From Bradyrhizobiaceae bacterium PARB1 (lineage in GTDB: Bacteria; Pseudomonadota; Alphaproteobacteria; Rhizobiales; Xanthobacteraceae): DNA of 64,000 nt. Positions 1 through 64,000 of the stretch are shown here, piece by piece. The translations under genes were made by a program, and so were the position numbers. The notes under the pieces are model-generated. The model was not told the origin of the DNA and searched no databases. It saw only the letters and a program-made list of their open reading frames with translations. Positions within the stretch are counted from its first letter, which is position 1; every line of letters starts with the position of its first letter. The DNA lies in NCBI GenBank assembly GCA_002256345.1, contig NKIY01000011.1, positions 1-64,000 on the forward strand, in the 5' to 3' direction.

Positions 1-301
1 TCTCCAGCGCCGTCAGATGCGGAAACACCGCCGAGATCTGGAACGAGCGCACGAGGCCGAGACGTGCGACGTCTGCCGGCGCCATCGCGCTGATGTCCCT
101 GCCCTTGTAGAGAATCTGGCCTTCCGAAGGCTGCAGAAACTTGGTGAGCAGGTTGAAGCACGTCGTCTTGCCGGCGCCGTTCGGCCCGATCAGTGCGTGA
201 ATGGTACCCTTGCGGACCTGGAGATTGACGTCGCGAACGGCGTAGAATCCCGCAAATTGTTTGGTCAGTCCGTGGGTTTCAAGAATGAAATCGTCCTGCA
301 T
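1..301 (-). CDS. livG: LIV-type ABC transporter ATP-binding protein, LivG-like (partial, 3' end outside window)
   Basis: Only the first 100 codons are present; the gene runs off the left edge. The reverse strand from 301 reads MQDDFILETHGLTKQF and then a Walker A motif GPNGAGKTT at about residues 43-51, followed by a Q-loop region (SFQISAVF). This is the nucleotide-binding subunit that energises LIV-type (branched-chain amino acid or organic acid) importers at the inner membrane face. The ATG shares one base with the TAA stop of the upstream aldehyde dehydrogenase gene (TAATG), so the two are translationally coupled. The presence of a second LivG at 14616-15449 shows there are at least two LIV-type importers here. 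Confidence 0.9.
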   Translation of the reverse strand, partial: MQDDFILETHGLTKQFAGFYAVRDVNLQVRKGTIHALIGPNGAGKTTCFNLLTKFLQPSEGQILYKGRDISAMAPADVARLGLVRSFQISAVFPHLTALE

Positions 302-1764
302 TACAATCCGCCCATACACAGATACTTGATGTCGAGATAGTCGGAGATTCCGTAAAATGATCCCTCCCGACCATGCCCGCTCTGCTTGATGCCGCCGAAC
401 GGAGCAACTTCGGTTGAAATCATGGCCTCGTTGATCCCCACCATCCCGTAATCGAGGGCTTCGGCCATGCGCCAGATCCGCGCATTGTCGCGGCTGTAGA
501 AATATGCCGCGAGCCCGAACTCGGTATCATTCGCCATCCGGATGGCATCGTCATCGGTTTCGAACTGCAGAACTGCAGCGATCGGTCCGAAAATTTCCTC
601 ATTGAAGACGCGCATCTTGTCCGTGACATGGGAAAGTACCGTCGGTTGAAAGAAGGTGCCGCCAAGATCGTGCAACTGCCCGCCAACCTCGAGCGTTGCT
701 CCCTTGGCCACCGCATCGGCGATATGAGCTTCGATCTTTCGTATCGCTGCCGCGCTGATAACCGGACCGATGACGGTTTCTGCATCGCACCCGTTGCCGA
801 CCTTGAGCATGCGAACGGCATTGCGGAAGCGCGCGACGAATTTCGAGTACACTCCAGACTGGACAAGGATGCGGTTGACGCAGATGCAGGTCTGGCCGGC
901 ATTGCGATATTTGGACATGATGGCGCCGGCCACCGCGGCATCGATATCCGCATCATCGAACACGATGAACGGCGCATTGCCACCGAGTTCCATCGACGTG
1001 TGCTTCACAGTGGTGGCACATTGCGCGATCAATGTCTTGCCAACCCCTGTGGATCCAGTGAAACTGAGTTTGCGAACGATCGGATTGGACGTCATCTCGG
1101 CGCCGATGCCGACCGCATCGCCTGTGACGACCGACAGAACTCCCTTGGGCACGCCGGCCCGTTCGGCCAGCACCGCGAGCGCCAGCGCAGTCAGCGGCGT
1201 TTCGGCGGCAGGTTTCACCACCATCGTACATCCTGCAGCAAGTGCCGGCGCAATCTTACGCGTCACCATCGCCGCCGGGAAATTCCACGGCGTGATCGCA
1301 ACGCAGACACCGACAGGCTGCTTTTGAACGATAATGCGGCGATCCGTTCCCGGAGCCGGAATCGTATCCCCATAGATGCGTTTGGCCTCTTCGGCATACC
1401 ATTCGATATAGCTGGCGGCATAAACGATCTCACCGCGACTTTCGGTCAACGGCTTGCCCTGCTCGCTCGTGAGAATGAGCGCGAGATCGTCACGATGCAA
1501 CATGACAAGATCGAACCAGGCACGAAGGACCTGAGACCTGTGCTTGGCAGTCGCGCCGCGCCAGGACCCGAGCGCGACCTGCGCCTGTTCTATCGCGCGC
1601 CTTGTTTCAGCCGCGCCCATATTGGGGACGCGGCCGAGCAGATCGCCGGTAGCGGGATTGACGACGTCGATTAAACCGCCGCCGTCGGCGACAATCCAGT
1701 CACCGCCGACGAGACAGAGATCGCTTAGCAGCGCCGGATCATTCAGAGAGAGATGGGACTTCAC
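301..1764 (-). CDS. gabD: NAD(P)-dependent aldehyde dehydrogenase, succinate-semialdehyde dehydrogenase type
   Basis: A 487-residue ALDH-superfamily protein of normal full length. Visible family marks are TPWNFP at 158-163 (the Asn that holds the oxyanion), the cofactor-site lysine in VVKPAAETP (Lys184), the Rossmann motif FTGSTGVGK (235-243), the general base in ELGGNAP (Glu259) and the nucleophile Cys293 in NAGQTC. ELGGNAPFIVFDDAD is typical of the GabD branch that oxidises succinate semialdehyde to succinate, but related branches use glutarate semialdehyde or similar omega-oxo acids, so the substrate is inferred. The start is GTG with a weak ribosome site. It sits between an NTF2-like gene and livG, presumably in one operon. 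Confidence 0.88.
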   Translation of the reverse strand: MKSHLSLNDPALLSDLCLVGGDWIVADGGGLIDVVNPATGDLLGRVPNMGAAETRRAIEQAQVALGSWRGATAKHRSQVLRAWFDLVMLHRDDLALILTSEQGKPLTESRGEIVYAASYIEWYAEEAKRIYGDTIPAPGTDRRIIVQKQPVGVCVAITPWNFPAAMVTRKIAPALAAGCTMVVKPAAETPLTALALAVLAERAGVPKGVLSVVTGDAVGIGAEMTSNPIVRKLSFTGSTGVGKTLIAQCATTVKHTSMELGGNAPFIVFDDADIDAAVAGAIMSKYRNAGQTCICVNRILVQSGVYSKFVARFRNAVRMLKVGNGCDAETVIGPVISAAAIRKIEAHIADAVAKGATLEVGGQLHDLGGTFFQPTVLSHVTDKMRVFNEEIFGPIAAVLQFETDDDAIRMANDTEFGLAAYFYSRDNARIWRMAEALDYGMVGINEAMISTEVAPFGGIKQSGHGREGSFYGISDYLDIKYLCMGGL

Positions 1765-1819
1765 GGTTGACTCACGGTTAGCCTGCAGCGCAGCGGGCGA
1801 TCAACAACGATACCGGCGC

Positions 1820-2200
1820 TTATACGATGGGTTCGCCGAAGAACTGCTTATTGACGATCTGCCAACGGCCATCGGCTTTGACGAGACTTAGATGATCCGT
1901 AAACAATCGGCCTGGCGCCGCGCAATTGAGCGTAACATTGGCGCAGCCGGGCGCAGATTCATTGATCGTGATAATCCGTTCCAGCTTGCGGTGGAAATTC
2001 TGCTTCTGCGGTGACACACGGCCTTCCACGAGCTTCAGCCAATCAGCCAGCGGTAGATTATTGAGTTTTCCTTCAGTGACAGAGTGGAGATGAGCGACCT
2101 CATGAAAAGCGTGCTTCAGCTTCGCAATATCGCCTTCATACAGGCCATCGAGATAGGTCTGCGCCGTGGAGAGAATGTCGTGAATGTTTGAAGTGGTCAT
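1820..2200 (-). CDS. NTF2-like / SnoaL-like superfamily protein (lumazine-binding-like family)
   Basis: A 126-residue single-domain protein with an N-terminal helix pattern (ILSTAQTYLDGLYEGD), a middle DWLKLVEGR segment and a C-terminal strand ending DGRWQIVNKQFF. This is the layout of the small NTF2-like 'putative lumazine-binding' proteins often linked to catabolic operons. Members of this fold are cyclases, isomerases or ligand binders; nothing here fixes which. An AAGGAG ribosome site lies 6 bases before the ATG. It is 84 bases downstream of the binding-protein gene and 55 bases upstream of the aldehyde dehydrogenase, so it probably belongs to the same transcript. Confidence 0.75.
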   Translation of the reverse strand: MTTSNIHDILSTAQTYLDGLYEGDIAKLKHAFHEVAHLHSVTEGKLNNLPLADWLKLVEGRVSPQKQNFHRKLERIITINESAPGCANVTLNCAAPGRLFTDHLSLVKADGRWQIVNKQFFGEPIV

Positions 2201-2284
2201 AGCGGCTCCTTTAGTGGTGGGTTTCTATGAGCGTTCCGAATGCCGGCTTCGTGCCGCGCTGGCGCGCAGCCGGCGATGTAGGGC

Positions 2285-3517
2285 TTATTTTTTCAGCAAA
2301 GCGCAGGTGCTGCGTGCTAGCGGCAGGAAGGCCTGGTCGGCCGGTGTCGTGGCCACCAGCTTGTAGAGGTCCCACGGCCCTTTCGATTCAGAAGGCTTCT
2401 TGACCTCGAACAGGTAGGCTGGATGGATGGCGCGACCATTGGCCTCGATCAGACCTTCACCGAACAAGGGATCGTCTGTTTTGATCTCCTTCATCTTAGC
2501 GACGACCCTGGCGCCATCATGAGGATTGCCGCCAAGCGCTTCGAGCGTCTTGAAATAGTGGATGAGACTTCCATAGACGCCGGCATGCGTCATCGTTGGC
2601 GGCGATTTCGTCTTCATGCGCTCTGCAAAACGCTTGGAGAAGGCACGGGTCTGATCATTGAGATCCCAGTAAAACGTCTCGGTGAGATTCAGTCCCTGCG
2701 CCGTTTCCAGCCCGATCGCCTTGACGTCGGTGACGAATAGCAGCATTGCCGCAAGCTTCTGCCCCGCCCGTACGATGCCGAATTCGGCTGCCTGCTTGAC
2801 CGCGGCGCTGGTGTCGCCGCCGGCATTCGCAAGGCCGATGACCTTGGCCTTCGATGCCTGCGCCTGCAGCAAGAAAGACGAGAAGTCCGCTGTATTCAGC
2901 GGATGCTTGACGTTGCCGAGCACTTTGCCGCCCGACGACTTGACCACCGCGGACGCATCCCGTTCGAGCGCCGCCCCGAAGGCATAGTCGGCCGTCAGGA
3001 AGAACCAACTGTCGCCGCCGGACTTCACAAGCGCCTGCGCGGTGCTGTTGGCCAGCATGTAAGTGTCATAGGTCCAATGCACGGTGTTGGGTGAGCACTG
3101 CGCATTGGTCAGATCGGTGCTTGCGGCGCCGGAATTCAGATGGATCGCATTCTTGTCGCGCGTCAGATTGTTGACGGCGAGCGCAACGCCGGAATTGTTG
3201 ATGTCGGCGATGACATCCACTTTCTCGTTGTCGATCCAGTTGCGCGCGATATTGACGCCGATATCCGGCTTGTTCTGGTGATCACCCGAATAAAGATCGA
3301 TCTTCCAGCCCTTGGCGCGCAGACCGGAGTCCTCGATGGCCATTTCCGCGGCGAGCGTGGATCCGGATCCGCCGAGATCCTGATAGGGACCGGACTGATC
3401 GGTCAGCACACCAATCTTGACGGTCTTGTCCTGCGCATCCGCAGCGGACGCCGTCGCGAACACGATGATGGCGGTCGATGCCATGGCGATGACGGCACGG
3501 CGCACGGTGATTTGCAT
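2285..3517 (-). CDS. LIV-type ABC transporter substrate-binding protein (paralogue 1)
   Basis: A 410-residue periplasmic binding protein of the LivK/peripla_BP_6 type. The start at 3517 is preferred because AGGAGG lies 8 bases upstream; the reading frame is open for 12 codons further but that start has no such site. Residues 1-28 form a signal peptide ending in ADAQ. The mature start KIGVLTDQSGPY, the DHQNKPD segment and the motif QCSPN are shared with the proteins at 6357-7589 and 24727-25968, so the three are close paralogues. The ligand is unknown; acyl or aromatic carboxylates are as likely as amino acids given the neighbours. A hairpin separates it from the hydrolase gene upstream. Confidence 0.9.
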   Translation of the reverse strand: MQITVRRAVIAMASTAIIVFATASAADAQDKTVKIGVLTDQSGPYQDLGGSGSTLAAEMAIEDSGLRAKGWKIDLYSGDHQNKPDIGVNIARNWIDNEKVDVIADINNSGVALAVNNLTRDKNAIHLNSGAASTDLTNAQCSPNTVHWTYDTYMLANSTAQALVKSGGDSWFFLTADYAFGAALERDASAVVKSSGGKVLGNVKHPLNTADFSSFLLQAQASKAKVIGLANAGGDTSAAVKQAAEFGIVRAGQKLAAMLLFVTDVKAIGLETAQGLNLTETFYWDLNDQTRAFSKRFAERMKTKSPPTMTHAGVYGSLIHYFKTLEALGGNPHDGARVVAKMKEIKTDDPLFGEGLIEANGRAIHPAYLFEVKKPSESKGPWDLYKLVATTPADQAFLPLARSTCALLKK

Positions 3518-3560
3518 CTCATATTCCTCCTGTGTTTGTTTATGGAAAGGCACGTCTGAA

Positions 3561-3602
3561 AATCGGGAGATAAGCCGCGGCGCCAGCGCCGCGGCTTATC
3601 TC
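3561..3602 (-). terminator. Hairpin between hydrolase and binding-protein genes
   Basis: Positions 3567-3602 form a perfect inverted repeat of 16 bp with a 4-base loop (arm GAGATAAGCCGCGGCG). Read on the minus strand it is followed by CCGATTTTC, a short T-rich tract. It begins directly after the hydrolase stop at 3606. It should end or strongly reduce transcription coming from the hydrolase, or protect the 3' end of that message, so the binding-protein gene may have its own promoter. Confidence 0.75.
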
Positions 3603-3605
3603 GGC

Positions 3606-4478
3606 TCACACCTTGAGCATGCCATGCATGGCTGCCCAGAGCGGGCTGGCCGGGTCGGCAAGCCGGTCGATCATGCTGAAATGATGCTCGTCCGGTTGTT
3701 CGACGACGGAACATTGCAATCCGGCACCGCGCCAGGCGGCGGCAAACTCGGCCTGCTGGCGCTCGAACTCGGAAGATTCAGTGCCGCCAAACGACAGGAT
3801 CAGCGGTGCTGCCGATTTCGGCAGATGGCGGATCGGACTGTTGCGTTCGGCCGTCGATGCATCGAGGCCGATCTCCTTGTTGAGATAGCACAGCCGGATC
3901 GCTTCGAGATCATAGAGGCCGGAAAGCGCACAGCCGCCTTTGACCGTATCGGCCGGAACACCCAAGGCAGGCCAATCCGCGGTCAGGCTCATTACGGTCA
4001 GATGACCGCCCGCCGAACTTCCAGACACGAACAGCCGATCAGCCGCATAGCCGAACTCATTCGCATTCTTGTAGAGGAAGACGATGGACGCGCGAACGTC
4101 GGAGACCAGCTCGTCCATCGTCACATGGGGGGCGAGACGATAGTTGATCACCGCGACATTGACACCGTGCTGGACATAAGATTCGGCAAAGTAGCTGAAT
4201 TCGGACTTGTCCTGCGCACGCCAGTAGCCGCCGTGGATGAATACCAGCAGTGGTGCATTTGGCTTGTCGGTGAGGAACAGATCCAGCTTCTGAAGCGGAG
4301 CAGCTCCGTACGCAATATCTATACGCGCGCGGTTGCCCAGCGCGTCACGGACACGCTTGCTTTCAGCTGCCCATTGCAGCGACAGCTGCGGATGATCCGG
4401 AATGCGTGCGCGGATGTTGTATTCCGCGTCCAGCGTTGACTGGTCGAGATTGCGATAAACGGGATTACTCACGGTCAT
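3606..4478 (-). CDS. Alpha/beta hydrolase, kynurenine-formamidase (KynB)/arylformamidase-like
   Basis: A 290-residue alpha/beta hydrolase. The oxyanion-hole motif is HGGYW (about 80-84) and the nucleophile elbow is GSSAGG (about 152-157); a His near the C-terminus (DEHHFSM) completes the expected triad. HGGYWRA and the overall length match the bacterial/eukaryotic arylformamidase branch that cleaves N-formylkynurenine, but this branch also contains carbamate and ester hydrolases, and no other kynurenine gene is nearby, so the reaction is uncertain. AAGGAG lies 4-9 bases before the ATG. It is 42 bases downstream of the PaiB-like gene and likely co-transcribed with it. Confidence 0.82.
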   Translation of the reverse strand: MTVSNPVYRNLDQSTLDAEYNIRARIPDHPQLSLQWAAESKRVRDALGNRARIDIAYGAAPLQKLDLFLTDKPNAPLLVFIHGGYWRAQDKSEFSYFAESYVQHGVNVAVINYRLAPHVTMDELVSDVRASIVFLYKNANEFGYAADRLFVSGSSAGGHLTVMSLTADWPALGVPADTVKGGCALSGLYDLEAIRLCYLNKEIGLDASTAERNSPIRHLPKSAAPLILSFGGTESSEFERQQAEFAAAWRGAGLQCSVVEQPDEHHFSMIDRLADPASPLWAAMHGMLKV

Positions 4479-4520
4479 GTTGCTCCTTGCTCGTGTTGGC
4501 TGTCTGTTGGTTTGATGGAG

Positions 4521-5156
4521 TCAGGGTGTCGTGGGGGGGAGATCGAGGAACGAAAAACGCTCCATCAACCGCCCGACCAGGCGCTGCGACATGTCGCCAT
4601 TCGACAGCGCGCCATGCACTCGGCGCCGATCGTCCAGCGTATTTTGCTGGCCGAGCCGGAGTTGGGTCTGGATGCTGGTGATGTCGATGTGGAAGCCGAC
4701 AATGCCGGGTAACAGCTTTTCGGTGTAGGGAGCGATACTCTCCGTGCTCCAGGCTGAGGACGGCGGCTCCATCTCCTCCGACAGGCGCACCACCATGTCG
4801 CGGGTCGCGTCTCGCTCATCGACCAGACGCGACCTGCCCCAAACATGAACACTGGCGTAAAGCCAGGTCGGCGCGCGTGGCCGCGTGCCATACCAGTCAG
4901 GCGACACGTAGGTCTGCGGGCCCAGGAAGACGACAAGGACTTCGCCCTCGCCACCGAAACTCTTCCATTGCGGATTGGCACGGGCGCAATGCCCTATCAG
5001 CCGTCCCATCGCCCCTGGCATACGATCAATCATGAACGGCAAGTGGCTGACCTGAATTTCAGGATCAGCTGAGACCAACGACCCCAGCCGAATTTCCTCA
5101 ATCAGGTCGAAAGCAGTCTCGCGATCGTCGCTCCGGAATAACGTGGGAATGTACAT
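4521..5156 (-). CDS. PaiB-like FMN-binding negative transcriptional regulator family protein
   Basis: A 211-residue protein of the PaiB family (split-barrel flavin-binding fold). Family marks are the start MYIPTLFRSDD, the segment VSHLPFMIDR, the stretch DWYGTRPRAPTWLYASVHVWG and the C-terminal helix rich in basic residues. PaiB of Bacillus represses sporulation and protease genes, but most proteobacterial members are uncharacterised and may be flavin enzymes rather than regulators. It is divergent from the AraC-type regulator at 5260 with about 100 bases between, a usual arrangement for a regulator and its target. Confidence 0.85.
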   Translation of the reverse strand: MYIPTLFRSDDRETAFDLIEEIRLGSLVSADPEIQVSHLPFMIDRMPGAMGRLIGHCARANPQWKSFGGEGEVLVVFLGPQTYVSPDWYGTRPRAPTWLYASVHVWGRSRLVDERDATRDMVVRLSEEMEPPSSAWSTESIAPYTEKLLPGIVGFHIDITSIQTQLRLGQQNTLDDRRRVHGALSNGDMSQRLVGRLMERFSFLDLPPTTP

Positions 5157-5259
5157 TTTTTAGCCAATCCTTCGCGCAGCCCTCACTTTGAGCGACGCTA
5201 GTCATCGGCGCTTCGGCCTGATATCCGTGGAAGGTCAAATAATCTAGTGATTGGGCCAA

Positions 5260-6021
5260 ATGCAGCGCAGCGGAAGAGCGATTGACTACCAAGACATTCC
5301 ACGTCCGATTGCGGCGATGGCGGACGAGTATCCCGCCGGCCACGCAACCCCGTGGCATTCTCATCGGCGGTCCCAATTGTTTTACGGGTCCACCGGCGTT
5401 GCCCGCGTAATAACCGAAGACGGCGCCTGGGTGGCTCCTCCGCTCCGCGCCATTTGGGTACCGGGAGGGATCGAGCACCAAGTCGCTTGTCGCGGACCCG
5501 TCTCGTTTCGCACGCTCTACATCGAGCCAGACGCGAGTTCGCGCCTGCCGACGGCATGTCGCGTGATGGAGGTCTCGGACCTCTTGCGATCGTTGATTAT
5601 CGAATCGGTATCGGTCCCGCTTACCTACGACACCTTAGGCCGCGACGGGTGCATGATGCAGCTTCTGCTGCATGAAATCGAGCTTGCACCGATCGGTCAG
5701 CTCCATATCCGCATGCCGCAATCACGCGCCTTGCGCGTAATGTGCGAAGCTATCCTGAAGGATCCGTCCATCTCGGCGAGCATCGACGATTGGGCAAAAA
5801 AAACCGGAATGAGCAGACGAACATTGACGCGCCGCTTTCGTATAGAGACCGGAATCAGCATCGCCACATGGATCACACAAGCCCGCCTTATTGAGGCGAT
5901 GTCGCGCATTGCTGAAGGCGCGTCGATCACGAGCGTCGCTTTCGAGGTCGGCTATGAAAGTTCAAGCGCATTCGGTGCAATGTTTCGTAGGACCTTCGGA
6001 ACATCACCGACAAGGTTTTAA
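5260..6021 (+). CDS. AraC-family transcriptional regulator with N-terminal cupin domain
   Basis: About 253 residues. The N-terminal half reads as an AraC-binding cupin (HATPWHSHRRSQLFYGSTG, typical His-rich cupin 1 motif), and the C-terminal 100 residues hold two helix-turn-helix units (SIDDWAKKTGMSRRTLTRRF and ITSVAFEVGYESSSAFGAMF) ending with FRRTFGTSPTRF. The ATG at 5260 is preferred over an in-frame TTG at 5251; neither has a good ribosome site. It faces away from the PaiB-like gene, so control of that gene and of itself from the 103-base intergenic region is likely. Confidence 0.88.
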   Translation: MQRSGRAIDYQDIPRPIAAMADEYPAGHATPWHSHRRSQLFYGSTGVARVITEDGAWVAPPLRAIWVPGGIEHQVACRGPVSFRTLYIEPDASSRLPTACRVMEVSDLLRSLIIESVSVPLTYDTLGRDGCMMQLLLHEIELAPIGQLHIRMPQSRALRVMCEAILKDPSISASIDDWAKKTGMSRRTLTRRFRIETGISIATWITQARLIEAMSRIAEGASITSVAFEVGYESSSAFGAMFRRTFGTSPTRF

Positions 6022-6356
6022 CCACTACTCAGTAGACAGCCTAAGATTAGGCAGACACTACCGTTGCACAATGAAAGCCATAGCGTCCGCTTTGCGCCAA
6101 CAGCGGTCACCAAAGAACACGCTCCGCGGAGCGCGACGTGCATCGCGTTTGGGTGTCAGACTCGCGACTCCGTGATCAACGCAGTCACTGAGAAGCTAGA
6201 GCGGCTAGTTCCGAATAACGCCTCGGGGGCGCCGCTCCGTACTCCTCAAGCCCAAAGCCCCAATCTCGGCAAAAATAGCGCACCGACCAGTACCGATGAC
6301 ATATGCCTCTGGCAGGCCGCCGTACTGACCACAACTTCCCGCCCGTTTAAGGACGC
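6022..6356. other. Intergenic stretch between convergent genes
   Basis: No supported gene. An open frame on the plus strand runs through this stretch into the 3' end of the binding-protein gene, but its composition is not coding-like. A motif at about 6086-6110 (GTCCGCTTTGCGCCAACAGC) resembles the start of the stem-loop at 31733 and may be a decayed dispersed repeat. Confidence 0.5.
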
Positions 6357-7589
6357 CTACTTCTTCAGCAGAGCGCATTTGCTATCGGAGAGCGGCAGAA
6401 ACGCCTCTTCCGCAGGAATTGCCGACAACAGTTTGTAGTAATCCCACGGCGCCTTCGACTCGGCGGGCTTCTTCACCTCGAAGAGATAAGCGGGATGGAT
6501 CTTTCGCCCGTCGGCCCGTATCGCGCCCTTGCCGAACAACGGATCGTCGGTCGGCATGTCCTTCATCTTGGCGACGACTTTGGCGCCGTCCTGCGGATTG
6601 CCGCCGAGGGCTTCCAGCGCCTTCAGGTAATGCCAGATCGACGACGCAACGCCGGCTTGCGCCATCGTCGGCATCGCCTTGTTCTTCATGCCTTCAGCGA
6701 AACGACGGGAGAAGTCACGCGTGCCGTCATTCAGGTCCCAGTAGAAGGACTCGGTGAATGTGAGGCCCTGCGAAACATCGAGGCCGAGTGAATGCACGTC
6801 CGTGACAAACATCAGGAGCGGCGAAAGCTTCTGCCCGCCCTGCACGATCCCAAACTCCGCCGCCTGCTTGACGGCATTGATCGTGTCACCGCCGCCATTG
6901 GCGAGACCGATGACCTTGGCCTTAGATGCCTGGGCCTGGAGCAGAAACGAGGAGAAATCCGAACTGTTGGCCGGATGCTTGACGCTTCCGAGAACCTTTC
7001 CGCCCATCGCCTTAACGATGGCGGACGTGTCGCGTTCCAGCGCTGCGCCGAACGCGTAGTCGGCTGCGAGGAAAAACCAGGTATCAACGCCGGCTTTCAT
7101 CATGCCCGTGCCGGTGCCCTTGGCCAGCATGTAACTATCGAACACCCAGTGGATGGTGTTGGGAGAGCACTGCGCATCGGTCAGGTCTGACGTCGCTGCA
7201 CCGGAATCCAGGAAGACGCGGTTCTTCTCCCGAGTGAGATTGCTGACGGCGAGTGCGACCGCAGAGTTCGGAACATCGACGATCAGATCGATCTTGTCGA
7301 CGTCGAACCACTGACGCGCGACATTGACGCCAACATCCGCTTTGTTCTGGTGATCGCCGGCGACCACCTCGATGGTCCAGCCTTTCTTGAGCAGCTCGGA
7401 TTCTTCGACGGCCATCTTTGCCGCCAGAACCGAGCCAGCTCCCGTAATATCGGAATACAGGCTCGACAGATCGCTCAACACCCCGATCTTGACGACCCTA
7501 GTGGGGGCCGTCTTGTCCTGCGCCGATGCCATAGGTGACGGCAACAGGGCGATGGCTCCGAAGACGGCTGCTACGATGGATCGTTTCAT
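6357..7589 (-). CDS. LIV-type ABC transporter substrate-binding protein (paralogue 2)
   Basis: A 410-residue binding protein with signal peptide ending in MASAQ at residue 24. It shares long blocks with the protein at 2285-3517, for example ADYAFGAALERD, FSSFLLQAQASKAKVIGLAN, PTDDPLF and HPAYLFEVKKP, so the two are recent paralogues with a similar or overlapping ligand. GGGAGG lies 6 bases before the ATG. It is the last gene of the long minus-strand operon starting at 15449, 42 bases after the BKACE gene. Since that operon already has another, less related binding protein (9414-10667), this one may broaden the ligand range of the same permease; that is inference. Confidence 0.9.
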   Translation of the reverse strand: MKRSIVAAVFGAIALLPSPMASAQDKTAPTRVVKIGVLSDLSSLYSDITGAGSVLAAKMAVEESELLKKGWTIEVVAGDHQNKADVGVNVARQWFDVDKIDLIVDVPNSAVALAVSNLTREKNRVFLDSGAATSDLTDAQCSPNTIHWVFDSYMLAKGTGTGMMKAGVDTWFFLAADYAFGAALERDTSAIVKAMGGKVLGSVKHPANSSDFSSFLLQAQASKAKVIGLANGGGDTINAVKQAAEFGIVQGGQKLSPLLMFVTDVHSLGLDVSQGLTFTESFYWDLNDGTRDFSRRFAEGMKNKAMPTMAQAGVASSIWHYLKALEALGGNPQDGAKVVAKMKDMPTDDPLFGKGAIRADGRKIHPAYLFEVKKPAESKAPWDYYKLLSAIPAEEAFLPLSDSKCALLKK

Positions 7590-7631
7590 CTTGTTCCTCC
7601 CGATTTTTTGCCTTCAAGCGGATCATCCGAT

Positions 7632-8564
7632 CTAGAACGCGACGCGGTCCCCTCCCTTGAGATCCAGCATGACGCGCGCCTCATCCGGTGTGGCCACATC
7701 GAGCCCGAGCCCCTCGATAACCTTGCGAACCTGCCGGACCTGCTCGGCGTTCGTTTCCGCAAGCTTGCCCTTGCCGAGCCAGAGCGAGTCTTCGAGGCCA
7801 ACCCGCACATTGCCACCGAGCGCCGCCGCCATCGCCGCGATCGCCATCTGGCTGCGCCCTGCCCCTAACACTGACCATCGATACTGATCGCCGAACAGAC
7901 GATCCGCCGTGCGCTTCATATGCATGACGTCTTCCGGATGCGGGCCGATGCCGCCGAGCAGGCCGAACACCGTTTGCACGAACAATGGAGGCTTCACGAG
8001 GCCGCGCTGCAGGAAATGATGCAGGTTATAGAGATGGGAGGTGTCGTAGCATTCGAATTCAAACCGCGTTCCGGACTGGGACATGGTCGAGAGGACATAT
8101 TCGATGTCCTTGAACGAATTCCGGAAGACGAGGTCGCGCGATGCTTCCAGCATCTGCGGCTCCCACTCATGCTTGAAGGTCTTGTACCGATCGAGCATGG
8201 GGAACAGACCGAAGTTCATCGATCCCATATTGAGCGACGCAACCTCCGGCTTGAAGGTCGATGCGGGTCGCAGACGCTCTTCGACCGACATGAACGGACT
8301 GCCACCCGTGGTGAGATTCACAACACAGTCGGAGCGCTGCTTGATGATCTTGAGGAAAGGCTCGAAGCCTTCGGGCGTCTGGTCGGGCTTGCCAGTCAGT
8401 GGATCGCGCGCGTGCAGATGGATGATGGAGGCACCGGCTTCGGCAGCGCCGATGGCAGCCTCGGCGATCTCCTCAGCCGTGATCGGCAGATGGGGCGACA
8501 TCGTAGGCGTGTGAATCGAGCCCGTCACCGCGCAGGTGATGATGATCTTGTTTGCAGTTGCCAT
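7632..8564 (-). CDS. BKACE family beta-keto acid cleavage enzyme (DUF849)
   Basis: A 310-residue TIM-barrel protein of the beta-keto acid cleavage enzyme family, whose founding member Kce condenses 3-keto-5-aminohexanoate with acetyl-CoA to release acetoacetate. The zinc-site motif IIHLHARDP places His49 and His51; the second metal/catalytic region GLEDSLWLGKG gives Glu258. The start ITCAVTGSIHTPTMSP is also typical. BKACE members act on very different beta-keto acids, and the subgroup cannot be set here. It sits in a LIV transporter operon after livF, suggesting that the imported compound or a product of it is a beta-keto acid. Confidence 0.9.
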   Translation of the reverse strand: MATANKIIITCAVTGSIHTPTMSPHLPITAEEIAEAAIGAAEAGASIIHLHARDPLTGKPDQTPEGFEPFLKIIKQRSDCVVNLTTGGSPFMSVEERLRPASTFKPEVASLNMGSMNFGLFPMLDRYKTFKHEWEPQMLEASRDLVFRNSFKDIEYVLSTMSQSGTRFEFECYDTSHLYNLHHFLQRGLVKPPLFVQTVFGLLGGIGPHPEDVMHMKRTADRLFGDQYRWSVLGAGRSQMAIAAMAAALGGNVRVGLEDSLWLGKGKLAETNAEQVRQVRKVIEGLGLDVATPDEARVMLDLKGGDRVAF

Positions 8565-8619
8565 CTTCGATTTCCGTTTTCGATCCGCGTGACACGGAGT
8601 TCACGTGGTTTTTTCAACC

Positions 8620-9411
8620 TCAGGAGAGCCAGCGTCGCCGCTGGCGATAGTGTTTGACCGACGCATAGTCGGCACCGTGACCGCCGCCGAGATAGGCGGC
8701 CTGGATGTCCGGATTGGCCTTCATCTCGGCGGCCGTTCCGTTCATCACCACCCTGCCGCTTTCGAGCAGATAGGCGCTGTCCGCGATATCGAGCGCCGCG
8801 GCAGCATTCTGTTCGACGAGGAGGACGGCGACGCCCGCCTCGGCATTAACGCGGCGAATGATTCCAAAAATCTCATCGACCAGAAGCGGCGACAGTCCGA
8901 GGCTGGGCTCATCCAGCATCAGCAGCTTCGGCTCCGTCATCAATGCGCGACCGATGGCGAGCATCTGCTGCTCGCCCCCCGACAGGTAGCCCGCTTTTGC
9001 ATTCGCGCGCTCCTTGAGCCTTGGAAACCATTGGAACGTGCGTTCGATCAGTTCATCGACGCGCTTGCGATCGCGTGTCATCGACGTCGCAGCGATCAGG
9101 TTTTCCCTGGGTGTGAGATGCTCGAACACGCGTCGCCCTTCAAGCACGTGAACGATGCCGCGGCGAACCCGATCCGGCGGCTCGACGTCGAGGATGGGTT
9201 GATCGTCAAAGCAGATCTCGCCATGGCTTACCGTTCCGCGCTCGGGTTTCAGCAGCCCGCTGATGGCTTTCAGGGTCGTACTCTTCCCGGCACCATTGGC
9301 ACCGAGAAGAGCGACGAGGCCGCTGTGAGGCACATCGATCGAGACGCCCTTGATCGCAAGAAACACACGATCAAAGACTACCTCGACATTGTTCAGCGAG
9401 AGCAGTGTCAT
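8620..9411 (-). CDS. livF: LIV-type ABC transporter ATP-binding protein LivF
   Basis: A 263-residue ABC ATPase. Walker A GANGAGKST is at 37-45, the signature LSGGEQQM at about 145, Walker B LLMLDEP at about 166, followed by SLGLSP, which is characteristic of LivF rather than LivG. It energises import with LivG, LivH and LivM on the cytoplasmic face. The ATG is only 2 bases from the stop of the preceding binding-protein gene (9414), so the two are coupled. A C-terminal tail after the ABC fold (GGGHGADYASVKHYRQRRRW) is longer than in E. coli LivF and is common in alphaproteobacterial homologues. Confidence 0.92.
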   Translation of the reverse strand: MTLLSLNNVEVVFDRVFLAIKGVSIDVPHSGLVALLGANGAGKSTTLKAISGLLKPERGTVSHGEICFDDQPILDVEPPDRVRRGIVHVLEGRRVFEHLTPRENLIAATSMTRDRKRVDELIERTFQWFPRLKERANAKAGYLSGGEQQMLAIGRALMTEPKLLMLDEPSLGLSPLLVDEIFGIIRRVNAEAGVAVLLVEQNAAAALDIADSAYLLESGRVVMNGTAAEMKANPDIQAAYLGGGHGADYASVKHYRQRRRWLS

Positions 9412-9413
9412 CG

Positions 9414-10667
9414 CTATTTTCCGGTTGCCTTGTACTGCGCGGACTGTTCCTTGATCAGTTGCCAGACGAGGTCCTGATTGGGGGCCGCCCAGTCACCGAT
9501 GCCGACCCATTTCGCGCCGTCCCAGCGCGCCAGCCTGCCGGCGCCGCCGCCCTGATGATCTTCGGGCGTCACGGTGACCGGCGGAAGGAAGCCGTCAGCG
9601 GTGAACTTGCTGATCGACGTCAGTCCTGCATTCAGCCACTTACCGTCATAAGGGCCATTCGGATTCTTCTCGAACGCCTTCCTGACGCCCTCGACCGCAA
9701 TGGCCGCAGCCATCACGCCGACATTGTAGTAGGACGTCCCGACCTTGTCCTTCGGGCCAGCACCTTTGCCTTTGTCGACGATATTGGCAATGATGTCCTT
9801 GATGACCTTGGCATCGGTGCCCTGCTCCGTCGCGGCCCATTTGAGCACGCCCTTGGCGTCGGCCCGGCCGACGACATCCATATCGGATTCCGACAGCCAC
9901 ACCCAGCTCGCGATGCGGTCCGGCTTGATCCCGTTGCGGATCGCTTCCTTGATCGAGACGGGCTGACCGACGCCGCCGCCACCGATGAACGCCCAATCCG
10001 GCCGGAAGCGGCGCACCTGGGTCCAGACGGCCGACTGCTCGTTTCCGGGCGCGGCATAAGGGAATGACTGCAGTTCGAAGCCATATCGCTTGGACAGCGC
10101 GTCCAGCATCGGCAGGCCCTCACGTCCGAATGGCGTGTCGATATAGACGAAGGCCAGCTTCTTGCCCTTGAGGCCGCCTTCCTGCGTATTCAGGAAATCG
10201 ACGACGCGCGCGATCTGCGACCAGTAGCTGGGCGACATCGGCAAGATGAAGGGAAACACGCCGCCGTCCGCAGCATCGCTGCGCCCCGACACGGTGGTGG
10301 CGAGATTGATATTGTCCTTCATGGCGCGATCGACGAGCGCGCGGCTGACGGGCGTGGACAGCGGATCGATGAGGATGGCTCCCTCGCGTACGAACCGCTC
10401 ATACGCCTCAATGCCGCGCTGGGTCGCGTTGCCGGTGTCGGCGACCAGGACTTCGATCTTGTACCCGTTCACACCGCCCGCTTCATTGATCAGGGAAATG
10501 TAGTCGCGGTAGCCCTGATTGTACTCGTTGGTGACGAAGGTGTAGACGACCGTAAAGTCCTGCGGTGTGCCGAATTTGATGACTTTCTCCTGCGCCAGGG
10601 CCGGACTGGCCGCGGCGATGGCGAGCGCCAGAGCGGGTCCCCTGAGCATTCCGGAAATCAAACGCAT
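9414..10667 (-). CDS. LIV-type ABC transporter substrate-binding protein (distant type)
   Basis: About 417 residues from the preferred ATG at 10667, which has AGGGAGGGAAGCA directly in front; the open frame extends 31 codons upstream without a ribosome site. The signal peptide ends in ALAQEK. The body (FGTPQDFTVVYTF, INEAGGVNGYKIEVLVADTG) is the LivK/Amide-binding fold but clearly different from the three paralogues elsewhere in the window. It lies between livM and livF in the operon, so it is most likely the dedicated binding protein of this importer. Ligand unknown. Confidence 0.9.
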   Translation of the reverse strand: MRLISGMLRGPALALAIAAASPALAQEKVIKFGTPQDFTVVYTFVTNEYNQGYRDYISLINEAGGVNGYKIEVLVADTGNATQRGIEAYERFVREGAILIDPLSTPVSRALVDRAMKDNINLATTVSGRSDAADGGVFPFILPMSPSYWSQIARVVDFLNTQEGGLKGKKLAFVYIDTPFGREGLPMLDALSKRYGFELQSFPYAAPGNEQSAVWTQVRRFRPDWAFIGGGGVGQPVSIKEAIRNGIKPDRIASWVWLSESDMDVVGRADAKGVLKWAATEQGTDAKVIKDIIANIVDKGKGAGPKDKVGTSYYNVGVMAAAIAVEGVRKAFEKNPNGPYDGKWLNAGLTSISKFTADGFLPPVTVTPEDHQGGGAGRLARWDGAKWVGIGDWAAPNQDLVWQLIKEQSAQYKATGK

Positions 10668-10710
10668 TGCTTCCCTCCCTTGTGTTGCAACCGCCGGATC
10701 AAACCGGCCG

Positions 10711-11784
10711 CTATTTGCCCATGTGGCGAAATGGCCAGACGAGAAAGTATTTCCTGACATTGTCGTACATCTTTGCCAGACCGAGCGGCTCGATGAGCAA
10801 GAAGCCCACGATGAGCGCGCCGAAGATCATCAGGGGCGCATGCGACTTGAAGTCGGTGCTGAGATTGTAGCCGGCAGACCGCGTCACGGCGTCCATGAGA
10901 TTGTGGATCATCAACGGCGCCAGCAGAATCAGGCCCGCGCCAAAGAAGCTTCCGAGTACGCTTCCCAGTCCGCCTACGATGACCATCGCGACGAGCTGGA
11001 TCGACACCTCGATGTGGAATTGCTCGGGCGTCACCGTCCGGTAGTAGCAGAATGCAAGAAGCGATCCCGCGATCCCGCCAATGAAGGAACTCGTCCAGAA
11101 CGCGCTGAGCTTGAAGCGGAAGGCGCTGACGCCCAGGATTTCCGCGGCGAAATCCTTTTCGCGGATGGCGGCGAGCGCCCGACCGAAACTCGTTCGGCGG
11201 ACGTTCAGCGAAAAGATCGTGACGACGGCGCAAACGGCGAGCGCCAGATAGTACAGCGCGATGTCGGTGCGAAGCGCCATGCCGAGGATCCTGGGCGCCG
11301 GTGCCGCAATGGCCGCCTGGGTGCCGCCGCTGATCGCGGGCACATGGCCGATGACGAAATCGACGATATATTGCATGGCGAGCGTGGCGACGGCGAGATA
11401 GAGCCCGCGGATACGCAGGGCCGCTGAACCGAACACCGTTCCGATGGCTGCCGCGACGAAGCCGGACAGGATGAGCGCGATCTCGAACGGCAGACCGAGC
11501 CTGACCGCATGAACCGACGTGTAGGCGCCGATGGCCATCACGGCGGCGTAGCCGAGATGGATCTGCCCCGCGCCACCCATCAGCAGATTCAGCCCGAGCG
11601 CTGCGGTCGACCAGATCACCCAGGGAAGCACATAGCTGGACATCTGCAGGCTGTTGAACAGCCATGGCGCTGCCAGCAGGCCGATGGCGACGACGGCGAC
11701 AAGCCCGCGATCGAAGGCATAAGGCCAAAGACGGCGTTCGTCCTGATAGCGGGTATGGCGGATGCCCGCTGCACGGTACAACAT
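10711..11784 (-). CDS. livM: LIV-type ABC transporter permease LivM
   Basis: A 357-residue inner-membrane permease. Hydrophobic segments start at about residue 28 (GLVAVVAIGLLAAPWLF) and repeat through the protein. The family loops GLNLLMGGAGQIHLGYAAVMAIGAY and the EAA-like NVRRTSFGRALAAIREKDFAAEILG are present, which couple the permease to the ATPases. It forms a heterodimer with LivH. Four bases separate it from the livH stop at 11789. N-terminal residues 1-25 are charged and may be shorter in reality. Confidence 0.92.
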   Translation of the reverse strand: MLYRAAGIRHTRYQDERRLWPYAFDRGLVAVVAIGLLAAPWLFNSLQMSSYVLPWVIWSTAALGLNLLMGGAGQIHLGYAAVMAIGAYTSVHAVRLGLPFEIALILSGFVAAAIGTVFGSAALRIRGLYLAVATLAMQYIVDFVIGHVPAISGGTQAAIAAPAPRILGMALRTDIALYYLALAVCAVVTIFSLNVRRTSFGRALAAIREKDFAAEILGVSAFRFKLSAFWTSSFIGGIAGSLLAFCYYRTVTPEQFHIEVSIQLVAMVIVGGLGSVLGSFFGAGLILLAPLMIHNLMDAVTRSAGYNLSTDFKSHAPLMIFGALIVGFLLIEPLGLAKMYDNVRKYFLVWPFRHMGK

Positions 11785-11788
11785 GGCG

Positions 11789-12676
11789 CTACACTCGCTG
11801 AATGTGTTCGCGGCCGAACAGGCCTTCGGGCTTGAGCAACAGCGTGATGACGATGATCACCGAGGCGACGACGTCCCGGGTGCCGCCGCCGACCAGCGGA
11901 TCGAGGAAACCGGAGGCCAGTCCCTCACAAACGCCGACGATGATGCTCGCCACGATGATGCCGACGATGGAATCGAGCCCGCCGAGGATCGCGATCGCAA
12001 GCGCCTTCACCAGCAGAAGCGACAGCGTCCAGTCGACGCCCTGACTGCCTCCCCACAGCACGCCGGCGGCAGTTGCGCTGATGGCGGCAAGGCCCCAGGC
12101 GAAGCCGATGGCGCGCTCGACGCGAATACCCACCGACCACGACGCCACCTGGTCGTCGGACACCGCGCGAAGCATGATGCCCATGCGCGAGTAGAACAGC
12201 AGCAGGGTGGCAACGATCAGGGCCAGAGCGATGCCGCCGCTGACGAGATAGACACGGCTGATCAGCATGTCGCCGAGAAAGATCGGATCGGCGGAAATCC
12301 CGAGATCGAGCCGTTTCGCTGCCGAGCCCAGCGTGCCGGGAACGAGGCCCCGCAGCATGATTTCGATGCCGAGGGTCAGCATGATGATCATGATCATCGG
12401 CTGGCCGGTCAGACGACGCAGCGCCACACGCTCGATGACCAGACCGACGAGGAACATCGCGCCGATCGCCAGAACGATCGCGACGGCCAGCGGAAACCCC
12501 AGCAGGCCGGCGCCAAGCCAGGTCAGGTATCCGCCGCACATGGCGAGCGCGCCCTGCGCCAGGTTTGCAATGCCGGACGTCCGGTAGATCAGGACGATCC
12601 CGAGCGCCACAAGGCCATACATCAAACCGACCAGAGCGCCGTTGATGGCGAGTTCGCCGAATAGACTCAGGTCCAT
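11789..12676 (-). CDS. livH: LIV-type ABC transporter permease LivH
   Basis: A 295-residue permease with about eight hydrophobic segments. The start INGALVGLMYGLVALGIVLI, the loop GIANLAQGALAMCGGYL and the EAA-type loop MGIMLRAVSDDQVASWSVGI are classic LivH marks. GGAGGGATC precedes the ATG and lies inside the 3' end of the ligase gene; the two reading frames overlap by 10 bases, indicating translational coupling. Together with LivM, LivG, LivF and a binding protein it completes one importer. Confidence 0.92.
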   Translation of the reverse strand: MDLSLFGELAINGALVGLMYGLVALGIVLIYRTSGIANLAQGALAMCGGYLTWLGAGLLGFPLAVAIVLAIGAMFLVGLVIERVALRRLTGQPMIMIIMLTLGIEIMLRGLVPGTLGSAAKRLDLGISADPIFLGDMLISRVYLVSGGIALALIVATLLLFYSRMGIMLRAVSDDQVASWSVGIRVERAIGFAWGLAAISATAAGVLWGGSQGVDWTLSLLLVKALAIAILGGLDSIVGIIVASIIVGVCEGLASGFLDPLVGGGTRDVVASVIIVITLLLKPEGLFGREHIQRV

Positions 12677-14619
12677 GATCCCTCCACGTCCAGCACTTTC
12701 AGGTCGCGGCGGATCATGCCCTGTGCGCCGTTCTCGTAAACGATGGGTGCCTCGAAGACGACGTCGGACTGTCGGTCATAGATCGCGCCGATCAGGGCGG
12801 CGTAGCGTTCCTCGATGACCCGTCGCCGCAACTTGCGCGTCCGGGTGATCTCGCCGTCGTCGGCGTCAAAGTCCTTGTGCAGGTTGACAAAGCGGCGGAT
12901 CGCAAGCGCGCCGGACAGCTGCCTGTTGATCTCGCCCAGCGTCTTGCCGATCAGGCCATGCACGGCAGGCTTCTGCGACAGGTCGGCATAGGATGTGTAG
13001 GAAATCCCCTTCCGCTCGGCCCAATGGCCGACCGCTTCGAGATCGATACAGACGATGGCGCCGAGGAACGGCAGACCCGCCCCGGTAATGGCGACATTAC
13101 GGACATAGGGGCTGAACTTGATCCGGTTCTCGATGTAATTCGGCAGATACTGATCGCCGGATGCCGTGCGGACCACTTCACTGACGCGACCGAGCACCCG
13201 CAACTGGCCGTCAGCGCCGATTTCTCCGGCGTCGCCGGTATGCAGCCAGCCATCGACGAAGGTCTTCGCGGTCCCCTCGTCGTCGCCGAGATAGCCATCG
13301 ATGACTGATCCCGACCGCACCAGCACCTCGCCATCATCGCTGATCTTCAATTCGACGCCCGGCAAAGCCCGCCCGACGGTGTCCAGCCTCACCTCGCCAT
13401 CCGGCTGCGCGGCGGTGATGGCGCAGGTCTCGGTCTGGCCGTAGAACTGCTTCAGATTGACGCCGAGGGCGCGGAAGAAAAGAAACGTATCTTCGCCAAG
13501 CGCCTCGCCGCCCGTATAGGCGCGCGTTGCCCGCGACAGACCGATGAAGTCCTTGATCGGACCGAACATCAGGATTTCACCGCAACCGAGCAGCAGCCGA
13601 TCCGCGAGGCCCGGCAGTTTCCCTTGCAGACGGCGACGCTCGATCTCGACGGCGCGCGGCATGAAGAAATCGAACAGCCGCCGCTTGAACGGCGTGGAAT
13701 CCGCCATGCCGACCTGTATCCGCGTCAGCATGTTGTCCCATGCACGAGGCGCCGCAAGATAGACCGTCGGCGCAACCGCACGGAGATCCTGCAGGACCGT
13801 CTCCTGCCGCTCCGGTATGTTGATCGTGCCCTGCAGGAAAACAGTCGCCGACAGCGTGAAGACGAAATCGCCGATCCATGCCAACGGCAGGTAGCCGAAG
13901 CACTCTCCGTTCCTTGCGAAGAAGCCACCTGCCGACGCGTTACGAACTGCCGCCGAAATATGGCGCTGGCGAACCACCACCCCTTTCGGCTGCCCGGTAG
14001 TTCCGGACGAATGGAGGAGCACGGCAATGTCGTCAGGACCGGCACGGCCCAGCAGCTCGGTGCCCAGCCCCATCCTGTTTTCGAGACGCCTGCGTCCGTC
14101 CTTCACCAGGGCTTCGAACGCGATCAGTCCGCTCTCGCGATAGGCCGTCAAGCCCCGCGGATCGTCATAGACGATATAGGCGGGACGACCGATGCGCGCG
14201 CGGAGCTTCAGCAGCTTGTCAACCTGCTCCTGATCCTCGGCGAAAGCGATCGTCGGCTCACCATGCCGCGTGTACAGAAACAATTCGTCCGGAGGAACGT
14301 CGGCATAGACCGGCGCAGGCGCCGCGCCCAGCGCATTGATCGCGAGCATGGCGACGTAGAGATTGGCGCGGTTGTCACCGATGACCGTGACTGTGCCGCC
14401 GCACGACAATCCCAATCCGTCGAGCCCTGCCGCAATGGCGAGCGTTTCATCGAGGACCTGCGCCCAGTCACGCTCGCGCCAGATGCCGAACTCGCGTTCG
14501 CGTATGGCGATCTTTTCGGGAACGCAGCGCGCATTGTCGGCCAGCGCTGCCACCAGCGTCTCCGGCCATGCATCGGTCCTGCCGTCAGGCTCCCGGGGCG
14601 CTTCGACCACATTGATCAT
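12667..14619 (-). CDS. Long-chain-type acyl-CoA synthetase (AMP-forming)
   Basis: About 650 residues from ATG 14619, which overlaps the livG stop as ATGA. The frame stays open far upstream inside livG, but that part is an antisense-free shadow and not protein-like. The adenylate-forming marks are the P-loop LLHSSGTTGQPKG, the YGQTE motif (LKQFYGQTETCAIT), the GWLHTGD motif and RVSEVVRTASGDQYLP. The pattern TRTRKLRRRVIEERY near the end and the overall length place it with long-chain or bile-acid-type ligases found in LIV operons. It converts a carboxylic acid to its CoA thioester with ATP; its position between livG and livH suggests it activates the imported acid. Confidence 0.9.
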   Translation of the reverse strand: MINVVEAPREPDGRTDAWPETLVAALADNARCVPEKIAIREREFGIWRERDWAQVLDETLAIAAGLDGLGLSCGGTVTVIGDNRANLYVAMLAINALGAAPAPVYADVPPDELFLYTRHGEPTIAFAEDQEQVDKLLKLRARIGRPAYIVYDDPRGLTAYRESGLIAFEALVKDGRRRLENRMGLGTELLGRAGPDDIAVLLHSSGTTGQPKGVVVRQRHISAAVRNASAGGFFARNGECFGYLPLAWIGDFVFTLSATVFLQGTINIPERQETVLQDLRAVAPTVYLAAPRAWDNMLTRIQVGMADSTPFKRRLFDFFMPRAVEIERRRLQGKLPGLADRLLLGCGEILMFGPIKDFIGLSRATRAYTGGEALGEDTFLFFRALGVNLKQFYGQTETCAITAAQPDGEVRLDTVGRALPGVELKISDDGEVLVRSGSVIDGYLGDDEGTAKTFVDGWLHTGDAGEIGADGQLRVLGRVSEVVRTASGDQYLPNYIENRIKFSPYVRNVAITGAGLPFLGAIVCIDLEAVGHWAERKGISYTSYADLSQKPAVHGLIGKTLGEINRQLSGALAIRRFVNLHKDFDADDGEITRTRKLRRRVIEERYAALIGAIYDRQSDVVFEAPIVYENGAQGMIRRDLKVLDVEGSWT

Positions 14620-15449
14620 TGCAATGCTCTTTCGGCAGCCTTCTTGCCGAGATAGGCCTCGACGACGGCAGGCTCCGCCATGGCGTCGCGCGGCGTGCCG
14701 TGAGCGATGGTTTCGCCGTAACTGAGCACCAGAACGCGATCGCAAATAGCGGCCACCACATCCATGTGATGCTCGATCACCAGAATGCTGACACCCCGCT
14801 CCTCGCGCGCATCGAGCACGAACCGCGCGATATATTCCTTCTCCTCCTGGTTCATGCCCGCCATGGGCTCGTCGAGGATCAGAAGCTGAGGCTCGCTTGC
14901 AAGCGCGCGGGCCAGTTCGATCCGCTTCTGCATGCCGAGCGAGACAGTCTCGACCGGCTCGTGCCGAACGTCCTGCAGCTGCATGAAGTCGATGATCTCT
15001 TCGACCACCTGACGATGGCGGGTCTCTTCGCGATCCGCCCATCCCCAGTAAAATAGCGCGGGAAGCACACCGGGATTCATATGAGTGTGCCGACCAACCA
15101 TAATATTGTCGAGCACGCTCATTCCCTTGAAGAGCGCCAGATTCTGGAATGTGCGGGCAACGCCGCAACGGGTGATCTGATGCGGCGCCATGCCGGTGAT
15201 GTCGCGCCCGAACAGCTTCACGGAGCCTTCATTCGGCGGATAGAAGCCGGTCACGACATTCACGGTCGTCGTCTTGCCGCTTCCATTCGGGCCGATGAGG
15301 CCGAAAATCTCGCCACGTCTCACGTCGAATGTGACGCCCTTGAGTGCGCGCAAGCCGCCGAACCGGCGCTCGAGGCCGACGCACTGCAACGCAACATCGT
15401 CACTCGACCGACCATCAGCGCCACGCGCATCGCCATTGAGAATGGCCAT
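14616..15449 (-). CDS. livG: LIV-type ABC transporter ATP-binding protein LivG
   Basis: A 277-residue ABC ATPase. Walker A GPNGSGKTT is at 53-61; the signature is the LivG-typical variant SLGMQKR instead of LSGGQ; Walker B is LLILDEP followed by MAGMN. First gene of the eight-gene minus-strand operon that runs to 6357. GGGAGATCTTC precedes the ATG. Sixty bases upstream of the start is the palindrome at 15509 proposed as a TetR operator, shared with the divergent PaaK-like gene. Confidence 0.93.
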   Translation of the reverse strand: MAILNGDARGADGRSSDDVALQCVGLERRFGGLRALKGVTFDVRRGEIFGLIGPNGSGKTTTVNVVTGFYPPNEGSVKLFGRDITGMAPHQITRCGVARTFQNLALFKGMSVLDNIMVGRHTHMNPGVLPALFYWGWADREETRHRQVVEEIIDFMQLQDVRHEPVETVSLGMQKRIELARALASEPQLLILDEPMAGMNQEEKEYIARFVLDAREERGVSILVIEHHMDVVAAICDRVLVLSYGETIAHGTPRDAMAEPAVVEAYLGKKAAERALQ

Positions 15450-15508
15450 GAAGATCTCCCCCCTCGCGCCGCCTTCTTTGCTCCGGCAGCTTGCAAGATG
15501 CTACATAG

Positions 15509-15521
15509 TGAATATCATTCA
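15509..15521. promoter_or_regulatory. Proposed TetR operator 1 (TGAAT-ATC-ATTCA)
   Basis: A 13-bp palindrome TGAATATCATTCA in the 137-base divergent region between livG (start 15449) and the PaaK-like gene (start 15587). The same core is found at 21132, 22053 and 24701, and the 18 bases TGAATATCATTCATCTTG are identical here and at 21132. A second 8-bp inverted repeat (GCAAGATG at 15493-15500, CATCTTGC at 15520-15527) flanks the left side of this copy only. Confidence 0.72.
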
Positions 15522-15586
15522 TCTTGCGATGTCAATCGAACTGACGGAGATCGTCACGTTCGAATCCACCGGGCAAGGAAGTTGCG

Positions 15587-16807
15587 ATGCCGTATGATGA
15601 CCGAGAGCGTGCGCCCCGTTGCGATCGCGAGCGATTGCTTTTCAAGACGTTGCGGGACTGCGTGTCCGACGCAAAAGCACGATGCCCCGGCTGGGCGACG
15701 CGGCTGAACGAGGTCGATCCCTCTGAACTTCATTCGCGCGACATTTTGTCAGCGGTGCCGATCACGCGGAAGTCGCATCTGATCGCGGATCAGGATGCGT
15801 CACCACCCTTCGCGGGTCTTGCGCGCGCCGGGGCCGGCAGCTTCCCCCGTCTCTTCATGTCACCCGGGCCGATCTGCGAGCCGCAATTATCCGCAGCCGA
15901 TCCATGGGGAGCGGCGCGCGCGCTTTATGCAGCCGGTCTGCGCTCCGGCGACACACTGCTCAATACATTCAGCTATCATCTGACGCCCGGCGGCTTCATG
16001 TTCGATTCCGGCGCCCGGGAGAACGGATGCGCCGTGATTCCTGCCGGGCCCGGCAACACGGAGCAGCAAGTGCAGGCCATCGCACGATATCGTCCGACGG
16101 CTTACGGCGGCACGGCTGACTTCCTCAATCTGCTGCTCCAATCATTCTCACAAATCAATGGCGCCGAATTCCCGATCAAGCGCGCAATCCTGTCGGGAGC
16201 CGCAGTGCCTCAGAACCTGCGGGCACGCTTCAATGAAGCCGGCATCGCCGTCTATGAACTCTACGGCACGGCCGAACTGGGTGTCGTTGCCTATGAGACC
16301 GACGCCCATGAAGGATTTGTTGTCAACGAGGACCTCATCGTCGAGATTCTCGATCCTGTCAGCGCAAAGCCCGTGATGGACGGCGAGCCAGGCGAAGTGG
16401 TGGTCACCCGCCTTGCGCGGGATTATCCGCTGTTCCGCTTTGCGACCGGTGATCTATCAGCCGTCATCACGGAGCCGAGCCCTTGCGGGCGTACAAATTT
16501 GCGACTTCGCGGCTGGCTCGGACGCGCGGATCAGACCACGAAGATCAAAGGCATGTTTGTTCATCCCGAACAGGTCATCGCCGTGGTCGCGCGTATCCCC
16601 GGTGCCGCAAGGGGGCGGCTGGTCGTCACCCGCCGCGACGATCGCGACAACATGACACTCGAGATCGAGACATCGCAAGGATCGATCGATCTGGAAGCGG
16701 CAACTGCGCTGCTTGCCGCTGTCACGAAGTTGCGCGGCAATGTGGTTGTCGTGGGCGAGGGAAGCGTTCCGCAGAACGGCGCCATTGTGGACCAGCGTCC
16801 CGCGTAA
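15587..16807 (+). CDS. Phenylacetate-CoA ligase (PaaK)-family adenylate-forming protein
   Basis: A 406-residue protein of the PaaK-like AMP-ligase family. It keeps ELYGTAELG (the YGxTE-type adenylate motif), the block PLFRFATGDLSAV and the C-terminal hinge GRADQTTKIKGMFVHPEQV. The usual serine/threonine-rich P-loop is replaced by RLFMSPGPICEP, which lacks the SSGTTG run; similar replacements occur in a PaaK-like subgroup found in catabolic clusters. It presumably activates a carboxylic acid to a CoA ester, with altered phosphate handling. AAGGAAG stands 7 bases before the ATG. It is transcribed alone, divergent from the livG operon, across the proposed operator at 15509. Confidence 0.85.
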   Translation: MPYDDRERAPRCDRERLLFKTLRDCVSDAKARCPGWATRLNEVDPSELHSRDILSAVPITRKSHLIADQDASPPFAGLARAGAGSFPRLFMSPGPICEPQLSAADPWGAARALYAAGLRSGDTLLNTFSYHLTPGGFMFDSGARENGCAVIPAGPGNTEQQVQAIARYRPTAYGGTADFLNLLLQSFSQINGAEFPIKRAILSGAAVPQNLRARFNEAGIAVYELYGTAELGVVAYETDAHEGFVVNEDLIVEILDPVSAKPVMDGEPGEVVVTRLARDYPLFRFATGDLSAVITEPSPCGRTNLRLRGWLGRADQTTKIKGMFVHPEQVIAVVARIPGAARGRLVVTRRDDRDNMTLEIETSQGSIDLEAATALLAAVTKLRGNVVVVGEGSVPQNGAIVDQRPA

Positions 16808-16837
16808 ACGCGGGACATGGGTACCGCCCGCGTTTAC
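16804..16837. terminator. Bidirectional hairpin shared by convergent gene ends
   Basis: Arms GTAAACGCGGG (16804-16814) and CCCGCGTTTAC (16827-16837) are a perfect 11-bp inverted repeat with a 12-base loop. Each arm carries the TAA stop codon of one of the two convergent genes (ligase TAA 16805-16807; carboxyltransferase TAA 16836-16834). No long T tract follows on either side, so its termination strength is uncertain. Confidence 0.65.
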
Positions 16838-18441
16838 ATGCGGAACACACCGTAATGCGGATCGGCAATGGGCGCGTTCAACGACGCGCTCAGGGCCATG
16901 GCAAGCGCATTGCGGGTATCGACGGGATCGAGGATGCCATCGTCCCAAATCTCCGACGTCGCGTAATATGCGCTGGACTGCCGGCGATAATCTTCCAGGA
17001 TCGGGTCGCGGATATCCGCCATCTCCTGCTCGCTCAAGGTCCGGCCGCTGCGTGCCAATTGGCGCACCTTGATATCGGTGAGGACGCCTGCCGCCTGCTC
17101 CGCGCCCATCACCGAAACCTGCGACTGCGGCCACGTGAACATGAAGCGTGGATCAAAGGCGCGGCCGGACATGCCATACGTCCCGGCTCCGTAGGATCCG
17201 TTGCAGACGACCGTGAATTTCGGCACCGACGCGCCGGCGACCGCCATGATCAGCTTGGCACCGTCCTTGGTGATCCCGTGGCGTTCATATTCGCGGCCGA
17301 CCATGAAGCCGGTGATGTTCTGCAGGAACACCAGCGGCGTCTTGTTCTTGTCGCATAGCTGAATGAAATGCGCGCCCTTCAACGAACTGTCGCTGAACAG
17401 CACGCCGTTATTGGCGATGATGCCGACCTGATAACCGCAAATCCTGGCAAAGCCGCAAATGAGCGATTGGCCGTAACGCGGCTGATATTCATGAAAACGG
17501 CTGCCATCGACCATGCGCGCGATGATCTCGCGCATGTCGAACTGGACGCGCGGATCCTTCGGGATGATCCCGTAAAGCTCTTCGGGATTATAGGCCGGCT
17601 CCTCCGGCTCGATCCAGTCGATGGCCGTTTTTTTCTGGCGGGTAAATCGGCCCACGATGTCCCGGGCGATCGCAATGGCATGCAGCTCGGATGTCGCGGG
17701 ATAATCGCCGGTTCCGGACACGCTGGTGTGCATCTCCGCCCCGCCGAGTTCTTCCGCCGAAACCTCTTCGCCGGTGGCTGCCTTCACAAGCGGAGGGCCG
17801 CCGAGGAAGATCGCGCCTGTGCCTCTGACGATGACATTGTAGTCGCTCAATGCCGGGATATAGGCGCCGCCCGCCGTGCAATGACCCATGACGACGGCCA
17901 CCTGCGGCACGCCCATCTTGGAGAGCGTCGCTTGGTTGCGGAAGATGCGCCCGGCATAATAGCGATCGGCGAAAAACTCGGCCTGCAACGGGAGAAAACC
18001 GCCCGCACTGTCGCACAGATGCACGACGGGAAGCCGGTTCTCGATCGCGATGTCGAGCGATCGCACGATCTTCTTGACCGACAGCGGATACCACGCGCCG
18101 CCTTTCACGCTGGCATCATCGGCGTGAATGATGACTTCCCGGCCCGACACGATCCCGAGGCCAACGACCTGGGCTGCTCCCGGGACTTCGCCGTCATAGG
18201 CCATGTTTCCGGCCAGCGTCGAAAGTTCCAGGAAGGGCGTACCCGGATCGATCAATGCCTCGATCCTGTCACGCACGAACATCTTGTTCTGCCTGGTCAG
18301 CCGCTCGATGTCCCGCGCCGGGCGCTTGAAGCGCGCCGCCTTCTGTCGCTCCTTCAGTTCGGAAGCGAGCCTGCGGTTATGCTCCGCATTGGCCCGAAAA
18401 TCATCGGCACGTGTATCCACCAGTGAACGCAGGCGCTGCAT
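16834..18441 (-). CDS. Acyl-CoA carboxylase, carboxyltransferase (beta) subunit, MCC/GCC-like
   Basis: A 535-residue carboxyltransferase of the methylcrotonyl-CoA/geranyl-CoA/propionyl-CoA carboxylase family. Oxyanion-hole glycines are visible in the N-domain (HLCDSAGGFLPLQ), the biotin/acyl-CoA site in GHCTAGGAYIPALSD, and FLGGPPLVKAATGEEVSAEE marks the MCC/GCC branch. The second half has the matching crotonase repeat (FLQNITGFMVGREYERHG, NGSYGAGTYGMSGRAFDP). The segment FFADRYYAGRIFRNQ differs from ordinary MCC (HFGRIF), hinting at another acyl pocket. It transfers the carboxyl group from biotin to an enoyl-CoA or acyl-CoA. AGGAG lies 10 bases upstream; it is one base from the biotin-carrier gene. 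Confidence 0.9.
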   Translation of the reverse strand: MQRLRSLVDTRADDFRANAEHNRRLASELKERQKAARFKRPARDIERLTRQNKMFVRDRIEALIDPGTPFLELSTLAGNMAYDGEVPGAAQVVGLGIVSGREVIIHADDASVKGGAWYPLSVKKIVRSLDIAIENRLPVVHLCDSAGGFLPLQAEFFADRYYAGRIFRNQATLSKMGVPQVAVVMGHCTAGGAYIPALSDYNVIVRGTGAIFLGGPPLVKAATGEEVSAEELGGAEMHTSVSGTGDYPATSELHAIAIARDIVGRFTRQKKTAIDWIEPEEPAYNPEELYGIIPKDPRVQFDMREIIARMVDGSRFHEYQPRYGQSLICGFARICGYQVGIIANNGVLFSDSSLKGAHFIQLCDKNKTPLVFLQNITGFMVGREYERHGITKDGAKLIMAVAGASVPKFTVVCNGSYGAGTYGMSGRAFDPRFMFTWPQSQVSVMGAEQAAGVLTDIKVRQLARSGRTLSEQEMADIRDPILEDYRRQSSAYYATSEIWDDGILDPVDTRNALAMALSASLNAPIADPHYGVFRM

Positions 18442-18442
18442 A

Positions 18443-18976
18443 TCAAACGTTCTCCTGAGAAAGCGTCACGAGCGGGACATCGCGATCGAAACTGTCGCCG
18501 GCCTTGACGTGAATGCGCGTAACGACGCCGTCCCGCGATGCGCGGATTGCCGTTTCGAGCTTCATGCTTTCGATGACCACGAGAACGGTGCCCGCAAGGA
18601 CTGCCTGTCCCTCCTCCACCTTCACCGCCACGACCACGCCGGGCATCGGCGCGCGGGCAACATTTTGCCCCGCATCGTCCCCCGCGGTGGCGAACGCGAT
18701 CAGAGGGTCCACATATTTCAGCGCGTAAGCCCGGCCTGCGCGGTGAATGTGAACCGTATCGCCATCGATCACGAAAGCGATTGGCTCGCTCAGCCCGTCA
18801 ACGGTCAGGCGGCCGTAACCCGGTACGTCCTCGATCAGCGAGATCGAATGAGTTTTGCCATCCGGGAGGTCCAGTCGATAGGCGCTCCCGGAGCGGGTCA
18901 GCCAGAGTTCGTGAGACTTGCCATCGACGTCGAAGCGGTGATGCACGTCAGTTTCTCCAACCGTGAAGCCGCGCAT
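18443..18976 (-). CDS. Biotin carboxyl carrier subunit of acyl-CoA carboxylase (with BT-like N-terminal region)
   Basis: 177 residues. The C-terminal 75 residues form a biotinyl/lipoyl domain with the attachment site ESMKLE (Lys139) preceded by APMPGVVVAVKVEEG. ESMK replaces the usual EAMK or AMKM, a tolerated variant. Residues 1-105 resemble the BT linker domain that lies between carboxylase and BCCP in MCC/PCC alpha chains, so this gene equals the C-terminal third of a normal alpha subunit. It overlaps the biotin carboxylase gene by 29 bases. The two halves would have to assemble with the beta subunit to an alpha-beta type holoenzyme. Confidence 0.88.
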   Translation of the reverse strand: MRGFTVGETDVHHRFDVDGKSHELWLTRSGSAYRLDLPDGKTHSISLIEDVPGYGRLTVDGLSEPIAFVIDGDTVHIHRAGRAYALKYVDPLIAFATAGDDAGQNVARAPMPGVVVAVKVEEGQAVLAGTVLVVIESMKLETAIRASRDGVVTRIHVKAGDSFDRDVPLVTLSQENV

Positions 18977-20441
18977 GCAGCGGCAGCACCGAATCCGCCG
19001 CGTCGCGCACTGGCCTCGTCAACAGCGCCGCCGCGGCAAGCACAGTAATATCCGCTTCATCCGCAGATGCGCCGCCGCTTGCGATCTCCGGATGTTCATC
19101 GAGATATCCGGTATGAACCCCGTCGTTTCGGAAATTGGCGTTGTCCAGAATGCGCGAGAGGAACGCGGCATTGCTCTCGCAGCCGAGGAAGACGAAATCG
19201 GCAATGGCCGCGCGCGCCTTTGCGATGGCTGCCTCGCGGTCCGGCGCATGCACGATGATCTTGGCCAGCATCGGATCGAAGGCCGTGGTGATCGACTGCC
19301 CCTGTGCAATGCCGCTGTCGACGCGGACGCCCTCGCCCTTCGGATAACGCAGCGCCAAGACCTTGCCAGTGGTCGGCGTGAATTCGCGCTCTGGCGATTC
19401 CGCATAGAGCCGCGCCTCGATGGCATGTCCCGTGCTGTGGATGTCCGTCTGGCTGAAAGACAACGGCATGGCCGCCGCCACCTTCACCTGCTCGGCCACC
19501 AGATCCAGGCCGGTGGTCATTTCGGTGACCGGATGCTCGACCTGGAGACGCGTGTTCATTTCAAGGAAGTAGAACGCCCCCGCGCCGTATATGAACTCGA
19601 CCGTTCCGGCGTTGCGATATCCCGCGGCTCTGGCAATCCCAGCCGCAGTTGCGCAGATCTGCTCGCGTTCCTCCGCCGAGAGCACCGGTGACGGCGTTTC
19701 CTCGATGATCTTCTGAAACCGGCGCTGGACCGAGCATTCGCGTTCGTAGAGATGGACCACGTTTCCAAAATCGTCACCGAGCACCTGCACCTCGATGTGC
19801 CGCGGCCGTTCGACGAAGCGCTCCACATAAAGGCGACCATCCCCGAAGTAACGTTCGCCCTCGCTGCGCGCTTCCTGAATGGCATCTTCCAGCAGCGCCA
19901 GATCCCGAACGATGCGCATTCCCTTGCCGCCACCGCCAGCGGATGGCTTGACCAGCAGCGGTGCACCGACTGCGCGCGCGCGCTCCACGAATGTCGAAGC
20001 ATCTTCCTCCTCGATCGCGGATGGTGCCACGGGAAATCCGTGGCGGGCGACAAACGCGCGGGCACGAATCTTGTCGCCCATCAGTTCGATCGCTTCGACA
20101 GTCGGCCCGATGAAACGGATACCGGCGCGCGTCACCGCGCGGGCGAAATCGGCATTTTCCGAGAGGAAGCCGTAACCGGGATGGAGGGCACCCGCCCCCG
20201 AGGACTTTGCGGCTGCGAGAAGCTGCTCGCCATCGAGATATGCGGCGACAGGTGTCTTTCCGACAATCAATATGGCCTCGTCGGCGAGCGCGACGGCGGG
20301 AGCCCCGGTATCCACCTCATGATAGACCACGATGCTTCGCAGACCGAGGCGACGCAGCGTCTGTATGATGCGAACGGCAATCTCTCCGCGATTGGCGATC
20401 AGGACGCTCTCGAACGGAAACGACAACTTGTCCACGCTCAC
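18948..20441 (-). CDS. Biotin carboxylase subunit of acyl-CoA carboxylase
   Basis: A 497-residue ATP-grasp biotin carboxylase. Marks: start FESVLIANRGEIAVRI (about 10-25), ALHPGYGFLSEN (85-96), the glycine-rich ATP lid KPSAGGGGKGM (165-175), EMNTRLQVEHPVTE (about 290-303). It carboxylates biotin with bicarbonate and ATP. The protein stops after the carboxylase C-domain; the biotin carrier is encoded separately. The first possible start is GTG at 20441, but GAGGG is better placed for the GTG at 20435. It is 4 bases after the tetR stop, so regulator and enzyme subunits form one operon tetR-BC-BCCP-CT. Confidence 0.9.
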   Translation of the reverse strand: MSVDKLSFPFESVLIANRGEIAVRIIQTLRRLGLRSIVVYHEVDTGAPAVALADEAILIVGKTPVAAYLDGEQLLAAAKSSGAGALHPGYGFLSENADFARAVTRAGIRFIGPTVEAIELMGDKIRARAFVARHGFPVAPSAIEEEDASTFVERARAVGAPLLVKPSAGGGGKGMRIVRDLALLEDAIQEARSEGERYFGDGRLYVERFVERPRHIEVQVLGDDFGNVVHLYERECSVQRRFQKIIEETPSPVLSAEEREQICATAAGIARAAGYRNAGTVEFIYGAGAFYFLEMNTRLQVEHPVTEMTTGLDLVAEQVKVAAAMPLSFSQTDIHSTGHAIEARLYAESPEREFTPTTGKVLALRYPKGEGVRVDSGIAQGQSITTAFDPMLAKIIVHAPDREAAIAKARAAIADFVFLGCESNAAFLSRILDNANFRNDGVHTGYLDEHPEIASGGASADEADITVLAAAALLTRPVRDAADSVLPLHARLHGWRN

Positions 20442-20445
20442 TCCC

Positions 20446-21045
20446 TCAGTCGATGCAAATGCCGGATGTCAGCATCGCCGTGAGTTCACGGGCGGTCTGC
20501 GCCGCTCTGAGCTGCCCGCGTCCGTTGACATGCCGCCACGCGAGATGCTCGATGGCGCCGAACAGGACGTCACGCAGAAGCTTGGCATTGGTGTCCGGCT
20601 TCACCTCGCCATTGCCGACCGCCTCGCGCACAATGCGGATCAGGACCGACGTGTATCGACGATTCAGGTCCTGGATCGCGGAGCCCTCATAGTCGCTGGA
20701 GGTACGGACTTCTGCTATGAACAGTCGGCACAGATCCGTATCGGCGACAAAGACGCCGATATGGCGCTTGATCAGCGCCTCCAATCGCGCAGGAAACTTG
20801 TCGTGCTTGAAAACCTCGTGCTCGAGGTCGATCAGGATCCGCGCATAGAATTTCTGCAGGACCCCGTAGAGCAGTTCGCGCTTGCTCTTGAAGTAGCGAT
20901 AGACCAGGCCGTCGGAAATCTTCGCGATCCGTGCGATGTCTGCAATGGAAGCGCCCTCAAAACCTTTTTCGGCGAAGGCCTGTTTGGCAGCGTCGAGGAT
21001 CGCGTCATAGCGATCCTGCATCCGTTCCGGACTAATGGCAGGCAC
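20446..21045 (-). CDS. TetR-family transcriptional regulator, proposed regulator of the CoA-ester catabolic regulon
   Basis: A 199-residue TetR protein. The N-terminal helix-turn-helix is clear: ILDAAKQAFAEKGFEGAS, IADIARIAKISDGLVYRYF, KSKRELLYGV. The rest is a helical ligand domain (FARILIDLEHEVFKHD-like start to ELTAMLTSG end) of the kind that binds acyl-CoA in FadR/PsrA/LiuR-type relatives; the ligand is inferred only. Start is GTG with CAGGAG 6 bases upstream. The proposed operator at 21132-21144 lies 87 bases before the start, so autoregulation together with the three carboxylase genes behind it is expected. Confidence 0.9.
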   Translation of the reverse strand: MPAISPERMQDRYDAILDAAKQAFAEKGFEGASIADIARIAKISDGLVYRYFKSKRELLYGVLQKFYARILIDLEHEVFKHDKFPARLEALIKRHIGVFVADTDLCRLFIAEVRTSSDYEGSAIQDLNRRYTSVLIRIVREAVGNGEVKPDTNAKLLRDVLFGAIEHLAWRHVNGRGQLRAAQTARELTAMLTSGICID

Positions 21046-21131
21046 GTTCGGCTCCTGGAAATCGAATGTTGCTCCGGCACCGGCCGGATGTCACGACGCC
21101 ATCGGCGACGAATCGTGCTCGACGTCCATAC

Positions 21132-21144
21132 TGAATATCATTCA
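21132..21144. promoter_or_regulatory. Proposed TetR operator 2 (TGAAT-ATC-ATTCA)
   Basis: TGAATATCATTCA in the 139 bases between the tetR start (21045) and the crotonase stop (21185). Position and orientation fit control of the tetR-carboxylase operon. Identical over 18 bases to the copy at 15509. Confidence 0.75.
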
Positions 21145-21184
21145 TCTTGGCGTGTCAACCAAGACGCAAGGCATCCAGGACGAT

Positions 21185-21979
21185 TTAGAAACGGGCTGGG
21201 CGCCGCTCGAAGAATGCGGTGATGCCCTCCCGAAATTCTTCGGACGTAGCCGCTTGCTGGAATCCAGCTTTCTCGCGATCGAGCTGAGCATCGAAGTCAG
21301 ACGTGCATGCCTGTTCGACCAGCGCCTTGATGCGCCTGTTGGTTTCGGGCGGGCCGCAGGCAATGCGCTTCGCCATGTCGAGCGCCTCGGATCGCAGTCT
21401 GTCTGCCGGGACGACTTTATTGACGAGCCCCAGCGAGAGCGCAGTCTCTGCAGACATTGCATCATTGAGCCACATCATCTCGAGCGCACGGCGGCGACCG
21501 AGGAGATGGGTCAACGACCATGTCGTGCCGGCGTCCGGACTGGTCCCGATCTTCGAATAGGCCGAAAGCAGCCGCGCATTATCCGCCATCACACAGAGAT
21601 CGCATGAGAGCGCGAAGCCCAGGCCACCTCCTGCGACCGCCCCCGTGAGCCCGGCGACGATCGGCGTCGTCATGCCGCGCATTTCGCGCAGCATCGCGTG
21701 AAATCCGTCGATCAGCTCCGCGGCTGTTTGCGGCGCGGCATCGAGATTTTCCTGGAAGAGGCTAAGGTCGGCGCCCGCCATGAATGCGCGGTCGGAACCG
21801 ACGATGACGACCACCCTGACCGACGGGTCGCGCTCCGCATCCGCCAGAGCCGCGCGGATATCCCCGATCATTTCACGATTGACGGAATTGAGGTTCTGCG
21901 GCCGGTTCAACTGGAGACAGCAGACTGCCCCTTCCCGACTCACAAGCACGGCATCATGGCGTTGCGACACGTCAGTCAT
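21185..21979 (-). CDS. Enoyl-CoA hydratase/isomerase (crotonase) family protein, PaaG-like active site
   Basis: 264 residues with the crotonase fold: oxyanion segments [11 protein letters not shown] (66-75) and [16 protein letters not shown] (113-128). The two glutamates of classic enoyl-CoA hydratase are absent: the first is Gly121, and the second region reads [16 protein letters not shown], where Asp149 sits in the position used by enoyl-CoA isomerases of the PaaG/PaaB and ECI type. So isomerisation or a modified hydration is more likely than standard syn-hydration. GGAGG precedes the ATG by 5 bases. Divergent from the MaoC-lyase pair with an operator copy in between. Confidence 0.87.
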
Positions 21980-22052
21980 GCAATCCTCCGAAGATATTTG
22001 TTGCTCCCATCGCCCTTGCCGCGGAAGGAAGAATGACTATGATGCACAAAAA

Positions 22053-22065
22053 TGAATTCAATTCA
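22053..22065. promoter_or_regulatory. Proposed TetR operator 3 (TGAAT-TCA-ATTCA)
   Basis: TGAATTCAATTCA between the divergent crotonase (start 21979) and MaoC (start 22105) genes. It lies 39 bases before the MaoC ATG and 73 bases before the crotonase ATG, so one dimer pair could govern both directions. Confidence 0.7.
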
Positions 22066-22104
22066 ACAAGGCGGATTCATCCGTCGAGCATAGGATCGCA
22101 TGGG

Positions 22105-22557
22105 ATGTCCGGAAAATTCTTCGATCAGTTCGTCGAGGGGGAAATCATCCATCATCAGGTCACGCGCACGGTGACCGAAACGGACAATCTGCTCTTTACC
22201 GCCCTCACCCACAACGTCCAGCCACTGCATCTGGACGCCGAGATTGCCGGACAATCGGAGTTCGGCCACATCCTGGTGAACAGCATCTTCACCTTCGGCC
22301 TGATGGTCGGCGTATCGGTAACCGACACGACATTGGGCACCCTGGTGGCAAATCTCGGCTTCGAAAAGGTCATCTTCCCCAAGCCGGTGAAGATCGGCGA
22401 CACGCTGCGTGCCGAAACCACGGTGATGGAAAAGCGGCAGAGCCGGTCGCGACCGGGTCAAGGCATCGTCGTCTTCGAGCACCGCTGCATCAACCAGAAG
22501 GGCGAGATCGTCGCGCAATGCCTGCGCTCGACTCTGGTGAAAGGAAGCGCGGCATGA
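22105..22557 (+). CDS. MaoC-family (hot-dog) acyl-CoA dehydratase/hydratase
   Basis: 150 residues from ATG 22105. The frame is open back to 22033, but that extension would include the operator palindrome and has no similarity to the family, while the family start [20 protein letters not shown] follows 22105 at once. The hydratase motif region [21 protein letters not shown] has the typical His-x-Asp end, with His in place of the usual Asp in the first position. MaoC proteins of this form next to a CitE-like lyase include itaconyl-CoA and mesaconyl-CoA hydratases. Stop overlaps the lyase start as ATGA. Confidence 0.85.
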
Positions 22558-23447
22558 CGTTGCGATCCTTTCTGTTCACGCCGGGCGACAGCCGCAAGAA
22601 AATGTACAAGGGTGCAGCCGGTCCAGCTGACGCCCTGATCCTCGACCTGGAAGATTCCGTCGCCGAAGCGAACAAGCCCGAAGCGCGCCGCATGGTACAC
22701 GCGTTCCTGTCCGAACACGCCATGCGGGATCGACAGCAATTATGGGTCCGCATCAATCCACTCGATACACCCCATGCGCGTGGAGACCTTGCCGCCATTG
22801 TCGGCGGCCGACCTGACGGCATCATGCTGCCGAAAGTGCGGTCCGCAAGCGACGTGACGACCTTGTCCCACTATCTCGACGTTCTCGAAATCGCCTTCGA
22901 CGCACCTCCCAACAGCATCCGCATCTTGCCAGTCACCACCGAAACCCCGCAGGCGGTTTTCTCGCTCGGCACCTATGCGGGCGCGAGCGACCGATTGTAT
23001 GGGCTGACATGGGGCGCCGAAGATCTCGCCGCCGCGCTGGGAGCTTCCGCCAATCGCGACGCTTCCGGCACGCTGAATTTCACCTACCAGATGGCGCGAT
23101 CGCTCTGTCTGACCGGCGCGTGTGCGGCAGACGTCACTGCGGTCGAAACTATCTTTCCTGATTTCCGCAACGAAGACGGTCTGCGGATCTATGCGGCGGC
23201 AGCACGCAGCGACGGCTTTCGCGGCATGATGGCCATTCACCCCGGTCAGGTCGAGGTCATCAACGCGGCATTCACGCCCACCGCAAGTGAGACCGAATGG
23301 GCTGAACGCGTCGTCGCAGCCTTTGCGGGATCGACCACCGGCGTCGTCGGACTGGACGGCCAGATGCTGGACATGCCGCATCTGAAGCAGGCGCGCCGCG
23401 TCCTCGAACTCGCGCATCTCGCCGCCAATCGAAGCGCCGGACAATAG
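22554..23447 (+). CDS. HpcH/HpaI (CitE-like) CoA-ester lyase
   Basis: 297 residues of the malyl-CoA/citramalyl-CoA lyase family: start [19 protein letters not shown], metal/CoA site [13 protein letters not shown] (the DLEDSV block), [14 protein letters not shown], and [13 protein letters not shown] (acidic metal ligands). The enzyme would split a 3-hydroxyacyl-CoA into an acyl-CoA and glyoxylate, pyruvate or oxaloacetate. Coupled by ATGA to the MaoC hydratase, it suggests a hydrate-then-cleave pair comparable to itaconyl-CoA hydratase/citramalyl-CoA lyase (Rip pathway) or to beta-methylmalyl-CoA lyase; the exact substrate is unknown. Confidence 0.87.
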
Positions 23448-23469
23448 GCCCGGCGCACCGGCTCCAAAA

Positions 23470-23509
23470 GAAGATGCAGCGCCCGCGATCGGTCGGACGC
23501 AGCATCTTC
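23470..23509. terminator. Hairpin between convergent genes
   Basis: Arms GAAGATGCAGCG and CGCAGCATCTTC pair over 12 positions with one A-A mismatch, loop 16 bases. It lies between the lyase stop (23447) and the stop of the minus-strand gene (23526), where a two-way terminator is expected. The plus strand has AAAAG before it, giving CTTTT on the minus transcript. Confidence 0.7.
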
Positions 23510-23525
23510 CAGCACGCCTTCGGGA

Positions 23526-24524
23526 TCAATGCGGGAAGCCGACCAGCCCGCCCTCTTCAATGCGCTCGATGTACTCCGTCATGCCATAGCCGGTCACACC
23601 GTCCCAGGTGAACCTGGTCAGGCCTTCCGCGATGCGCGATACAACGATCTGGTCTTCGATCTTTCGGCGATTGCGCAGCGGCGCAAGCGACACCACCTCG
23701 CCGTGAATGACCACACGGCGATTGGCCGTTCGAACATTGATGCGAACGCGTGACGGATCCTCCGCCGCAGTCCAGTCGGTGACGACGTCCATGTCGACAA
23801 CCTCCTCATAGGCGCCATCGACGAGGAGGACGCCAAGGCGCCGAACGCGCCCGGCCGCGTCGGTGATCTTGAGAAGCATGAAGCCGCGGCCATGTCCGAG
23901 ATTGGCCAGAAACAAGCGATAGAAATAGATGTTCTGCCAGAGACGCGGCCCCCATGAGTGGTCGCGCCAGCCACCGCCCTCGATATGATGCGTCTCGGTT
24001 CCGACCGTGATGTGCCCGGACACCGCGGTATGCTGGTTGAAGTGCCCCAACGAGAAATTCCAGCCATACATGGGCTCATGCTCGGGCGACGACGGCACGC
24101 CGCCATGCATGGGCGAGACACCCGTTTGACGAAATTGGACCTGACCGGTCACACGCTCCGCCTCCTTGAACAATCGCTCGGGATTGCGCAGCAATTCCTT
24201 GTTGCTGAGCAGCAGCAATTCCCCATCGTAGTTCATCTCGACATGTCGGAAGGCCTCCTTCACATCGTAAGTGAGCCCCCCAGCCGAGAATTGCTGATTG
24301 CCCGTGATTTCAGGACGGCGGAACTGGCAGGCAATGCGACCGTCCGGAAGGTACAGGCAGACGGACAACTCGGCGTAGCCCTCATTGACCCGGTTTCCGA
24401 TGCGCATCCAACCGCCGATACCACTGCGCTGATCGAAGCCGTTGCAATAGACGCTTTCGTTGAAATGCGGCTCGGATGTCGGCTCGTGCGGCCACTCATC
24501 GCGTTGCGTCAATCGATAGGTCAT
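23526..24524 (-). CDS. DUF7064/DUF7065-like protein (CrtC/AttH-type lipocalin-like fold)
   Basis: 332 residues from ATG 24524, which has GGAGGGAG two bases upstream; the frame is open to 24710, but that would cover the operator at 24701. Residues near 200 read HIEGGGWRDHSWGPRLW, the hallmark of the tandem DUF7064/7065 family related to hydroxyneurosporene synthase and AttH. No signal peptide or membrane segment. The family has no agreed function; it recurs in lipid, steroid and terpenoid catabolic clusters. Its place in this regulon suggests a role with a hydrophobic substrate, perhaps binding or hydration of a double bond. I cannot assign a reaction. Confidence 0.8.
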   Translation of the reverse strand: MTYRLTQRDEWPHEPTSEPHFNESVYCNGFDQRSGIGGWMRIGNRVNEGYAELSVCLYLPDGRIACQFRRPEITGNQQFSAGGLTYDVKEAFRHVEMNYDGELLLLSNKELLRNPERLFKEAERVTGQVQFRQTGVSPMHGGVPSSPEHEPMYGWNFSLGHFNQHTAVSGHITVGTETHHIEGGGWRDHSWGPRLWQNIYFYRLFLANLGHGRGFMLLKITDAAGRVRRLGVLLVDGAYEEVVDMDVVTDWTAAEDPSRVRINVRTANRRVVIHGEVVSLAPLRNRRKIEDQIVVSRIAEGLTRFTWDGVTGYGMTEYIERIEEGGLVGFPH

Positions 24525-24700
24525 CACTCCCTCCATATGTGTCGCCCGACGCATTCTCGCGCCCGCGAATGCAGCGCGGGCGCCCGGCGTCGTCGTTCGC
24601 GTCTCGATGCCGCGGCGATATCCGTCAAGGCGTGACCGAACATCGTCCGCGCAGGTTTGCCTTGCAATCTCTCGCGCAGCACGGATAGAGTATCCAAAAA

Positions 24701-24713
24701 TGAATGACATTCA
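24701..24713. promoter_or_regulatory. Proposed TetR operator 4 (TGAAT-GAC-ATTCA)
   Basis: TGAATGACATTCA ends 13 bases before the ATG of the binding-protein gene at 24727, so a bound repressor would sit on the promoter or early transcript of the seven-gene plus-strand operon. It is also 177 bases upstream of the divergent DUF7064-like gene. Confidence 0.72.
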
Positions 24714-24726
24714 ATAGGGAGCGAAC

Positions 24727-25968
24727 ATGGCCAATCGACCGCTTGAATCTGCATTCCTGCACGTGATCTGCGCGATCACGCTCGCCGGCGCAGCCACGCT
24801 TTCATTTGCGGACCGCGCGTCTGCCCAGATCAGCGATGATGTCGTCAAGATCGGCGTGCTCGGCGACATGAGTTCGCTCTACGCAGATATCGCCGGGCCC
24901 GGATCCGTCGTGGCGGCGCGTTTGGCGGTGGAGGATTTCGGCGGGACGGTGCTCGGCAAGAAGATCGAGATCATCTCGGCCGATCACCAGAACAAGCCGG
25001 ATATCGGCGCAAGCATTGTCCGCAAGTGGTTCGATGCCGAGCAGGTCGATGCGGTGGCAGACGTTCCCAACTCGGCGGTGGGAATCGCGGTGCACGGGAT
25101 CGCGCGCGAGAAGAACAAAGTTCTGCTCGGCTCGGGCACGTCGCTGACGGACCTCACGGGCTCGCAATGTTCGCCCAACTCGGTGATCTGGACCTTCGAC
25201 ACCTGGGCGCTGGCGAACGGCTCGGCGACGGCGCTGCTGAAAACCGGCGGAAAGAAATGGGCGTTTCTCACTGCCGACTATGCATTCGGCCATCAGCTTG
25301 AACGCGATGCCAGCGCCTTCGTCAAAGCCGGTGGCGGCGAGGTCGTCAGCGTCATTCGTCACCCGCTGAACACGTCGGATTTTTCATCCTATCTGCTCCG
25401 CGCACAATCGAGCGGCGCGAATGTGATCGCTTTGGCAAATGCCGGTGCCGATACCGCGAACACCGTCAAGCAGGCGCGCGAATTCGGCATCGGTCAAGGC
25501 CAACAGAAACTGGCGGCTTTGGTGGCATTCATCAGCGACGTCCACGCCCTCGGGCTTCCCGTGGCGCAAGGCCTCGTGCTGACATCGGCATTTTACTGGG
25601 ACATGAACGACCAGACCCGCGCCTGGGCGAAGCGCTTCGTCGCGAGAAATGGCGGCAAATATCCAACTATGGTCCATGCCGGCGTGTATGCCGCTGTGCT
25701 GCACTATCTCAAGTCCATCGAGAGCGGAAAAACCGATGCAGGGCTTGATGTCGTCAACGCCATGAAAGCGATGCCCACCGATGACCCCCTGTTCGGCAAA
25801 GGAAAAATTCGCGCCGATGGTCGGCACGTCCACCCGATGTATTTGTTCGAGGTGAAAAAACCGGACGAGTCCAAATATGCTTATGACTATTTCAAGCTGG
25901 TGGACACGATCCCGGCCGAACGAGCTTTCCGCCCGATCAGCGAAGGCGGTTGCTATCTGGTCAAATGA
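24727..25968 (+). CDS. LIV-type ABC transporter substrate-binding protein (paralogue 3)
   Basis: 413 residues with a signal peptide ending near residue 34 (RASAQ). It shares KIGVLGDMSSLYADI, the DHQNKPD block, QCSPN, TADYAFGHQLERD and MPTDDPLFGKG with the proteins at 2285 and 6357, but is the most divergent of the three. GGGAGCGAAC precedes the ATG. As first gene of an enzyme operon lacking permease genes, it must rely on LivHMGF encoded elsewhere; the operon at 6357-15449 under the same proposed operator is the obvious partner. Confidence 0.9.
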   Translation: MANRPLESAFLHVICAITLAGAATLSFADRASAQISDDVVKIGVLGDMSSLYADIAGPGSVVAARLAVEDFGGTVLGKKIEIISADHQNKPDIGASIVRKWFDAEQVDAVADVPNSAVGIAVHGIAREKNKVLLGSGTSLTDLTGSQCSPNSVIWTFDTWALANGSATALLKTGGKKWAFLTADYAFGHQLERDASAFVKAGGGEVVSVIRHPLNTSDFSSYLLRAQSSGANVIALANAGADTANTVKQAREFGIGQGQQKLAALVAFISDVHALGLPVAQGLVLTSAFYWDMNDQTRAWAKRFVARNGGKYPTMVHAGVYAAVLHYLKSIESGKTDAGLDVVNAMKAMPTDDPLFGKGKIRADGRHVHPMYLFEVKKPDESKYAYDYFKLVDTIPAERAFRPISEGGCYLVK

Positions 25969-26000
25969 TCTGAAGCTCTGCGATCGATCAGCCAAAGCAG

Positions 26001-27008
26001 GTGAATCAGTTGGATAGTCAGTTGCAGGATGGATTTGCCGAACTGCGTCGGGCGATGCGACGACGATTTGGTGAATCTGTCGCGATCGAAAATATCGAGG
26101 TGCCGAGTCTTGGCGGCAGCAATCGCACCGTCCTGTTCGATCTCATCGACGGCAGCACTCGCAAGCGCGTCGTATCGCGGCAGCGCACCTATGAGGGAGC
26201 GGATAGCCCCTTCCTCGACGCCGCTCAACAGTTCCTTCTGATGGAGATCGCTCATCGGGAAGGCGTACCGGTCCCCGAACCGATTCTACTTTTTTCGCCT
26301 GAGGACCAGCTCGGCGACGGATTTGCATCCGCCTTCGTGGTCGGCGAGACGATGCCCAAGCGCATCATCGAACGCTTGCAGCATGAACAGACTGGCGCCG
26401 AGTTCACGCGACAGCTGGGACGGGTTCTCGCCCGCCTTCACCAAGTTCGCGCGGAGACCACTTTCCTGCACGACATCCCGGACAGCATCGACGCGATCGA
26501 TGCACAGCGCCAACGCTACGATTCATACGATGAACCGCACCCGGCGATCGAGCTCGGTTTCCGTTGGCTCGAGCGCAATCGCCCGAAACCCGCCACCCCT
26601 GTCCTGCTCCACGGCGATTTTCGTAACGGCAATCTCATGGTCGGGAACAACCGCGTGGTGGCGGTCCTGGATTGGGAGTGCGCTCACCTGGGCTCGCCAG
26701 CCGAAGATATTGGCTGGCTGACCTGCAGACCCTGGCGTTTTGGCCGGACCGATCAACCTGTGGGCGGATTTGGTCAACTTGCAGACTTGCTGGCATCCTA
26801 TCACGAGGCCGGCGGCGCCGCGATCGACGCCAGCGAGGTGCAGTACTGGCAGGTCTTCGGTCTTTTGCGCTGGGCGGTGATCAACATGATGCAGGCCCAT
26901 GGCCACCTGTTCGGCAACCGACGAGACCCGGTTTTCGCAGCCTGCGGACGCAACACGAGCCTGATCGAATACGATCTCCTGATGACGCTGAAGGGCCTCT
27001 ACCGGTGA
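26001..27008 (+). CDS. Aminoglycoside-phosphotransferase-fold kinase (ACAD10/LvaA-like)
   Basis: 335 residues of the APH/choline-kinase fold. The catalytic loop HGDFRNGN is at 204-211 (Asp206 base) and the metal motif VLDWE at 222-226, followed by AHLGSPAEDIGWL. This branch, fused to acyl-CoA dehydrogenase in ACAD10/ACAD11 and separate as LvaA of Pseudomonas putida, phosphorylates 4-hydroxyacyl-CoA esters. Start is GTG 26001; a TTG at 26010 is better spaced to AGGTGA and remains possible. It is followed by a DUF6285 gene, the same pairing as lvaA-lvaB. Antibiotic resistance is not suggested by the context. Confidence 0.85.
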   Translation: MNQLDSQLQDGFAELRRAMRRRFGESVAIENIEVPSLGGSNRTVLFDLIDGSTRKRVVSRQRTYEGADSPFLDAAQQFLLMEIAHREGVPVPEPILLFSPEDQLGDGFASAFVVGETMPKRIIERLQHEQTGAEFTRQLGRVLARLHQVRAETTFLHDIPDSIDAIDAQRQRYDSYDEPHPAIELGFRWLERNRPKPATPVLLHGDFRNGNLMVGNNRVVAVLDWECAHLGSPAEDIGWLTCRPWRFGRTDQPVGGFGQLADLLASYHEAGGAAIDASEVQYWQVFGLLRWAVINMMQAHGHLFGNRRDPVFAACGRNTSLIEYDLLMTLKGLYR

Positions 27009-27018
27009 GGATGAGACG

Positions 27019-27381
27019 ATGAGCCAATACAGGCCTTCGATGGCCAACCTGATCGAAACGGTCGAGCAATTTCTCGACAATCTTGCCCCCAACCTGAAGG
27101 GAGAGCTCAAATACAAGGCGAATGTATCGTCTTATCTTCTGGCGATCTGTCGCAGGGAAATAGCAGCTCAAGGAGCAGAGAATGCGGCGGATCTTGCAGC
27201 CTGGCGCCAACTCCTCGGCACCTCCGCTGAGGACCCAGCGCAGGCGCGCCGCGATCTCTGCGAACGTATTCGCAACCGTGAATTCGACGACAGGTTCGAT
27301 GAATTTCTAGCGGTCCTGCTGGAGCGAACCGCCAGTGAGGTTCGCATCGTGCGGCCGGAACACCTCAAGGCCCAAGCTTGA
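27019..27381 (+). CDS. DUF6285-family small protein (LvaB-like partner)
   Basis: 120 residues: YRPSMANLIETVEQFLDNL at the start, a central helix YKANVSSYLLAICRREIA, then a helical acidic/arginine-rich second half. This is the DUF6285 pattern. Its homologue LvaB is needed together with kinase LvaA for phosphorylation of 4-hydroxyvaleryl-CoA, so this is probably a kinase subunit. It starts 10 bases after the kinase stop. Confidence 0.75.
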   Translation: MSQYRPSMANLIETVEQFLDNLAPNLKGELKYKANVSSYLLAICRREIAAQGAENAADLAAWRQLLGTSAEDPAQARRDLCERIRNREFDDRFDEFLAVLLERTASEVRIVRPEHLKAQA

Positions 27382-27421
27382 AAAGCGCCGCACGAACGGC
27401 GCGTATACCGAGGAAGCGATC

Positions 27422-29056
27422 ATGATTTCCATCGAACAATCGACAACCATAGGTGACGCATTCGCTCTCGCCGCGGCCCAATACGGCTCTCGCCCATTCC
27501 TTGCCGCGCCACAGGGCGAGCACCGATCCTATCACCGCGACGGCTATGAGATCGACTACGCCACTGCGGCCCGCGAGGTGAGCCGGCTTCGTGATTTCTA
27601 CAGCGCCCACGGATACGGGCATGGCCACCGCATTGCGGTCTTGCTGGACAATCGTCCCGAACATTTCCTGCACAAACTGGCGATGAATACGCTCGGGATC
27701 TCCTGCGTCCCCGTCAATCCCGACTACCGCGCCAACGAGATCGCCCATCTCCTGCAGAATTCGGATGCCGATCTCGCTTTGGTCGCAGGCGAACGCATCG
27801 AGCAGATGTCGGCCGGTATCGACGCCAGCGCCCGCGCGGTGCCGATCGCCAATTTCGACGATTTGCAGACTTTGGCTCACCCGCAACGATCTCGGATCGA
27901 CACCGCCATCACCGGCGCGACCGAGGCCAGCGTTCTCTATACGTCCGGCACGACCGGTCGGCCTAAAGGATGCTTGTTGTCGCATCACTACGAACTGGAG
28001 TCCGGCGCCTGGTACGCATCACGCGGACATCTGGCGGCATTCCATCCGGAGGGTGAGCGTCTCTACAACCCCTTGCCTGTCTACCACGTCAATTCGTCGG
28101 TGATGTCGTTCCAGGCCATGATGCTGTCGGGCGGCTGCCAGATACAAGCGGATCGGTTCGCGCCTTCGCGGTGGTGGGACGAAGTCTGCCAGACGCGCGC
28201 GTCCATCATCCATTATCTCGGGATCATCGTTCCCCTGTTGCTCGGCCTGCCCGAGACGGCGCAGGAACGCGCGCACGGTATCCGCTTTGGTATCGGCGCG
28301 GGCGTGGAGCCGCAATTGCATGCCGAATTCGAGCGGCGCTTTGGTTTCCCGCTGGTCGAGGTCTGGGGCATGACGGAGATGGTTCGCGTCATCATCGATA
28401 ACGAACCGCTGCGCCAGGTCGGAACCCGTGCCTTTGGGCGGGTGACACCCGGAATCGAGGTCAGGGTCGTGGATGAGAGGGATGTCGATGTACCAGCCGG
28501 AACGCCCGGTGAAATGGTCATCCGCCATTCAGCAGAAATACCGCGAGGGGCGTTCTTTTCCGGCTATTTGAAGGATGAGGAAGCAACCGCAAATGCGTGG
28601 CGCGGCGGCTGGTTTCATACCGGGGATACGGTTCGTCAAGACCCGGACGGCATGCTTCATTTCGTCGATCGCAAGAAGAACATCATCCGCCGCTCAGGCG
28701 AAAACATTGCAGCAGCAGAGATCGAGGCGGTGCTCCAGGCCCATGATCTGGTCAAGCAGGTCGCCGTGCTCGCAGTCCCCGACGAACTCCGAGAGGAGGA
28801 GGTCTACGCCTGCGTCGTGCTTGCCGGTCCTCATGATGCGCGCGCAGCCGGCGAGACGCTGTTCGCGCATTGCCATCGCGAACTGGCCTATTTCAAAACG
28901 CCGGGATGGTTGCTGTTCGTCGATAGTCTGCCGACCACGGGCACGCAGAAAATACAAAAGCAGCAGATTTTCACGGAAGGGATCGATCCGCGCACGCGCG
29001 ACGGCGTTCTGGATTTCCGCAACCGCAAGAAACGCGATCAGGCAAGGAGCGCGTGA
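27422..29056 (+). CDS. AMP-forming acyl-CoA ligase
   Basis: 544 residues from ATG 27422, with GAGGAAGCGATC just upstream. Adenylate-forming marks in order: YTSGTTGRPKGCLLSH (P-loop, about 180), EVWGMTE (about 315), GGWFHTGD (about 426), FVDRKKNIIRRSGENIAAAE (hinge, about 440-460), and the catalytic Lys near the end in TGTQKIQKQQI. The form is that of crotonobetaine/carnitine- or medium-chain-type ligases. It would load the imported acid on CoA. The MaoC gene follows after one base. Confidence 0.9.
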   Translation: MISIEQSTTIGDAFALAAAQYGSRPFLAAPQGEHRSYHRDGYEIDYATAAREVSRLRDFYSAHGYGHGHRIAVLLDNRPEHFLHKLAMNTLGISCVPVNPDYRANEIAHLLQNSDADLALVAGERIEQMSAGIDASARAVPIANFDDLQTLAHPQRSRIDTAITGATEASVLYTSGTTGRPKGCLLSHHYELESGAWYASRGHLAAFHPEGERLYNPLPVYHVNSSVMSFQAMMLSGGCQIQADRFAPSRWWDEVCQTRASIIHYLGIIVPLLLGLPETAQERAHGIRFGIGAGVEPQLHAEFERRFGFPLVEVWGMTEMVRVIIDNEPLRQVGTRAFGRVTPGIEVRVVDERDVDVPAGTPGEMVIRHSAEIPRGAFFSGYLKDEEATANAWRGGWFHTGDTVRQDPDGMLHFVDRKKNIIRRSGENIAAAEIEAVLQAHDLVKQVAVLAVPDELREEEVYACVVLAGPHDARAAGETLFAHCHRELAYFKTPGWLLFVDSLPTTGTQKIQKQQIFTEGIDPRTRDGVLDFRNRKKRDQARSA

Positions 29057-29057
29057 C

Positions 29058-29528
29058 GTGGGACGGACATTCGACGAATTCGAAGTGGGATCACGGGTCG
29101 AGACGCCGCGCCGGACGATCATTGACGCCGACATCATGCAGTTCGCCGGATTGACCGGTGACTTCAATCCCCTTCACGTCGATGACGTGTTCGCCGGGGA
29201 GAGCGACTTCGGCGCACGCATTGCGCATGGACCGATGCTCGTCGGCATGACCTTCGGCCTAGCATCGCGGGCCGGACTGTTTGACGGCACCGTTCGCGGT
29301 CTTCTTGATCTCGGCTGGACGTTCACGGGACCGGTCCGCCCCGGCGACACCGTATCCGTGGTGGTAAATGTTCTCGGCAAGAAACCTTCGCGCAAGCCGG
29401 ACCGCGGCGTCGTCGAATTTCAGTTCGACGTTCTGAATCAGCGTGGGGAAACAGTTCAGGTCGGCACCGCAAAGATACTGATGACACGGTATTCCGGAAG
29501 CGCGGAAGATCGCGTCGATCCATCATAG
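29058..29528 (+). CDS. MaoC-family acyl-CoA hydratase
   Basis: 156 residues from GTG 29058, with AAGGAG 8 bases ahead. Contains the complete (R)-hydratase motif GDFNPLHVDD with the catalytic Asp and His (about 36-44), then ARIAHGPMLVGMTFGL. It should hydrate a 2-enoyl-CoA to the 3-hydroxyacyl-CoA or act in reverse. Unlike the MaoC at 22105 its catalytic Asp is present, so the two probably serve different steps. Confidence 0.85.
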   Translation: MGRTFDEFEVGSRVETPRRTIIDADIMQFAGLTGDFNPLHVDDVFAGESDFGARIAHGPMLVGMTFGLASRAGLFDGTVRGLLDLGWTFTGPVRPGDTVSVVVNVLGKKPSRKPDRGVVEFQFDVLNQRGETVQVGTAKILMTRYSGSAEDRVDPS

Positions 29529-29605
29529 ACGCGTATTGACGTGACATCGGGCGATCGACCACCGCGGGCACAGAAGAATAGATCAGGCAAGGAAGCGCGA
29601 TAACC

Positions 29606-30817
29606 ATGGCAGACGCAAATATTTCAAACGATAGATCATCGTTCAAACTCGACGAAGGACAGCAAGCCGTGCTCGATCAGGCCGATCGGTTCGGGCGTAA
29701 CGAGCTCCATGCCCTGTCCGAACGCATGGATCGCGAAGAATGGTGGCCGGACGACTCGTTCCGGAAGATAGGTGAAAGCGGCTTTTTCGGCGCGACGATC
29801 TCGCCCGAATTCGGCGGCGCCGGCATGGACCTGTTGTCGGCCGGATTGGTGCTGCAGGGCTTCGCCCGCTGGAATCACGCCTTAGCGCTTTCCTACGTCG
29901 CTCATGACAACCTCTGCGCAAACAACATCTATCGCAATGGCAACGACTTCCAGCGCCGTAAGTACCTGCCCGACCTGTGCGCCGGCCGCACCGTCGGCGC
30001 GCTTGGGCTGACCGAGCCTGGCGCGGGCTCGGATGCCCTGGGGTCGATGCGGACCACCGCGCGGCGCGACGGCAACGATTACATCCTGAACGGCGGCAAG
30101 ATCTATATCACTAATGGTCCGGTCGCCGACGTCCTGCTCGTTTACGCGAAGACCGATCGCGAGAAAGGACCGCATGGCATATCGGCATTCATTGTCGAAA
30201 AGCATTTTCCGGGATTCAAGGTCGCCCAGAAACTGACAAAGATGGGATATCGCGGCAGCCCGACGGCGGAGCTAGTCTTCGAGGATTGCCGCGTTCCGGC
30301 CGAAAACATGGTCGGCGAAGAGAACCGCGGGGTATCGATCGTGATGAGCGGCCTCGATCTCGAGCGGGCGATGATATCGCCTCTGTGTCTCGGAATCTCC
30401 GAGCGCGCGCTCGAGCTTTCCGTGGATTACGCCCGGACCCGCCAGCAATTCGGCAAACCGATCGGATCCTTCCAGATGGTTCAGTCGATGCTCGCCGACA
30501 TGTATGTCCAGGTCGAAGCCATTCGCATGTTGACTTATCGAACGCTTGCGGAAGCCGCTCCCCTTGAAGTCGGCGGCGGTGGTCGCGGTGATATCCACAA
30601 ACTGACAGCGGCATCGGTGATGTTCGCGGCCGAAGGGTGCCACAAAGTGCTAGACCTCGCGGTTCAGGTCCATGGCGGCAGCGGCTATATCTGGGAATCT
30701 GAGATCAACCGCCTCTTTCGCTCCAACAAGCTGATGGAAATCGGTGCCGGCACGACCGAAGTTCGCAAAATGATCATTGCGGGCGAGTTGCTGAAAGGTG
30801 CCTCCCGTCATGGCTAA
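29606..30817 (+). CDS. Acyl-CoA dehydrogenase, isovaleryl-CoA dehydrogenase-like
   Basis: 403 residues of normal ACAD length. FAD/substrate motifs: GALGLTEPGAGSD (about 132-144), YITNG, and the C-terminal QVHGGSGYIWESEINRLFRS. The catalytic base used by medium-chain enzymes is replaced (EIGAGTTEV), while MSGLDLERAMI carries the Glu used by isovaleryl-CoA dehydrogenase. So it likely makes a 2,3-double bond in a 3-methyl-branched acyl-CoA, as IVD or AtuD do. It is not LvaC-like. AAGGAAG precedes the start. Confidence 0.9.
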   Translation: MADANISNDRSSFKLDEGQQAVLDQADRFGRNELHALSERMDREEWWPDDSFRKIGESGFFGATISPEFGGAGMDLLSAGLVLQGFARWNHALALSYVAHDNLCANNIYRNGNDFQRRKYLPDLCAGRTVGALGLTEPGAGSDALGSMRTTARRDGNDYILNGGKIYITNGPVADVLLVYAKTDREKGPHGISAFIVEKHFPGFKVAQKLTKMGYRGSPTAELVFEDCRVPAENMVGEENRGVSIVMSGLDLERAMISPLCLGISERALELSVDYARTRQQFGKPIGSFQMVQSMLADMYVQVEAIRMLTYRTLAEAAPLEVGGGGRGDIHKLTAASVMFAAEGCHKVLDLAVQVHGGSGYIWESEINRLFRSNKLMEIGAGTTEVRKMIIAGELLKGASRHG

Positions 30818-31685
30818 CGCGAACTCGCCCCCTGATACTTTTGGCCTCTCCGACGACAACCTGTCCTCCCACGCAACGGTTTTCTCTCCGGCCGCCATGC
30901 AAGACAAGATCGTCATGGTATCGGGCGCCGCCGGAGGTATTGGCCGTGCGATCGCATGGCTGTTTGGCCGCATGGGAGCACATGTCATTCTGGTCGGGCG
31001 GAACGAGACGAAGGTAGCCGAACTCACCGCCAATATGGCTCTTAAACAGCTAAGCGCCAGCCCATACGTCGCCGACATCAAGGATTACGATGCGGTTCAG
31101 ACGCTATTTGACAAGGTCACTGCCGATCACGGCCAAATCGATTGCCTGATCAACAGTGCGGGCGGGCAATTCCCGCAGCCCGCCATCGACTTCTCCGCCA
31201 AGGGATGGAATGCCGTCATTAACACGAACCTGAATGGCACTTGGTATATGATGCAAACGGCAGCCAAACACTGGCGGGACGGCCGTCATCTCGGCAATAT
31301 CGTAAACATCGTCGTTGTCACGACGCATGGTCTATACGGGATCGCGCATTCCGTCGCGGCGCGCTCCGGCGTGATCGGTCTCTCACGCGCGGTCGCCGTC
31401 GAATGGGCGCCGCTCGGCATTCGAGTCAACTGCGTGGCGCCAGGCGCCATCGAGACCGATGGTTGGAAGGTTTACACGCCCGAGGCGCGGGCGGCCTATC
31501 CACGCTCCAATCCGATGATGCGCGCGGGATCCGCCTGGGACATCGCCGAATCCTGTGCCTATCTGGCATCTCCCTCTGGAAAGTTTGTAACAGGCGAGAC
31601 AATCACAGTTGATGGCGGAGGGCAGCTATGGGGAGAGACTTGGACGATTGGTAAGCCGGACTACTTTAAGACAGAACATGCTTAG
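30810..31685 (+). CDS. SDR-family oxidoreductase, trans-2-enoyl-CoA reductase (PECR/DECR)-like
   Basis: About 291 residues from ATG 30810, overlapping the ACAD gene by 8 bases. The cofactor motif is SGAAGGIGRAIA and NSAGGQ follows at the usual place. The classic Tyr-x3-Lys is missing: the region reads GIAHSVAARSGVIGLSRAVA, with Ser and Arg in the two positions. The same region in peroxisomal 2-enoyl-CoA reductase reads HSGAARAGV, so this is the PECR/DECR branch and not a dead enzyme. It would use NADPH on an enoyl- or ketoacyl-CoA. Last gene of the operon. Confidence 0.87.
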   Translation: MANANSPPDTFGLSDDNLSSHATVFSPAAMQDKIVMVSGAAGGIGRAIAWLFGRMGAHVILVGRNETKVAELTANMALKQLSASPYVADIKDYDAVQTLFDKVTADHGQIDCLINSAGGQFPQPAIDFSAKGWNAVINTNLNGTWYMMQTAAKHWRDGRHLGNIVNIVVVTTHGLYGIAHSVAARSGVIGLSRAVAVEWAPLGIRVNCVAPGAIETDGWKVYTPEARAAYPRSNPMMRAGSAWDIAESCAYLASPSGKFVTGETITVDGGGQLWGETWTIGKPDYFKTEHA

Positions 31686-31732
31686 GCAGAGAATTGCTCC
31701 GCGTCCAAATATCATCGGTTCCTGACGGCACT

Positions 31733-31762
31733 AGTGTCCGCTTTGTGCCAAGAGTGGACACT
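31733..31762 (+). terminator. Possible terminator of the CoA-ester operon
   Basis: Arms AGTGTCCGCT (31733-31742) and AGTGGACACT (31753-31762) pair over 10 positions with one G-T wobble, loop TTGTGCCAAG, followed by CTTGTGTTCT. It lies 48 bases after the SDR stop. The T tract is poor, so efficiency is uncertain. Confidence 0.5.
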
Positions 31763-31817
31763 CTTGTGTTCTCAAAGAAGTGTGTGAAGCACGCTCCGTT
31801 GTTGCAATGCGAAGCCG

Positions 31818-32708
31818 TCAGACCAACGGGAAACCATAGAGCAGCTGCGCATTGTCTGCTAAAATGCGTCTACGGAGATTTTCGTCCGGTATCCACTCGC
31901 CGAATAGATCGAGCAGTTCTCCGACATTGGGCATGTGATGCCAGTTGGCGACATGTGGCCAGTCCGAGCCCCAGACACACCGGTCCGGTGCGGCCACGGC
32001 CAGCGCTCGCGCCAGCGGGACAGTCTCCCTATAGAACGGCGCGCTGAGACGATAAGCGCCGGACAGTTTCACCCACGCGCCCTCGGACACAAGACGCAAA
32101 AGCTCCTGGAAGCCCGGCGAAGCCACGCCTTCGGCAGCTGGGAAATGCCCCATGTGATCGACCACGATCGGCACGCGCAGCTTCCTGATCCGCGGTGCGA
32201 GGTCGGGAAGGTTGCGCGTATCGAGCAGGAACTGGAGATGCCAGCCCATCTCGGCGCAGAGGTCCCCATACTTCTCCAGCAGATCGATGCTGACGCCGCC
32301 GCCATAGAGAACATTGATGCGGAGACCGGTGACGCCGGCCTCTTTCAGCTCGCTGTAGTACTCGTCACTCTTGCCGAGATCGACGACCGCGACGCCGCGC
32401 AGGCGCTTCGGGTTGGCACGCAGCGTCTCCAGCATCAGGCGGTTGTCGGTGCCGTGCACGCTGACCTGGATCAGCACACCATAGGTCATGCCGGTGCCGT
32501 CGAGCATTGCGAGATATTTTTCAGCGGGGGCTGCCGGCGCCGTGTAGCTGCGGTTCGGCACCAGCGGATAATCCGGCGGCACGCCGATCACATGGGCATG
32601 CGTATCCACCGCGCCCTTCGGCACCTTGAAGGTGCCGGGGCCGCGGGGATTCGCCGCCGGACCAGGACAGTCCGGCGGGGTCGTTGTTGCGTTCACATGA
32701 TCAATCAT
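31818..32708 (-). CDS. Amidohydrolase family 2 (LigI/lactonase-like) hydrolase
   Basis: 296 residues of the metal-dependent amidohydrolase_2 family, TIM barrel. GAVDTHAHV places the HxH motif at 37/39; VDHMGHF and GSDWPHV supply the later His and catalytic Asp. The branch includes 2-pyrone-4,6-dicarboxylate lactonase and sugar-acid lactonases, which usually work without or with one metal. ATG 32708 is preferred over 32729: AAGGAA is well placed and the frame then overlaps the transporter stop by 8 bases. With a sugar-acid-type dehydratase in the same operon a lactone hydrolysis role is plausible. Confidence 0.85.
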   Translation of the reverse strand: MIDHVNATTTPPDCPGPAANPRGPGTFKVPKGAVDTHAHVIGVPPDYPLVPNRSYTAPAAPAEKYLAMLDGTGMTYGVLIQVSVHGTDNRLMLETLRANPKRLRGVAVVDLGKSDEYYSELKEAGVTGLRINVLYGGGVSIDLLEKYGDLCAEMGWHLQFLLDTRNLPDLAPRIRKLRVPIVVDHMGHFPAAEGVASPGFQELLRLVSEGAWVKLSGAYRLSAPFYRETVPLARALAVAAPDRCVWGSDWPHVANWHHMPNVGELLDLFGEWIPDENLRRRILADNAQLLYGFPLV

Positions 32709-33990
32709 TGGATTGCAGTTCCTTGCCACGCGTCTCGGGAAGCAGCAGAGCGCCGATCAAGAGCAGGCTGTAGGCGATGACCGCAAAGATCGCGATCGCC
32801 TTCGATAACGGCATAGCCGCCGAGAGATAGCCCACCAGTGCCGGAAACAGCGCGCCGATGCCGCGCCCGAAATTATAGGCAAAGCCCTGCCCCGAACCGC
32901 GCAGACGGGTCGGAAATAGTTCGGTCAGGAAAGCGCCGATGCCGGAGAAATAAGCCGAGGCGCAGATGCCGAGCGGGAAGCCGAGGAACAACATCCACTG
33001 GTTCGAGATCGGAAGTTGCGTATAGGCGACCACCAACAGCGATGCGAGCACGGCGAATAGCATGAACAGCTTGCGACGGCCGATGCGGTCGGCAAGATAG
33101 GCACCCCACACATAGCCGATGAAGCTGCCGACGATGAGGAGCGCGAGATAGCCGGTCGAGCCGACGACGGTGAGACCACGCTCGGTGCGCAGGAAGGTCG
33201 GCAGCCAGGTGGTGATGGCATAGTAGCCGCCCTGTGCGCCCGTGCAGAGCAATGAGGTAAACAGCGTGATGCGCAGCACATCTGGCGAGAAGATTTCAAA
33301 AATACTCGGACGGTCCCGTTTCTTCTCGTCCGCCTTGCGCACGGCCGACGAGATTTCCGGCTCCTCGACATAGCGACGCAGGAAGAACAGCAGTAGCGCC
33401 GGCAGAGCACCGAGCGCGAACATCCAGCGCCACGCCTGCTCCGGCGGAATGTAGGAATAGCAAACCGCCTGAAGCAGCACGGCGGCGCCCCAGCCGACGG
33501 CCCAGCCCGACTGCACCGTACCCACGGCGCGGCCACGATATTTGGCGCGGATGGTTTCGCCGATCAGCACGGCACCGGCAGCCCATTCGCCGCCGAAGCC
33601 GAGGCCGAGAAACGCACGCAACACCATCAGCTGCTCGAAGTTCTGAGCGAAGGCGCAGAGCAGCGTGAAAAACGAGAACCAAAGAATCGTGATCTGCAGC
33701 GTCCGCACGCGGCCGATGCGATCCGACAGATAGCCGGCCAACCAGCCACCGAACGCCGAGACAATCAGCGTGACGGTGACCGCGAGGCCGGCGGTGCCGC
33801 GCTCCACCTGCCACATGGCGATGATCGTGCCGATCACCAGCGGATAGATCATGAAGTCCATGGCATCGAGGGCCCAGCCCAGGAAGCAGGCCCAGAATGT
33901 CCGTCGCTCGCGCGGATTCATGTCACGGAAGAAGCCGGTCAGCGACGTATCGTCCGCCTCTGGCACAGACGTCGTTTGTGTGCTCGACAT
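32701..33990 (-). CDS. MFS transporter (aromatic-acid/sialate-type H+ symporter family)
   Basis: 429 residues with 12 predicted hydrophobic segments. Family loops: GWALDAMDFMIYPLVIG at the first helix, GYLSDRIGRVRTLQ after helix 2 (MFS motif A), and FLGLGFGGEWAAGAVLIGE in helix 4, typical of metabolite:H+ symporters such as the AAHS/SHS groups. It likely imports the organic acid degraded by the operon. GGGGAGGGGATAAT precedes the ATG. Confidence 0.9.
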   Translation of the reverse strand: MSSTQTTSVPEADDTSLTGFFRDMNPRERRTFWACFLGWALDAMDFMIYPLVIGTIIAMWQVERGTAGLAVTVTLIVSAFGGWLAGYLSDRIGRVRTLQITILWFSFFTLLCAFAQNFEQLMVLRAFLGLGFGGEWAAGAVLIGETIRAKYRGRAVGTVQSGWAVGWGAAVLLQAVCYSYIPPEQAWRWMFALGALPALLLFFLRRYVEEPEISSAVRKADEKKRDRPSIFEIFSPDVLRITLFTSLLCTGAQGGYYAITTWLPTFLRTERGLTVVGSTGYLALLIVGSFIGYVWGAYLADRIGRRKLFMLFAVLASLLVVAYTQLPISNQWMLFLGFPLGICASAYFSGIGAFLTELFPTRLRGSGQGFAYNFGRGIGALFPALVGYLSAAMPLSKAIAIFAVIAYSLLLIGALLLPETRGKELQSND

Positions 33991-34137
33991 ATTATCCCCT
34001 CCCCAATATGCACGCGCTTGGCGCGATGCTGATCAATGCTACGGAGTTCGTGCTCAGCAGTGATGCGTTGTTGTCGGCAGATGGTGCGCCCTTCTGCCGT
34101 AGTGATGCAATCGCGTTGTGCGATCAGTACTGTTGAA

Positions 34138-35112
34138 TCATTCCGGCTTGATGCCGGTCGCTTTGATCAGATCGCCCCATTTGGCGATTTCGGTCTCGAT
34201 CAGTTTTGCGGCTTCGGCCGGCGTGCTCGGTTTCCGATCGACGCCTTGCAGAGCCAGCGCTTCCTTCACCTTCGCGTTCTGCAGCGCCTTGTTCATCTCC
34301 GCGTTGAGCTGATAGATGATGGGCTTCGGCGTATCGGCAGGCGCCAGCATGCCGAACCAGGACGAGACCTCGAAGCCATCGAGCCCTTGCGCAATCACGG
34401 TCGGCACTTCCGGCATGAAGCTCGACGGCTCACGGCCCGTTGTAGCAATCGCTTTTAGCGAGCCCGCTTTGACATATTGCAGGACCGCGGGGATCGTATC
34501 GAACATGATCTTCACCTGGCCGCCGACCATGTCGGTCATCGCCGGGCCCGAGCCGCGATACGGCACCAGCGGCATCTTCAGCCCGGCCTTCAGATTGAAA
34601 AGCTCAGCCGACAGATGCTGCGGCGAGCCCTGCCCCGATGTCGCGCAGGAATAATCCTGCGGATTGGCTTTGATCAGCGCGATCAGTTCAGGAACGGTCT
34701 TCGCAGGAACCGACGGATGGACGACAAGCGCCAGCCCGACATTGCCGGCGAGGCCAACCGGCGCGAAATCCTTTTTCAGATCGAAGCCGGGCTTGGCCTG
34801 AAACGTCATGTTGATGGAGTGACTGGTCAGCGCACCCAGCATCAGCGTGTAGCCATCGGCCGGTGCGCGCGTCGCCGCCTGTGCGCCGACACTGCCGCCT
34901 GCGCCCGCGCGATTGTCGACGATCATGCGCTGGCCGAGCGTGTTGGAGATTTCGTTCGCAATCACGCGGCCGATGATGTCGGTCGCGCCGCCCGGCGCAT
35001 AAGGCACAATCAAGGTGATCGGCCGCTGCGGATAGGCCTGCGCAAAGGAGACATCGGCCGCGACGAGCGGCAGGCCTGCGACGGAGTACAGAAATTTTCG
35101 GCGATCGAGCAC
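34138..35112 (-). CDS. Bug/TctC-family tripartite tricarboxylate transporter substrate-binding protein
   Basis: 324 residues from GTG 35112, which has TGGAGG 8 bases upstream; the longer ATG start at 35133 lacks one. The signal peptide (FLYSVAGLPLVAADVSFAQA) precedes YPQRPITLIVPYAPGGATD, the standard Bug start; GQRMIVDNRAGAGG is the second mark. No TctA/TctB membrane genes are in the window, as often seen for orphan Bug proteins, so its membrane partner is unknown. Confidence 0.9.
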   Translation of the reverse strand: MLDRRKFLYSVAGLPLVAADVSFAQAYPQRPITLIVPYAPGGATDIIGRVIANEISNTLGQRMIVDNRAGAGGSVGAQAATRAPADGYTLMLGALTSHSINMTFQAKPGFDLKKDFAPVGLAGNVGLALVVHPSVPAKTVPELIALIKANPQDYSCATSGQGSPQHLSAELFNLKAGLKMPLVPYRGSGPAMTDMVGGQVKIMFDTIPAVLQYVKAGSLKAIATTGREPSSFMPEVPTVIAQGLDGFEVSSWFGMLAPADTPKPIIYQLNAEMNKALQNAKVKEALALQGVDRKPSTPAEAAKLIETEIAKWGDLIKATGIKPE

Positions 35113-35180
35113 GGGTGTTCCTCCAGATTTCAAAAAGCGGGCCGGTTATCTCCGGCCTTCGCGCGTAATGTTGGGTCTGC

Positions 35181-36905
35181 TCAGCAGAAGTCGAAGTCAC
35201 ATCCCTCGTCGGCCTGCAGCACCGTGGTGAGATAGAGATGGCGATAGCCGCGCGCCTCCTCGGCGAGATGCGCCGGCGGTTGCCATTCGCTCTTGCGACG
35301 TTCGAGCTCGGCATCATCGACCAGCAGCGAAATCTCGCGGTTCGGCACGTCGAGCCGGATCGTGTCGCCCGAGCGCACGAGGCCGAGCGGCCCGCCGACA
35401 GCGGACTCAGGCGTAATATGCAACACGATGGTGCCGAAAGCCGTGCCGCTCATGCGGGCGTCGGAGATGCGCACCATGTCCTTGACGCCGGCCTGTGCCA
35501 GCTTCTTCGGGATCGGCAGATAGCCTGCCTCCGGCATACCCGGCGCACCGCGCGGTCCGGCATTGCGCAAGACAAGAACGTCGTCCGCCTTCACGTCGAG
35601 ATCGGGGTCGTCCATCCGGCGCACCATGTCCTCGACGGAGTCAAACACGACAGCGCGTCCGGTATGAGTGAGCAGCTGATCCGATGCCGCAGCGTGCTTG
35701 ATCACGGAACCGCCCGGCGCGAGATTGCCGCGCAGCACGGCCATGCCGCCCGTCGGCTTCACCGGATTCTTCGCGGTGCGGATGATAACCTGATTGGGGA
35801 CTTCTTCGGCCTCATCAGCGATCTCGCCGATGGTGCGGCCATCGATGGTGCGAGCCGAACGATCGAGATGATCCCCGAGCTCCTTCATCAGCTTCGGCAC
35901 GCCGCCGGCCCAATGGAAGTGCTCCATATAGTGATCGCCTGACGGCTTGAGATCGATCAGCACCGGTACCGAGCGCCCGATGGTATCGAATTCGGCGAGA
36001 TCGATCGACATACCCGCGCGCCGCGCGATCGCCGAAAGATGGACAAGACCATTGGTCGAACCGCCGATCGCCTGCAGCACCGTCAGCGCATTGCGGAACG
36101 CCGCCGGCGTCAGCAACTCGCTCGGCTTCGGTCCATGCAAGGCGAGCTTCACGGCCTCGCGGCCGCTGGCTTCCGCCGCGCGAATACGGTCGGCATGTGT
36201 CGCGGGGATCGTGCCCGAACCTGCGAGCGCGATACCCATCGCCTCGACGAGACAGCCCATGGTGCTCGCAGTGCCCATCACCATGCAGGTACCCTGGGTC
36301 GGCGCGAGACGGCCACTGAGAACCTCGACCTCCTGCTCGTCGATCTGCCCGGCGCGATGCTGGCCCCATAGCCGGCGGCAATCGGTGCAGGCACCGAGAA
36401 TTTCACCCTTGTGATGGCCGACCAGCATTGGCCCGGTGATCAGTTGGATCGCCGGCACGTCGGCGCTGACAGCACCCATCAACTGCGCCGGAACGGTCTT
36501 GTCGCAGCCCCCGATCAGCACCACGGCATCGACCGGCTGCGCGCGGATCATCTCCTCGGTGTCGATCGCCATCAGGTTCCGCAGGAACATGGAAGTCGGG
36601 TTCGAGAAGGACTCGTGGATTGAGATGGTCGGGAATTCCATCGGCAGCCCGCCCGCCAGCATGACGCCGCGTTTGACCGCTTCGATCAGCCGCGGCACGT
36701 TGCCATGGCATGGATTGAAATCGCTGAACGTGTTTGTGATGCCGACGATCGGCCGGTCCAGCGCGTCATCGGAATAACCGGCGGCCTTGATGAAGGCCTT
36801 GCGCAGAAACAGCGAGAAGCCGGGATCGCCATAGGTGGCGAGGTTGCGGCGCATACCGCGTGCAGGCGGCTTGTCAGATGGGGTATTGTCATTCGGATTG
36901 GTCAT
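35181..36905 (-). CDS. IlvD/Edd-family dehydratase, probably a sugar-acid dehydratase
   Basis: 574 residues. The Fe-S ligands of the family are present as Cys66 (NPCHGN), Cys134 (GGCDKT) and Cys207 (GTCMVMG), and the C-terminal half has GAPGMPE and SDARMSGTAFG. The enzyme removes water from 2,3-dihydroxy acids. An IlvD acting in isoleucine/valine synthesis is less likely because the gene is the first of a catabolic-looking operon with uptake genes and a divergent GntR regulator; aldonate dehydratases of this family are often found so. Start ATG 36905 with GGAGTATTGTC ahead. Confidence 0.87.
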   Translation of the reverse strand: MTNPNDNTPSDKPPARGMRRNLATYGDPGFSLFLRKAFIKAAGYSDDALDRPIVGITNTFSDFNPCHGNVPRLIEAVKRGVMLAGGLPMEFPTISIHESFSNPTSMFLRNLMAIDTEEMIRAQPVDAVVLIGGCDKTVPAQLMGAVSADVPAIQLITGPMLVGHHKGEILGACTDCRRLWGQHRAGQIDEQEVEVLSGRLAPTQGTCMVMGTASTMGCLVEAMGIALAGSGTIPATHADRIRAAEASGREAVKLALHGPKPSELLTPAAFRNALTVLQAIGGSTNGLVHLSAIARRAGMSIDLAEFDTIGRSVPVLIDLKPSGDHYMEHFHWAGGVPKLMKELGDHLDRSARTIDGRTIGEIADEAEEVPNQVIIRTAKNPVKPTGGMAVLRGNLAPGGSVIKHAAASDQLLTHTGRAVVFDSVEDMVRRMDDPDLDVKADDVLVLRNAGPRGAPGMPEAGYLPIPKKLAQAGVKDMVRISDARMSGTAFGTIVLHITPESAVGGPLGLVRSGDTIRLDVPNREISLLVDDAELERRKSEWQPPAHLAEEARGYRHLYLTTVLQADEGCDFDFC

Positions 36906-36934
36906 GACAATACTCCCTGATGATTGTCGCCAAG

Positions 36935-36946
36935 ATTGTCAACAAT
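36935..36946. promoter_or_regulatory. Possible GntR operator
   Basis: ATTGT-CA-ACAAT, a 12-bp palindrome with the TTGT-N2-ACAA form common for FadR-type GntR proteins, in the 64-base region between the divergent ilvD-like and gntR genes. A second GATTGTC half-site is at 36922. Confidence 0.55.
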
Positions 36947-36969
36947 TTTGTCTGGAACGATTTGTAGGA

Positions 36970-37647
36970 ATGCCATCCTCCGCCGCCAAGCTTCAAACCG
37001 TCGACCGGGTTCGTGCCACGGCAGCCGCTCTCGAGGAAGAGATCGTGCTCGGCTGGCTGATGCCGCGCGAGCGTCTAGTCGAGGAAGAGCTGGCGACACG
37101 GCATGATGTGAAGCGCCATGTGATCCGCGAAGCGCTGGCCGAGCTCGAACGCGTCGGCCTGGTCGAGCGCATTCCCAACAAGGGCGCGGTCGTGCGCGTT
37201 CTTGATCCTGCAGAGGTCACGCAGATTTATCTCGTGCGCGAGGCGCTGGAGACGCTGGCTGCCGAGCACATCCCCCTGCCCGTTGGGCCCCAGGTTCTCG
37301 CCGACCTTGAAGCCGTCCAGGCGCATCACACAGATGCCGTAGCCCGCAGCGACGCCCGTGCTGCATTCCGCGCGAATATGCGGTTTCACGAAGTCCTATT
37401 CGGCGCGTGCGGCAATCCTCATCTGGTCGAGTTGGTGCAGACAATGGCGCAGAAGGTCCATGGCGCGAGATCGATGACTGCAGCAAGTCCCGAGCACCTT
37501 GCAAAGTCGCGGGATGAACACCTAGCAATGATTGATGCGTTGCGCGCAAATGACCGTAATCGGCTTGTTGACCTTTGCCGTCGGCACATTGGTCCATCGC
37601 GTGATACCTACGTCGCGGCCGTCCGGCGACGAGCGGCTACTAATTAG
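36970..37647 (+). CDS. GntR-family (FCD-domain) transcriptional regulator
   Basis: 225 residues from ATG 36970; upstream in-frame codons run into the promoter region and are not used. The N-terminal winged helix reads LMPRERLVEEELATRHDVKR then HVIREALAELERVGLVERIPNKGAVV; the C-terminal FCD ligand domain has the metal-site pattern with His residues in NMRFHEVLFGACGNPHL and RDEHLAMIDAL. It most likely represses the divergent dehydratase-Bug-MFS-amidohydrolase operon until a sugar acid or its product binds. Confidence 0.9.
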   Translation: MPSSAAKLQTVDRVRATAAALEEEIVLGWLMPRERLVEEELATRHDVKRHVIREALAELERVGLVERIPNKGAVVRVLDPAEVTQIYLVREALETLAAEHIPLPVGPQVLADLEAVQAHHTDAVARSDARAAFRANMRFHEVLFGACGNPHLVELVQTMAQKVHGARSMTAASPEHLAKSRDEHLAMIDALRANDRNRLVDLCRRHIGPSRDTYVAAVRRRAATN

Positions 37648-37902
37648 AACTGGCAACGCATACAGCACCAACACAACGCGCGTCGCACTGCAAATAGCGA
37701 ATTGCATTTAGGATATGCACCACGCGGCCTCATCTTCACCAAGACCGCGCTTTTGTACCCTTTTTCGATATGCTCGGCTTGTCGCTTCCGTTGATCAAAA
37801 TAACATGCGTTGTCACTATCCGATATCTGCGCCTCCGCAAATTTTCTGCGTGACGTTCGCGCCCGGCTCTTTCCCCTGCATCTCTATCAGAGATGCGGTA
37901 GG

Positions 37903-38292
37903 TCATAGCAAATCGGATATCCACCTGTCGGGCCAATGAGTGCCGCCATCAGCGTACATTCGTTCATACGACCGCGGATGCTTTGGCATTGAACTTGGAA
38001 CGAAACACTCCAGCTCGGGCATCTGGAAGTCTTGATCAAACTCCAGCGCCGCGACGCGACCAAGGGCATCGAGCCCGATAGCGTGTGCACGCTCACTAGC
38101 AAGAATCACAATTCCGACTGGCATTACATTCTCTCCCATCGCTATCTGTGTCCGGACACCAAGAATTGAGGCCTTGGAGCCGTAGAGCCTGGTGCCGACG
38201 CTCTTTAGAACTTGGTGTTCAAAAACATCGAGCATCGGATCCGCGAGATTGGCCACGGCAATCCCTTGCTCACGAAATGCATTGACCTTCAT
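37903..38292 (-). CDS. Hypothetical protein
   Basis: A 129-residue open frame with normal amino-acid mix (start MKVNAFREQGIAVANLADPM, end HWPDRWISDLL) and no clear ribosome site. No signal peptide, membrane segment or motif recognised. It stands alone between the GntR gene and the phosphoesterase. It could be a chance frame; the region 37648-37902 next to it holds nothing recognisable. Confidence 0.4.
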   Translation of the reverse strand: MKVNAFREQGIAVANLADPMLDVFEHQVLKSVGTRLYGSKASILGVRTQIAMGENVMPVGIVILASERAHAIGLDALGRVAALEFDQDFQMPELECFVPSSMPKHPRSYERMYADGGTHWPDRWISDLL

Positions 38293-38513
38293 GGAGCAGT
38301 AGTTGACTGGACCGACGATCTCACGCGACAGACAAATGGTCTACAGAGACATTACATAGCTGTGCCCGTAGAATCACAAACCCGCCGCGGCGGGCGCCGG
38401 GCAGGTCAACCCTTTCAGGGAATTCTGGATGGTCCGCCCCTAGTCAATCATTTGCCCCCCGAAGCAACAACTTTGATAGTTACTTACAGGTCATTTCATA
38501 AAGGCGGGACGCT

Positions 38514-39182
38514 ATGTCGCTCACTTACGTCATCCCCGATTTGCATGGCCGCAGCGACCTGCTCGATCTCGCACTCGCGCGCATCGATGCGCATGCAGCG
38601 GGAACCGGGCTGACGCTGGTGGTACTCGGCGATTACGTGGACAAGGGACCAGATTCACGAGGCGTGATCGGGCGGCTGCGCGTGGGCCTGCCAACGCCGT
38701 GGCGCGTGGCGATGCTGAAGGGCAACCATGATGCTTTGATGGTGGCTGCGCTCCGCGGCGAGATCGCCATGGATGATTGGCTGGCGAAAGGCGGCGATGC
38801 AGCACTGGCATCCTATGGCGGCGACGTCGCGGAGGTGCCGATCCACGACATCGCATGGCTCGATGGCCGGCCGCTGTCATTCGAAGACGCGCATCGCGTC
38901 TATGTGCATGCCGGCATCGAAGCTGCACTGCCCCTTCGCAAGCAAGCCCCTATGACGCTGCTGACAAAGCGCTATGCCGATGACGATGACAGCGGGCTTG
39001 GCGGAAAATACGTGGTGCACGGCCATGACAAGCGTTCGGACGGACCGCTTGTGCTTGTAAATCGCTGCAACCTCGACACCAATGCGTGGAAGTCCGGTCA
39101 GCTTGTGATCGGTGTCTTCGATGACGCCACACCTGGCGGACCGATAGATGTACTCGAAGTCAGCCTGCCCTTTGCTGGCTAG
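38514..39182 (+). CDS. Metallophosphoesterase, serine/threonine-phosphatase or Ap4A-hydrolase type
   Basis: 222 residues of the calcineurin-like family: DLHG (Asp9, His11), GDYVDKGPDS (Asp40, Asp43), GNHD (70-73) and a late VVHGHDKR. GDYVDKGPDS and the size match bacterial PPP-type phosphatases and diadenosine-tetraphosphatase relatives; substrate not determinable. AAGGCGGG is 5 bases before the ATG. Confidence 0.9.
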   Translation: MSLTYVIPDLHGRSDLLDLALARIDAHAAGTGLTLVVLGDYVDKGPDSRGVIGRLRVGLPTPWRVAMLKGNHDALMVAALRGEIAMDDWLAKGGDAALASYGGDVAEVPIHDIAWLDGRPLSFEDAHRVYVHAGIEAALPLRKQAPMTLLTKRYADDDDSGLGGKYVVHGHDKRSDGPLVLVNRCNLDTNAWKSGQLVIGVFDDATPGGPIDVLEVSLPFAG

Positions 39183-39297
39183 ACAGAACTTGGCTTTAAA
39201 GCCATAGGCCGCAGCTCTTTTGCCTACGTCACCCAGCGTCTTGTGCGCCGACCAAGTCTAAGGCGAATAGAAACATAGGGTGGGATCGCTCTGCTGT

Positions 39298-39627
39298 TCA
39301 GCAATAGGTGAAATAGTTGCAGCCGAATTGCGGCCGGCCGATGAGCAGCTCCTGCGGCGCCCCATAGTGGCTGTAATAGTAGGAAACCTGCGGCGGCCCG
39401 AAATAGCGATGGACCTGCAGCGGACCGGCGCCCTGGGTGACCGGCGAATAGGTGGTGATCTTGTCCCACGGCGGAGACTCGACAGCAAGGTAACGTCCAC
39501 GTCCCGCAAGCGCCGCCGGCTCCATCACCTTGCTGTACCCACGGGGCAGATAGCCTCCAAGGTCGGCGGCTGCTGCCGGCAGTGATACGGCGACAACGAT
39601 GCAGGTTAAGGCGAGCGGGCGCAGCAT
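39298..39627 (-). CDS. Small secreted Tyr-rich protein A
   Basis: 109 residues from ATG 39627 with GAGGG ahead. Residues 1-20 are a signal peptide (MLRPLALTCIVVAVSLPAAA). The mature part ends with YYYSHYGAPQELLIGRPQFG followed by CNYFTYC. The ending, with two Cys separated by four residues and rich in Tyr, is shared in form with the protein at 40038-40364. No known domain recognised. Confidence 0.7.
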   Translation of the reverse strand: MLRPLALTCIVVAVSLPAAAADLGGYLPRGYSKVMEPAALAGRGRYLAVESPPWDKITTYSPVTQGAGPLQVHRYFGPPQVSYYYSHYGAPQELLIGRPQFGCNYFTYC

Positions 39628-39736
39628 CCCTGTAATCCCTCTGACAGGCAACTCATCGCCAAAAGCGAGGCGACGCATAGGCCATGCATCGTTGTCAGAA
39701 AGACCTTGTGTGGGACTGACGTAGGGAGTGCCGGGA

Positions 39737-39949
39737 TCATTCTCCCTTCAACACAAACCTCTTCCGGAGCTCCACCGCCACATCATCCGCCATCTTCTGC
39801 GCGTAGGTCGCGTGTTTTGGCGCGGTGATGACCATAGGGCGCCAGCCGAGCACGGGGTCGCGGCGGACAGAGACATAGACACCGCCCACGACGATGCGCT
39901 GGGCGATCATCTCTTCGAGTTCGGCTTCCGTCTTTTCTTGCCTGCCCAA
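39737..39949 (-). CDS. Conserved-looking hypothetical protein
   Basis: 70 residues from TTG 39949 (AGGAAA 7 bases upstream): acidic N-terminal helix RQEKTEAELEEMIAQRI, then RRDPVLGWRPMVITAP and a basic C-terminal helix. Cytoplasmic by sequence. Function unknown; no operon partner apart from the secreted proteins on both sides. Confidence 0.6.
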   Translation of the reverse strand: MGRQEKTEAELEEMIAQRIVVGGVYVSVRRDPVLGWRPMVITAPKHATYAQKMADDVAVELRKRFVLKGE

Positions 39950-40037
39950 GCGGCTTTCCTCCCGGCGGTGAAAGCTACTTCCTCATGTGGTGACGCGTTT
40001 CGATTTTACCGTTCACAAAGCCTTGAGGCGGGTAAGT

Positions 40038-40364
40038 TCAGCAGTAGCCATACCATCCGCAGCCATAGGGCGCGCGGCTGAAGATCGTCTCCGGCTTGGT
40101 GCCGTAATAGGAGCGATAATAATACGAATTCGGCTTGCCGTAATAGCCGTGAACGATCGACGGAACATCGACTTCCGGCGCGTAGGTGACGATCGGCTCT
40201 TCGACCGGCCTCTCCTTCTCTGCCACCACCACGCGACGTGCTTTCGGCACGGGTTCGGCAAAGACAGCACCGAGACGACTTTGCCCAGCAAGATCGGCTG
40301 CGTCAGACGGTGCAGCGCAAAACGAGCAGGCGACAAGGAGCAAGGGGGCGATGATGCGGTGCAT
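40038..40364 (-). CDS. Small secreted Tyr-rich protein B
   Basis: 108 residues, signal peptide MHRIIAPLLLVACSFCAAP (about 1-22), a basic middle (KARRVVVAEKERPVEEP) and the ending YYRSYYGTKPETIFSRAPYG followed by CGWYGYC. The C-terminal pattern Y-x2-YYG ... P-x-G-C-x4-YC matches protein A (39298). The Cys pair may form a small disulfide loop or a thioether cap; unknown function. Confidence 0.7.
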   Translation of the reverse strand: MHRIIAPLLLVACSFCAAPSDAADLAGQSRLGAVFAEPVPKARRVVVAEKERPVEEPIVTYAPEVDVPSIVHGYYGKPNSYYYRSYYGTKPETIFSRAPYGCGWYGYC

Positions 40365-40414
40365 GATTCGCCAAGGATAGCGAAGAAGGTTTCACGAATG
40401 CTAACGATTGCCCG

Positions 40415-41185
40415 TCAGAGCGCGACGCCCCAAGCCTTCGCGGTCTGCAAAATCCAGTCGCGGTAGAGGGTTAGTGGCGTCACACCGGTCAGGCCGCCGC
40501 ACCCGGCAGCGTTCTTCGCCGCCGTGGACCAAGAGATCACGCCTATGACGACATTGCGACCGTTCTGCTGCTGCAGGACGGGGCCACCAGAGTCGCCTGT
40601 ACAGGCGCCAAGCCCCGCACGCTCGTTATTGGTGGCAGGGTCGAGCAACCGAATCTGCAGTTTTCCAGGATGGCTGGTGGACACCAGCTGCGCGGACCGA
40701 ACCGTACCGCCACTCTTGCCATCCCCGCGCGCAGCAACGCCGATGCCCGCGATTGTGTAGGCTTGCCCAGCCTCGAACGGCTCGAAGGGAATGCCGAGCG
40801 GCAGGATTGTTTTGCCGGGCAAGGGATCGTTAAGCTGCAAAAGCGCAACATCGGCGCTAGCACGATGTGCCCTGATGCCCTGAGCGTTGAACTGGGGATG
40901 ATCGGCAACGCGTTTCACGGCAAGCAGTTGAGGTTGCCGGTCCACATCATACTGCACGATCTTGTAGCTGGCGCCCGGCGAAACGCAATGCGCGGCCGAC
41001 AACACGAGGGTGGGCGCTATAAGCGTTCCTGAGCAGAAATTGCCGCGAGAGCCGACAATGGTGAGTACACTGCGACCAAGGGTCTCTTGATCAGCTTTAG
41101 CGCCACCGACCAGCGCATGTGCGGGCGAACAACACGCTGCCCCCAATAGCGCTACCGCAAATGTCCGAACGAAATTCCGATTCAT
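40415..41185 (-). CDS. Secreted S1-family serine protease
   Basis: 256 residues: signal peptide to about Ala24, then LVGGAKADQETLGRSV (the usual activation start IVGG varied). Catalytic triad His66 (SAAHC), Asp112 (ADVALLQL), Ser199 (GDSGGP). The residue at the S1 base, six before the Ser, is Gly193, so trypsin-like basic specificity is not expected. Cys residues 51/67 and others allow disulfides in the periplasm or outside. Downstream on the same strand are the two small secreted proteins. Confidence 0.88.
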   Translation of the reverse strand: MNRNFVRTFAVALLGAACCSPAHALVGGAKADQETLGRSVLTIVGSRGNFCSGTLIAPTLVLSAAHCVSPGASYKIVQYDVDRQPQLLAVKRVADHPQFNAQGIRAHRASADVALLQLNDPLPGKTILPLGIPFEPFEAGQAYTIAGIGVAARGDGKSGGTVRSAQLVSTSHPGKLQIRLLDPATNNERAGLGACTGDSGGPVLQQQNGRNVVIGVISWSTAAKNAAGCGGLTGVTPLTLYRDWILQTAKAWGVAL

Positions 41186-41225
41186 AGAACCATGACATCT
41201 TCACCGATTGACGATGTCAATCCGG

Positions 41226-43130
41226 CTAATTGCCACGTTGCACGCCTTGCGCGCTCAAGGCTGCTCGCTCCTCTGCAGTTGGTCGTTTCGGCGGCCTACC
41301 CGTTGGGCAAAAGCTTTTCGGAAATGGGCCGCGTTCCAACTCAAAATTGAAGGCCGTTTCTACTAGCTTTACGACCGTTGGCCATTCAGCCCTCAACCGG
41401 TGAACGATATTCGGCTCCTCACAGAGCGAGGAGATGAAACGCCATACGATGACAAAGACGAGCGAACTATCGCCATTGAAAGACGCAGGCAACCGAGGAT
41501 AAGATGAAACACCAGCCCTCTCGCAAAGATCGCGAAATCGCGACGTGCGCAATGCGTCCGAGAAGACCCTATTCGCGCGCTCAATTATGCCGACTGGTCT
41601 CGCTTCCATGGCAACTTGCAACAATTCAGGGTCCGAGGTCCGGGAGAACAATCGAGCGAATTCCTCCAAAGACGTAAAGCGAAAGCTTCCGAGTCGGTCA
41701 TAGTTTCTACCGCTCAACGTGACCCAAGTGCCTTTCGGCAGAAGAGCGAACGGCAGGACGTAATAGTCAAGTATCTCCTCCCTTTCAGCGAGCCGGGCTA
41801 CCACGAGAAAGTCCGGCTTCTCGACCGACCGATAGCCGAACTGCCAGAGATTCCCACCACTCTCTTTCTTTGCTGACCGCCCAAGGCCGACACCAATACG
41901 GATACTGCCATTTACCAGGAGAAAGTGATTACGCGGCAACTCTTGGACGGGGCTACGTTCATTTTCGATAAGCTGTGTTAAATGCCCTCTGATCTGCCGC
42001 CGTGTCGCTAGAACTATGTCCCACTTCGTGCGAACCGGATATCCAATCAGTTCTAACGCGCGTGTTAGTGTGCCAAAACGGGTTCGGTAGGTAGTGTTGC
42101 TCGGTCCCAACGTGCAGCCGAGAAGTTCCTCTTTCGATAGCCTCCCGTGTTTGCACCATTGAGCCGCCAAGAAATCCAACATGAAGTTCGTCTGGTACTG
42201 ATGAACGTCTTTGCGAATTATTTCAGCTGCTGCCTGAAATCGTCCTGCAGAGACCAGTGGCGTATACGCTCCCTCCTTTACAATCCAAAGCCTTCGGGGA
42301 TTTCGGTGCCAGTTACGAGCCATCTTCTTTGAAGCCCGATTGTAGACACTGTTTCCAATGTACTTTTCGTTAGTCAGCACATCTCGAACATTCTGGTACG
42401 TCCAATCCCTTGAGGCTGCATTCCGAATGCCCTCACTATTCAGAAGGCGAGCAATCGCCGTATATGAAAGGCGTTCATCAATATAAAGATCGTATATTCT
42501 GCGAATGACAGTGATCTCGGACTTGGGGCCTGGCACCAGAATTGTGTGATCGCCCTGGATCGCTATCCGTTGTCCTGTCTTGAGGTCCGACTTATAGGCA
42601 CCATTGCCGTCAACGAGGACCCGACGAAGTCCGTAACCGGGCGTGGATCCGATACGAAATCCATTCGCGACGACACGGCTTTGACCAAGAAATACTTTCG
42701 ATGACAACTCTCGACTGAACTCACCCGCCATCGCGCGCTTTAGTGCTTTTATAATCGAAGATGACAGGCTGCCGTCGTTGATAAAGGACTCCGCACAATA
42801 TTCGACGGCCACACCATGCGACCGACAAATATACTCATAGTGCGCGCTCTCGTCCGTATCCTGGAATCTCCCCCAGCGACTTACATCATAAATGAGGATG
42901 GTTTTGAAATCTGCGTAACCCGACCAGACATCGGCAATTAGGCGCTGCAACGCCGTCCGCCGATCGAGAGTGAGCCCACTGCGACCAGCATCTTCGTAGC
43001 TACGTACGATAGTCAGACCGTGGCGGGCGGCAAACTGAGCAATGGCCTCTGCTTGAATCGCAATCGAACTCTCTTGCATGTCTGTGGACATGCGTACGTA
43101 TTGGACAGCCCTATTCTCGATTAGCTGCAT
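41226..43130 (-). CDS. Large serine recombinase
   Basis: 634 residues. The N-terminal resolvase domain starts YVRMSTDMQESS with nucleophile Ser15 and has ILIYDVSRWGRFQDTDES (about 79-96); the recombinase domain follows (STPGYGLRR, about 162; TAIARLLNSEG; VRDVLTNEKYIGNSVYN). The cysteine zinc ribbon common to phage integrases is absent; instead residues about 320-370 read WCKHGRLSKEELLGC and PSNTTYRTRFGTLTRALELI, a small repeat-like fold also seen beside HNH nucleases. Codon use is less GC-rich than the neighbours, a sign of transfer. It may have integrated a now-lost element. Confidence 0.85.
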   Translation of the reverse strand: MQLIENRAVQYVRMSTDMQESSIAIQAEAIAQFAARHGLTIVRSYEDAGRSGLTLDRRTALQRLIADVWSGYADFKTILIYDVSRWGRFQDTDESAHYEYICRSHGVAVEYCAESFINDGSLSSSIIKALKRAMAGEFSRELSSKVFLGQSRVVANGFRIGSTPGYGLRRVLVDGNGAYKSDLKTGQRIAIQGDHTILVPGPKSEITVIRRIYDLYIDERLSYTAIARLLNSEGIRNAASRDWTYQNVRDVLTNEKYIGNSVYNRASKKMARNWHRNPRRLWIVKEGAYTPLVSAGRFQAAAEIIRKDVHQYQTNFMLDFLAAQWCKHGRLSKEELLGCTLGPSNTTYRTRFGTLTRALELIGYPVRTKWDIVLATRRQIRGHLTQLIENERSPVQELPRNHFLLVNGSIRIGVGLGRSAKKESGGNLWQFGYRSVEKPDFLVVARLAEREEILDYYVLPFALLPKGTWVTLSGRNYDRLGSFRFTSLEEFARLFSRTSDPELLQVAMEARPVGIIERANRVFSDALRTSRFRDLCERAGVSSYPRLPASFNGDSSLVFVIVWRFISSLCEEPNIVHRLRAEWPTVVKLVETAFNFELERGPFPKSFCPTGRPPKRPTAEERAALSAQGVQRGN

Positions 43131-43226
43131 GTCAAGTCATACCAACGATGCCCTCTACATCTGGGCTCACAACACGTCATAATTCCAAGGACATAAAGTA
43201 TCGTCATCGACTTAGTTGCATTACAC

Positions 43227-43255
43227 AAAAGGCCGCAATGCGAACGCTGCGGCCT
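43227..43255 (-). terminator. Rho-independent terminator of the PRC-barrel pseudogene
   Basis: On the minus strand arm AGGCCGCA (43255-43248), 10-base loop, arm TGCGGCCT (43237-43230), then TTTG. Placed 24 bases after the stop of the frame at 43279. Confidence 0.75.
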
Positions 43256-43278
43256 CGCATATCCGAGCTGTTTTGCTT

Positions 43279-43679
43279 CTACTTCGGATACTTGAACTCC
43301 GGTGCCGCCTTCAACGCGTCCTTCGTGGTATTCATCTTCGCGACCCACTTGTCAGCCTTTGTGTCGTGCGTGATCACAACAGATGCCGGCGATACGGCGA
43401 CATAGCGCTCACCCATGCCGAGGAGACCGCCCACAGACCGGATGAGCGCATCGATCTTTTCGTTCTTGATGGCGATGTCAGTGATCTCGCCGACATTCTC
43501 GTTTGCCTGTTTGGTGATGTTCAAGCCCTTCACCTTAGGCGAGAACATTTCGTTCTTACCGACCGTGGAGAACTTGGCTTCCGCCGGCGCCGCACCCACG
43601 GTGGTTGTTGCAGCAGTCTGAGCGAGGGCTGGGTGGAGAGAGCTGCAATGGCAACGGAGACGAGAGCCAGCTTTTTCAC
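43279..43679 (-). pseudogene. PRC-barrel secreted protein, frameshifted
   Basis: The GTG start at 43679 has AGGAG 6 bases ahead and codes a signal peptide VKKLALVSVAIAALSTQPS. The body, in the frame ending at 43279, reads AQTAATTTVGAAPAEAKF, then the PRC-barrel block GLNITKQANENVGEITDIAI and VSPASVVITHDTKADKWVAK. The two parts are in different frames; a single missing base around 43620-43625 (CCCTCGCTCAG on the minus strand) would join them as STQPSAQTAA, a normal signal cleavage site. Either a recent inactivation or a sequence error. Ribosome site, body and terminator are otherwise intact. Confidence 0.75.
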
Positions 43680-44559
43680 GATAATCTCCTGTGTTGGAAG
43701 TGTCGCCCCAACGTTCGATGTCTTTCTTCGTTCCGCCACGAGGCGTCGGCCCTACCTGCGCTCAGCCCTCTCCAAGGATAACACCTTGCGCAGGGGTACT
43801 CGCGCCCGTTAGCGTGCCGGTTTGAGCGGTAGAGTGCCGTAGGCTGCCACCCCGTTTCGGCCATTTGGCACTACCGGGATAATGCGCGACGTTTCCTCCA
43901 ATCAACATCGAACCAAGGCGTCGCGGGCGCCTTAGGCGGCAGCGCCACGAACTTATCCAGCACCGACCCACCCCCCGAACCTCTACCCGCAGACATATTA
44001 TTGATCGCTCATGATCGTGAACCAACGACTAAACAACCTGGAACTCGAGCACATCGGCTGCAATCGACTTCTCGATCGTATCGAATTCTAGCTGAGACGT
44101 TAGGACATACCGGTCAGGCGGAATCATGCGATCGAGCATACACCGATTGAGAAGCTACTTCTTATTGATGGATTGTTTTGTGCTCGTGCTGAAAAGGCCG
44201 GCTGATGTCGGCGTCGCCGATTATCGCGTCCACGCATTCTTCTTGCGCGACCTTATCGACCGATATCCGTCTCATTGCTTGAGAGAGCGTGTTGCGACGC
44301 TGCTTCATTTAGATGGCGCGAGGAGGCTCAAGCGCCGCCTATTTAAATCGACAGCCCTAGGGCGGAGGGCATCGCATCAAGCTCGTCAACGACGTAGTAG
44401 AAAAGCAAATGGCGGCACCTATGCCGCCATCTTTAGTATTTTGACTGCTCTCGTTATGACATTTCAACTTGCCATTTTCTTAGGTACATTTGACAGCAAT
44501 CAGTAAGTTTAGAAGGAACGCGAGCTCGAAAAGCTCCATCACATCTTTCAACCGATCTC
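43680..44559. other. Gene-poor stretch of probable foreign DNA
   Basis: No gene I can support. A plus-strand frame 44126-44506 (126 codons, basic, with a hydrophobic end TYAAIFSILTALVMTFQLAI) and a minus-strand frame 43871-43996 (41 codons, containing FVALPPKAPATPWFDVDWRK) are the only candidates; both lack ribosome sites. The base composition is more AT-rich than the flanks. Confidence 0.5.
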
Positions 44560-44862
44560 CTATCGATTACGCATCGGGATTTTCGCCGAGTGTTCGATGG
44601 CTGCCGCGATCTCCCAGCGCATCGCAGGATTTTCAAGACGGATGACCTCGATCTTCCGATGCCCCGCTTTTATGAGAGCATAGAAATGATGGTACTCGCC
44701 GATCACTTCACTGTAGATCGAGATCGGGATGCGCCGTGTCTGATTTTTCTTCAGAACATGGCGTACTTCTTCCTCGAATCTCTTGTCGTCGTCTGCAAAC
44801 GGCGAATCGATGCAGACGTCGAGTTGAGCAACGTCGATTTGTTCGATAGCAAATGGGGGCAT
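44560..44862 (-). CDS. ParB-like nuclease-domain (sulfiredoxin-fold) small protein
   Basis: 100 residues from ATG 44862 with CAGGAG 9 bases upstream (an in-frame start further up lacks one). The order IEQIDVAQLDVCIDS, RFEEEVRHVLKKNQTRRIPI, EVIGEYHHFYALIKAGHRKI follows the ParB N-terminal domain, where the GHRK/GERR motif binds nucleotide. Alone, without the DNA-binding part, it is probably an accessory gene of the mobile region. Function unknown. Confidence 0.6.
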   Translation of the reverse strand: MPPFAIEQIDVAQLDVCIDSPFADDDKRFEEEVRHVLKKNQTRRIPISIYSEVIGEYHHFYALIKAGHRKIEVIRLENPAMRWEIAAAIEHSAKIPMRNR

Positions 44863-45337
44863 AAGAATCCGCTCCTGCGGAGATGTTGCAAGGTAGCTTG
44901 CACGTCTATCAATGTGTAGAGACGCAGTTACCGAGCACAGGGAAACACCAGATCGAGTGACCGAGCGAAGCGCAAATGGTTGCACTTATCGTTTAAAGAC
45001 ACCCGCCATCCGAAAGTTCACGGCTTTGTATTTTTCTTCCCCGGTGACGCATCACGAGGCGCGCCATCCATGTCTTGCAGTCACCAATGCAGTTTGCCGT
45101 TCGCTACTCCTTGTTAGGAAAACTCATCCGCGACTGATTAAGTAAGTGTCGCTGACAACTAGCGCCTGCGGCAATTCAGTGACTGCAATACATCTATTTT
45201 ACCCTCTTAAGTTGCGTTTCTTTGCTAGTTAGTTCTAACCTAGCAATACAGAAGCTTGGCAATCCAGGAATTGTCCATACATCTCGATCCCCTTTGGCGA
45301 TCTGCAAAGAACAAAGGAAATCCGAGCACTCTGTTTT
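44863..45337. other. Intergenic stretch in the mobile region
   Basis: 475 bases, AT-rich, no supported gene or repeat. The divergent promoters of the ParB-like gene and of the plus-strand gene at 45338 should lie here. Confidence 0.5.
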
Positions 45338-45964
45338 ATGAGCCCAGTAATGACCGACATGCCTGATAAACTTGCCACCGCGCCAAATAGCAAAACGCCG
45401 TCTGGTGCGGCCTCTCCTGTTAGTTCGGTGGTCTCGCGCAAACCAAACGAGCCAGGATTTTCGACCATTCGTCTCGTGGCGGGCGAGAACAGTGAGGAAC
45501 TCAACGATCTCTGCAAAGAGCTTCTGGATTTCCTTAAACCGCGCAACGTTATAGAGCGCATTCTCATATCGGATTTTATTCACAACGAATGGGAACTGCG
45601 CCGTGTTCGCAAGTTTGGATCATCAGCGATTCCGGCCGCGCGTCCATGGAGCGTTAGCCGGTTAAATGGTCACAAAGACGAGCGCTTTTGCGATTCTCCT
45701 TTGCCTAAAGGTAGCTATCAAGCCGGCATTGCCGGGTTGGAAGCGAAGGGATATCCACTTGAAGACATTGATGCTTTCAGCGCTCTGTCTTTCGCGTCAG
45801 CTCTTGAATCCTTCGACAAACGCGCTTCATCGTTAGAACTACGTAGGAACGCTGCGTTGGCCGCTCTCGAAGATCGCCGGGCACAGAGCGCACTTGCCGA
45901 GCGCACGATCGATGCAACGGCAGACGAAGAGCGGCCAACGATGAGCATGCGGGACGGTGAGTGA
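45338..45964 (+). CDS. Hypothetical protein paired with the next gene
   Basis: 208 residues: a low-complexity N-terminus (about 1-40), a helical middle (SEELNDLCKELLDFLKPRNV, ISDFIHNEWELRRVRKFG) and an Ala/Arg-rich helical end that may form a coiled coil (about 150-195, SLELRRNAALAALEDRRAQS). No ribosome site seen at the first ATG. Its TGA overlaps the ATG of the following gene as TGATG. Similar two-gene sets are frequent on rhizobial islands, function unknown. Confidence 0.6.
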   Translation: MSPVMTDMPDKLATAPNSKTPSGAASPVSSVVSRKPNEPGFSTIRLVAGENSEELNDLCKELLDFLKPRNVIERILISDFIHNEWELRRVRKFGSSAIPAARPWSVSRLNGHKDERFCDSPLPKGSYQAGIAGLEAKGYPLEDIDAFSALSFASALESFDKRASSLELRRNAALAALEDRRAQSALAERTIDATADEERPTMSMRDGE

Positions 45965-46482
45965 TGACGACGCCCGCCCGCATCATCGCGAACCAGCGGA
46001 ATGCGCGACGAAGCACTGGCCCTCGTTCGCTCGCGGGCAAACAAGCCGCGTCGCGCAACGCGTTTCGCCATGGTCTTAACATCCCGATCGGCTCCAACGT
46101 GCCTGAGGTTTCGACGTTGGCCAAAGAGTTGGCGGCGGATCTAGGGCTACCGATCACCGACCTCGCGGTGATAGGCGCCGCTCGGGCCGTTATAGAGGTC
46201 GAGCGGGTTCGCAGCGCTTATTATGCGTTTTACAAGCGCGCAGCGGCATCGCTCGCAGTTTTGCAGGAGACAGCCTCCTCGGTGATGCCCTCATCCGGCA
46301 ATGATCCGCTCGGACTGATGGCAGTCTTTGCGATCTTCGAGGCACAGTGGCGAGAACCAGACGGCCCTCCTCCTTTAACGTTACCGGAGTTGGCGCTCGA
46401 GCTCGACCGGCTGGCGCGTTACGAGCGTCGTGCTTACTCGGCACGCAAAAAAGCCCTGCGTCGGCTTGTTCAGGAACACTAG
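45964..46482 (+). CDS. Hypothetical protein with GPR-type N-terminal motif
   Basis: 172 residues. The N-terminus NQRNARRSTGPRSLAGKQAA then SRNAFRHGL is the 'N-x2-S-x-GP+TP-x-GK' motif found in many small proteins of unknown function, often on phages and islands. The rest is helical (LPELALELDRLARYERRAYS). Coupled to the gene before by TGATG. Probably DNA-related, but this is a guess. Confidence 0.65.
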   Translation: MTTPARIIANQRNARRSTGPRSLAGKQAASRNAFRHGLNIPIGSNVPEVSTLAKELAADLGLPITDLAVIGAARAVIEVERVRSAYYAFYKRAAASLAVLQETASSVMPSSGNDPLGLMAVFAIFEAQWREPDGPPPLTLPELALELDRLARYERRAYSARKKALRRLVQEH

Positions 46483-46730
46483 GCTCCGAGCTAGTTAGGG
46501 CTCTTACGCGCCCAAACTGTTACCTACCCGCAACAAATCTAAAATCTTCCAAAAAAGCCGCAAGATCTCACGCCCTCAATTGAATCTATCAGTTGGGGGC
46601 GTTCGCACATCTGGCGGAACGAACCCAATCGGCCAAGCGACATCCGCACGAGCCACGCTGCGTGTTTGGCGGAACGAAGCCAAGCCCACAGCGGGCCGGA
46701 TGAAGCTCAATGATGTTGGAGGTTCGAATC

Positions 46731-46973
46731 ATGATTGTAAGGCAGATGCCGGCGTGGCCGCTGCAGATGCGGGCGGAAACAGCCGCAGCCTATTGCGACG
46801 AGGCAGACACTGACGAATTCCTGCGCGGCGTCGAGGCCGGGCATTACCCGCCACCAGGATCGTCATTCGGCGGATCAGCAAAGTGGCATCGCGCGGTCTT
46901 GGATGCTGCGATCGACCGGCATCACGCGATCGTCACGCCGACCATCAGCAACGACTTGATCGATTTGCTCTAA
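46731..46973 (+). CDS. Excisionase-like / helix-turn-helix protein beside the integrase
   Basis: 80 residues from ATG 46731 with TTGGAGG 8 bases ahead. Residues 10-60 (PLQMRAETAAAYCDEADTDE, FLRGVEAGHYPPPGS, KWHRAVLDAAID) resemble the winged-helix excisionase/AlpA pattern: a short HTH, a turn with prolines and a helix. It ends 13 bases before the integrase start, so it is the natural candidate for the recombination directionality factor. Confidence 0.65.
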   Translation: MIVRQMPAWPLQMRAETAAAYCDEADTDEFLRGVEAGHYPPPGSSFGGSAKWHRAVLDAAIDRHHAIVTPTISNDLIDLL

Positions 46974-46986
46974 CGGAGATCTCCGC

Positions 46987-48108
46987 ATGCACAGCGCAAA
47001 TAATGATTTCAACTCGTCGATACCTGACAGCGCGCTCACGAAAGGCACCTTTGACTGGATGACTGCCATCTATCTTGCTTCGCCGCAGTTCGATGACCTG
47101 CCGGATCTGACACAACGCAGCTATCGCCAAGCCCTGGCGCGGATCGCGAACTATCCACTGAAAGACGGCAGACGATTTGGCACTATCTGCGTGAGCTCCA
47201 TCACACCGGCGGTCGCCGATCAGATGCATGCACGTCTAAAGTCGCGAAGCGACGGCAGCAAGCGAGCCCGATCGGCGATGCTCTCAATGCGAGTCGCACA
47301 GCGCGCATGGTCGATTGCGCAGCGGCGGTACGTGGCGGATATGCCGTCCAACAATCCCTTCGCCAAGATGGGTATCGTCTATCGCCCGACGCCGACGCGC
47401 CCGGTCACCTATCAAGAGCTTCTGTGTTTTGTGGCGGAAGCGGACCGGACGGGCGACCAATCCATCGGTACCGCCGCGATGATCGCTTTCTTCTGGCTTC
47501 AACGCCAGACAGATATCCTGGCCAGACTAAGCTGGCATCACTATCGGCCGGTTGACGCGCCCGAGGTTGCGCGGATCTTCCATCACAAAACGCACGAGCT
47601 CGTTGACATCCCGTTGTTCGACAATGACGGATCTCATCTTTGGCCAGAGCTGAGTACTCGCCTGGATACGAGCCATCGCCACGGCGCTCTGATCGTGACC
47701 CGTGACCATCCTGATCGACTTAGGAAGACGCATTTGCCCTGGCAGCCGGACTATTTCCGGCATCGGGTTGCGGAGATCCGTGCGGCCGCAGGAATTGATC
47801 CACAGGTCAAATTCATGGGACTACGCCACGGTGGAAATACCGAAGGTGCAGATGCCGACCTGACCGATGCGCAGCTTCGTGCTTTGAGCGGGCATCGAAC
47901 GGCTAACATGGTCTTAGTTTACGCCAAAGCATCTCTGCAACAGCGGCGGGAAGGCGCCCGGAAACGGCGTGAGGCGCGGGAAGCGGCGGTGCTGAGATTA
48001 CAGAAGGCCAGCAATGGAACCACCGATGACCAATCGCAGCTGTCAAACTATAACGACAGAGGATTTGGTATGGTGGGCGCACTAGGGCTCGAACCTAGGA
48101 CCCGATGA
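46987..48108 (+). CDS. Tyrosine recombinase (integrase) of a tRNA-Lys-linked element
   Basis: 373 residues. Catalytic residues: Arg173 (LQRQTDILARLSW), Lys201 (HHKTHELVDIPL), His281 (GLRHGGNTE), His303 (LSGHRTANM), Tyr312 (LVYAK). The second Arg of the H-x2-R box is replaced by Asn284, as in a subgroup of rhizobial integrases with the RHGxxTE form. GGAGATCTCCGC precedes the ATG. The last 12 codons (MVGALGLEPRTR) and the stop come from the antisense strand of tRNA-Lys, so insertion into the tRNA 3' end fixed the C-terminus. Confidence 0.9.
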   Translation: MHSANNDFNSSIPDSALTKGTFDWMTAIYLASPQFDDLPDLTQRSYRQALARIANYPLKDGRRFGTICVSSITPAVADQMHARLKSRSDGSKRARSAMLSMRVAQRAWSIAQRRYVADMPSNNPFAKMGIVYRPTPTRPVTYQELLCFVAEADRTGDQSIGTAAMIAFFWLQRQTDILARLSWHHYRPVDAPEVARIFHHKTHELVDIPLFDNDGSHLWPELSTRLDTSHRHGALIVTRDHPDRLRKTHLPWQPDYFRHRVAEIRAAAGIDPQVKFMGLRHGGNTEGADADLTDAQLRALSGHRTANMVLVYAKASLQQRREGARKRREAREAAVLRLQKASNGTTDDQSQLSNYNDRGFGMVGALGLEPRTR

Positions 48109-48146
48109 TTAAGAGTCATCTGCTCTACCAACTGAGCTATGCGCCC
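48071..48146 (-). tRNA. tRNA-Lys (anticodon CTT)
   Basis: 76 bases on the minus strand with encoded CCA. Acceptor GGGCGCA/TGCGCCC, D stem GCTC/GAGC, anticodon stem GATGA/TCATC with loop CTCTTAA (anticodon CTT at 48113-48111), T stem CTAGG/CCTAG with loop TTCGAGC. All stems pair perfectly. The integrase reading frame ends inside it on the other strand. Confidence 0.97.
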
Positions 48147-48259
48147 GGATCCAATCCGGATATCCCCGCGGGGACGGCTGCGTGTACCAAAGCCCCCCCA
48201 GGATGTCCAGCGATGCCGTCATAAAAAATGCATCGAATTTCGCTTTTGCGAAAATGTGG

Positions 48260-48286
48260 AAAAGCCGCCGGGATTCAGCGGCTTTT
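48260..48286. terminator. Rho-independent terminator, two-way
   Basis: AAAAGCCGC and GCGGCTTTT, perfect 9-bp arms, 9-base loop. On the minus strand it ends the Spy-like gene (stop 48318) with TTTTCC following. Confidence 0.85.
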
Positions 48287-48317
48287 CATCAGTGCGTCCG
48301 TGGAAAACTGATCCGTC

Positions 48318-48956
48318 TCAAAGCCGTTCCGCCCCCGCTGGAATGTCGTGGCCGAATCCGGAGCCATCGTGACCGCGATCACCGTCGTAGAAGCCCGGTG
48401 GCGAGAAACCCGGCCCGTCGAAGCTGCCACGCTCGAAACCGCCCGGGCCGCCCTCGGACGGACGCTGACCGCGCCGACGCCAACCTTCGCCGCCGCCGAA
48501 GCGGCCCATATGAGTCAACACCGCGAGACGACGTTTCTGGCCGTCATCAAGGGTCTTGTAGAGCGGATCGGCAGCATCTGCGATTTTCTTCAAGGCGGCA
48601 GCGGTCGCCGCCATGTTATCGGCGCGCTTCTGCAGGCGCTCGACGGGGTTGGGCGGCGTGTCGTTCTTCGCATTGTCCTCGCGCGCCTTGCGTTCTTCCA
48701 TACGCGCATTGGCGCGGTCGATGCGCAGCTTGGCGAAGTCGCGTACCGAAGTCTCCACCGCCGGCCACAGTTTTTCCTGATCGGGCGTGAGCTTCAGTCC
48801 GGCCTTCACAGCGGCGATACGCGCATCGGCGAAAGCCGCGCGATCCGCTGGATCCATTCGCATCTGATGATGCATCCACGGACGGTGCTGGGCGTAGACC
48901 GCGGTGGATCCTGCGAGCACCGCAACCGCGGCGCCGGCGAGCAACAGCTTCTTCAT
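48318..48956 (-). CDS. Spy/CpxP-family (LTXXQ) periplasmic protein
   Basis: 212 residues from ATG 48956 (GGAGG 5 bases ahead). Signal peptide MKKLLLAGAAVAVLAGSTAV then AQ. The LTXXQ motif is LTPDQEKLWPAVE (about 55-67) and a second degenerate copy lies near LKKIADAADPLYKTLDDGQK. The last 60 residues are rich in Gly, Arg and Pro and look disordered. Spy-like proteins are envelope chaperones induced by stress or metal; no regulator is visible nearby. Confidence 0.87.
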   Translation of the reverse strand: MKKLLLAGAAVAVLAGSTAVYAQHRPWMHHQMRMDPADRAAFADARIAAVKAGLKLTPDQEKLWPAVETSVRDFAKLRIDRANARMEERKAREDNAKNDTPPNPVERLQKRADNMAATAAALKKIADAADPLYKTLDDGQKRRLAVLTHMGRFGGGEGWRRRGQRPSEGGPGGFERGSFDGPGFSPPGFYDGDRGHDGSGFGHDIPAGAERL

Positions 48957-49087
48957 AGCAACCTCCATTGAAAGAGCTTGCCATGACGATGCGCGCCGGC
49001 ACTTCGCGCTTCAACTTACGCTTTGGCCATTTGATGTCGCGATATTGCTGGCGCCACAACACGTAGCACCGCGACACATAAATCTCG

Positions 49088-50413
49088 CTACAGCATGCCG
49101 AGCACGCGCGGCAGCCAGAGCGAAATCTCGGGAATGAACGTCACCGCGACGAGGAACATCAGCATGGTGAGCAGCCACGGCCACACCGCAATGGTAAGTT
49201 CCGTGATACCCATCTTGGCAATGCCCGAAGCCACGTAGAGATTGAGGCCCACGGGCGGATGGCACATGCCGACCTCCATATTCACCACCATCAGGATGCC
49301 GAGATGCACCGGATGCACGCCAAGTTTCACGGCGATGGGGAACAGGATCGGCGCGGTGATCAGTACGATGGATGACGCCTCCATCACATTGCCTGCGATC
49401 AGGAGCAGGATGTTGACGAAGATCAGGAAGGTCCACCAGTTGACGCCCTGATCGAGCATCCAGGCCGCGAGCTGTTGCGGGATCTGCTCGGAGGTCATCA
49501 GGAACGAGAACAGCACCGCATTGGTGATGATGTAGAGGATCATCGCGCTCATGCTGGCGGAGCCGAGCAGCACGCGCGGCACGTCCTTCAGGCCCATGTC
49601 CTTGTAGACGAACACGGCAATGACGAAGGCATAGACGGCACTGACGGCTGCGGCTTCCGTCGGCGTGAACCAGCCGCGGTAGATGCCGCCGAGCACGATG
49701 AAGATCAGCAACAGGCCCCAGATGCATTCGCGAAAGGCCTTGAAACGTTCGCTCCACGACGCCTGCGGCAGCCGCGGATAATCGAACTTCCAGGCGCGAT
49801 AGACCGTGGTGACACCGAGCAGCGTCGCCAGCATCAGGCCGGGAATGACGCCGGCAATGAACAGCTGCCCCACCGAGGCCGATGTGACGCGGGTGCCATC
49901 CGGCCCGAGCGCGACACTGCCGCCGGTGGCAACCGCATAGATCACCATGACGATGGAGGGCGGGATCAGGATGCCGAGCGCGCCCGATGTGGTGATGACG
50001 CCGGCGCCAAAACGCTTCGGAAAGCCCTGCGCCACCATGGCCGGCAGCAGGATCGAACCGATGGCGATCACGGTGGCCGGTGACGATCCGGAGATCGCCG
50101 CGAACAGCGCGCAGGCCATCACGCCGGCGAGACCGAGGCCACCGTACCAATGACCGACCATGGAGGTCGCGAAATTGATCATGCGACGGGCGACACCACC
50201 ATGGGTGAGGAAGTTGCCGGCGAGGATGAAGAACGGGATCGCCATGATCTCGAAATTCTCGATGCCGGTGAAGAGTTTCAGCGCTACTGCCTCGATCGGC
50301 ACTTGCGTGAGGAAGAACAGGAAGGTGAGAACCGTCAGACCGAGCGCGATCGAAATCGGCATGCCGGTGAGCATCAGCGCAATGAGCAGCGCGAAGATGA
50401 AGAGCGTGGTCAT
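49088..50413 (-). CDS. dctM: TRAP transporter large permease (DctM)
   Basis: 441 residues, about 12-13 hydrophobic segments, with the start TTLFIFALLIALMLTGMPIS and the loop GNFLTHGGVARRMINFATSM and GVMACALFAAISGSSPATVI, all standard for DctM. It is the Na+-coupled channel part of the importer. ATG overlaps the dctQ stop (ATGA); GAGGGCGTGCG precedes it. Confidence 0.93.
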   Translation of the reverse strand: MTTLFIFALLIALMLTGMPISIALGLTVLTFLFFLTQVPIEAVALKLFTGIENFEIMAIPFFILAGNFLTHGGVARRMINFATSMVGHWYGGLGLAGVMACALFAAISGSSPATVIAIGSILLPAMVAQGFPKRFGAGVITTSGALGILIPPSIVMVIYAVATGGSVALGPDGTRVTSASVGQLFIAGVIPGLMLATLLGVTTVYRAWKFDYPRLPQASWSERFKAFRECIWGLLLIFIVLGGIYRGWFTPTEAAAVSAVYAFVIAVFVYKDMGLKDVPRVLLGSASMSAMILYIITNAVLFSFLMTSEQIPQQLAAWMLDQGVNWWTFLIFVNILLLIAGNVMEASSIVLITAPILFPIAVKLGVHPVHLGILMVVNMEVGMCHPPVGLNLYVASGIAKMGITELTIAVWPWLLTMLMFLVAVTFIPEISLWLPRVLGML

Positions 50414-51039
50414 CGCACGCCCTCCGGCGTCGGACCGATCGCAGTATCGACGTCAACGCCCTCGACATGGGTGTGATCGTGATGCGGCAGATCGTCATGA
50501 CGCCAATAGTTGTAGGCCACCTGCAGGAAGCGGAAGCACATCAGATAGGAGCCAAGAGGGATGCAGAGATAGACGATCCAGCTCGGCAATTCCAAATCGG
50601 GCGAGGTCTGGTCGGTCTGGGACAGGCCGATGACGAAATTGGCACCCATGGTACCGATGATGCCTGTGAACAGCGCGCCGCAGAGCAGGCCGAACATAAT
50701 GGTCGCCTTGCGCCAGCGCGGATTGAGCTTCAGCACCAGCACATCGACGCCCACATGGATGCCGGTGCGCACGCCATAGGCGGCGCCGAACTTCGCCATC
50801 CAGACGAACATGTAGATGCACAGCTCCTGCGCCCAGGAGAGATGGATGCCGGCGAGGAATTTGTAGACCGCCATCGCGCCGGGCAGCGTGCGGTTGGAGA
50901 CCACGAAGTCCGTGGTGTAGCGATGCGCCACCGCGACAAAGATCACCAAGGTCGCAGCACCAATCAGCGTCGCGATCAGGGTTTCCTCGAGACGATCGAG
51001 GATTCGTAACAGAAATTTCAAGGTCGTCCCCTTCCCCAC
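50410..51039 (-). CDS. dctQ: TRAP transporter small permease (DctQ)
   Basis: 209 residues with four hydrophobic segments (first: IATLIGAATLVIFVAVAHRY). WAQELCIYMFVWMAKFGAAY is the conserved DctQ signature. Start GTG 51039 (GAGGG 7 bases ahead) is used; a TTG at 51021 with GGAAGGGG ahead is an alternative. The C-terminal tail DDLPHHDHTHVEGVD is His/Asp-rich and may bind metal. Confidence 0.9.
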   Translation of the reverse strand: MGKGTTLKFLLRILDRLEETLIATLIGAATLVIFVAVAHRYTTDFVVSNRTLPGAMAVYKFLAGIHLSWAQELCIYMFVWMAKFGAAYGVRTGIHVGVDVLVLKLNPRWRKATIMFGLLCGALFTGIIGTMGANFVIGLSQTDQTSPDLELPSWIVYLCIPLGSYLMCFRFLQVAYNYWRHDDLPHHDHTHVEGVDVDTAIGPTPEGVR

Positions 51040-51046
51040 ACTCCGC

Positions 51047-51180
51047 CCTCATGGTGAGGAGCGCGCCACCCGTCGCGCGTCTCGAACCATGAGCGTCACG
51101 CACTCATCCTTCGAGAGGCGGCCGACTGGGCCGCTCCTCTCGCCGAAACGCAATCGCGTTTCGGCTGAGATGAGGGCCTC
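51047..51180. repeat. REP-like palindromic intergenic repeat
   Basis: Between dctP and dctQ. Contains the perfect hairpin GCCGAAACGC-AATC-GCGTTTCGGC at 51142-51165, a second imperfect one (CGAGAGGCGGCC ... GGGCCGCTCCTCTCG, about 51112-51142) and the CTCATGGTGAGGAGCGCG type block at 51048. Such blocks are multi-copy in related genomes. It may lower dctQM expression relative to dctP. Confidence 0.65.
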
Positions 51181-51195
51181 AGCCTTGCCACGACC

Positions 51196-52212
51196 TCAAT
51201 TCGTCTTGGCGCCCGCTTCCTTCTGGAAATCGGCGATCAGCTGCTTGCCGACGCGCGAGGCCATGTCGGCGGTTACCGGCTCAAGCGCCTTCATCCATTC
51301 GGCGCGCTCTTCAGGCTTCAGCTCGTAGAAGGTCGAGGTGCCTGCCTTTTTCATGGCGACGATGGCGTCGTCGTTTTCCTTCTGCGACAGACCGTTGGCA
51401 TAGGCGGTGGCTTCGTCCATCGCCTTCTCCACCTGCGGCTTCACGTCGGCCGGCAGGCTGTCCCAGAACTTCTTGTTCACGATCACGGCGTAGCCGATAT
51501 AGCCGTGGTTGGAGAGCGTCATGTGCTTCTGCACTTCGTGCATCTTCTGCGTATAGACGTTGCTCGGAGTGTTCTCGTTGCCGTCGACCACGCCGGTCTG
51601 CATCGCCTGGTAGACTTCCGAGAAGGCCAACACCTGAGGGATGGCGCCGAGCGCACGCATCTGGGCTTCCAGCACCTTCGACGACTGGATACGCATCTTC
51701 AGGCCCTGGAAATCGGCGACCTTATGCATCGGCTTGTTCGAGGTCATGATCTTGAAGCCGTTGTCCCAATAGGCGAGACCCTTGATGCCCTTGGGCTCAA
51801 GCTTCGCCAGCAGCCCCTTTCCGATCGGACCAGTGGTGATGCGGTTGAGCGCCGCCTTGTCCGGCAGAATGTAGGGCAGGTCGAACACCTCGAATTCCTT
51901 GACGCCGAGCGGGCCGAATTTGGCGAGCGACGGCGCGAGCATCTGCACGGCACCAAGCTGCAGTGCCTCGACCTCTTCCTTGTCCTTGTAGAGCTGCGAG
52001 TTCGGATAGACTTCGACCTTCACCTTGCCGTTCGTATATTTCTCGGCCAGTTCCTTGAACTTCTCAGCGCCCTGCCCCTTCGGCGTGTTCGGCGCGACGA
52101 CGTGGCTGAACTTGATGACGATGGGCGACTGGGCCGAAGCCGGACCGACGAATGCGAGCGCTGCGATCGACGCTGCGGCAGCGATGAATTGGCGCGTGGT
52201 GACGAGGCGCAT
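51196..52212 (-). CDS. dctP: TRAP transporter substrate-binding protein (DctP)
   Basis: 338 residues from ATG 52212 (GGGAGAAGATC ahead); the frame upstream is not used. Signal peptide to about residue 27 (VGPASAQ), then PIVIKFSHVVAPNTPKGQGA, FKGLKMRIQSSKVL-like carboxylate site (KMRIQSS with the Arg that holds the carboxylate) and GNENTPSNVYTQKM. DctP type for C4-dicarboxylates or similar; first gene of the dctPQM operon. Confidence 0.92.
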   Translation of the reverse strand: MRLVTTRQFIAAAASIAALAFVGPASAQSPIVIKFSHVVAPNTPKGQGAEKFKELAEKYTNGKVKVEVYPNSQLYKDKEEVEALQLGAVQMLAPSLAKFGPLGVKEFEVFDLPYILPDKAALNRITTGPIGKGLLAKLEPKGIKGLAYWDNGFKIMTSNKPMHKVADFQGLKMRIQSSKVLEAQMRALGAIPQVLAFSEVYQAMQTGVVDGNENTPSNVYTQKMHEVQKHMTLSNHGYIGYAVIVNKKFWDSLPADVKPQVEKAMDEATAYANGLSQKENDDAIVAMKKAGTSTFYELKPEERAEWMKALEPVTADMASRVGKQLIADFQKEAGAKTN

Positions 52213-52350
52213 GATCTTCTCCCTGTTGGCCGCGCGGACTGTTTCAATTCGCCGCTGCGCTTGGATGCCACAGGCAGCTTTATCGCCATCGGCGCGCGAA
52301 GGCCACTGCTCCATTGGTCAGGGGTCGCAAGAATAGCTTTACTGCAATGC

Positions 52351-52379
52351 AAAAACGCGGCGCCCTCACGGACGCCGCG
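52351..52379 (-). terminator. Rho-independent terminator of leuA
   Basis: On the minus strand CGCGGCGTCC, loop GTGA, GGGCGCCGCG, then TTTTT. Ten pairs with one wobble. Positioned 34 bases after the leuA stop. Confidence 0.9.
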
Positions 52380-52412
52380 CTTGTTCTTGCGCGGATAGGT
52401 TTTGACGTTCGA

Positions 52413-53981
52413 TCAGCTCGCGGCAGCCACGGCCACCGGCTTGTCGCGCTCGCGCTTCATGACGATCTTGTTCAGCGCGCCGAGATAGGCCTTGGCAGAC
52501 GCCACCAGCGTGTCCGGATCGGCCGCGCGGGAGGTCATCGAACGGCCGTCATGGGCGAGACGGACCGAGACTTCAGCCTGTGCATCGGTGCCTTCGGTGA
52601 CGGCGTGGACCTGATACAGTTCCAGCGTCGCCTCATGCGGCACCAGCGCCTTGATGCAGTTGAACACCGCGTCCACCGGGCCGTTGCCCTCGGCTTCCTC
52701 GATCTTCACGGCACCATCCACATTCAGCTTCATGGTCGCGCGCTGCGGACCGTGCGTGCCGGCAATCACGGTCAGCGAGGTCAGCTTGATGCGGTCATGG
52801 GCCTGCACAATCTCCTGATCGACCAGCGCCTCTATATCCTCGTCATAGATATCCTTCTTGCGATCAGCCAAGGCCTTCATGCGGATGAAAGCATCCTCGA
52901 TCTGGTTCTTGCCCAGCTTGTAGCCCAGCTCTTCCAGGCGATGCACGAAGGCGTGGCGGCCGGAATGCTTGCCCAGCACGATGGACGAATGCTTCAGGCC
53001 GACTGACGCCGGCGTCATGATCTCGTAAGTCGATGCATCCTTTAGCACGCCATCCTGATGGATGCCGCTCTCATGGGCGAAGGCGTTACGGCCGACGATG
53101 GCCTTGTTGTACTGCACCGGGAACGAGGTCGCGGCCGACACGACCTTGGATGCGCGGGTCAGCGTGGTCGGGTCGATGTTATTCCAGTAAGGAAACTTGT
53201 CGTTGCGCACATTGATCGCCATCACGACTTCTTCCAGCGCCGCATTGCCCGCGCGCTCGCCGATGCCGTTGATGGTGCATTCGATCTGACGCGCGCCGCC
53301 GTCCAGGCCAGCCAGCGTGTTGGCGACCGCCATGCCGAGATCGTTGTGGCAATGCACCGAGAAGATCGCCTGATCGGAATTCGGCACGCGCTCGCGAATG
53401 GTGCGGAACATGCGGGTATATTCTTCAGGCGTGGTGTAGCCGACGGTGTCCGGCAGGTTCACCGTGGTAGCGCCGGCCTTGATGACGGCTTCGGTGATAC
53501 GGCACAGGAAATCGATGTCGCTGCGGGTGGCGTCTTCCGCCGACCATTCGACGTTGCTCACCATGTTGCGCGCGCGGGTCACGCCGGCCACCGAGGCGTC
53601 GATCACCTGTTCCGGGGTCATGTTCAGCTTCACGCGCATATGCAGCGGCGAGGTGGCGATCACCATATGCACGCGGGCACGATCGCCGGCGGGTTTTACG
53701 GCTTCAGCGCAGCGATCGATGTCCTTCGGATTGACGCGGCCCAGGCCGGCGATGACAGCCTTCTTCGAGCGCTTGGCGATCTCGTGGACGGCTTCGAAAT
53801 CGCCTTCCGACGAGATCGGGAAGCCGGCCTCGATGATGTCGACGCCCATGTCGTCGAGCATCTCGGCGATTTCCAGCTTCTCTTCGAAGGTCATCGTGGC
53901 GCCGGGGCACTGCTCGCCGTCGCGCAAGGTGGTGTCGAAAATGAAAACGCGGTCCTTCTCGGACTTCGTGGTAGCGGTCAT
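52413..53981 (-). CDS. leuA: 2-Isopropylmalate synthase
   Basis: 522 residues from ATG 53981; AAGGAAAGTCCC precedes it. The frame continues upstream to 54200 but only as non-homologous sequence across the attenuator. Catalytic domain: FDTTLRDGEQCPG (metal/active-site start), IEAGFPISSEGDFE, SVHCHNDLGMAVAN (metal His-x-His), GERAGN. Then FAHESGIHQDG linker and the C-terminal leucine-binding regulatory domain. Makes 2-isopropylmalate from 2-oxoisovalerate and acetyl-CoA, first step of leucine synthesis. Regulated by leader-peptide attenuation, see 54097. Confidence 0.95.
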   Translation of the reverse strand: MTATTKSEKDRVFIFDTTLRDGEQCPGATMTFEEKLEIAEMLDDMGVDIIEAGFPISSEGDFEAVHEIAKRSKKAVIAGLGRVNPKDIDRCAEAVKPAGDRARVHMVIATSPLHMRVKLNMTPEQVIDASVAGVTRARNMVSNVEWSAEDATRSDIDFLCRITEAVIKAGATTVNLPDTVGYTTPEEYTRMFRTIRERVPNSDQAIFSVHCHNDLGMAVANTLAGLDGGARQIECTINGIGERAGNAALEEVVMAINVRNDKFPYWNNIDPTTLTRASKVVSAATSFPVQYNKAIVGRNAFAHESGIHQDGVLKDASTYEIMTPASVGLKHSSIVLGKHSGRHAFVHRLEELGYKLGKNQIEDAFIRMKALADRKKDIYDEDIEALVDQEIVQAHDRIKLTSLTVIAGTHGPQRATMKLNVDGAVKIEEAEGNGPVDAVFNCIKALVPHEATLELYQVHAVTEGTDAQAEVSVRLAHDGRSMTSRAADPDTLVASAKAYLGALNKIVMKRERDKPVAVAAAS

Positions 53982-54060
53982 GGGACTTTCCTTAATGGTC
54001 AAGGCGCGGTCATTGCGGGCGCGGCCTATTTGGGATCTGGGTTGCTCGTTCGGCTCACAT

Positions 54061-54103
54061 CCCCTGAGTGCCCAGGCATGACTGCCCAGCCGGCGCTCAG
54101 GGG
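54061..54103 (-). promoter_or_regulatory. leuA attenuator hairpin
   Basis: Arms 54061-54072 and 54092-54103 (CCCCTGAG... / ...CTCAGGGG) pair over 12 positions with one mismatch. The TGA stop of the leader peptide (54099-54097) lies inside the first arm on the minus-strand transcript, so a ribosome at the leucine codons or at the stop would decide whether the hairpin forms. No T tract follows directly; the true terminator may be another fold of the 80 bases before leuA. Confidence 0.65.
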
Positions 54104-54213
54104 CCGATAAGGAGAAGCAGACCGCCGAGAAGGAGAGCCGGAGACGCGATGGCGCGGGGCGCAGCAACAGCAGCTCCCGTATCAATGCCAGCAATGTCAT
54201 TCCGGTTCAGCAT
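54097..54213 (-). CDS. leuL: leuA leader peptide (leucine attenuator)
   Basis: 38 codons with ATG at 54213, AAGGA six bases ahead. The peptide ends ALLLGGLLLLIGP and stop: seven leucine codons (CTC, CTT, CTC, CTG, CTT, CTC, CTT) within the last 12 codons, followed at once by the hairpin at 54061-54103 and 116 bases later by leuA. This is the classic layout of a ribosome-mediated attenuator sensing charged tRNA-Leu. An overlapping Leu-rich frame starting at 54200 is in frame with leuA and less likely. Confidence 0.72.
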   Translation of the reverse strand: MLNRNDIAGIDTGAAVAAPRAIASPALLLGGLLLLIGP

Positions 54214-54448
54214 CGTATCCTTCGGGACCGCAATTCCAGCAGTGTGGGCACAAACCCTTGACGGTTCGTTGCCGGCCGCGATCCGCCGTCGTTCTAGACG
54301 CAAATTGCACCGCGCCGCAACGGTTAAGAGGGTCAGCACAACTGACCTATCTGACGCCTGCCATGCACGCCCTACCCTTCTACTGCAGGAAATTCTGAAC
54401 TATTCCCAGCCTGGTATCATCAAGCCCTGCACCATCGAGGATCCTGCC

Positions 54449-55342
54449 ATGAGTTTCACCAAGGGCCTGTCCGCTTTCCCCATCACGCCGATGAATGCCA
54501 ATGGCCGGGTCGATACGCCGGCGCTGCAACGGCTGGTGGCGCCGCTGGCGGCGGCCAAAGTGGACTCGATCGGGCTGCTCGGCTCGACCGGCTCCTACCC
54601 TTTCCTCACCCGCGACGAGCGGCGCCGGGCGACCGACGCGGCCATCGGCGAGGTCAATGGCCGCGTCCCCGTGCTGGTCGGCATCGGCGCGCTGCGCCTC
54701 GATGAGGTGATTCATCTGGCGCGCGATGCGAAGGCGGCCGGCGCTGCGGCGGGCCTTCTGGCGCCGGTGTCCTACACGCCACTCACCGAAAGCGAGGTAT
54801 TCGAACTGTTCAGGGCCGTCGCCGGTGAGTGCGGGCTGCCGCTCGTCATCTACGACAACTTCGCCACGACGCATTTCAAGTTCACGCCGGAGCTCATTGG
54901 CCGTATCGCGCGCATTCCCGGCGTGGTCGCAGTCAAGGGCACGGCGCCCGAAGCCAGTGCAGCGGCGGATCACCTCGCACAGATGCGCAAGGCGGTGCCG
55001 GCAGGCTTCTCGGTCGGCTATGCCGGCGACTGGAACTCGATGGAGACGCTGCTCGCCGGCGGCGATGCCTGGTATTGCGTGGCCGCGGGACTGTTTCCGA
55101 ACAGTTGCCTCGCCATCGCGCGTGCTGCGCAGGCGGGCGATGCCGACGAAGCGCGCAAGCTCAACGCAGCGATGCAGCCGCTGTGGGATCTGTTCAAGCA
55201 GCATTCGAGCTTGCGCGTGGTCTATGCGGCGGCTGACATCATGGGGATCACCGACGCGAAGCCGCCAAGACCGGTGCTGCCGCTGTCCGATGCTTCGCAG
55301 GACAAGGTTGCTGCCGTGCTGAAGGAGCTGAAGTTGAGTTGA
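54449..55342 (+). CDS. Dihydrodipicolinate synthase (DapA)/N-acetylneuraminate lyase family protein
   Basis: 297 residues. GLLGSTGSYPFLTRDER carries the GxxGE-like substrate motif in altered form (GSTGSY), Tyr in LVIYDNFATTHF and the Schiff-base Lys in GVVAVKGTAPE. The usual YN(V)P motif is changed to YDNF, so a true DapA of lysine synthesis is unlikely; a related pyruvate-dependent aldolase or dehydratase for sugar or amino acids fits better. Weak ribosome site. Single gene, divergent from leuA. Confidence 0.85.
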   Translation: MSFTKGLSAFPITPMNANGRVDTPALQRLVAPLAAAKVDSIGLLGSTGSYPFLTRDERRRATDAAIGEVNGRVPVLVGIGALRLDEVIHLARDAKAAGAAAGLLAPVSYTPLTESEVFELFRAVAGECGLPLVIYDNFATTHFKFTPELIGRIARIPGVVAVKGTAPEASAAADHLAQMRKAVPAGFSVGYAGDWNSMETLLAGGDAWYCVAAGLFPNSCLAIARAAQAGDADEARKLNAAMQPLWDLFKQHSSLRVVYAAADIMGITDAKPPRPVLPLSDASQDKVAAVLKELKLS

Positions 55343-55347
55343 TGTCT

Positions 55348-55550
55348 TCTCCCTCCCCCAAGCGGCGCAGCCGCGCAGCGGGGCCTGGCGGACGAATTCG
55401 TCCGCCATAGGTGGATCGATGCGAGCGTTCAGCGAGCTTCGAGACGGGTGGGGTCTATCCCCACGCTCTGACGTCACATGGGGATAGACCCCACCCGGCG
55501 CTACGCGCCACCCTCCCCGCTGCGCCGCTACGCGGCTTGAGGGAGGGAGA
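55348..55550. repeat. Nested palindromic element, about 200 bp
   Basis: Three levels: outer imperfect arms (55348-55384 CTCCCTCCCCCAAGC type and 55515-55550 reverse complement), a perfect 22-bp palindrome at 55386-55407 centred on GACGAATTCGTC, and a perfect 19-bp inverted repeat (55445-55463 and 55479-55497, GGGGTCTATCCCCA in the arm). No open frame for a transposase. MITE- or BIME-like, also a possible terminator of the gene before. Confidence 0.75.
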
Positions 55551-56170
55551 CCATTGGCCTCCGCGCGTCGCTTCTGATTCAACTGTCAAACAGCCCTATC
55601 ACTGAATTCACGCGATCCCGTTCTCGCGGCGCTGGCGCGCCCGAGGTGTGAGCATTCCTTCCACCCTCTTCGTCAAGAGGGCGCACGGAACGCCGGGTGC
55701 CCAAAGCACCCATGGCCTGCACGCCGATGCGGTCTTCCGCATGGGATGCGTACAGGACTTCCGGAGACCCCAGGCAAGTGCCCAGCGTTCCGCGCGCGAT
55801 GGTGCTTCCGGTTGCTTCGTACTCTCCAGGGTGCTGACTGGTCACCCTCGGGTTGAGATTGTTTCTCAAGGCCGGTTGACCAGGAGAACCCTCGACCCCT
55901 CGCGCCTCTAGGCACGGGACGGCACGACTTGGCCGGCGCTCTCTGGCGCGGTCCGTCAGCGCATGAAGAAGCAACTCACAGCGCCTCTCGGCACCGCCCT
56001 GTCACCGCCCCGCTACGCCTGACGCCTCGAGCGTCACCGCATCCCACCTCGCAGATCGTGACGATCGCGAACCACCCCTCTCAGTGAGGTGGGACACATG
56101 GAGGATGGGGCCGGAAAGGAATATTGTCAAGAACATATCAAGAACAATTCTTGCGCGGCGCGCAACCTTC
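55551..56170. other. Non-coding stretch, probably an old dispersed repeat
   Basis: About 600 bases without a convincing gene; short frames on both strands have Arg/Ser/His-rich shadow-type products. A conserved-looking block at about 55680-55900 (GCACGGAACGCCGGGTGCCC ... GGGTGCTGACTGGTCACC) has several inverted repeats and resembles blocks I know as multi-copy in Bradyrhizobium relatives; this is memory-based and unproven. Confidence 0.45.
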
Positions 56171-56261
56171 ATCTCCGCGAAAGCGGGGATCCAGTAAACA
56201 TGGCCGGTACGGCTCGCGCCGCGCAGCTAGTGTCTACCGGGCTGCCCGGTCGAGCCGGGCA
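56171..56261 (-). repeat. REP-type two-module repeat, copy 1
   Basis: Read on the minus strand: module A TGCCCGGCTCGACCGGGCA (56261-56243) and module B CCCCGCTTTCGCGGAGAT (56188-56171). The same two modules occur at 63219-63313 in plus orientation. Confidence 0.7.
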
Positions 56262-56275
56262 ACGGGAGTGCAAAG

Positions 56276-57247
56276 CTATCGCTTCTTCGCCGCCTTCTTG
56301 CCGGGCGCCCTTCCGGCGCGAACGCGCGTCGTGGCCGTCTTCGCCACCGGCTCGCCTTCCTTCTCCAGGGCTTCGCGCACCATCTTGAATTCCTTCAGGT
56401 CGTCGCCATCGACCACCGGGAATTTCAGATCGAGCTGCTCCAGCGCATGGACGATGCTCGAGCCAATCACCACGCGCGCGAACCATTTGCGATCCGCCGG
56501 CACCACATGCCACGGCGCATGCACCGTCGCAGTATGATCGATCATGTCTTCATAGGCGTGCTGATACTGATCCCACAGTGCGCGCTCGGAGACATCGGCC
56601 ATGGAGAACTTCCAGTTCTTGGCGGGCTCATCGAGACGCGAGAGGAAACGCTCGCGCTGCTCTTCCTTGGAGACGTTGAGAAAGAATTTGAGCACCACGG
56701 TGCCGTTGCGTGCGAGATACTTTTCGAATGCCGTGATGTCCTCGAAGCGCTCCTTCCAGATGTGCTTCGTCACGAGTTCCTGGGGGATTTTCTGCTTGGC
56801 CAGAATCTCCGGATGCACGCGCACCACGAGGCATTCTTCATAATAAGACCGGTTGAAGATTCCGATGCGCCCACGCTGCGGCAGCGCGATGGTGCTGCGC
56901 CACATGAAATCGTGATCCAGTTCGTTCGACGACGGCTGCTTGAACGATGTGACCTGACAGCCCTGCGGATTGATGCCGTCGAACACCGCCTCGATGGCGC
57001 TGTCCTTGCCGGCGGCGTCCATGCCCTGGAAGATCAGGAGCAGTGACCAGCGATCCTGCGCATAGAGCTTCTCCTGCAGCTCCTGCAACCGGCGGCGATT
57101 GACCTCGATGATCCGCTTGCCAGCCTCCTTGTGGAGCCCACCGCTGGCATCGGTGTGGTGATCCTTGAGACGGAAGTTTTTCGATCCATCGACACGATAG
57201 GGATCGACATAGGATTTCAAGGTGGCCTTGGCGGATTTGGCGGACAT
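56276..57247 (-). CDS. ppk2: Polyphosphate kinase 2 (PPK2) family protein
   Basis: 323 residues from ATG 57247 (CGGAG 7 bases ahead). Walker A-type FQGMDAAGKDSAIEAVF (about 71-87), the lid motif FNRSYYEECLVVRVHPE and Asp pairs typical of PPK2 class. It transfers phosphate between polyphosphate and nucleotides (ADP or AMP); the single-domain length fits class I or III. The C-terminus ends in a basic tail RAGRAPGKKAAKKR, perhaps for polyphosphate binding. Confidence 0.92.
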   Translation of the reverse strand: MSAKSAKATLKSYVDPYRVDGSKNFRLKDHHTDASGGLHKEAGKRIIEVNRRRLQELQEKLYAQDRWSLLLIFQGMDAAGKDSAIEAVFDGINPQGCQVTSFKQPSSNELDHDFMWRSTIALPQRGRIGIFNRSYYEECLVVRVHPEILAKQKIPQELVTKHIWKERFEDITAFEKYLARNGTVVLKFFLNVSKEEQRERFLSRLDEPAKNWKFSMADVSERALWDQYQHAYEDMIDHTATVHAPWHVVPADRKWFARVVIGSSIVHALEQLDLKFPVVDGDDLKEFKMVREALEKEGEPVAKTATTRVRAGRAPGKKAAKKR

Positions 57248-57306
57248 CGGAGCACTCCGGACTTCAACGCGTGAGCGTAGCGCGTCCAGTTCATGCGCGC
57301 CAGCGA

Positions 57307-58005
57307 TCACAAATGCGCGGCGAGAAAAGCCCGCACATAGAGCGGCATCCGCTCGTCAAAATCCGCGATGCTGCGGACGAGATGAATCGCGCTCAATTCC
57401 CGATGGGTCTGCGACGCAAGGCTGGCTTCGATCCGGGACTTCAATTCCATCCCCGGCCGATCGACATCCAGTACGCGGATCATCGCCACCATGCTTGTGC
57501 TGACGATTACGTCCCATGTGCCCGCAGCACGATAGTCGGACTCGGCGAGCCCGGTCTCCTCTTCCGTCTCGCGGCAAACGCTGCCGACGATGTCCACCAC
57601 CGATCCGCGCAAATCGTTCAGGTCCGGTGTTCCTGCCGCGAAATAGATCTTGCCGGCATTGCTGGTATTAGCCGCCATCTCGCCGAGCACGAAAGCCCCG
57701 TCATTTGCACGAATGGCGCCGGCGCCGAAGCCGTTGAACACGCCTTTGTCGGGATGCCCCCAATCGCGCCAGGCGAGAAAGCTCGCGAAACTCGTCTCAA
57801 AATATTCGGCGTGCAACGTGTCGGCGTCAAAGCGATGATTGCGCCCGAGCAGGACTCGACCGTCAAAGAGTTCGGGGATCTTGCGCTGCTCCTCGGCGAA
57901 ATGCGCGTCTATCCGCGCGCGCTGCTCTACAGCGAACGGCCATTGCCAATCGGTGAAGGTCAGATCGAGCTTGCGAACACGGCGCGGAACGGGAAGGACC
58001 GACAT
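57307..58005 (-). CDS. Nudix-fold hydrolase-like protein
   Basis: 232 residues from ATG 58005 (a TTG stands just before). The Nudix box half RETEEETGL is clear (about 144-152), but the preceding glycine/glutamate half (GSVVDIVGSVC) does not fit GX5E, Val being in place of Glu. The N-terminal 100 residues (WPFAVEQRARIDAHFAEEQR, RNHRFDADTLHAEYFETSF) are like the NUDT19/ Nudix-hydrolase-like family of alphaproteobacteria. Activity on a nucleotide or CoA diphosphate is possible but not certain. Confidence 0.8.
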   Translation of the reverse strand: MSVLPVPRRVRKLDLTFTDWQWPFAVEQRARIDAHFAEEQRKIPELFDGRVLLGRNHRFDADTLHAEYFETSFASFLAWRDWGHPDKGVFNGFGAGAIRANDGAFVLGEMAANTSNAGKIYFAAGTPDLNDLRGSVVDIVGSVCRETEEETGLAESDYRAAGTWDVIVSTSMVAMIRVLDVDRPGMELKSRIEASLASQTHRELSAIHLVRSIADFDERMPLYVRAFLAAHL

Positions 58006-58029
58006 CAACGACCGTTACCTGCTACCGGT

Positions 58030-59043
58030 TTACTTGCCGCTCGATGCAGCAGGCTTGTACTGCTCGACATATTTATTCGTATAGGTCTTGCTGACATCGA
58101 TATTGGCCTTCGCAACTTCCGGCGAGCCTTCGCTGAACACCGCGAGCACGGCGGCCGCACCCTTCGGGTCCATCAGTCCGGTCTCGGAATACATCGGGAT
58201 CGTGTTCTTGAGTGCCGCGAGATAGAGTTCCTTGTCCTTGCCCACCATGTTTTCGGGCATCTTCGCCATGATTTCTTCCGGCGAATGGCTGTGGATCCAT
58301 TTCAGCGTGTTCATCATCGCATTGGTCAGCGCCTGCACTTCCTTGTCATGGCTCTTGATCCAGGCCGTGGTCGTATAGAGCGCGCCGCCGGGATATTCGC
58401 CGCCGAACACATCCAGCGTGTCTTTCTGCGTACGGGTATCGCTGAGAATCTTGAGGTCTTTGTGACTGCCTTGCAGCACGGTGACGGCAGGATCCAGCAT
58501 GACGGCTGCATCGATCTGCCCCTGCTGCATCGCTGCCACCGCGGTGGCGCCGAGACCGATGCCGATCACCGCGGTGCCCGTGGGATCGAGGCCGTTCTTC
58601 TTGAGCTGATACTTCAGAAAGAAGTCAGTGGAGGAACCGGGCGCGCTGACGCCGACCTTCTTGCCGGCGAGGTCCTTGATGGAATTGATCTTGCCGGTCT
58701 GCTTCGGCGACACCACCAGCACAAGGCCGGGGTAGCGGTCATAAACGACGAAGCTCTGCAGCTCCTGTTTTTTCGCGGCGAGATTGACGCAGTGATCGAA
58801 ATAGCCGGAGACCACATCGGCGCTGCCACCGAGCACGGCTTTCAATGCATCGGAGCCACCTTTGAGATCGACCAGCTCGACATTGAGACCCGCCTTCTCA
58901 TATTCGCCGAGCTGCTTGGCAAGCACCGTAGGCAGATAGCACAGGCACGCCCCGCCACCGACCGCTATCGTGACTTTGGTTTGCGCCCTTGCCGATTGCG
59001 CTAGTCCGACGGCGAAAATGAGAGCGAGTACGAAACGGATCAT
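58030..59043 (-). CDS. ABC transporter substrate-binding protein, SsuA/TauA/NitT type
   Basis: 337 residues, signal peptide to about residue 20 (ARAQTK). TVLAKQLGEYEKAGLNVELV, GSADVVSGYFDH and GKKVGVSAPGSSTDFFLKY are typical for the NMT1/SsuA fold that binds sulfonates, taurine, nitrate or pyrimidine precursors. Ligand unknown. GGGAGGACGGC before the ATG. It ends the upstream neighbour set SsuB-C-A on the minus strand, order ATPase-permease-binding protein. Confidence 0.9.
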   Translation of the reverse strand: MIRFVLALIFAVGLAQSARAQTKVTIAVGGGACLCYLPTVLAKQLGEYEKAGLNVELVDLKGGSDALKAVLGGSADVVSGYFDHCVNLAAKKQELQSFVVYDRYPGLVLVVSPKQTGKINSIKDLAGKKVGVSAPGSSTDFFLKYQLKKNGLDPTGTAVIGIGLGATAVAAMQQGQIDAAVMLDPAVTVLQGSHKDLKILSDTRTQKDTLDVFGGEYPGGALYTTTAWIKSHDKEVQALTNAMMNTLKWIHSHSPEEIMAKMPENMVGKDKELYLAALKNTIPMYSETGLMDPKGAAAVLAVFSEGSPEVAKANIDVSKTYTNKYVEQYKPAASSGK

Positions 59044-59143
59044 GCCGTCCTCCCGAAGGTTTCTTATGTAGGGTTGGCCAAAGCGCGCAGCGTTCCCACC
59101 ACACTATCACAGCACGGCACGCCGCGCTTGCCCACTCTACGGG

Positions 59144-59932
59144 TCAGCCGCGCGCATCATTTATCTCCGGCTTCCACACCAGCAGCCGCCGCTCGACGAG
59201 CGTCACCAGCATGTCGATGGCGATGACGAACACCGCGAGAACGAACATGCCGGCGAACACGCCGGCGACATCGAAGGTGCCCTCGGCCTGCTGGATCACA
59301 TAACCGAGACCGGCGGCCGAGCCGAGATATTCGCCAACCACCGCGCCGACCACGGCGAAGCCCACCGACGTATGCAGCGAGGAGAACATCCAGGACAAAG
59401 CCGAAGGCCAGAACACATGGCGCATCAATTGCCGCTCGCTCATGCCGAGCATGCGGCCATTGGCGAGCACCGCGGGTGAGACTTCCTTCACGCCTTGATA
59501 GACGTTGAAGAACACAATGAAGAACACCAGCGTGACGCCGAGCGCGACCTTCGACCAGATGCCCAGGCCGAGCCAGAGCGCGAAGATCGGCGCCAGCACC
59601 ACGCGCGGCAGCGCATTAGCCATCTTCACATAGGGATCGAAGATCGCGGCCAGCATCGGCTGCCGCGCGAACCAGAAACCGATGAGGACGCCAAGCGTTG
59701 AGCCGATGACGAAGGCCAGCAGTGACTCCAGCAGCGTGATGCCGAGATGCTTCCAGATCATGCCCGACACGAACCAGGCAACGATCTGGCTGAAGACATC
59801 GACGGGGGTCGAGAAGAAGAACGGCGGCAGCAGGATGCGGCCGAAGACCGGCACGGTCGTGAGCACATGCCAGAGTGCAATGGCGACGACGGCAACCAGC
59901 ACCTGACAAAGCAGCAGCATCGGGCGGCTCAT
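59144..59932 (-). CDS. ABC transporter permease, SsuC/TauC type
   Basis: 262 residues from ATG 59932, overlapping the ATPase stop (ATGA). Six hydrophobic segments (first LLLCQVLVAVVAIALWHVLT); the EAA loop is NGRMLGMSERQLMRHVFWPS. With the binding protein after it, one importer for small sulfonate/nitrate-like or other organic anions. Confidence 0.9.
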   Translation of the reverse strand: MSRPMLLLCQVLVAVVAIALWHVLTTVPVFGRILLPPFFFSTPVDVFSQIVAWFVSGMIWKHLGITLLESLLAFVIGSTLGVLIGFWFARQPMLAAIFDPYVKMANALPRVVLAPIFALWLGLGIWSKVALGVTLVFFIVFFNVYQGVKEVSPAVLANGRMLGMSERQLMRHVFWPSALSWMFSSLHTSVGFAVVGAVVGEYLGSAAGLGYVIQQAEGTFDVAGVFAGMFVLAVFVIAIDMLVTLVERRLLVWKPEINDARG

Positions 59933-60768
59933 GCGGCGCCTCCGACACCGGATGCCTGCGCATAGGTCTTCATCACCTCGTCCTTGAGCACGCTCCATAT
60001 CTCGCGATGGAGAGCATGAAAATCCCTGTCGAGGCGAACCTCGAAAATGTCCCGCGGACGCGGCAGGCTGACATGCCAGTCGCCGATGATGCGGGCGCTG
60101 GGGCCGGCCGACATGATGACGACGCGGTCGGCGAGCGCGATCGCCTCTTCGAGGTCATGGGTGACGAACAACACCGCCTTGCGGTCTTTCGTCCATAAAT
60201 CCAGCAGCAGATTACCCATCACCTGCCGCGTCTGCGCATCGAGGGGGCCGAACGGCTCGTCCATCAGCAAGATCTTCGGATCGCGGATCAACACCTGCGC
60301 CAGGGCGACGCGCTTGCGCTGGCCGCCGGACAGCATATGCGGATAGCGACCGGCGAAGGCGCCGAGGCCGACCGCATTGAGCCAGCCCTGCGCGCGCTCG
60401 GCGGCTTCGCCCCGGGCGACACCGGCGACTTCAAGCCCGATGGCGACATTGTCACGTGCGGTCTTCCACGGAAACAGGGCGTCGGCCTGGAACAGATAAC
60501 CGGCCTGCCGGTTGAGGCCGCGCAGCGGCTGCCCGGAAATGCGGACGCTGCCGGAGGCCGGTTGCAGCAGGCCGGCGGCGACGTTGAGTAGCGTGGACTT
60601 GCCGCAACCGGTGGGACCGACAATGGCGACGAATTCGCCATCAGCCACGTGCAAAGTCGCCTTCTCGACGGCCGTATAGACGCTGCCGCCCGCGACATCG
60701 AAAGCCACGGTCGCGTCCCCCAGCGCCACCGCCATTGATGCCGCAGCTTCCGTTACCTGCACCTGCAT
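59929..60768 (-). CDS. ABC transporter ATP-binding protein, SsuB/TauB type
   Basis: About 279 residues from ATG 60768; the open frame extends to 61119 but that part is the antisense of the divergent ATPase gene. Walker A GPTGCGKST, signature LSGGQRKRV, Walker B ILLMDEPFGPLD, and H-loop VTHDLEEA. The exact start is uncertain because GGGGAA lies directly against the ATG; Met at about 60735 is another choice. Confidence 0.88.
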   Translation of the reverse strand: MQVQVTEAAASMAVALGDATVAFDVAGGSVYTAVEKATLHVADGEFVAIVGPTGCGKSTLLNVAAGLLQPASGSVRISGQPLRGLNRQAGYLFQADALFPWKTARDNVAIGLEVAGVARGEAAERAQGWLNAVGLGAFAGRYPHMLSGGQRKRVALAQVLIRDPKILLMDEPFGPLDAQTRQVMGNLLLDLWTKDRKAVLFVTHDLEEAIALADRVVIMSAGPSARIIGDWHVSLPRPRDIFEVRLDRDFHALHREIWSVLKDEVMKTYAQASGVGGAA

Positions 60769-60871
60769 TTCCCCAAGAACTGTCCCGTTGCTTTCGCTGT
60801 AGCGCTGCAGACCCGGTTTTTCAACGCTTGGCGCGGCTTGGTGGCCCCACGCGGCTGTGTTAGTCGAAGAC

Positions 60872-61651
60872 ATGAGCTCCATCGCGATCAGCTTCAGGCA
60901 GGTCACCAAGCGTTTCGACGACGGCCGCGTCACCGCGCTGGATGATGTCTCGCTCGATGTGATGGAAGGCGAACTGCTCGCGGTGGTTGGCAGCTCGGGC
61001 TCTGGCAAGACCACTCTCCTTCGCCTCGCCAACCGGCTGATCGTGCCCGATGGCGGCGAAGTGCATGTCGCCGGCGAAAATGTAGCCGATGTCGATCCGA
61101 TCATGCTGCGCCGGAGCATCGGCTATGTCGTGCAGAATGGCGGCCTGTTCCCGCATATGAGCATCGCGGACAATATCGGCATCACGCCGCGACTGACGGT
61201 CATGCCGGCGCGCGAGATCGCGGCGCGCGTCGATGAGCTGCTGGCGCTGGTGCGCCTCGACCCCGACCATCGCAGCCGCTATCCGCACGAACTCTCCGGC
61301 GGCCAGCGCCAGCGCGTCGGCGTCGCCCGGGCGCTCGCCGCCCGTCCCGAGATCATGCTGATGGACGAGCCATTCGGCGCGCTCGATCCGCTGACGCGGG
61401 ATACGCTCAGCGATGAATTTCACGCGCTGCATCGGAAGCTCGGGCTGACCACCGTCATGATCACCCATGACATGACCGAGGCGATCCTGCTGGCAGATCG
61501 CATCGCGGTGATGAAATCCGGCCGGCTGATCGCACAGGGAACGCCGGCGGATCTGATGACGAATGGCGATTCCTTTGTCGGCGAGTTGCTGAGCACGCCG
61601 CGCCGCCAGGCCGAACGGCTGCAGCAATTGATGGCGAGGGAGAGAGCATGA
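60872..61651 (+). CDS. Osmoprotectant ABC transporter ATP-binding protein (OpuCA/ProV-like)
   Basis: 259 residues. Walker A GSSGSGKTT (40-48), signature LSGGQRQRVGVARAL, Walker B IMLMDEPFGALDPLTR, H-loop ITHDMTEA. VVQNGGLFPHMSIADNI is typical of the glycine betaine/choline/carnitine importers. The CBS domains of OpuCA are absent. A GTG at 60857 is a less likely start. ATGA overlap with the next gene. Confidence 0.9.
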   Translation: MSSIAISFRQVTKRFDDGRVTALDDVSLDVMEGELLAVVGSSGSGKTTLLRLANRLIVPDGGEVHVAGENVADVDPIMLRRSIGYVVQNGGLFPHMSIADNIGITPRLTVMPAREIAARVDELLALVRLDPDHRSRYPHELSGGQRQRVGVARALAARPEIMLMDEPFGALDPLTRDTLSDEFHALHRKLGLTTVMITHDMTEAILLADRIAVMKSGRLIAQGTPADLMTNGDSFVGELLSTPRRQAERLQQLMARERA

Positions 61652-63207
61652 CTTTGCTCGACGACCCCCGCTGGAGCGAGGCGCTCGGCCATCTGCCGGA
61701 CTATCTCGGCAGCCATGTGCGCGTCAGCCTTGCCGCACTCGCCCTCGGCCTCGCCGTCAGCCTGCCGCTCGCCATTGCCGCGCGCCGTCATGCATTCATG
61801 CGCGGCGCCCTGCTCGGCTTTGCCGGCGTGGTGCAGACCATTCCCGGCCTCGCGCTGCTGGCGCTGTTCTATCCGCTGCTGCTGGCGCTGGCGTCGCTGG
61901 CGCGGACCTGGTTCGGGTTGGACTTCTCGGCCTTTGGTTTCCTGCCAGCCATGCTGGCTCTGGCGCTGTATTCGATGCTGCCGGTGCTGCGCAACACCAT
62001 TACCGGGCTCAATGGCGTCGATCCCGCACTCACGGAGGCCGCGCAGGGCGTCGGCATGACGCCGCGTCAGTCGCTGCTGATGGTGGAGCTGCCGCTGGCG
62101 CTGCCGGTGATCATGGCAGGCATCCGGACCTCGGCGGTATGGGTCATCGGCACGGCCACGCTATCGACGCCGATCGGCCAGACGTCGCTTGGCAACTACA
62201 TATTTGCGGGACTGCAGACGCAGAACTGGGTGTTGGTGATCTTCGGCTGCGTTGCCGCTGCGGTGCTGGCGCTGGCGGTCGATCAACTGCTCGCGCTGAT
62301 CGAAAGCGGGCTACGGCTGCGTCGCCGCTGGCGCAGCATTGCCGGCCTGCTTGGCATTGCCGCGCTGGTGATTGCGACGCTGGTGCCGTCCTTCGCGCGC
62401 TCCGGCACCCGCATCGTTGTCGGGGCGAAGACGTTCACGGAACAATATGTGCTGGCCGCGCTGATGGCGCAGCGCCTGCAGGCCGCGGGGCTCGCAACGG
62501 CGACCCGGCAGGGACTCGGCTCCAGCGTCATCTATGAGGCGCTCGCCTCCGGCGATATCGATGTCTATGTGGACTACTCCGGCACGCTCTGGGCCAACCA
62601 GTTCCATCGCAGCGAAATCCTGCCGCGCGAGCAGTTGCTTGCTGAGCTCAAGACAAAGCTTGCGAAATCGAACATCACAGTGCTGGGCGAACTCGGCTTC
62701 GCCAATGCCTACGCGCTGGTGATGCCACGGGCGAAAGCGGAGGCGTCCGGGATCAGGACCGTGGCCGATCTCGCTGCGCGCGCCGGCAGCATGACCATTG
62801 CGGGTGACTACGAATTCTTTTCGCGACCGGAATGGGCAGGGCTGCAGAAGACATACGGCCTGTCGTTCAAGGCCCAGCGCGTGATGCAGCCGGATTTCAT
62901 GTATGCGGCGGTTGCTTCCGGCGAGGTCGATGCCATTGCCGGCTATACGAGCGACGGGTTGATTGCGAAATACGATCTGGTGGTCCTGGACGATCCGAAG
63001 CATGCGATCCCACCCTATGACGCGATCATGCTGTTGTCGCCAAAGCGCGCGGGTGACGCGCAACTGCGCGGCGCGTTGCAGCCATTGCTCGGCAAGATCG
63101 ATCTGCCGCTGATGCGCGAAGCCAATCTGCGCGCGGCGGGGAATGACGCAACGAGTTCGCCGGACAGCGTGGCGAAATGGATGTGGGGAAGGATCGGGAC
63201 GAAGTAA
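61648..63207 (+). CDS. Fused permease/substrate-binding protein, OpuC/EgtU-type osmoprotectant importer
   Basis: 519 residues. Residues 1-215 are a permease with about six hydrophobic segments and the EAA loop EAAQGVGMTPRQSLLMVELP; after a last hydrophobic segment (SIAGLLGIAALVIATLVPS) residues about 255-519 are the OpuAC-type binding domain: GAKTFTEQYVLAAL, SSVIYEALASGDIDVYVDY, GEVDAIAGYTSDGLI. The binding domain thus faces the periplasm tethered to the permease. Ligands in the family: glycine betaine, choline, ergothioneine, carnitine. Confidence 0.92.
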   Translation: MTLLDDPRWSEALGHLPDYLGSHVRVSLAALALGLAVSLPLAIAARRHAFMRGALLGFAGVVQTIPGLALLALFYPLLLALASLARTWFGLDFSAFGFLPAMLALALYSMLPVLRNTITGLNGVDPALTEAAQGVGMTPRQSLLMVELPLALPVIMAGIRTSAVWVIGTATLSTPIGQTSLGNYIFAGLQTQNWVLVIFGCVAAAVLALAVDQLLALIESGLRLRRRWRSIAGLLGIAALVIATLVPSFARSGTRIVVGAKTFTEQYVLAALMAQRLQAAGLATATRQGLGSSVIYEALASGDIDVYVDYSGTLWANQFHRSEILPREQLLAELKTKLAKSNITVLGELGFANAYALVMPRAKAEASGIRTVADLAARAGSMTIAGDYEFFSRPEWAGLQKTYGLSFKAQRVMQPDFMYAAVASGEVDAIAGYTSDGLIAKYDLVVLDDPKHAIPPYDAIMLLSPKRAGDAQLRGALQPLLGKIDLPLMREANLRAAGNDATSSPDSVAKWMWGRIGTK

Positions 63208-63218
63208 CACTGCCTGTC

Positions 63219-63313
63219 GTCACCCGGCTTGACCGGGTGACCGAGTACACACAAATGGCAGTGACGGGACCGGAACGCCGCTGTCTACGGGATTTCCGCT
63301 TTCGCGGGGATGA
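63219..63313 (+). repeat. REP-type two-module repeat, copy 2
   Basis: Module A: GTCACCCGG-CTTGA-CCGGGTGAC at 63219-63241; module B: CCGCTTTCGCGGGGATGA at 63296-63313. Located between convergent genes, where it may also end transcription. Confidence 0.75.
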
Positions 63314-63325
63314 CAGTCACAGTGA

Positions 63326-64000
63326 TCACCTCCCAGCGACTGCCGGTGCCTCGCCCTTGATGACGTCGCCGAAACGCTGCCAGCGCTCGCCCTTGAAGCT
63401 CATCATCTGAAACTGGTCGATGGGCGAAAAGTCTGTCGCCGACGTGTTGACCGTCACGCCCGGCAGCAACCCGTCGAGTTGCAGTCCCTTCAGATTGGCC
63501 GCCTGCTTCATCAGATTTTCGTGGGTGAGATCGTCGCCACACTGCTGCAACGCTGCGACCATGGTCTGGGCGATGCTGTAGCCGGACAGCACGGTGCTCT
63601 CCATCGCCTTGCCTTCGGGAATGTACTTTTCGACATAGGCATAGAACTTCTGCATGCCCGGATCGTCCTTCCACTGCGGATCGGTCGGATCCTTGGCGAA
63701 GGTCGCTGACACCACGTCCTGCGCGTTCTCGATACCCGCCGGACGGATCACGCTGCCGAGCGACGACGAGGCATTCGGCACGATATGAAGCGGCCTCCAG
63801 CCGAGTTCGGCGACCTTCTTGATCGACTGCGCGGCAAACTTTCCGGTGGCGAAGGAGAATAGCGTATCGACGCCGGCTGCCTTCAGTTTGACGATGTGGC
63901 TGTCGACCGTAGGTTCGGAGACTTCATAGCTCGTCTCCATCACGATCATGGACGATGCCTTGTCGCCGAGACCTTCCCTCAGACCTTTCACATAGTCCTT
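63326..64000 (-). CDS. LIV-type ABC transporter substrate-binding protein (partial, 5' end outside window)
   Basis: The last 225 residues, beginning KDYVKGLREGLGDKASSMIV. LivK/peripla_BP_6 fold: DSHIVKLKAAGVDTLFSFAT, KKVAELGWRPLHIVPNASSS and QWKDDPGMQKFYAYVEKYIP. It is not one of the QCSPN paralogues. The signal peptide and first half lie beyond the right edge. Transporter partners not in view. Confidence 0.9.
   Translation of the reverse strand, partial: KDYVKGLREGLGDKASSMIVMETSYEVSEPTVDSHIVKLKAAGVDTLFSFATGKFAAQSIKKVAELGWRPLHIVPNASSSLGSVIRPAGIENAQDVVSATFAKDPTDPQWKDDPGMQKFYAYVEKYIPEGKAMESTVLSGYSIAQTMVAALQQCGDDLTHENLMKQAANLKGLQLDGLLPGVTVNTSATDFSPIDQFQMMSFKGERWQRFGDVIKGEAPAVAGR

Follow-up and report, generated by a model that had tools for sequence, protein, structure and literature searches.

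A FadR-like TetR regulator and four palindromic putative operators in a predicted 24-gene catabolic regulon of Bradyrhizobiaceae bacterium PARB1

Four copies of a short palindrome lie in a catabolic gene cluster that also encodes a TetR-family protein, raising the question of whether the whole cluster answers to one regulator. The sites were examined in a window of 64,000 nucleotides (contig NKIY01000011.1 of Bradyrhizobiaceae bacterium PARB1), in the 6.95-Mb genome and in related loci. We consider it very likely that a FadR-like TetR repressor, acting at four putative operators that lie in promoters of the cluster encoding it, defines a regulon of 24 genes, tetR included. A single repressor of this kind very probably controls the approximately 24 genes predicted to serve uptake and breakdown of a branched acid. 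A preliminary description of this DNA had proposed a single TetR regulon, and the rarity of the sites, their promoter position and their conservation with tetR and target genes support that interpretation.

An exact search of the window for TGAATNNNATTCA (TGAAT-N3-ATTCA) returned four copies, at 15509-15521, 21132-21144, 22053-22065 and 24701-24713. None of 100 dinucleotide shuffles of the window gave four copies (mean 0.04). These results confirmed the earlier count of four copies and no more, as well as the reported identity of the first two copies over 18 bases. No one-mismatch copy was present in the window, and copies with up to two mismatches showed no excess (20, shuffle mean 19.7). The preliminary description had named random occurrence throughout the genome as evidence against a regulon; the genome held five exact copies, four of them inside this cluster. 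The fifth lies within overlapping ORFs, adjoins a gene judged by eye to resemble a small heat-shock gene, and scored below 18 bits on a longer matrix; its ORF-internal position and low score led us to reject it as a target. A genome search allowing one mismatch gave 65 sites, of which 50 are among the matches listed.

To place these counts, 18 genomes of the same genus were compared, several of them drafts of hundreds of contigs; 16 had no tetR match at E≤1e-60. These 16 genomes carried 29 exact copies in approximately 90.7 Mb, and the nearest pair on one contig was 175 kb apart. At that rate 0.003 copies are expected in 9.2 kb, and the Poisson probability of at least four is approximately 3e-12, a somewhat generous figure because local base composition is AT-richer at the sites. 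Two of the tetR-minus genomes likewise carry five exact copies each: a genome total of five is unremarkable alone, and the clustering of the copies is the significant feature.

A matrix was built from 27 sites in related tetR loci, with the window excluded, L028 (same site as L027) left out and L012 added. The four window sites ranked first to fourth, at 26.8 to 31.7 bits; the next score was 10.2, 16.6 bits below the weakest of the four. The preliminary description had treated the operator as a 13-mer: its core, TGAAT-N3-ATTCA, stands, but the matrix extends the putative operator to approximately 21 bp, and neither the TTGACA-like elements beside the sites nor the FadR-likeness of the regulator had been recognized. 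A whole-genome search for the 21-mer with up to three mismatches found six matches, four of which were the window operators. The other two, C6:92488 (21.3 bits; ahead of an ORF judged by eye to be lepB-like) and C20:44971 (below 18 bits), have a broken core and were rejected as extra targets.

Operator 1 (15505-15525; 28.4 bits) lies between the divergent livG operon and a gene for a PaaK-like CoA ligase (15587-16807, plus strand). The livG operon runs on the minus strand from 15449 to 6357 and encodes a livG-type ABC ATPase (14616-15449), an AMP-forming acyl-CoA ligase (12667-14616), two branched-chain type ABC permeases (11789-12676 and 10711-11784), a periplasmic binding protein (9414-10760), a livF-type ABC ATPase (8620-9411), a beta-keto acid cleavage enzyme (BKACE; 7632-8564) and a last periplasmic binding protein (6357-7589). 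Operator 2 (21128-21148; 31.7 bits) is ahead of the tetR-carboxylase operon, also on the minus strand: tetR (20446-21045), a biotin carboxylase subunit (18948-20441), a biotin carboxyl carrier subunit with BT_MCC_alpha and biotinyl domains (18443-18976) and a carboxyltransferase subunit that groups with 3-methylcrotonyl-CoA carboxylase (16834-18441).

Operator 3 (22049-22069; 26.8 bits) separates a crotonase gene of the enoyl-CoA hydratase family (21185-21979, minus) from genes for a MaoC-type hydratase (22105-22557, plus; start placed by homology) and an HpcH/HpaI (CitE-like) C-C lyase (22518-23447, plus). Operator 4 (24697-24717; 28.1 bits) lies between the gene for a DUF7064/DUF7065 protein (23526-24710 as the ORF is listed, minus) and a plus-strand operon from 24727 to 31685. 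That operon encodes a periplasmic binding protein (24727-25968), an APH-type kinase (26001-27008), a DUF6285 protein (27019-27381), an AMP-forming acyl-CoA ligase (27335-29056), a MaoC-type hydratase (29058-29528, from a probable GTG start in an ORF listed from 28575), an acyl-CoA dehydrogenase resembling isovaleryl-CoA dehydrogenase (29606-30817) and a short-chain dehydrogenase (30798-31685). The longest MaoC ORF (22033) overruns site 3 and the longest DUF7064 ORF (to 24710) overruns site 4, but MaoC homology begins only at 22105 and DUF7064 homology only at ORF residue 65, so operator 4 probably lies upstream of the true DUF7064 start. With operon membership assigned by strand and spacing, the predicted regulon comprises 24 genes, in keeping with the at least 20 genes from 6357 to 31685 first suggested.

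The regulator is a TetR-family protein of 199 aa (GTG start) with a TetR_N domain (E=8e-16) and a YsiA-type C-terminal domain; its predicted model has ten helices and a mean pLDDT of 92.7. By both sequence and predicted fold, the nearest solved structures are FadR (YsiA) of Bacillus subtilis and B. halodurans, at approximately 24% identity. The protein scored 104.4 bits against NCBIfam FadR NF053878, below the cut-off of 200, and we therefore call it FadR-like rather than FadR; with a score this far under the cut-off, its ligand class is a fold-level suggestion. The Bacillus FadR operator also contains the word TGAAT, with arms spaced otherwise than in TGAAT-N3-ATTCA. Bacillus FadR is reported to respond to acyl-CoA (PMC6449355).

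Sites at related loci bear on which protein binds the palindromes. An intact tetR was present at 20 related loci. In 19 of them an operator with no more than one mismatch lay 32-160 bp ahead of tetR, and in the remaining one it preceded an acyl-CoA dehydrogenase gene; conservation beside orthologous clusters, a check proposed in the preliminary description, was thus found. These loci do not count as independent cases: L027 nearly duplicates L028, and L030 nearly duplicates L034. L036 carried no site directly upstream of tetR and one between BKACE and biotin carboxylase. Sites also adjoined crotonase-family genes (23-51% identical) in L024, L026, L030, L034 and L069, and a MaoC gene in L017. 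Two loci retain a tetR remnant without residues 1-71, the DNA-binding part; no operator was found at these, or at four weakly related loci, one of which (L038) covers just 39 upstream bases. The gene maps dropped matches covering less than 40% of the query; with this filter lifted, no N-terminal part adjoined the remnants L031 and L032.

Co-location by itself leaves the binding protein unproven, and the sites might be bound by a regulator encoded elsewhere, with tetR merely one of its targets. We regard this as unlikely: the site tracks the tetR lineage and is absent from the remnants and distant loci, while the tetR-minus genomes of the genus hold scattered single copies only. A Pfam search of the cluster genes revealed no second regulator, and no other match to the TetR protein was found in the genome at E≤1e-10. 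The palindrome at the tetR promoter, present here and conserved in relatives, is a putative operator for the TetR protein itself. The operators are confined to the cluster and kept at matching promoters in relatives, the pattern of a multi-operator regulon within a single cluster.

Promoter context suggests how the regulator would act. In a table of 19 tetR-proximal sites (L028 and L036 left out, L012 added), a TTGACA-like element with 5 or 6 of 6 bases began 12-16 bp upstream of the operator in 15, and four lacked a good match. In the window the check covered sites 1 and 2, each of which is preceded on the minus strand by a perfect TTGACA (6 of 6) at 14 bp. A generic sigma-70 promoter and terminator scan found promoter-like sites no commoner than in shuffles, and placement of the -10 element is beyond the reach of sequence alone. 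Protein bound just downstream of a -35-like element usually blocks polymerase, and the operator position fits a promoter-blocking repressor.

Some TetR proteins activate, and site pairs 48-164 bp apart upstream of tetR in L012 and L016-L021 could point to an activator or dual regulator. Against this stands the operator directly downstream of the TTGACA-like element in most tetR promoters, and we think such a mode of action improbable. Still harder to credit is a chance or structural palindrome with no regulator (a transposon end, uptake signal or AT-rich promoter feature): all four sites do lie in AT-richer DNA (39-48% GC over 61 bases, compared to 60% in the window), but TGAAT-N3-ATTCA occurred 17 times in 411 kb of related loci against at most one copy for each of 29 other half-site permutations and other spacers of 0-8, 200 column-shuffled matrices never raised the fourth-best window score above 9.3 (one best score reached 23.1), and the sites are conserved across genera at matching promoters.

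We propose that tetR encodes a dimeric FadR-like repressor whose dimers would bind the four palindromes, each operator governing one or two transcription units. Because the operator at tetR and at most of its orthologues lies just after the -35-like TTGACA, a bound dimer would bar RNA polymerase from the promoter. The repressor may let go of the DNA when its C-terminal domain binds the CoA thioester of the imported substrate. Release would induce uptake by the ABC transporter and activation by the ligases, together with degradation by the isovaleryl-CoA dehydrogenase-like and methylcrotonyl-CoA carboxylase-like enzymes, hydratases and lyases.

Candidate substrates were considered from the enzymes. 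The carboxyltransferase scored 606 and 603 bits against methylcrotonyl-CoA carboxylases, compared to 454 for geranyl-CoA carboxylase. Its best structure match (610 bits) was a chain of 9tps labelled propionyl-CoA carboxylase beta, so any substrate assignment from these scores would be tentative; other propionyl-labelled chains reached at most 274 bits, except AccD1 of 4q0g (acetyl-/propionyl-, 600). An AtuR-type system, hinted at by the carboxylase gene and 13-bp repeat, was rejected: the operator sequence differs and the carboxyltransferase is nearer the methylcrotonyl type. The kinase and DUF6285 pair, which would correspond to lvaA/lvaB, hinted at a levulinate (Lva) type 4-hydroxyacid route. 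This was rejected because the dehydrogenase matches point to isovaleryl-CoA dehydrogenases, which made up its five best structure matches; none of its 10 structure matches at E≤1e-75 was named ACAD10/11, and the APH-type kinase had no solved relative at E≤1e-15. Ordinary leucine degradation was rejected on account of a second carboxyltransferase, 54% identical, elsewhere in the genome, which makes the cluster copy a probable paralogue acting on a different substrate.

The system is a further case of a known type. Its nearest precedent is FadR of Sulfolobus acidocaldarius, a TetR protein reported to have four genomic binding sites, to repress a 30-kb, 23-ORF acyl-CoA catabolism cluster, to have an operator at its own gene and to be released by acyl-CoA (PMC6449355). 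Shared with the present TetR are four sites, one large cluster and a site at its own gene; the Sulfolobus system is archaeal, has a 16-bp motif and relies on lipases and beta-oxidation where the PARB1 cluster has a carboxylase route, and the present regulon is a prediction from sequence. Mycobacterial BkaR is described as an autoregulatory TetR repressor of an operon including accA1/accD1, with repeated palindromic operators (PMC3920632). It resembles our case in combining a TetR regulator, acyl-CoA carboxylase genes and repeated palindromes, but belongs to another phylum and cluster, and its reported 16-bp core, GTTA-N-T-N4-A-N-TAAC, is not matched here (PMC3920632). Pseudomonas AtuR/RdmA, reported as a TetR repressor of a biotin-dependent acyl-CoA carboxylase cluster with 13-bp inverted repeats, has operators given as AGCAAGCGCTTGG / CCAAGCGCTTGCT, which the TGAAT-N3-ATTCA sites do not match (PMC9973270). 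LiuQ, also a TetR regulator and one of a comparable pathway, is reported to act in branched-chain amino acid use and, of the classes compared in that study, to be confined to betaproteobacteria (PMC5343134). A literature search for the exact operator strings returned no paper, and one for combined descriptions of the system nothing useful.

The cluster is rearranged in Chelatococcus reniformis, where four operators lie at matching promoters: at the tetR-carboxylase-liv genes, between DUF7064 and the ligase/binding protein/kinase group, at the dehydrogenase (62% identical) and at the SDR gene (54%). This reading covered the contig outside 82.4 to 104 kb. In PARB1 the PaaK-like gene separates two halves that are contiguous in relatives, and 29 of 34 bases are identical between the promoter/operator stretches before livG and tetR. 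A broader reading, to which we give an even chance, is that this is a new regulon chiefly of Alphaproteobacteria, in which a FadR-like repressor owns a carboxylase-dependent catabolic island for a new route of 3-methyl-branched acid breakdown and operators travel with their targets through rearrangement. The PaaK-like gene would have split the tetR-carboxylase-liv operon, which may have stayed co-regulated because the tetR promoter and operator were duplicated before livG.

The predicted regulator-operator pair and the proposed 24-gene grouping offer a direct lead to the substrate of the island, and the rearranged relatives with matching operators a clean case for studying what holds a local regulon together. 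If the suggested ligand is correct, the pair could provide an acyl-CoA-responsive expression switch for Alphaproteobacteria. Several extra 21-mer matches in relatives weigh against the proposal: one in Chelatococcus (C8:264310; a reversed control pattern also gave one match), four in genome G169, one in G075 and two on another Croceicoccus contig. A further match in G054, the genome of locus L064, was strong, at 29.2 bits.

The 13-mer TGAATNNNATTCA started at 15509, 21132, 22053 and 24701 (sites 1 to 4), with no further exact copy in the window, and four copies were reached in none of 100 shuffles of the window. No one-mismatch copy was found in the window, and copies with up to two mismatches were present at chance level. 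Sites 1 and 2 were exactly alike over 18 bases. The preliminary description had reported these positions and this identity, and both were reproduced here. A genome-wide scan (6.95 Mb) detected five exact copies, four of them the window sites; the fifth lay within ORFs and had a matrix score <18. One-mismatch copies numbered 65 genome-wide, with many contigs represented among the 50 listed. A genome search with the 21-mer, allowing up to three mismatches, returned six places: sites 1-4 and two with a broken core.

To judge background frequency, 18 genomes of the genus were compared. At a threshold of E<=1e-60, tetR was matched in two, PARB1 and G169. The 16 genomes without such a match contained 29 exact copies in ~90.7 Mb, and the nearest pair on one contig was 175 kb apart. 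Two of these 16 also carried five exact copies, and the total in PARB1 is therefore not unusual; the clustering is. Four copies in 9.2 kb correspond to a Poisson value of ~3e-12, a figure that takes no account of the AT-richer DNA at the sites. With four of the five genomic copies in this cluster, the motif was not at the random genomic frequency that would have spoken against an operator.

An alignment of the TetR protein (20446-21045, minus strand) was searched against named genomes and returned 26 loci: 20 with intact tetR (42-82% identity), two remnants and four weak loci. The operator was conserved beside orthologous clusters, which the preliminary description had named as support, lying 32-160 bp upstream of tetR (<=1 mismatch) at 19 of the 20 intact loci. 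The exception, L036, had no operator directly upstream of tetR; its sites lay before an acyl-CoA dehydrogenase gene downstream of tetR on the same strand, between a beta-keto acid cleavage enzyme gene (72% identical) and biotin carboxylase, and in front of a 473-codon ORF ~2 kb upstream. No operator was found at the remnants or the four weak loci, with only 39 bases of upstream sequence at L038. Both remnants (L031 and L032, 10001-10384) retain tetR from residue 72 on, without the DNA-binding part, with no dehydrogenase match in the gene map, and are natural remnants. TGAAT-N3-ATTCA occurred 17 times in 411 kb (22 loci); none of 29 other half-site permutations, and no other spacer length between 0 and 8, occurred more than once.

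A symmetric 29-column matrix was built from 27 sites at 20 related loci, L012 plus every intact locus except L028 (left out as a duplicate), with no window site used. Its four best window matches were the four sites (31.7, 28.4, 28.1 and 26.8 bits), followed by a fifth at 10.2 bits. When the matrix columns were shuffled 200 times, the fourth-best score in the window was 9.3 at most, and the single best was once 23.1. Conserved A/T positions beyond the 13-mer indicate a predicted operator of ~21 bp.

Target genes in relatives also adjoined the operator. Chelatococcus reniformis carried four sites over 59 kb of one contig: at tetR-carboxylase-liv; between DUF7064 (70% identical) and a set of genes for a ligase, binding proteins, a kinase and DUF6285; at a dehydrogenase (62%); and at a short-chain dehydrogenase gene (54%). 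These neighbours are relatives of the window target genes in a new order, the ligase (31%) excepted. Sites adjoined crotonase-family genes (23-51% identical) in L024, L026, L030, L034 and L069, and preceded MaoC (75%) in L017. Several further matches in these genomes are without explanation. One, L064:1505 (G054, 5-kb contig; 29.2 bits), lies away from the known cluster and is a perfect 21-base palindrome, centre excepted. The L017 record is titled Streptomyces sp. AcH 505; it carries a tetR ~81% identical to that of the window, with its neighbours, and the contig is therefore probably contamination. At L015:14498 (G045), an exact motif copy had two TetR relatives (33-34% identity) in its vicinity; more distant regulators may therefore share the motif.

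In the proposed regulon, site 1 (15509-15521) would serve the PaaK-like ligase in one direction and, in the other, an operon of eight genes that starts with livG and ends with the binding protein at 6357. Site 2 (21132-21144) would serve tetR and three carboxylase genes. Site 3 (22053-22065) would act on the crotonase on one side and on MaoC and lyase on the other, and site 4 (24701-24713) on DUF7064 and on a divergent set of seven genes ending with the short-chain dehydrogenase. With operon membership assigned from strand and spacing, this gives a putative 24 genes, consistent with the 'at least 20' first proposed. In six liv-carrying relatives (L022, L024, L025, L026, L030 and L034), the livG match began 16-30 bases after the carboxyltransferase match, and no operator was found at this junction. 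In the window the PaaK-like gene occupies that position and a separate operator precedes livG; the sequence around this operator matched the tetR promoter at 29 of 34 bases (hand count on the alignment). In our reading, duplication of the tetR promoter would have kept livG co-regulated after the operon split.

At 15 of 19 tetR-proximal sites, a TTGACA match of 5 or 6 of 6 started 12-16 bp upstream; L016, L017, L020 and L021 matched only 4 of 6. On the minus strand, window sites 1 and 2 had a perfect TTGACA 14 bp upstream. This spacing suggests that the dimer would sit between or on promoter elements. A general promoter scan showed no excess, and -10 positions are therefore not claimed. In L016 and L018-L021, the divergent promoter between tetR and an acyl-CoA dehydrogenase gene contained two operators at a distance of 48-60 bp, which may allow cooperative binding.

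The regulator was nearest to Bacillus FadR in sequence (E=6e-20 with a single sequence, 2e-36 with a profile) and in predicted fold (TM 0.82, 24% identity), yet scored 104 bits on the NCBI FadR model, below its cut-off of 200; we call it 'FadR-like' and infer a CoA thioester as ligand. Sulfolobus FadR is reported to bind only four genomic sites and to repress a 30-kb, 23-ORF cluster (PMC6449355). Other literature covers BkaR (PMC3920632), AtuR/RdmA (PMC9973270), Thermus FadR (PMC5597230) and LiuQ (PMC5343134) for comparison, a TetR survey (PMC3511530) and ACAD10/11 (PMC11342911). Among the papers searched, none contained any of five exact motif strings.

The carboxyltransferase grouped with methylcrotonyl-CoA carboxylases, which scored 606 and 603 bits; its single best match, at 610 bits, was a chain annotated as propionyl-CoA carboxylase beta. 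The dehydrogenase is isovaleryl-type and the lyase CitE-like. Leucine was considered as substrate; a second carboxyltransferase elsewhere in the genome, 54% identical, suggests otherwise. Our guess is a 3-methyl-branched acid.

Left of the cluster (301-4478, minus strand) lie genes for an aldehyde dehydrogenase, a further periplasmic binding protein and an alpha/beta hydrolase, with no operator near them. To its right, a serine recombinase (41226-43130, minus strand) and an integrase-like gene (46987-48108, plus strand) suggest a mobile element.
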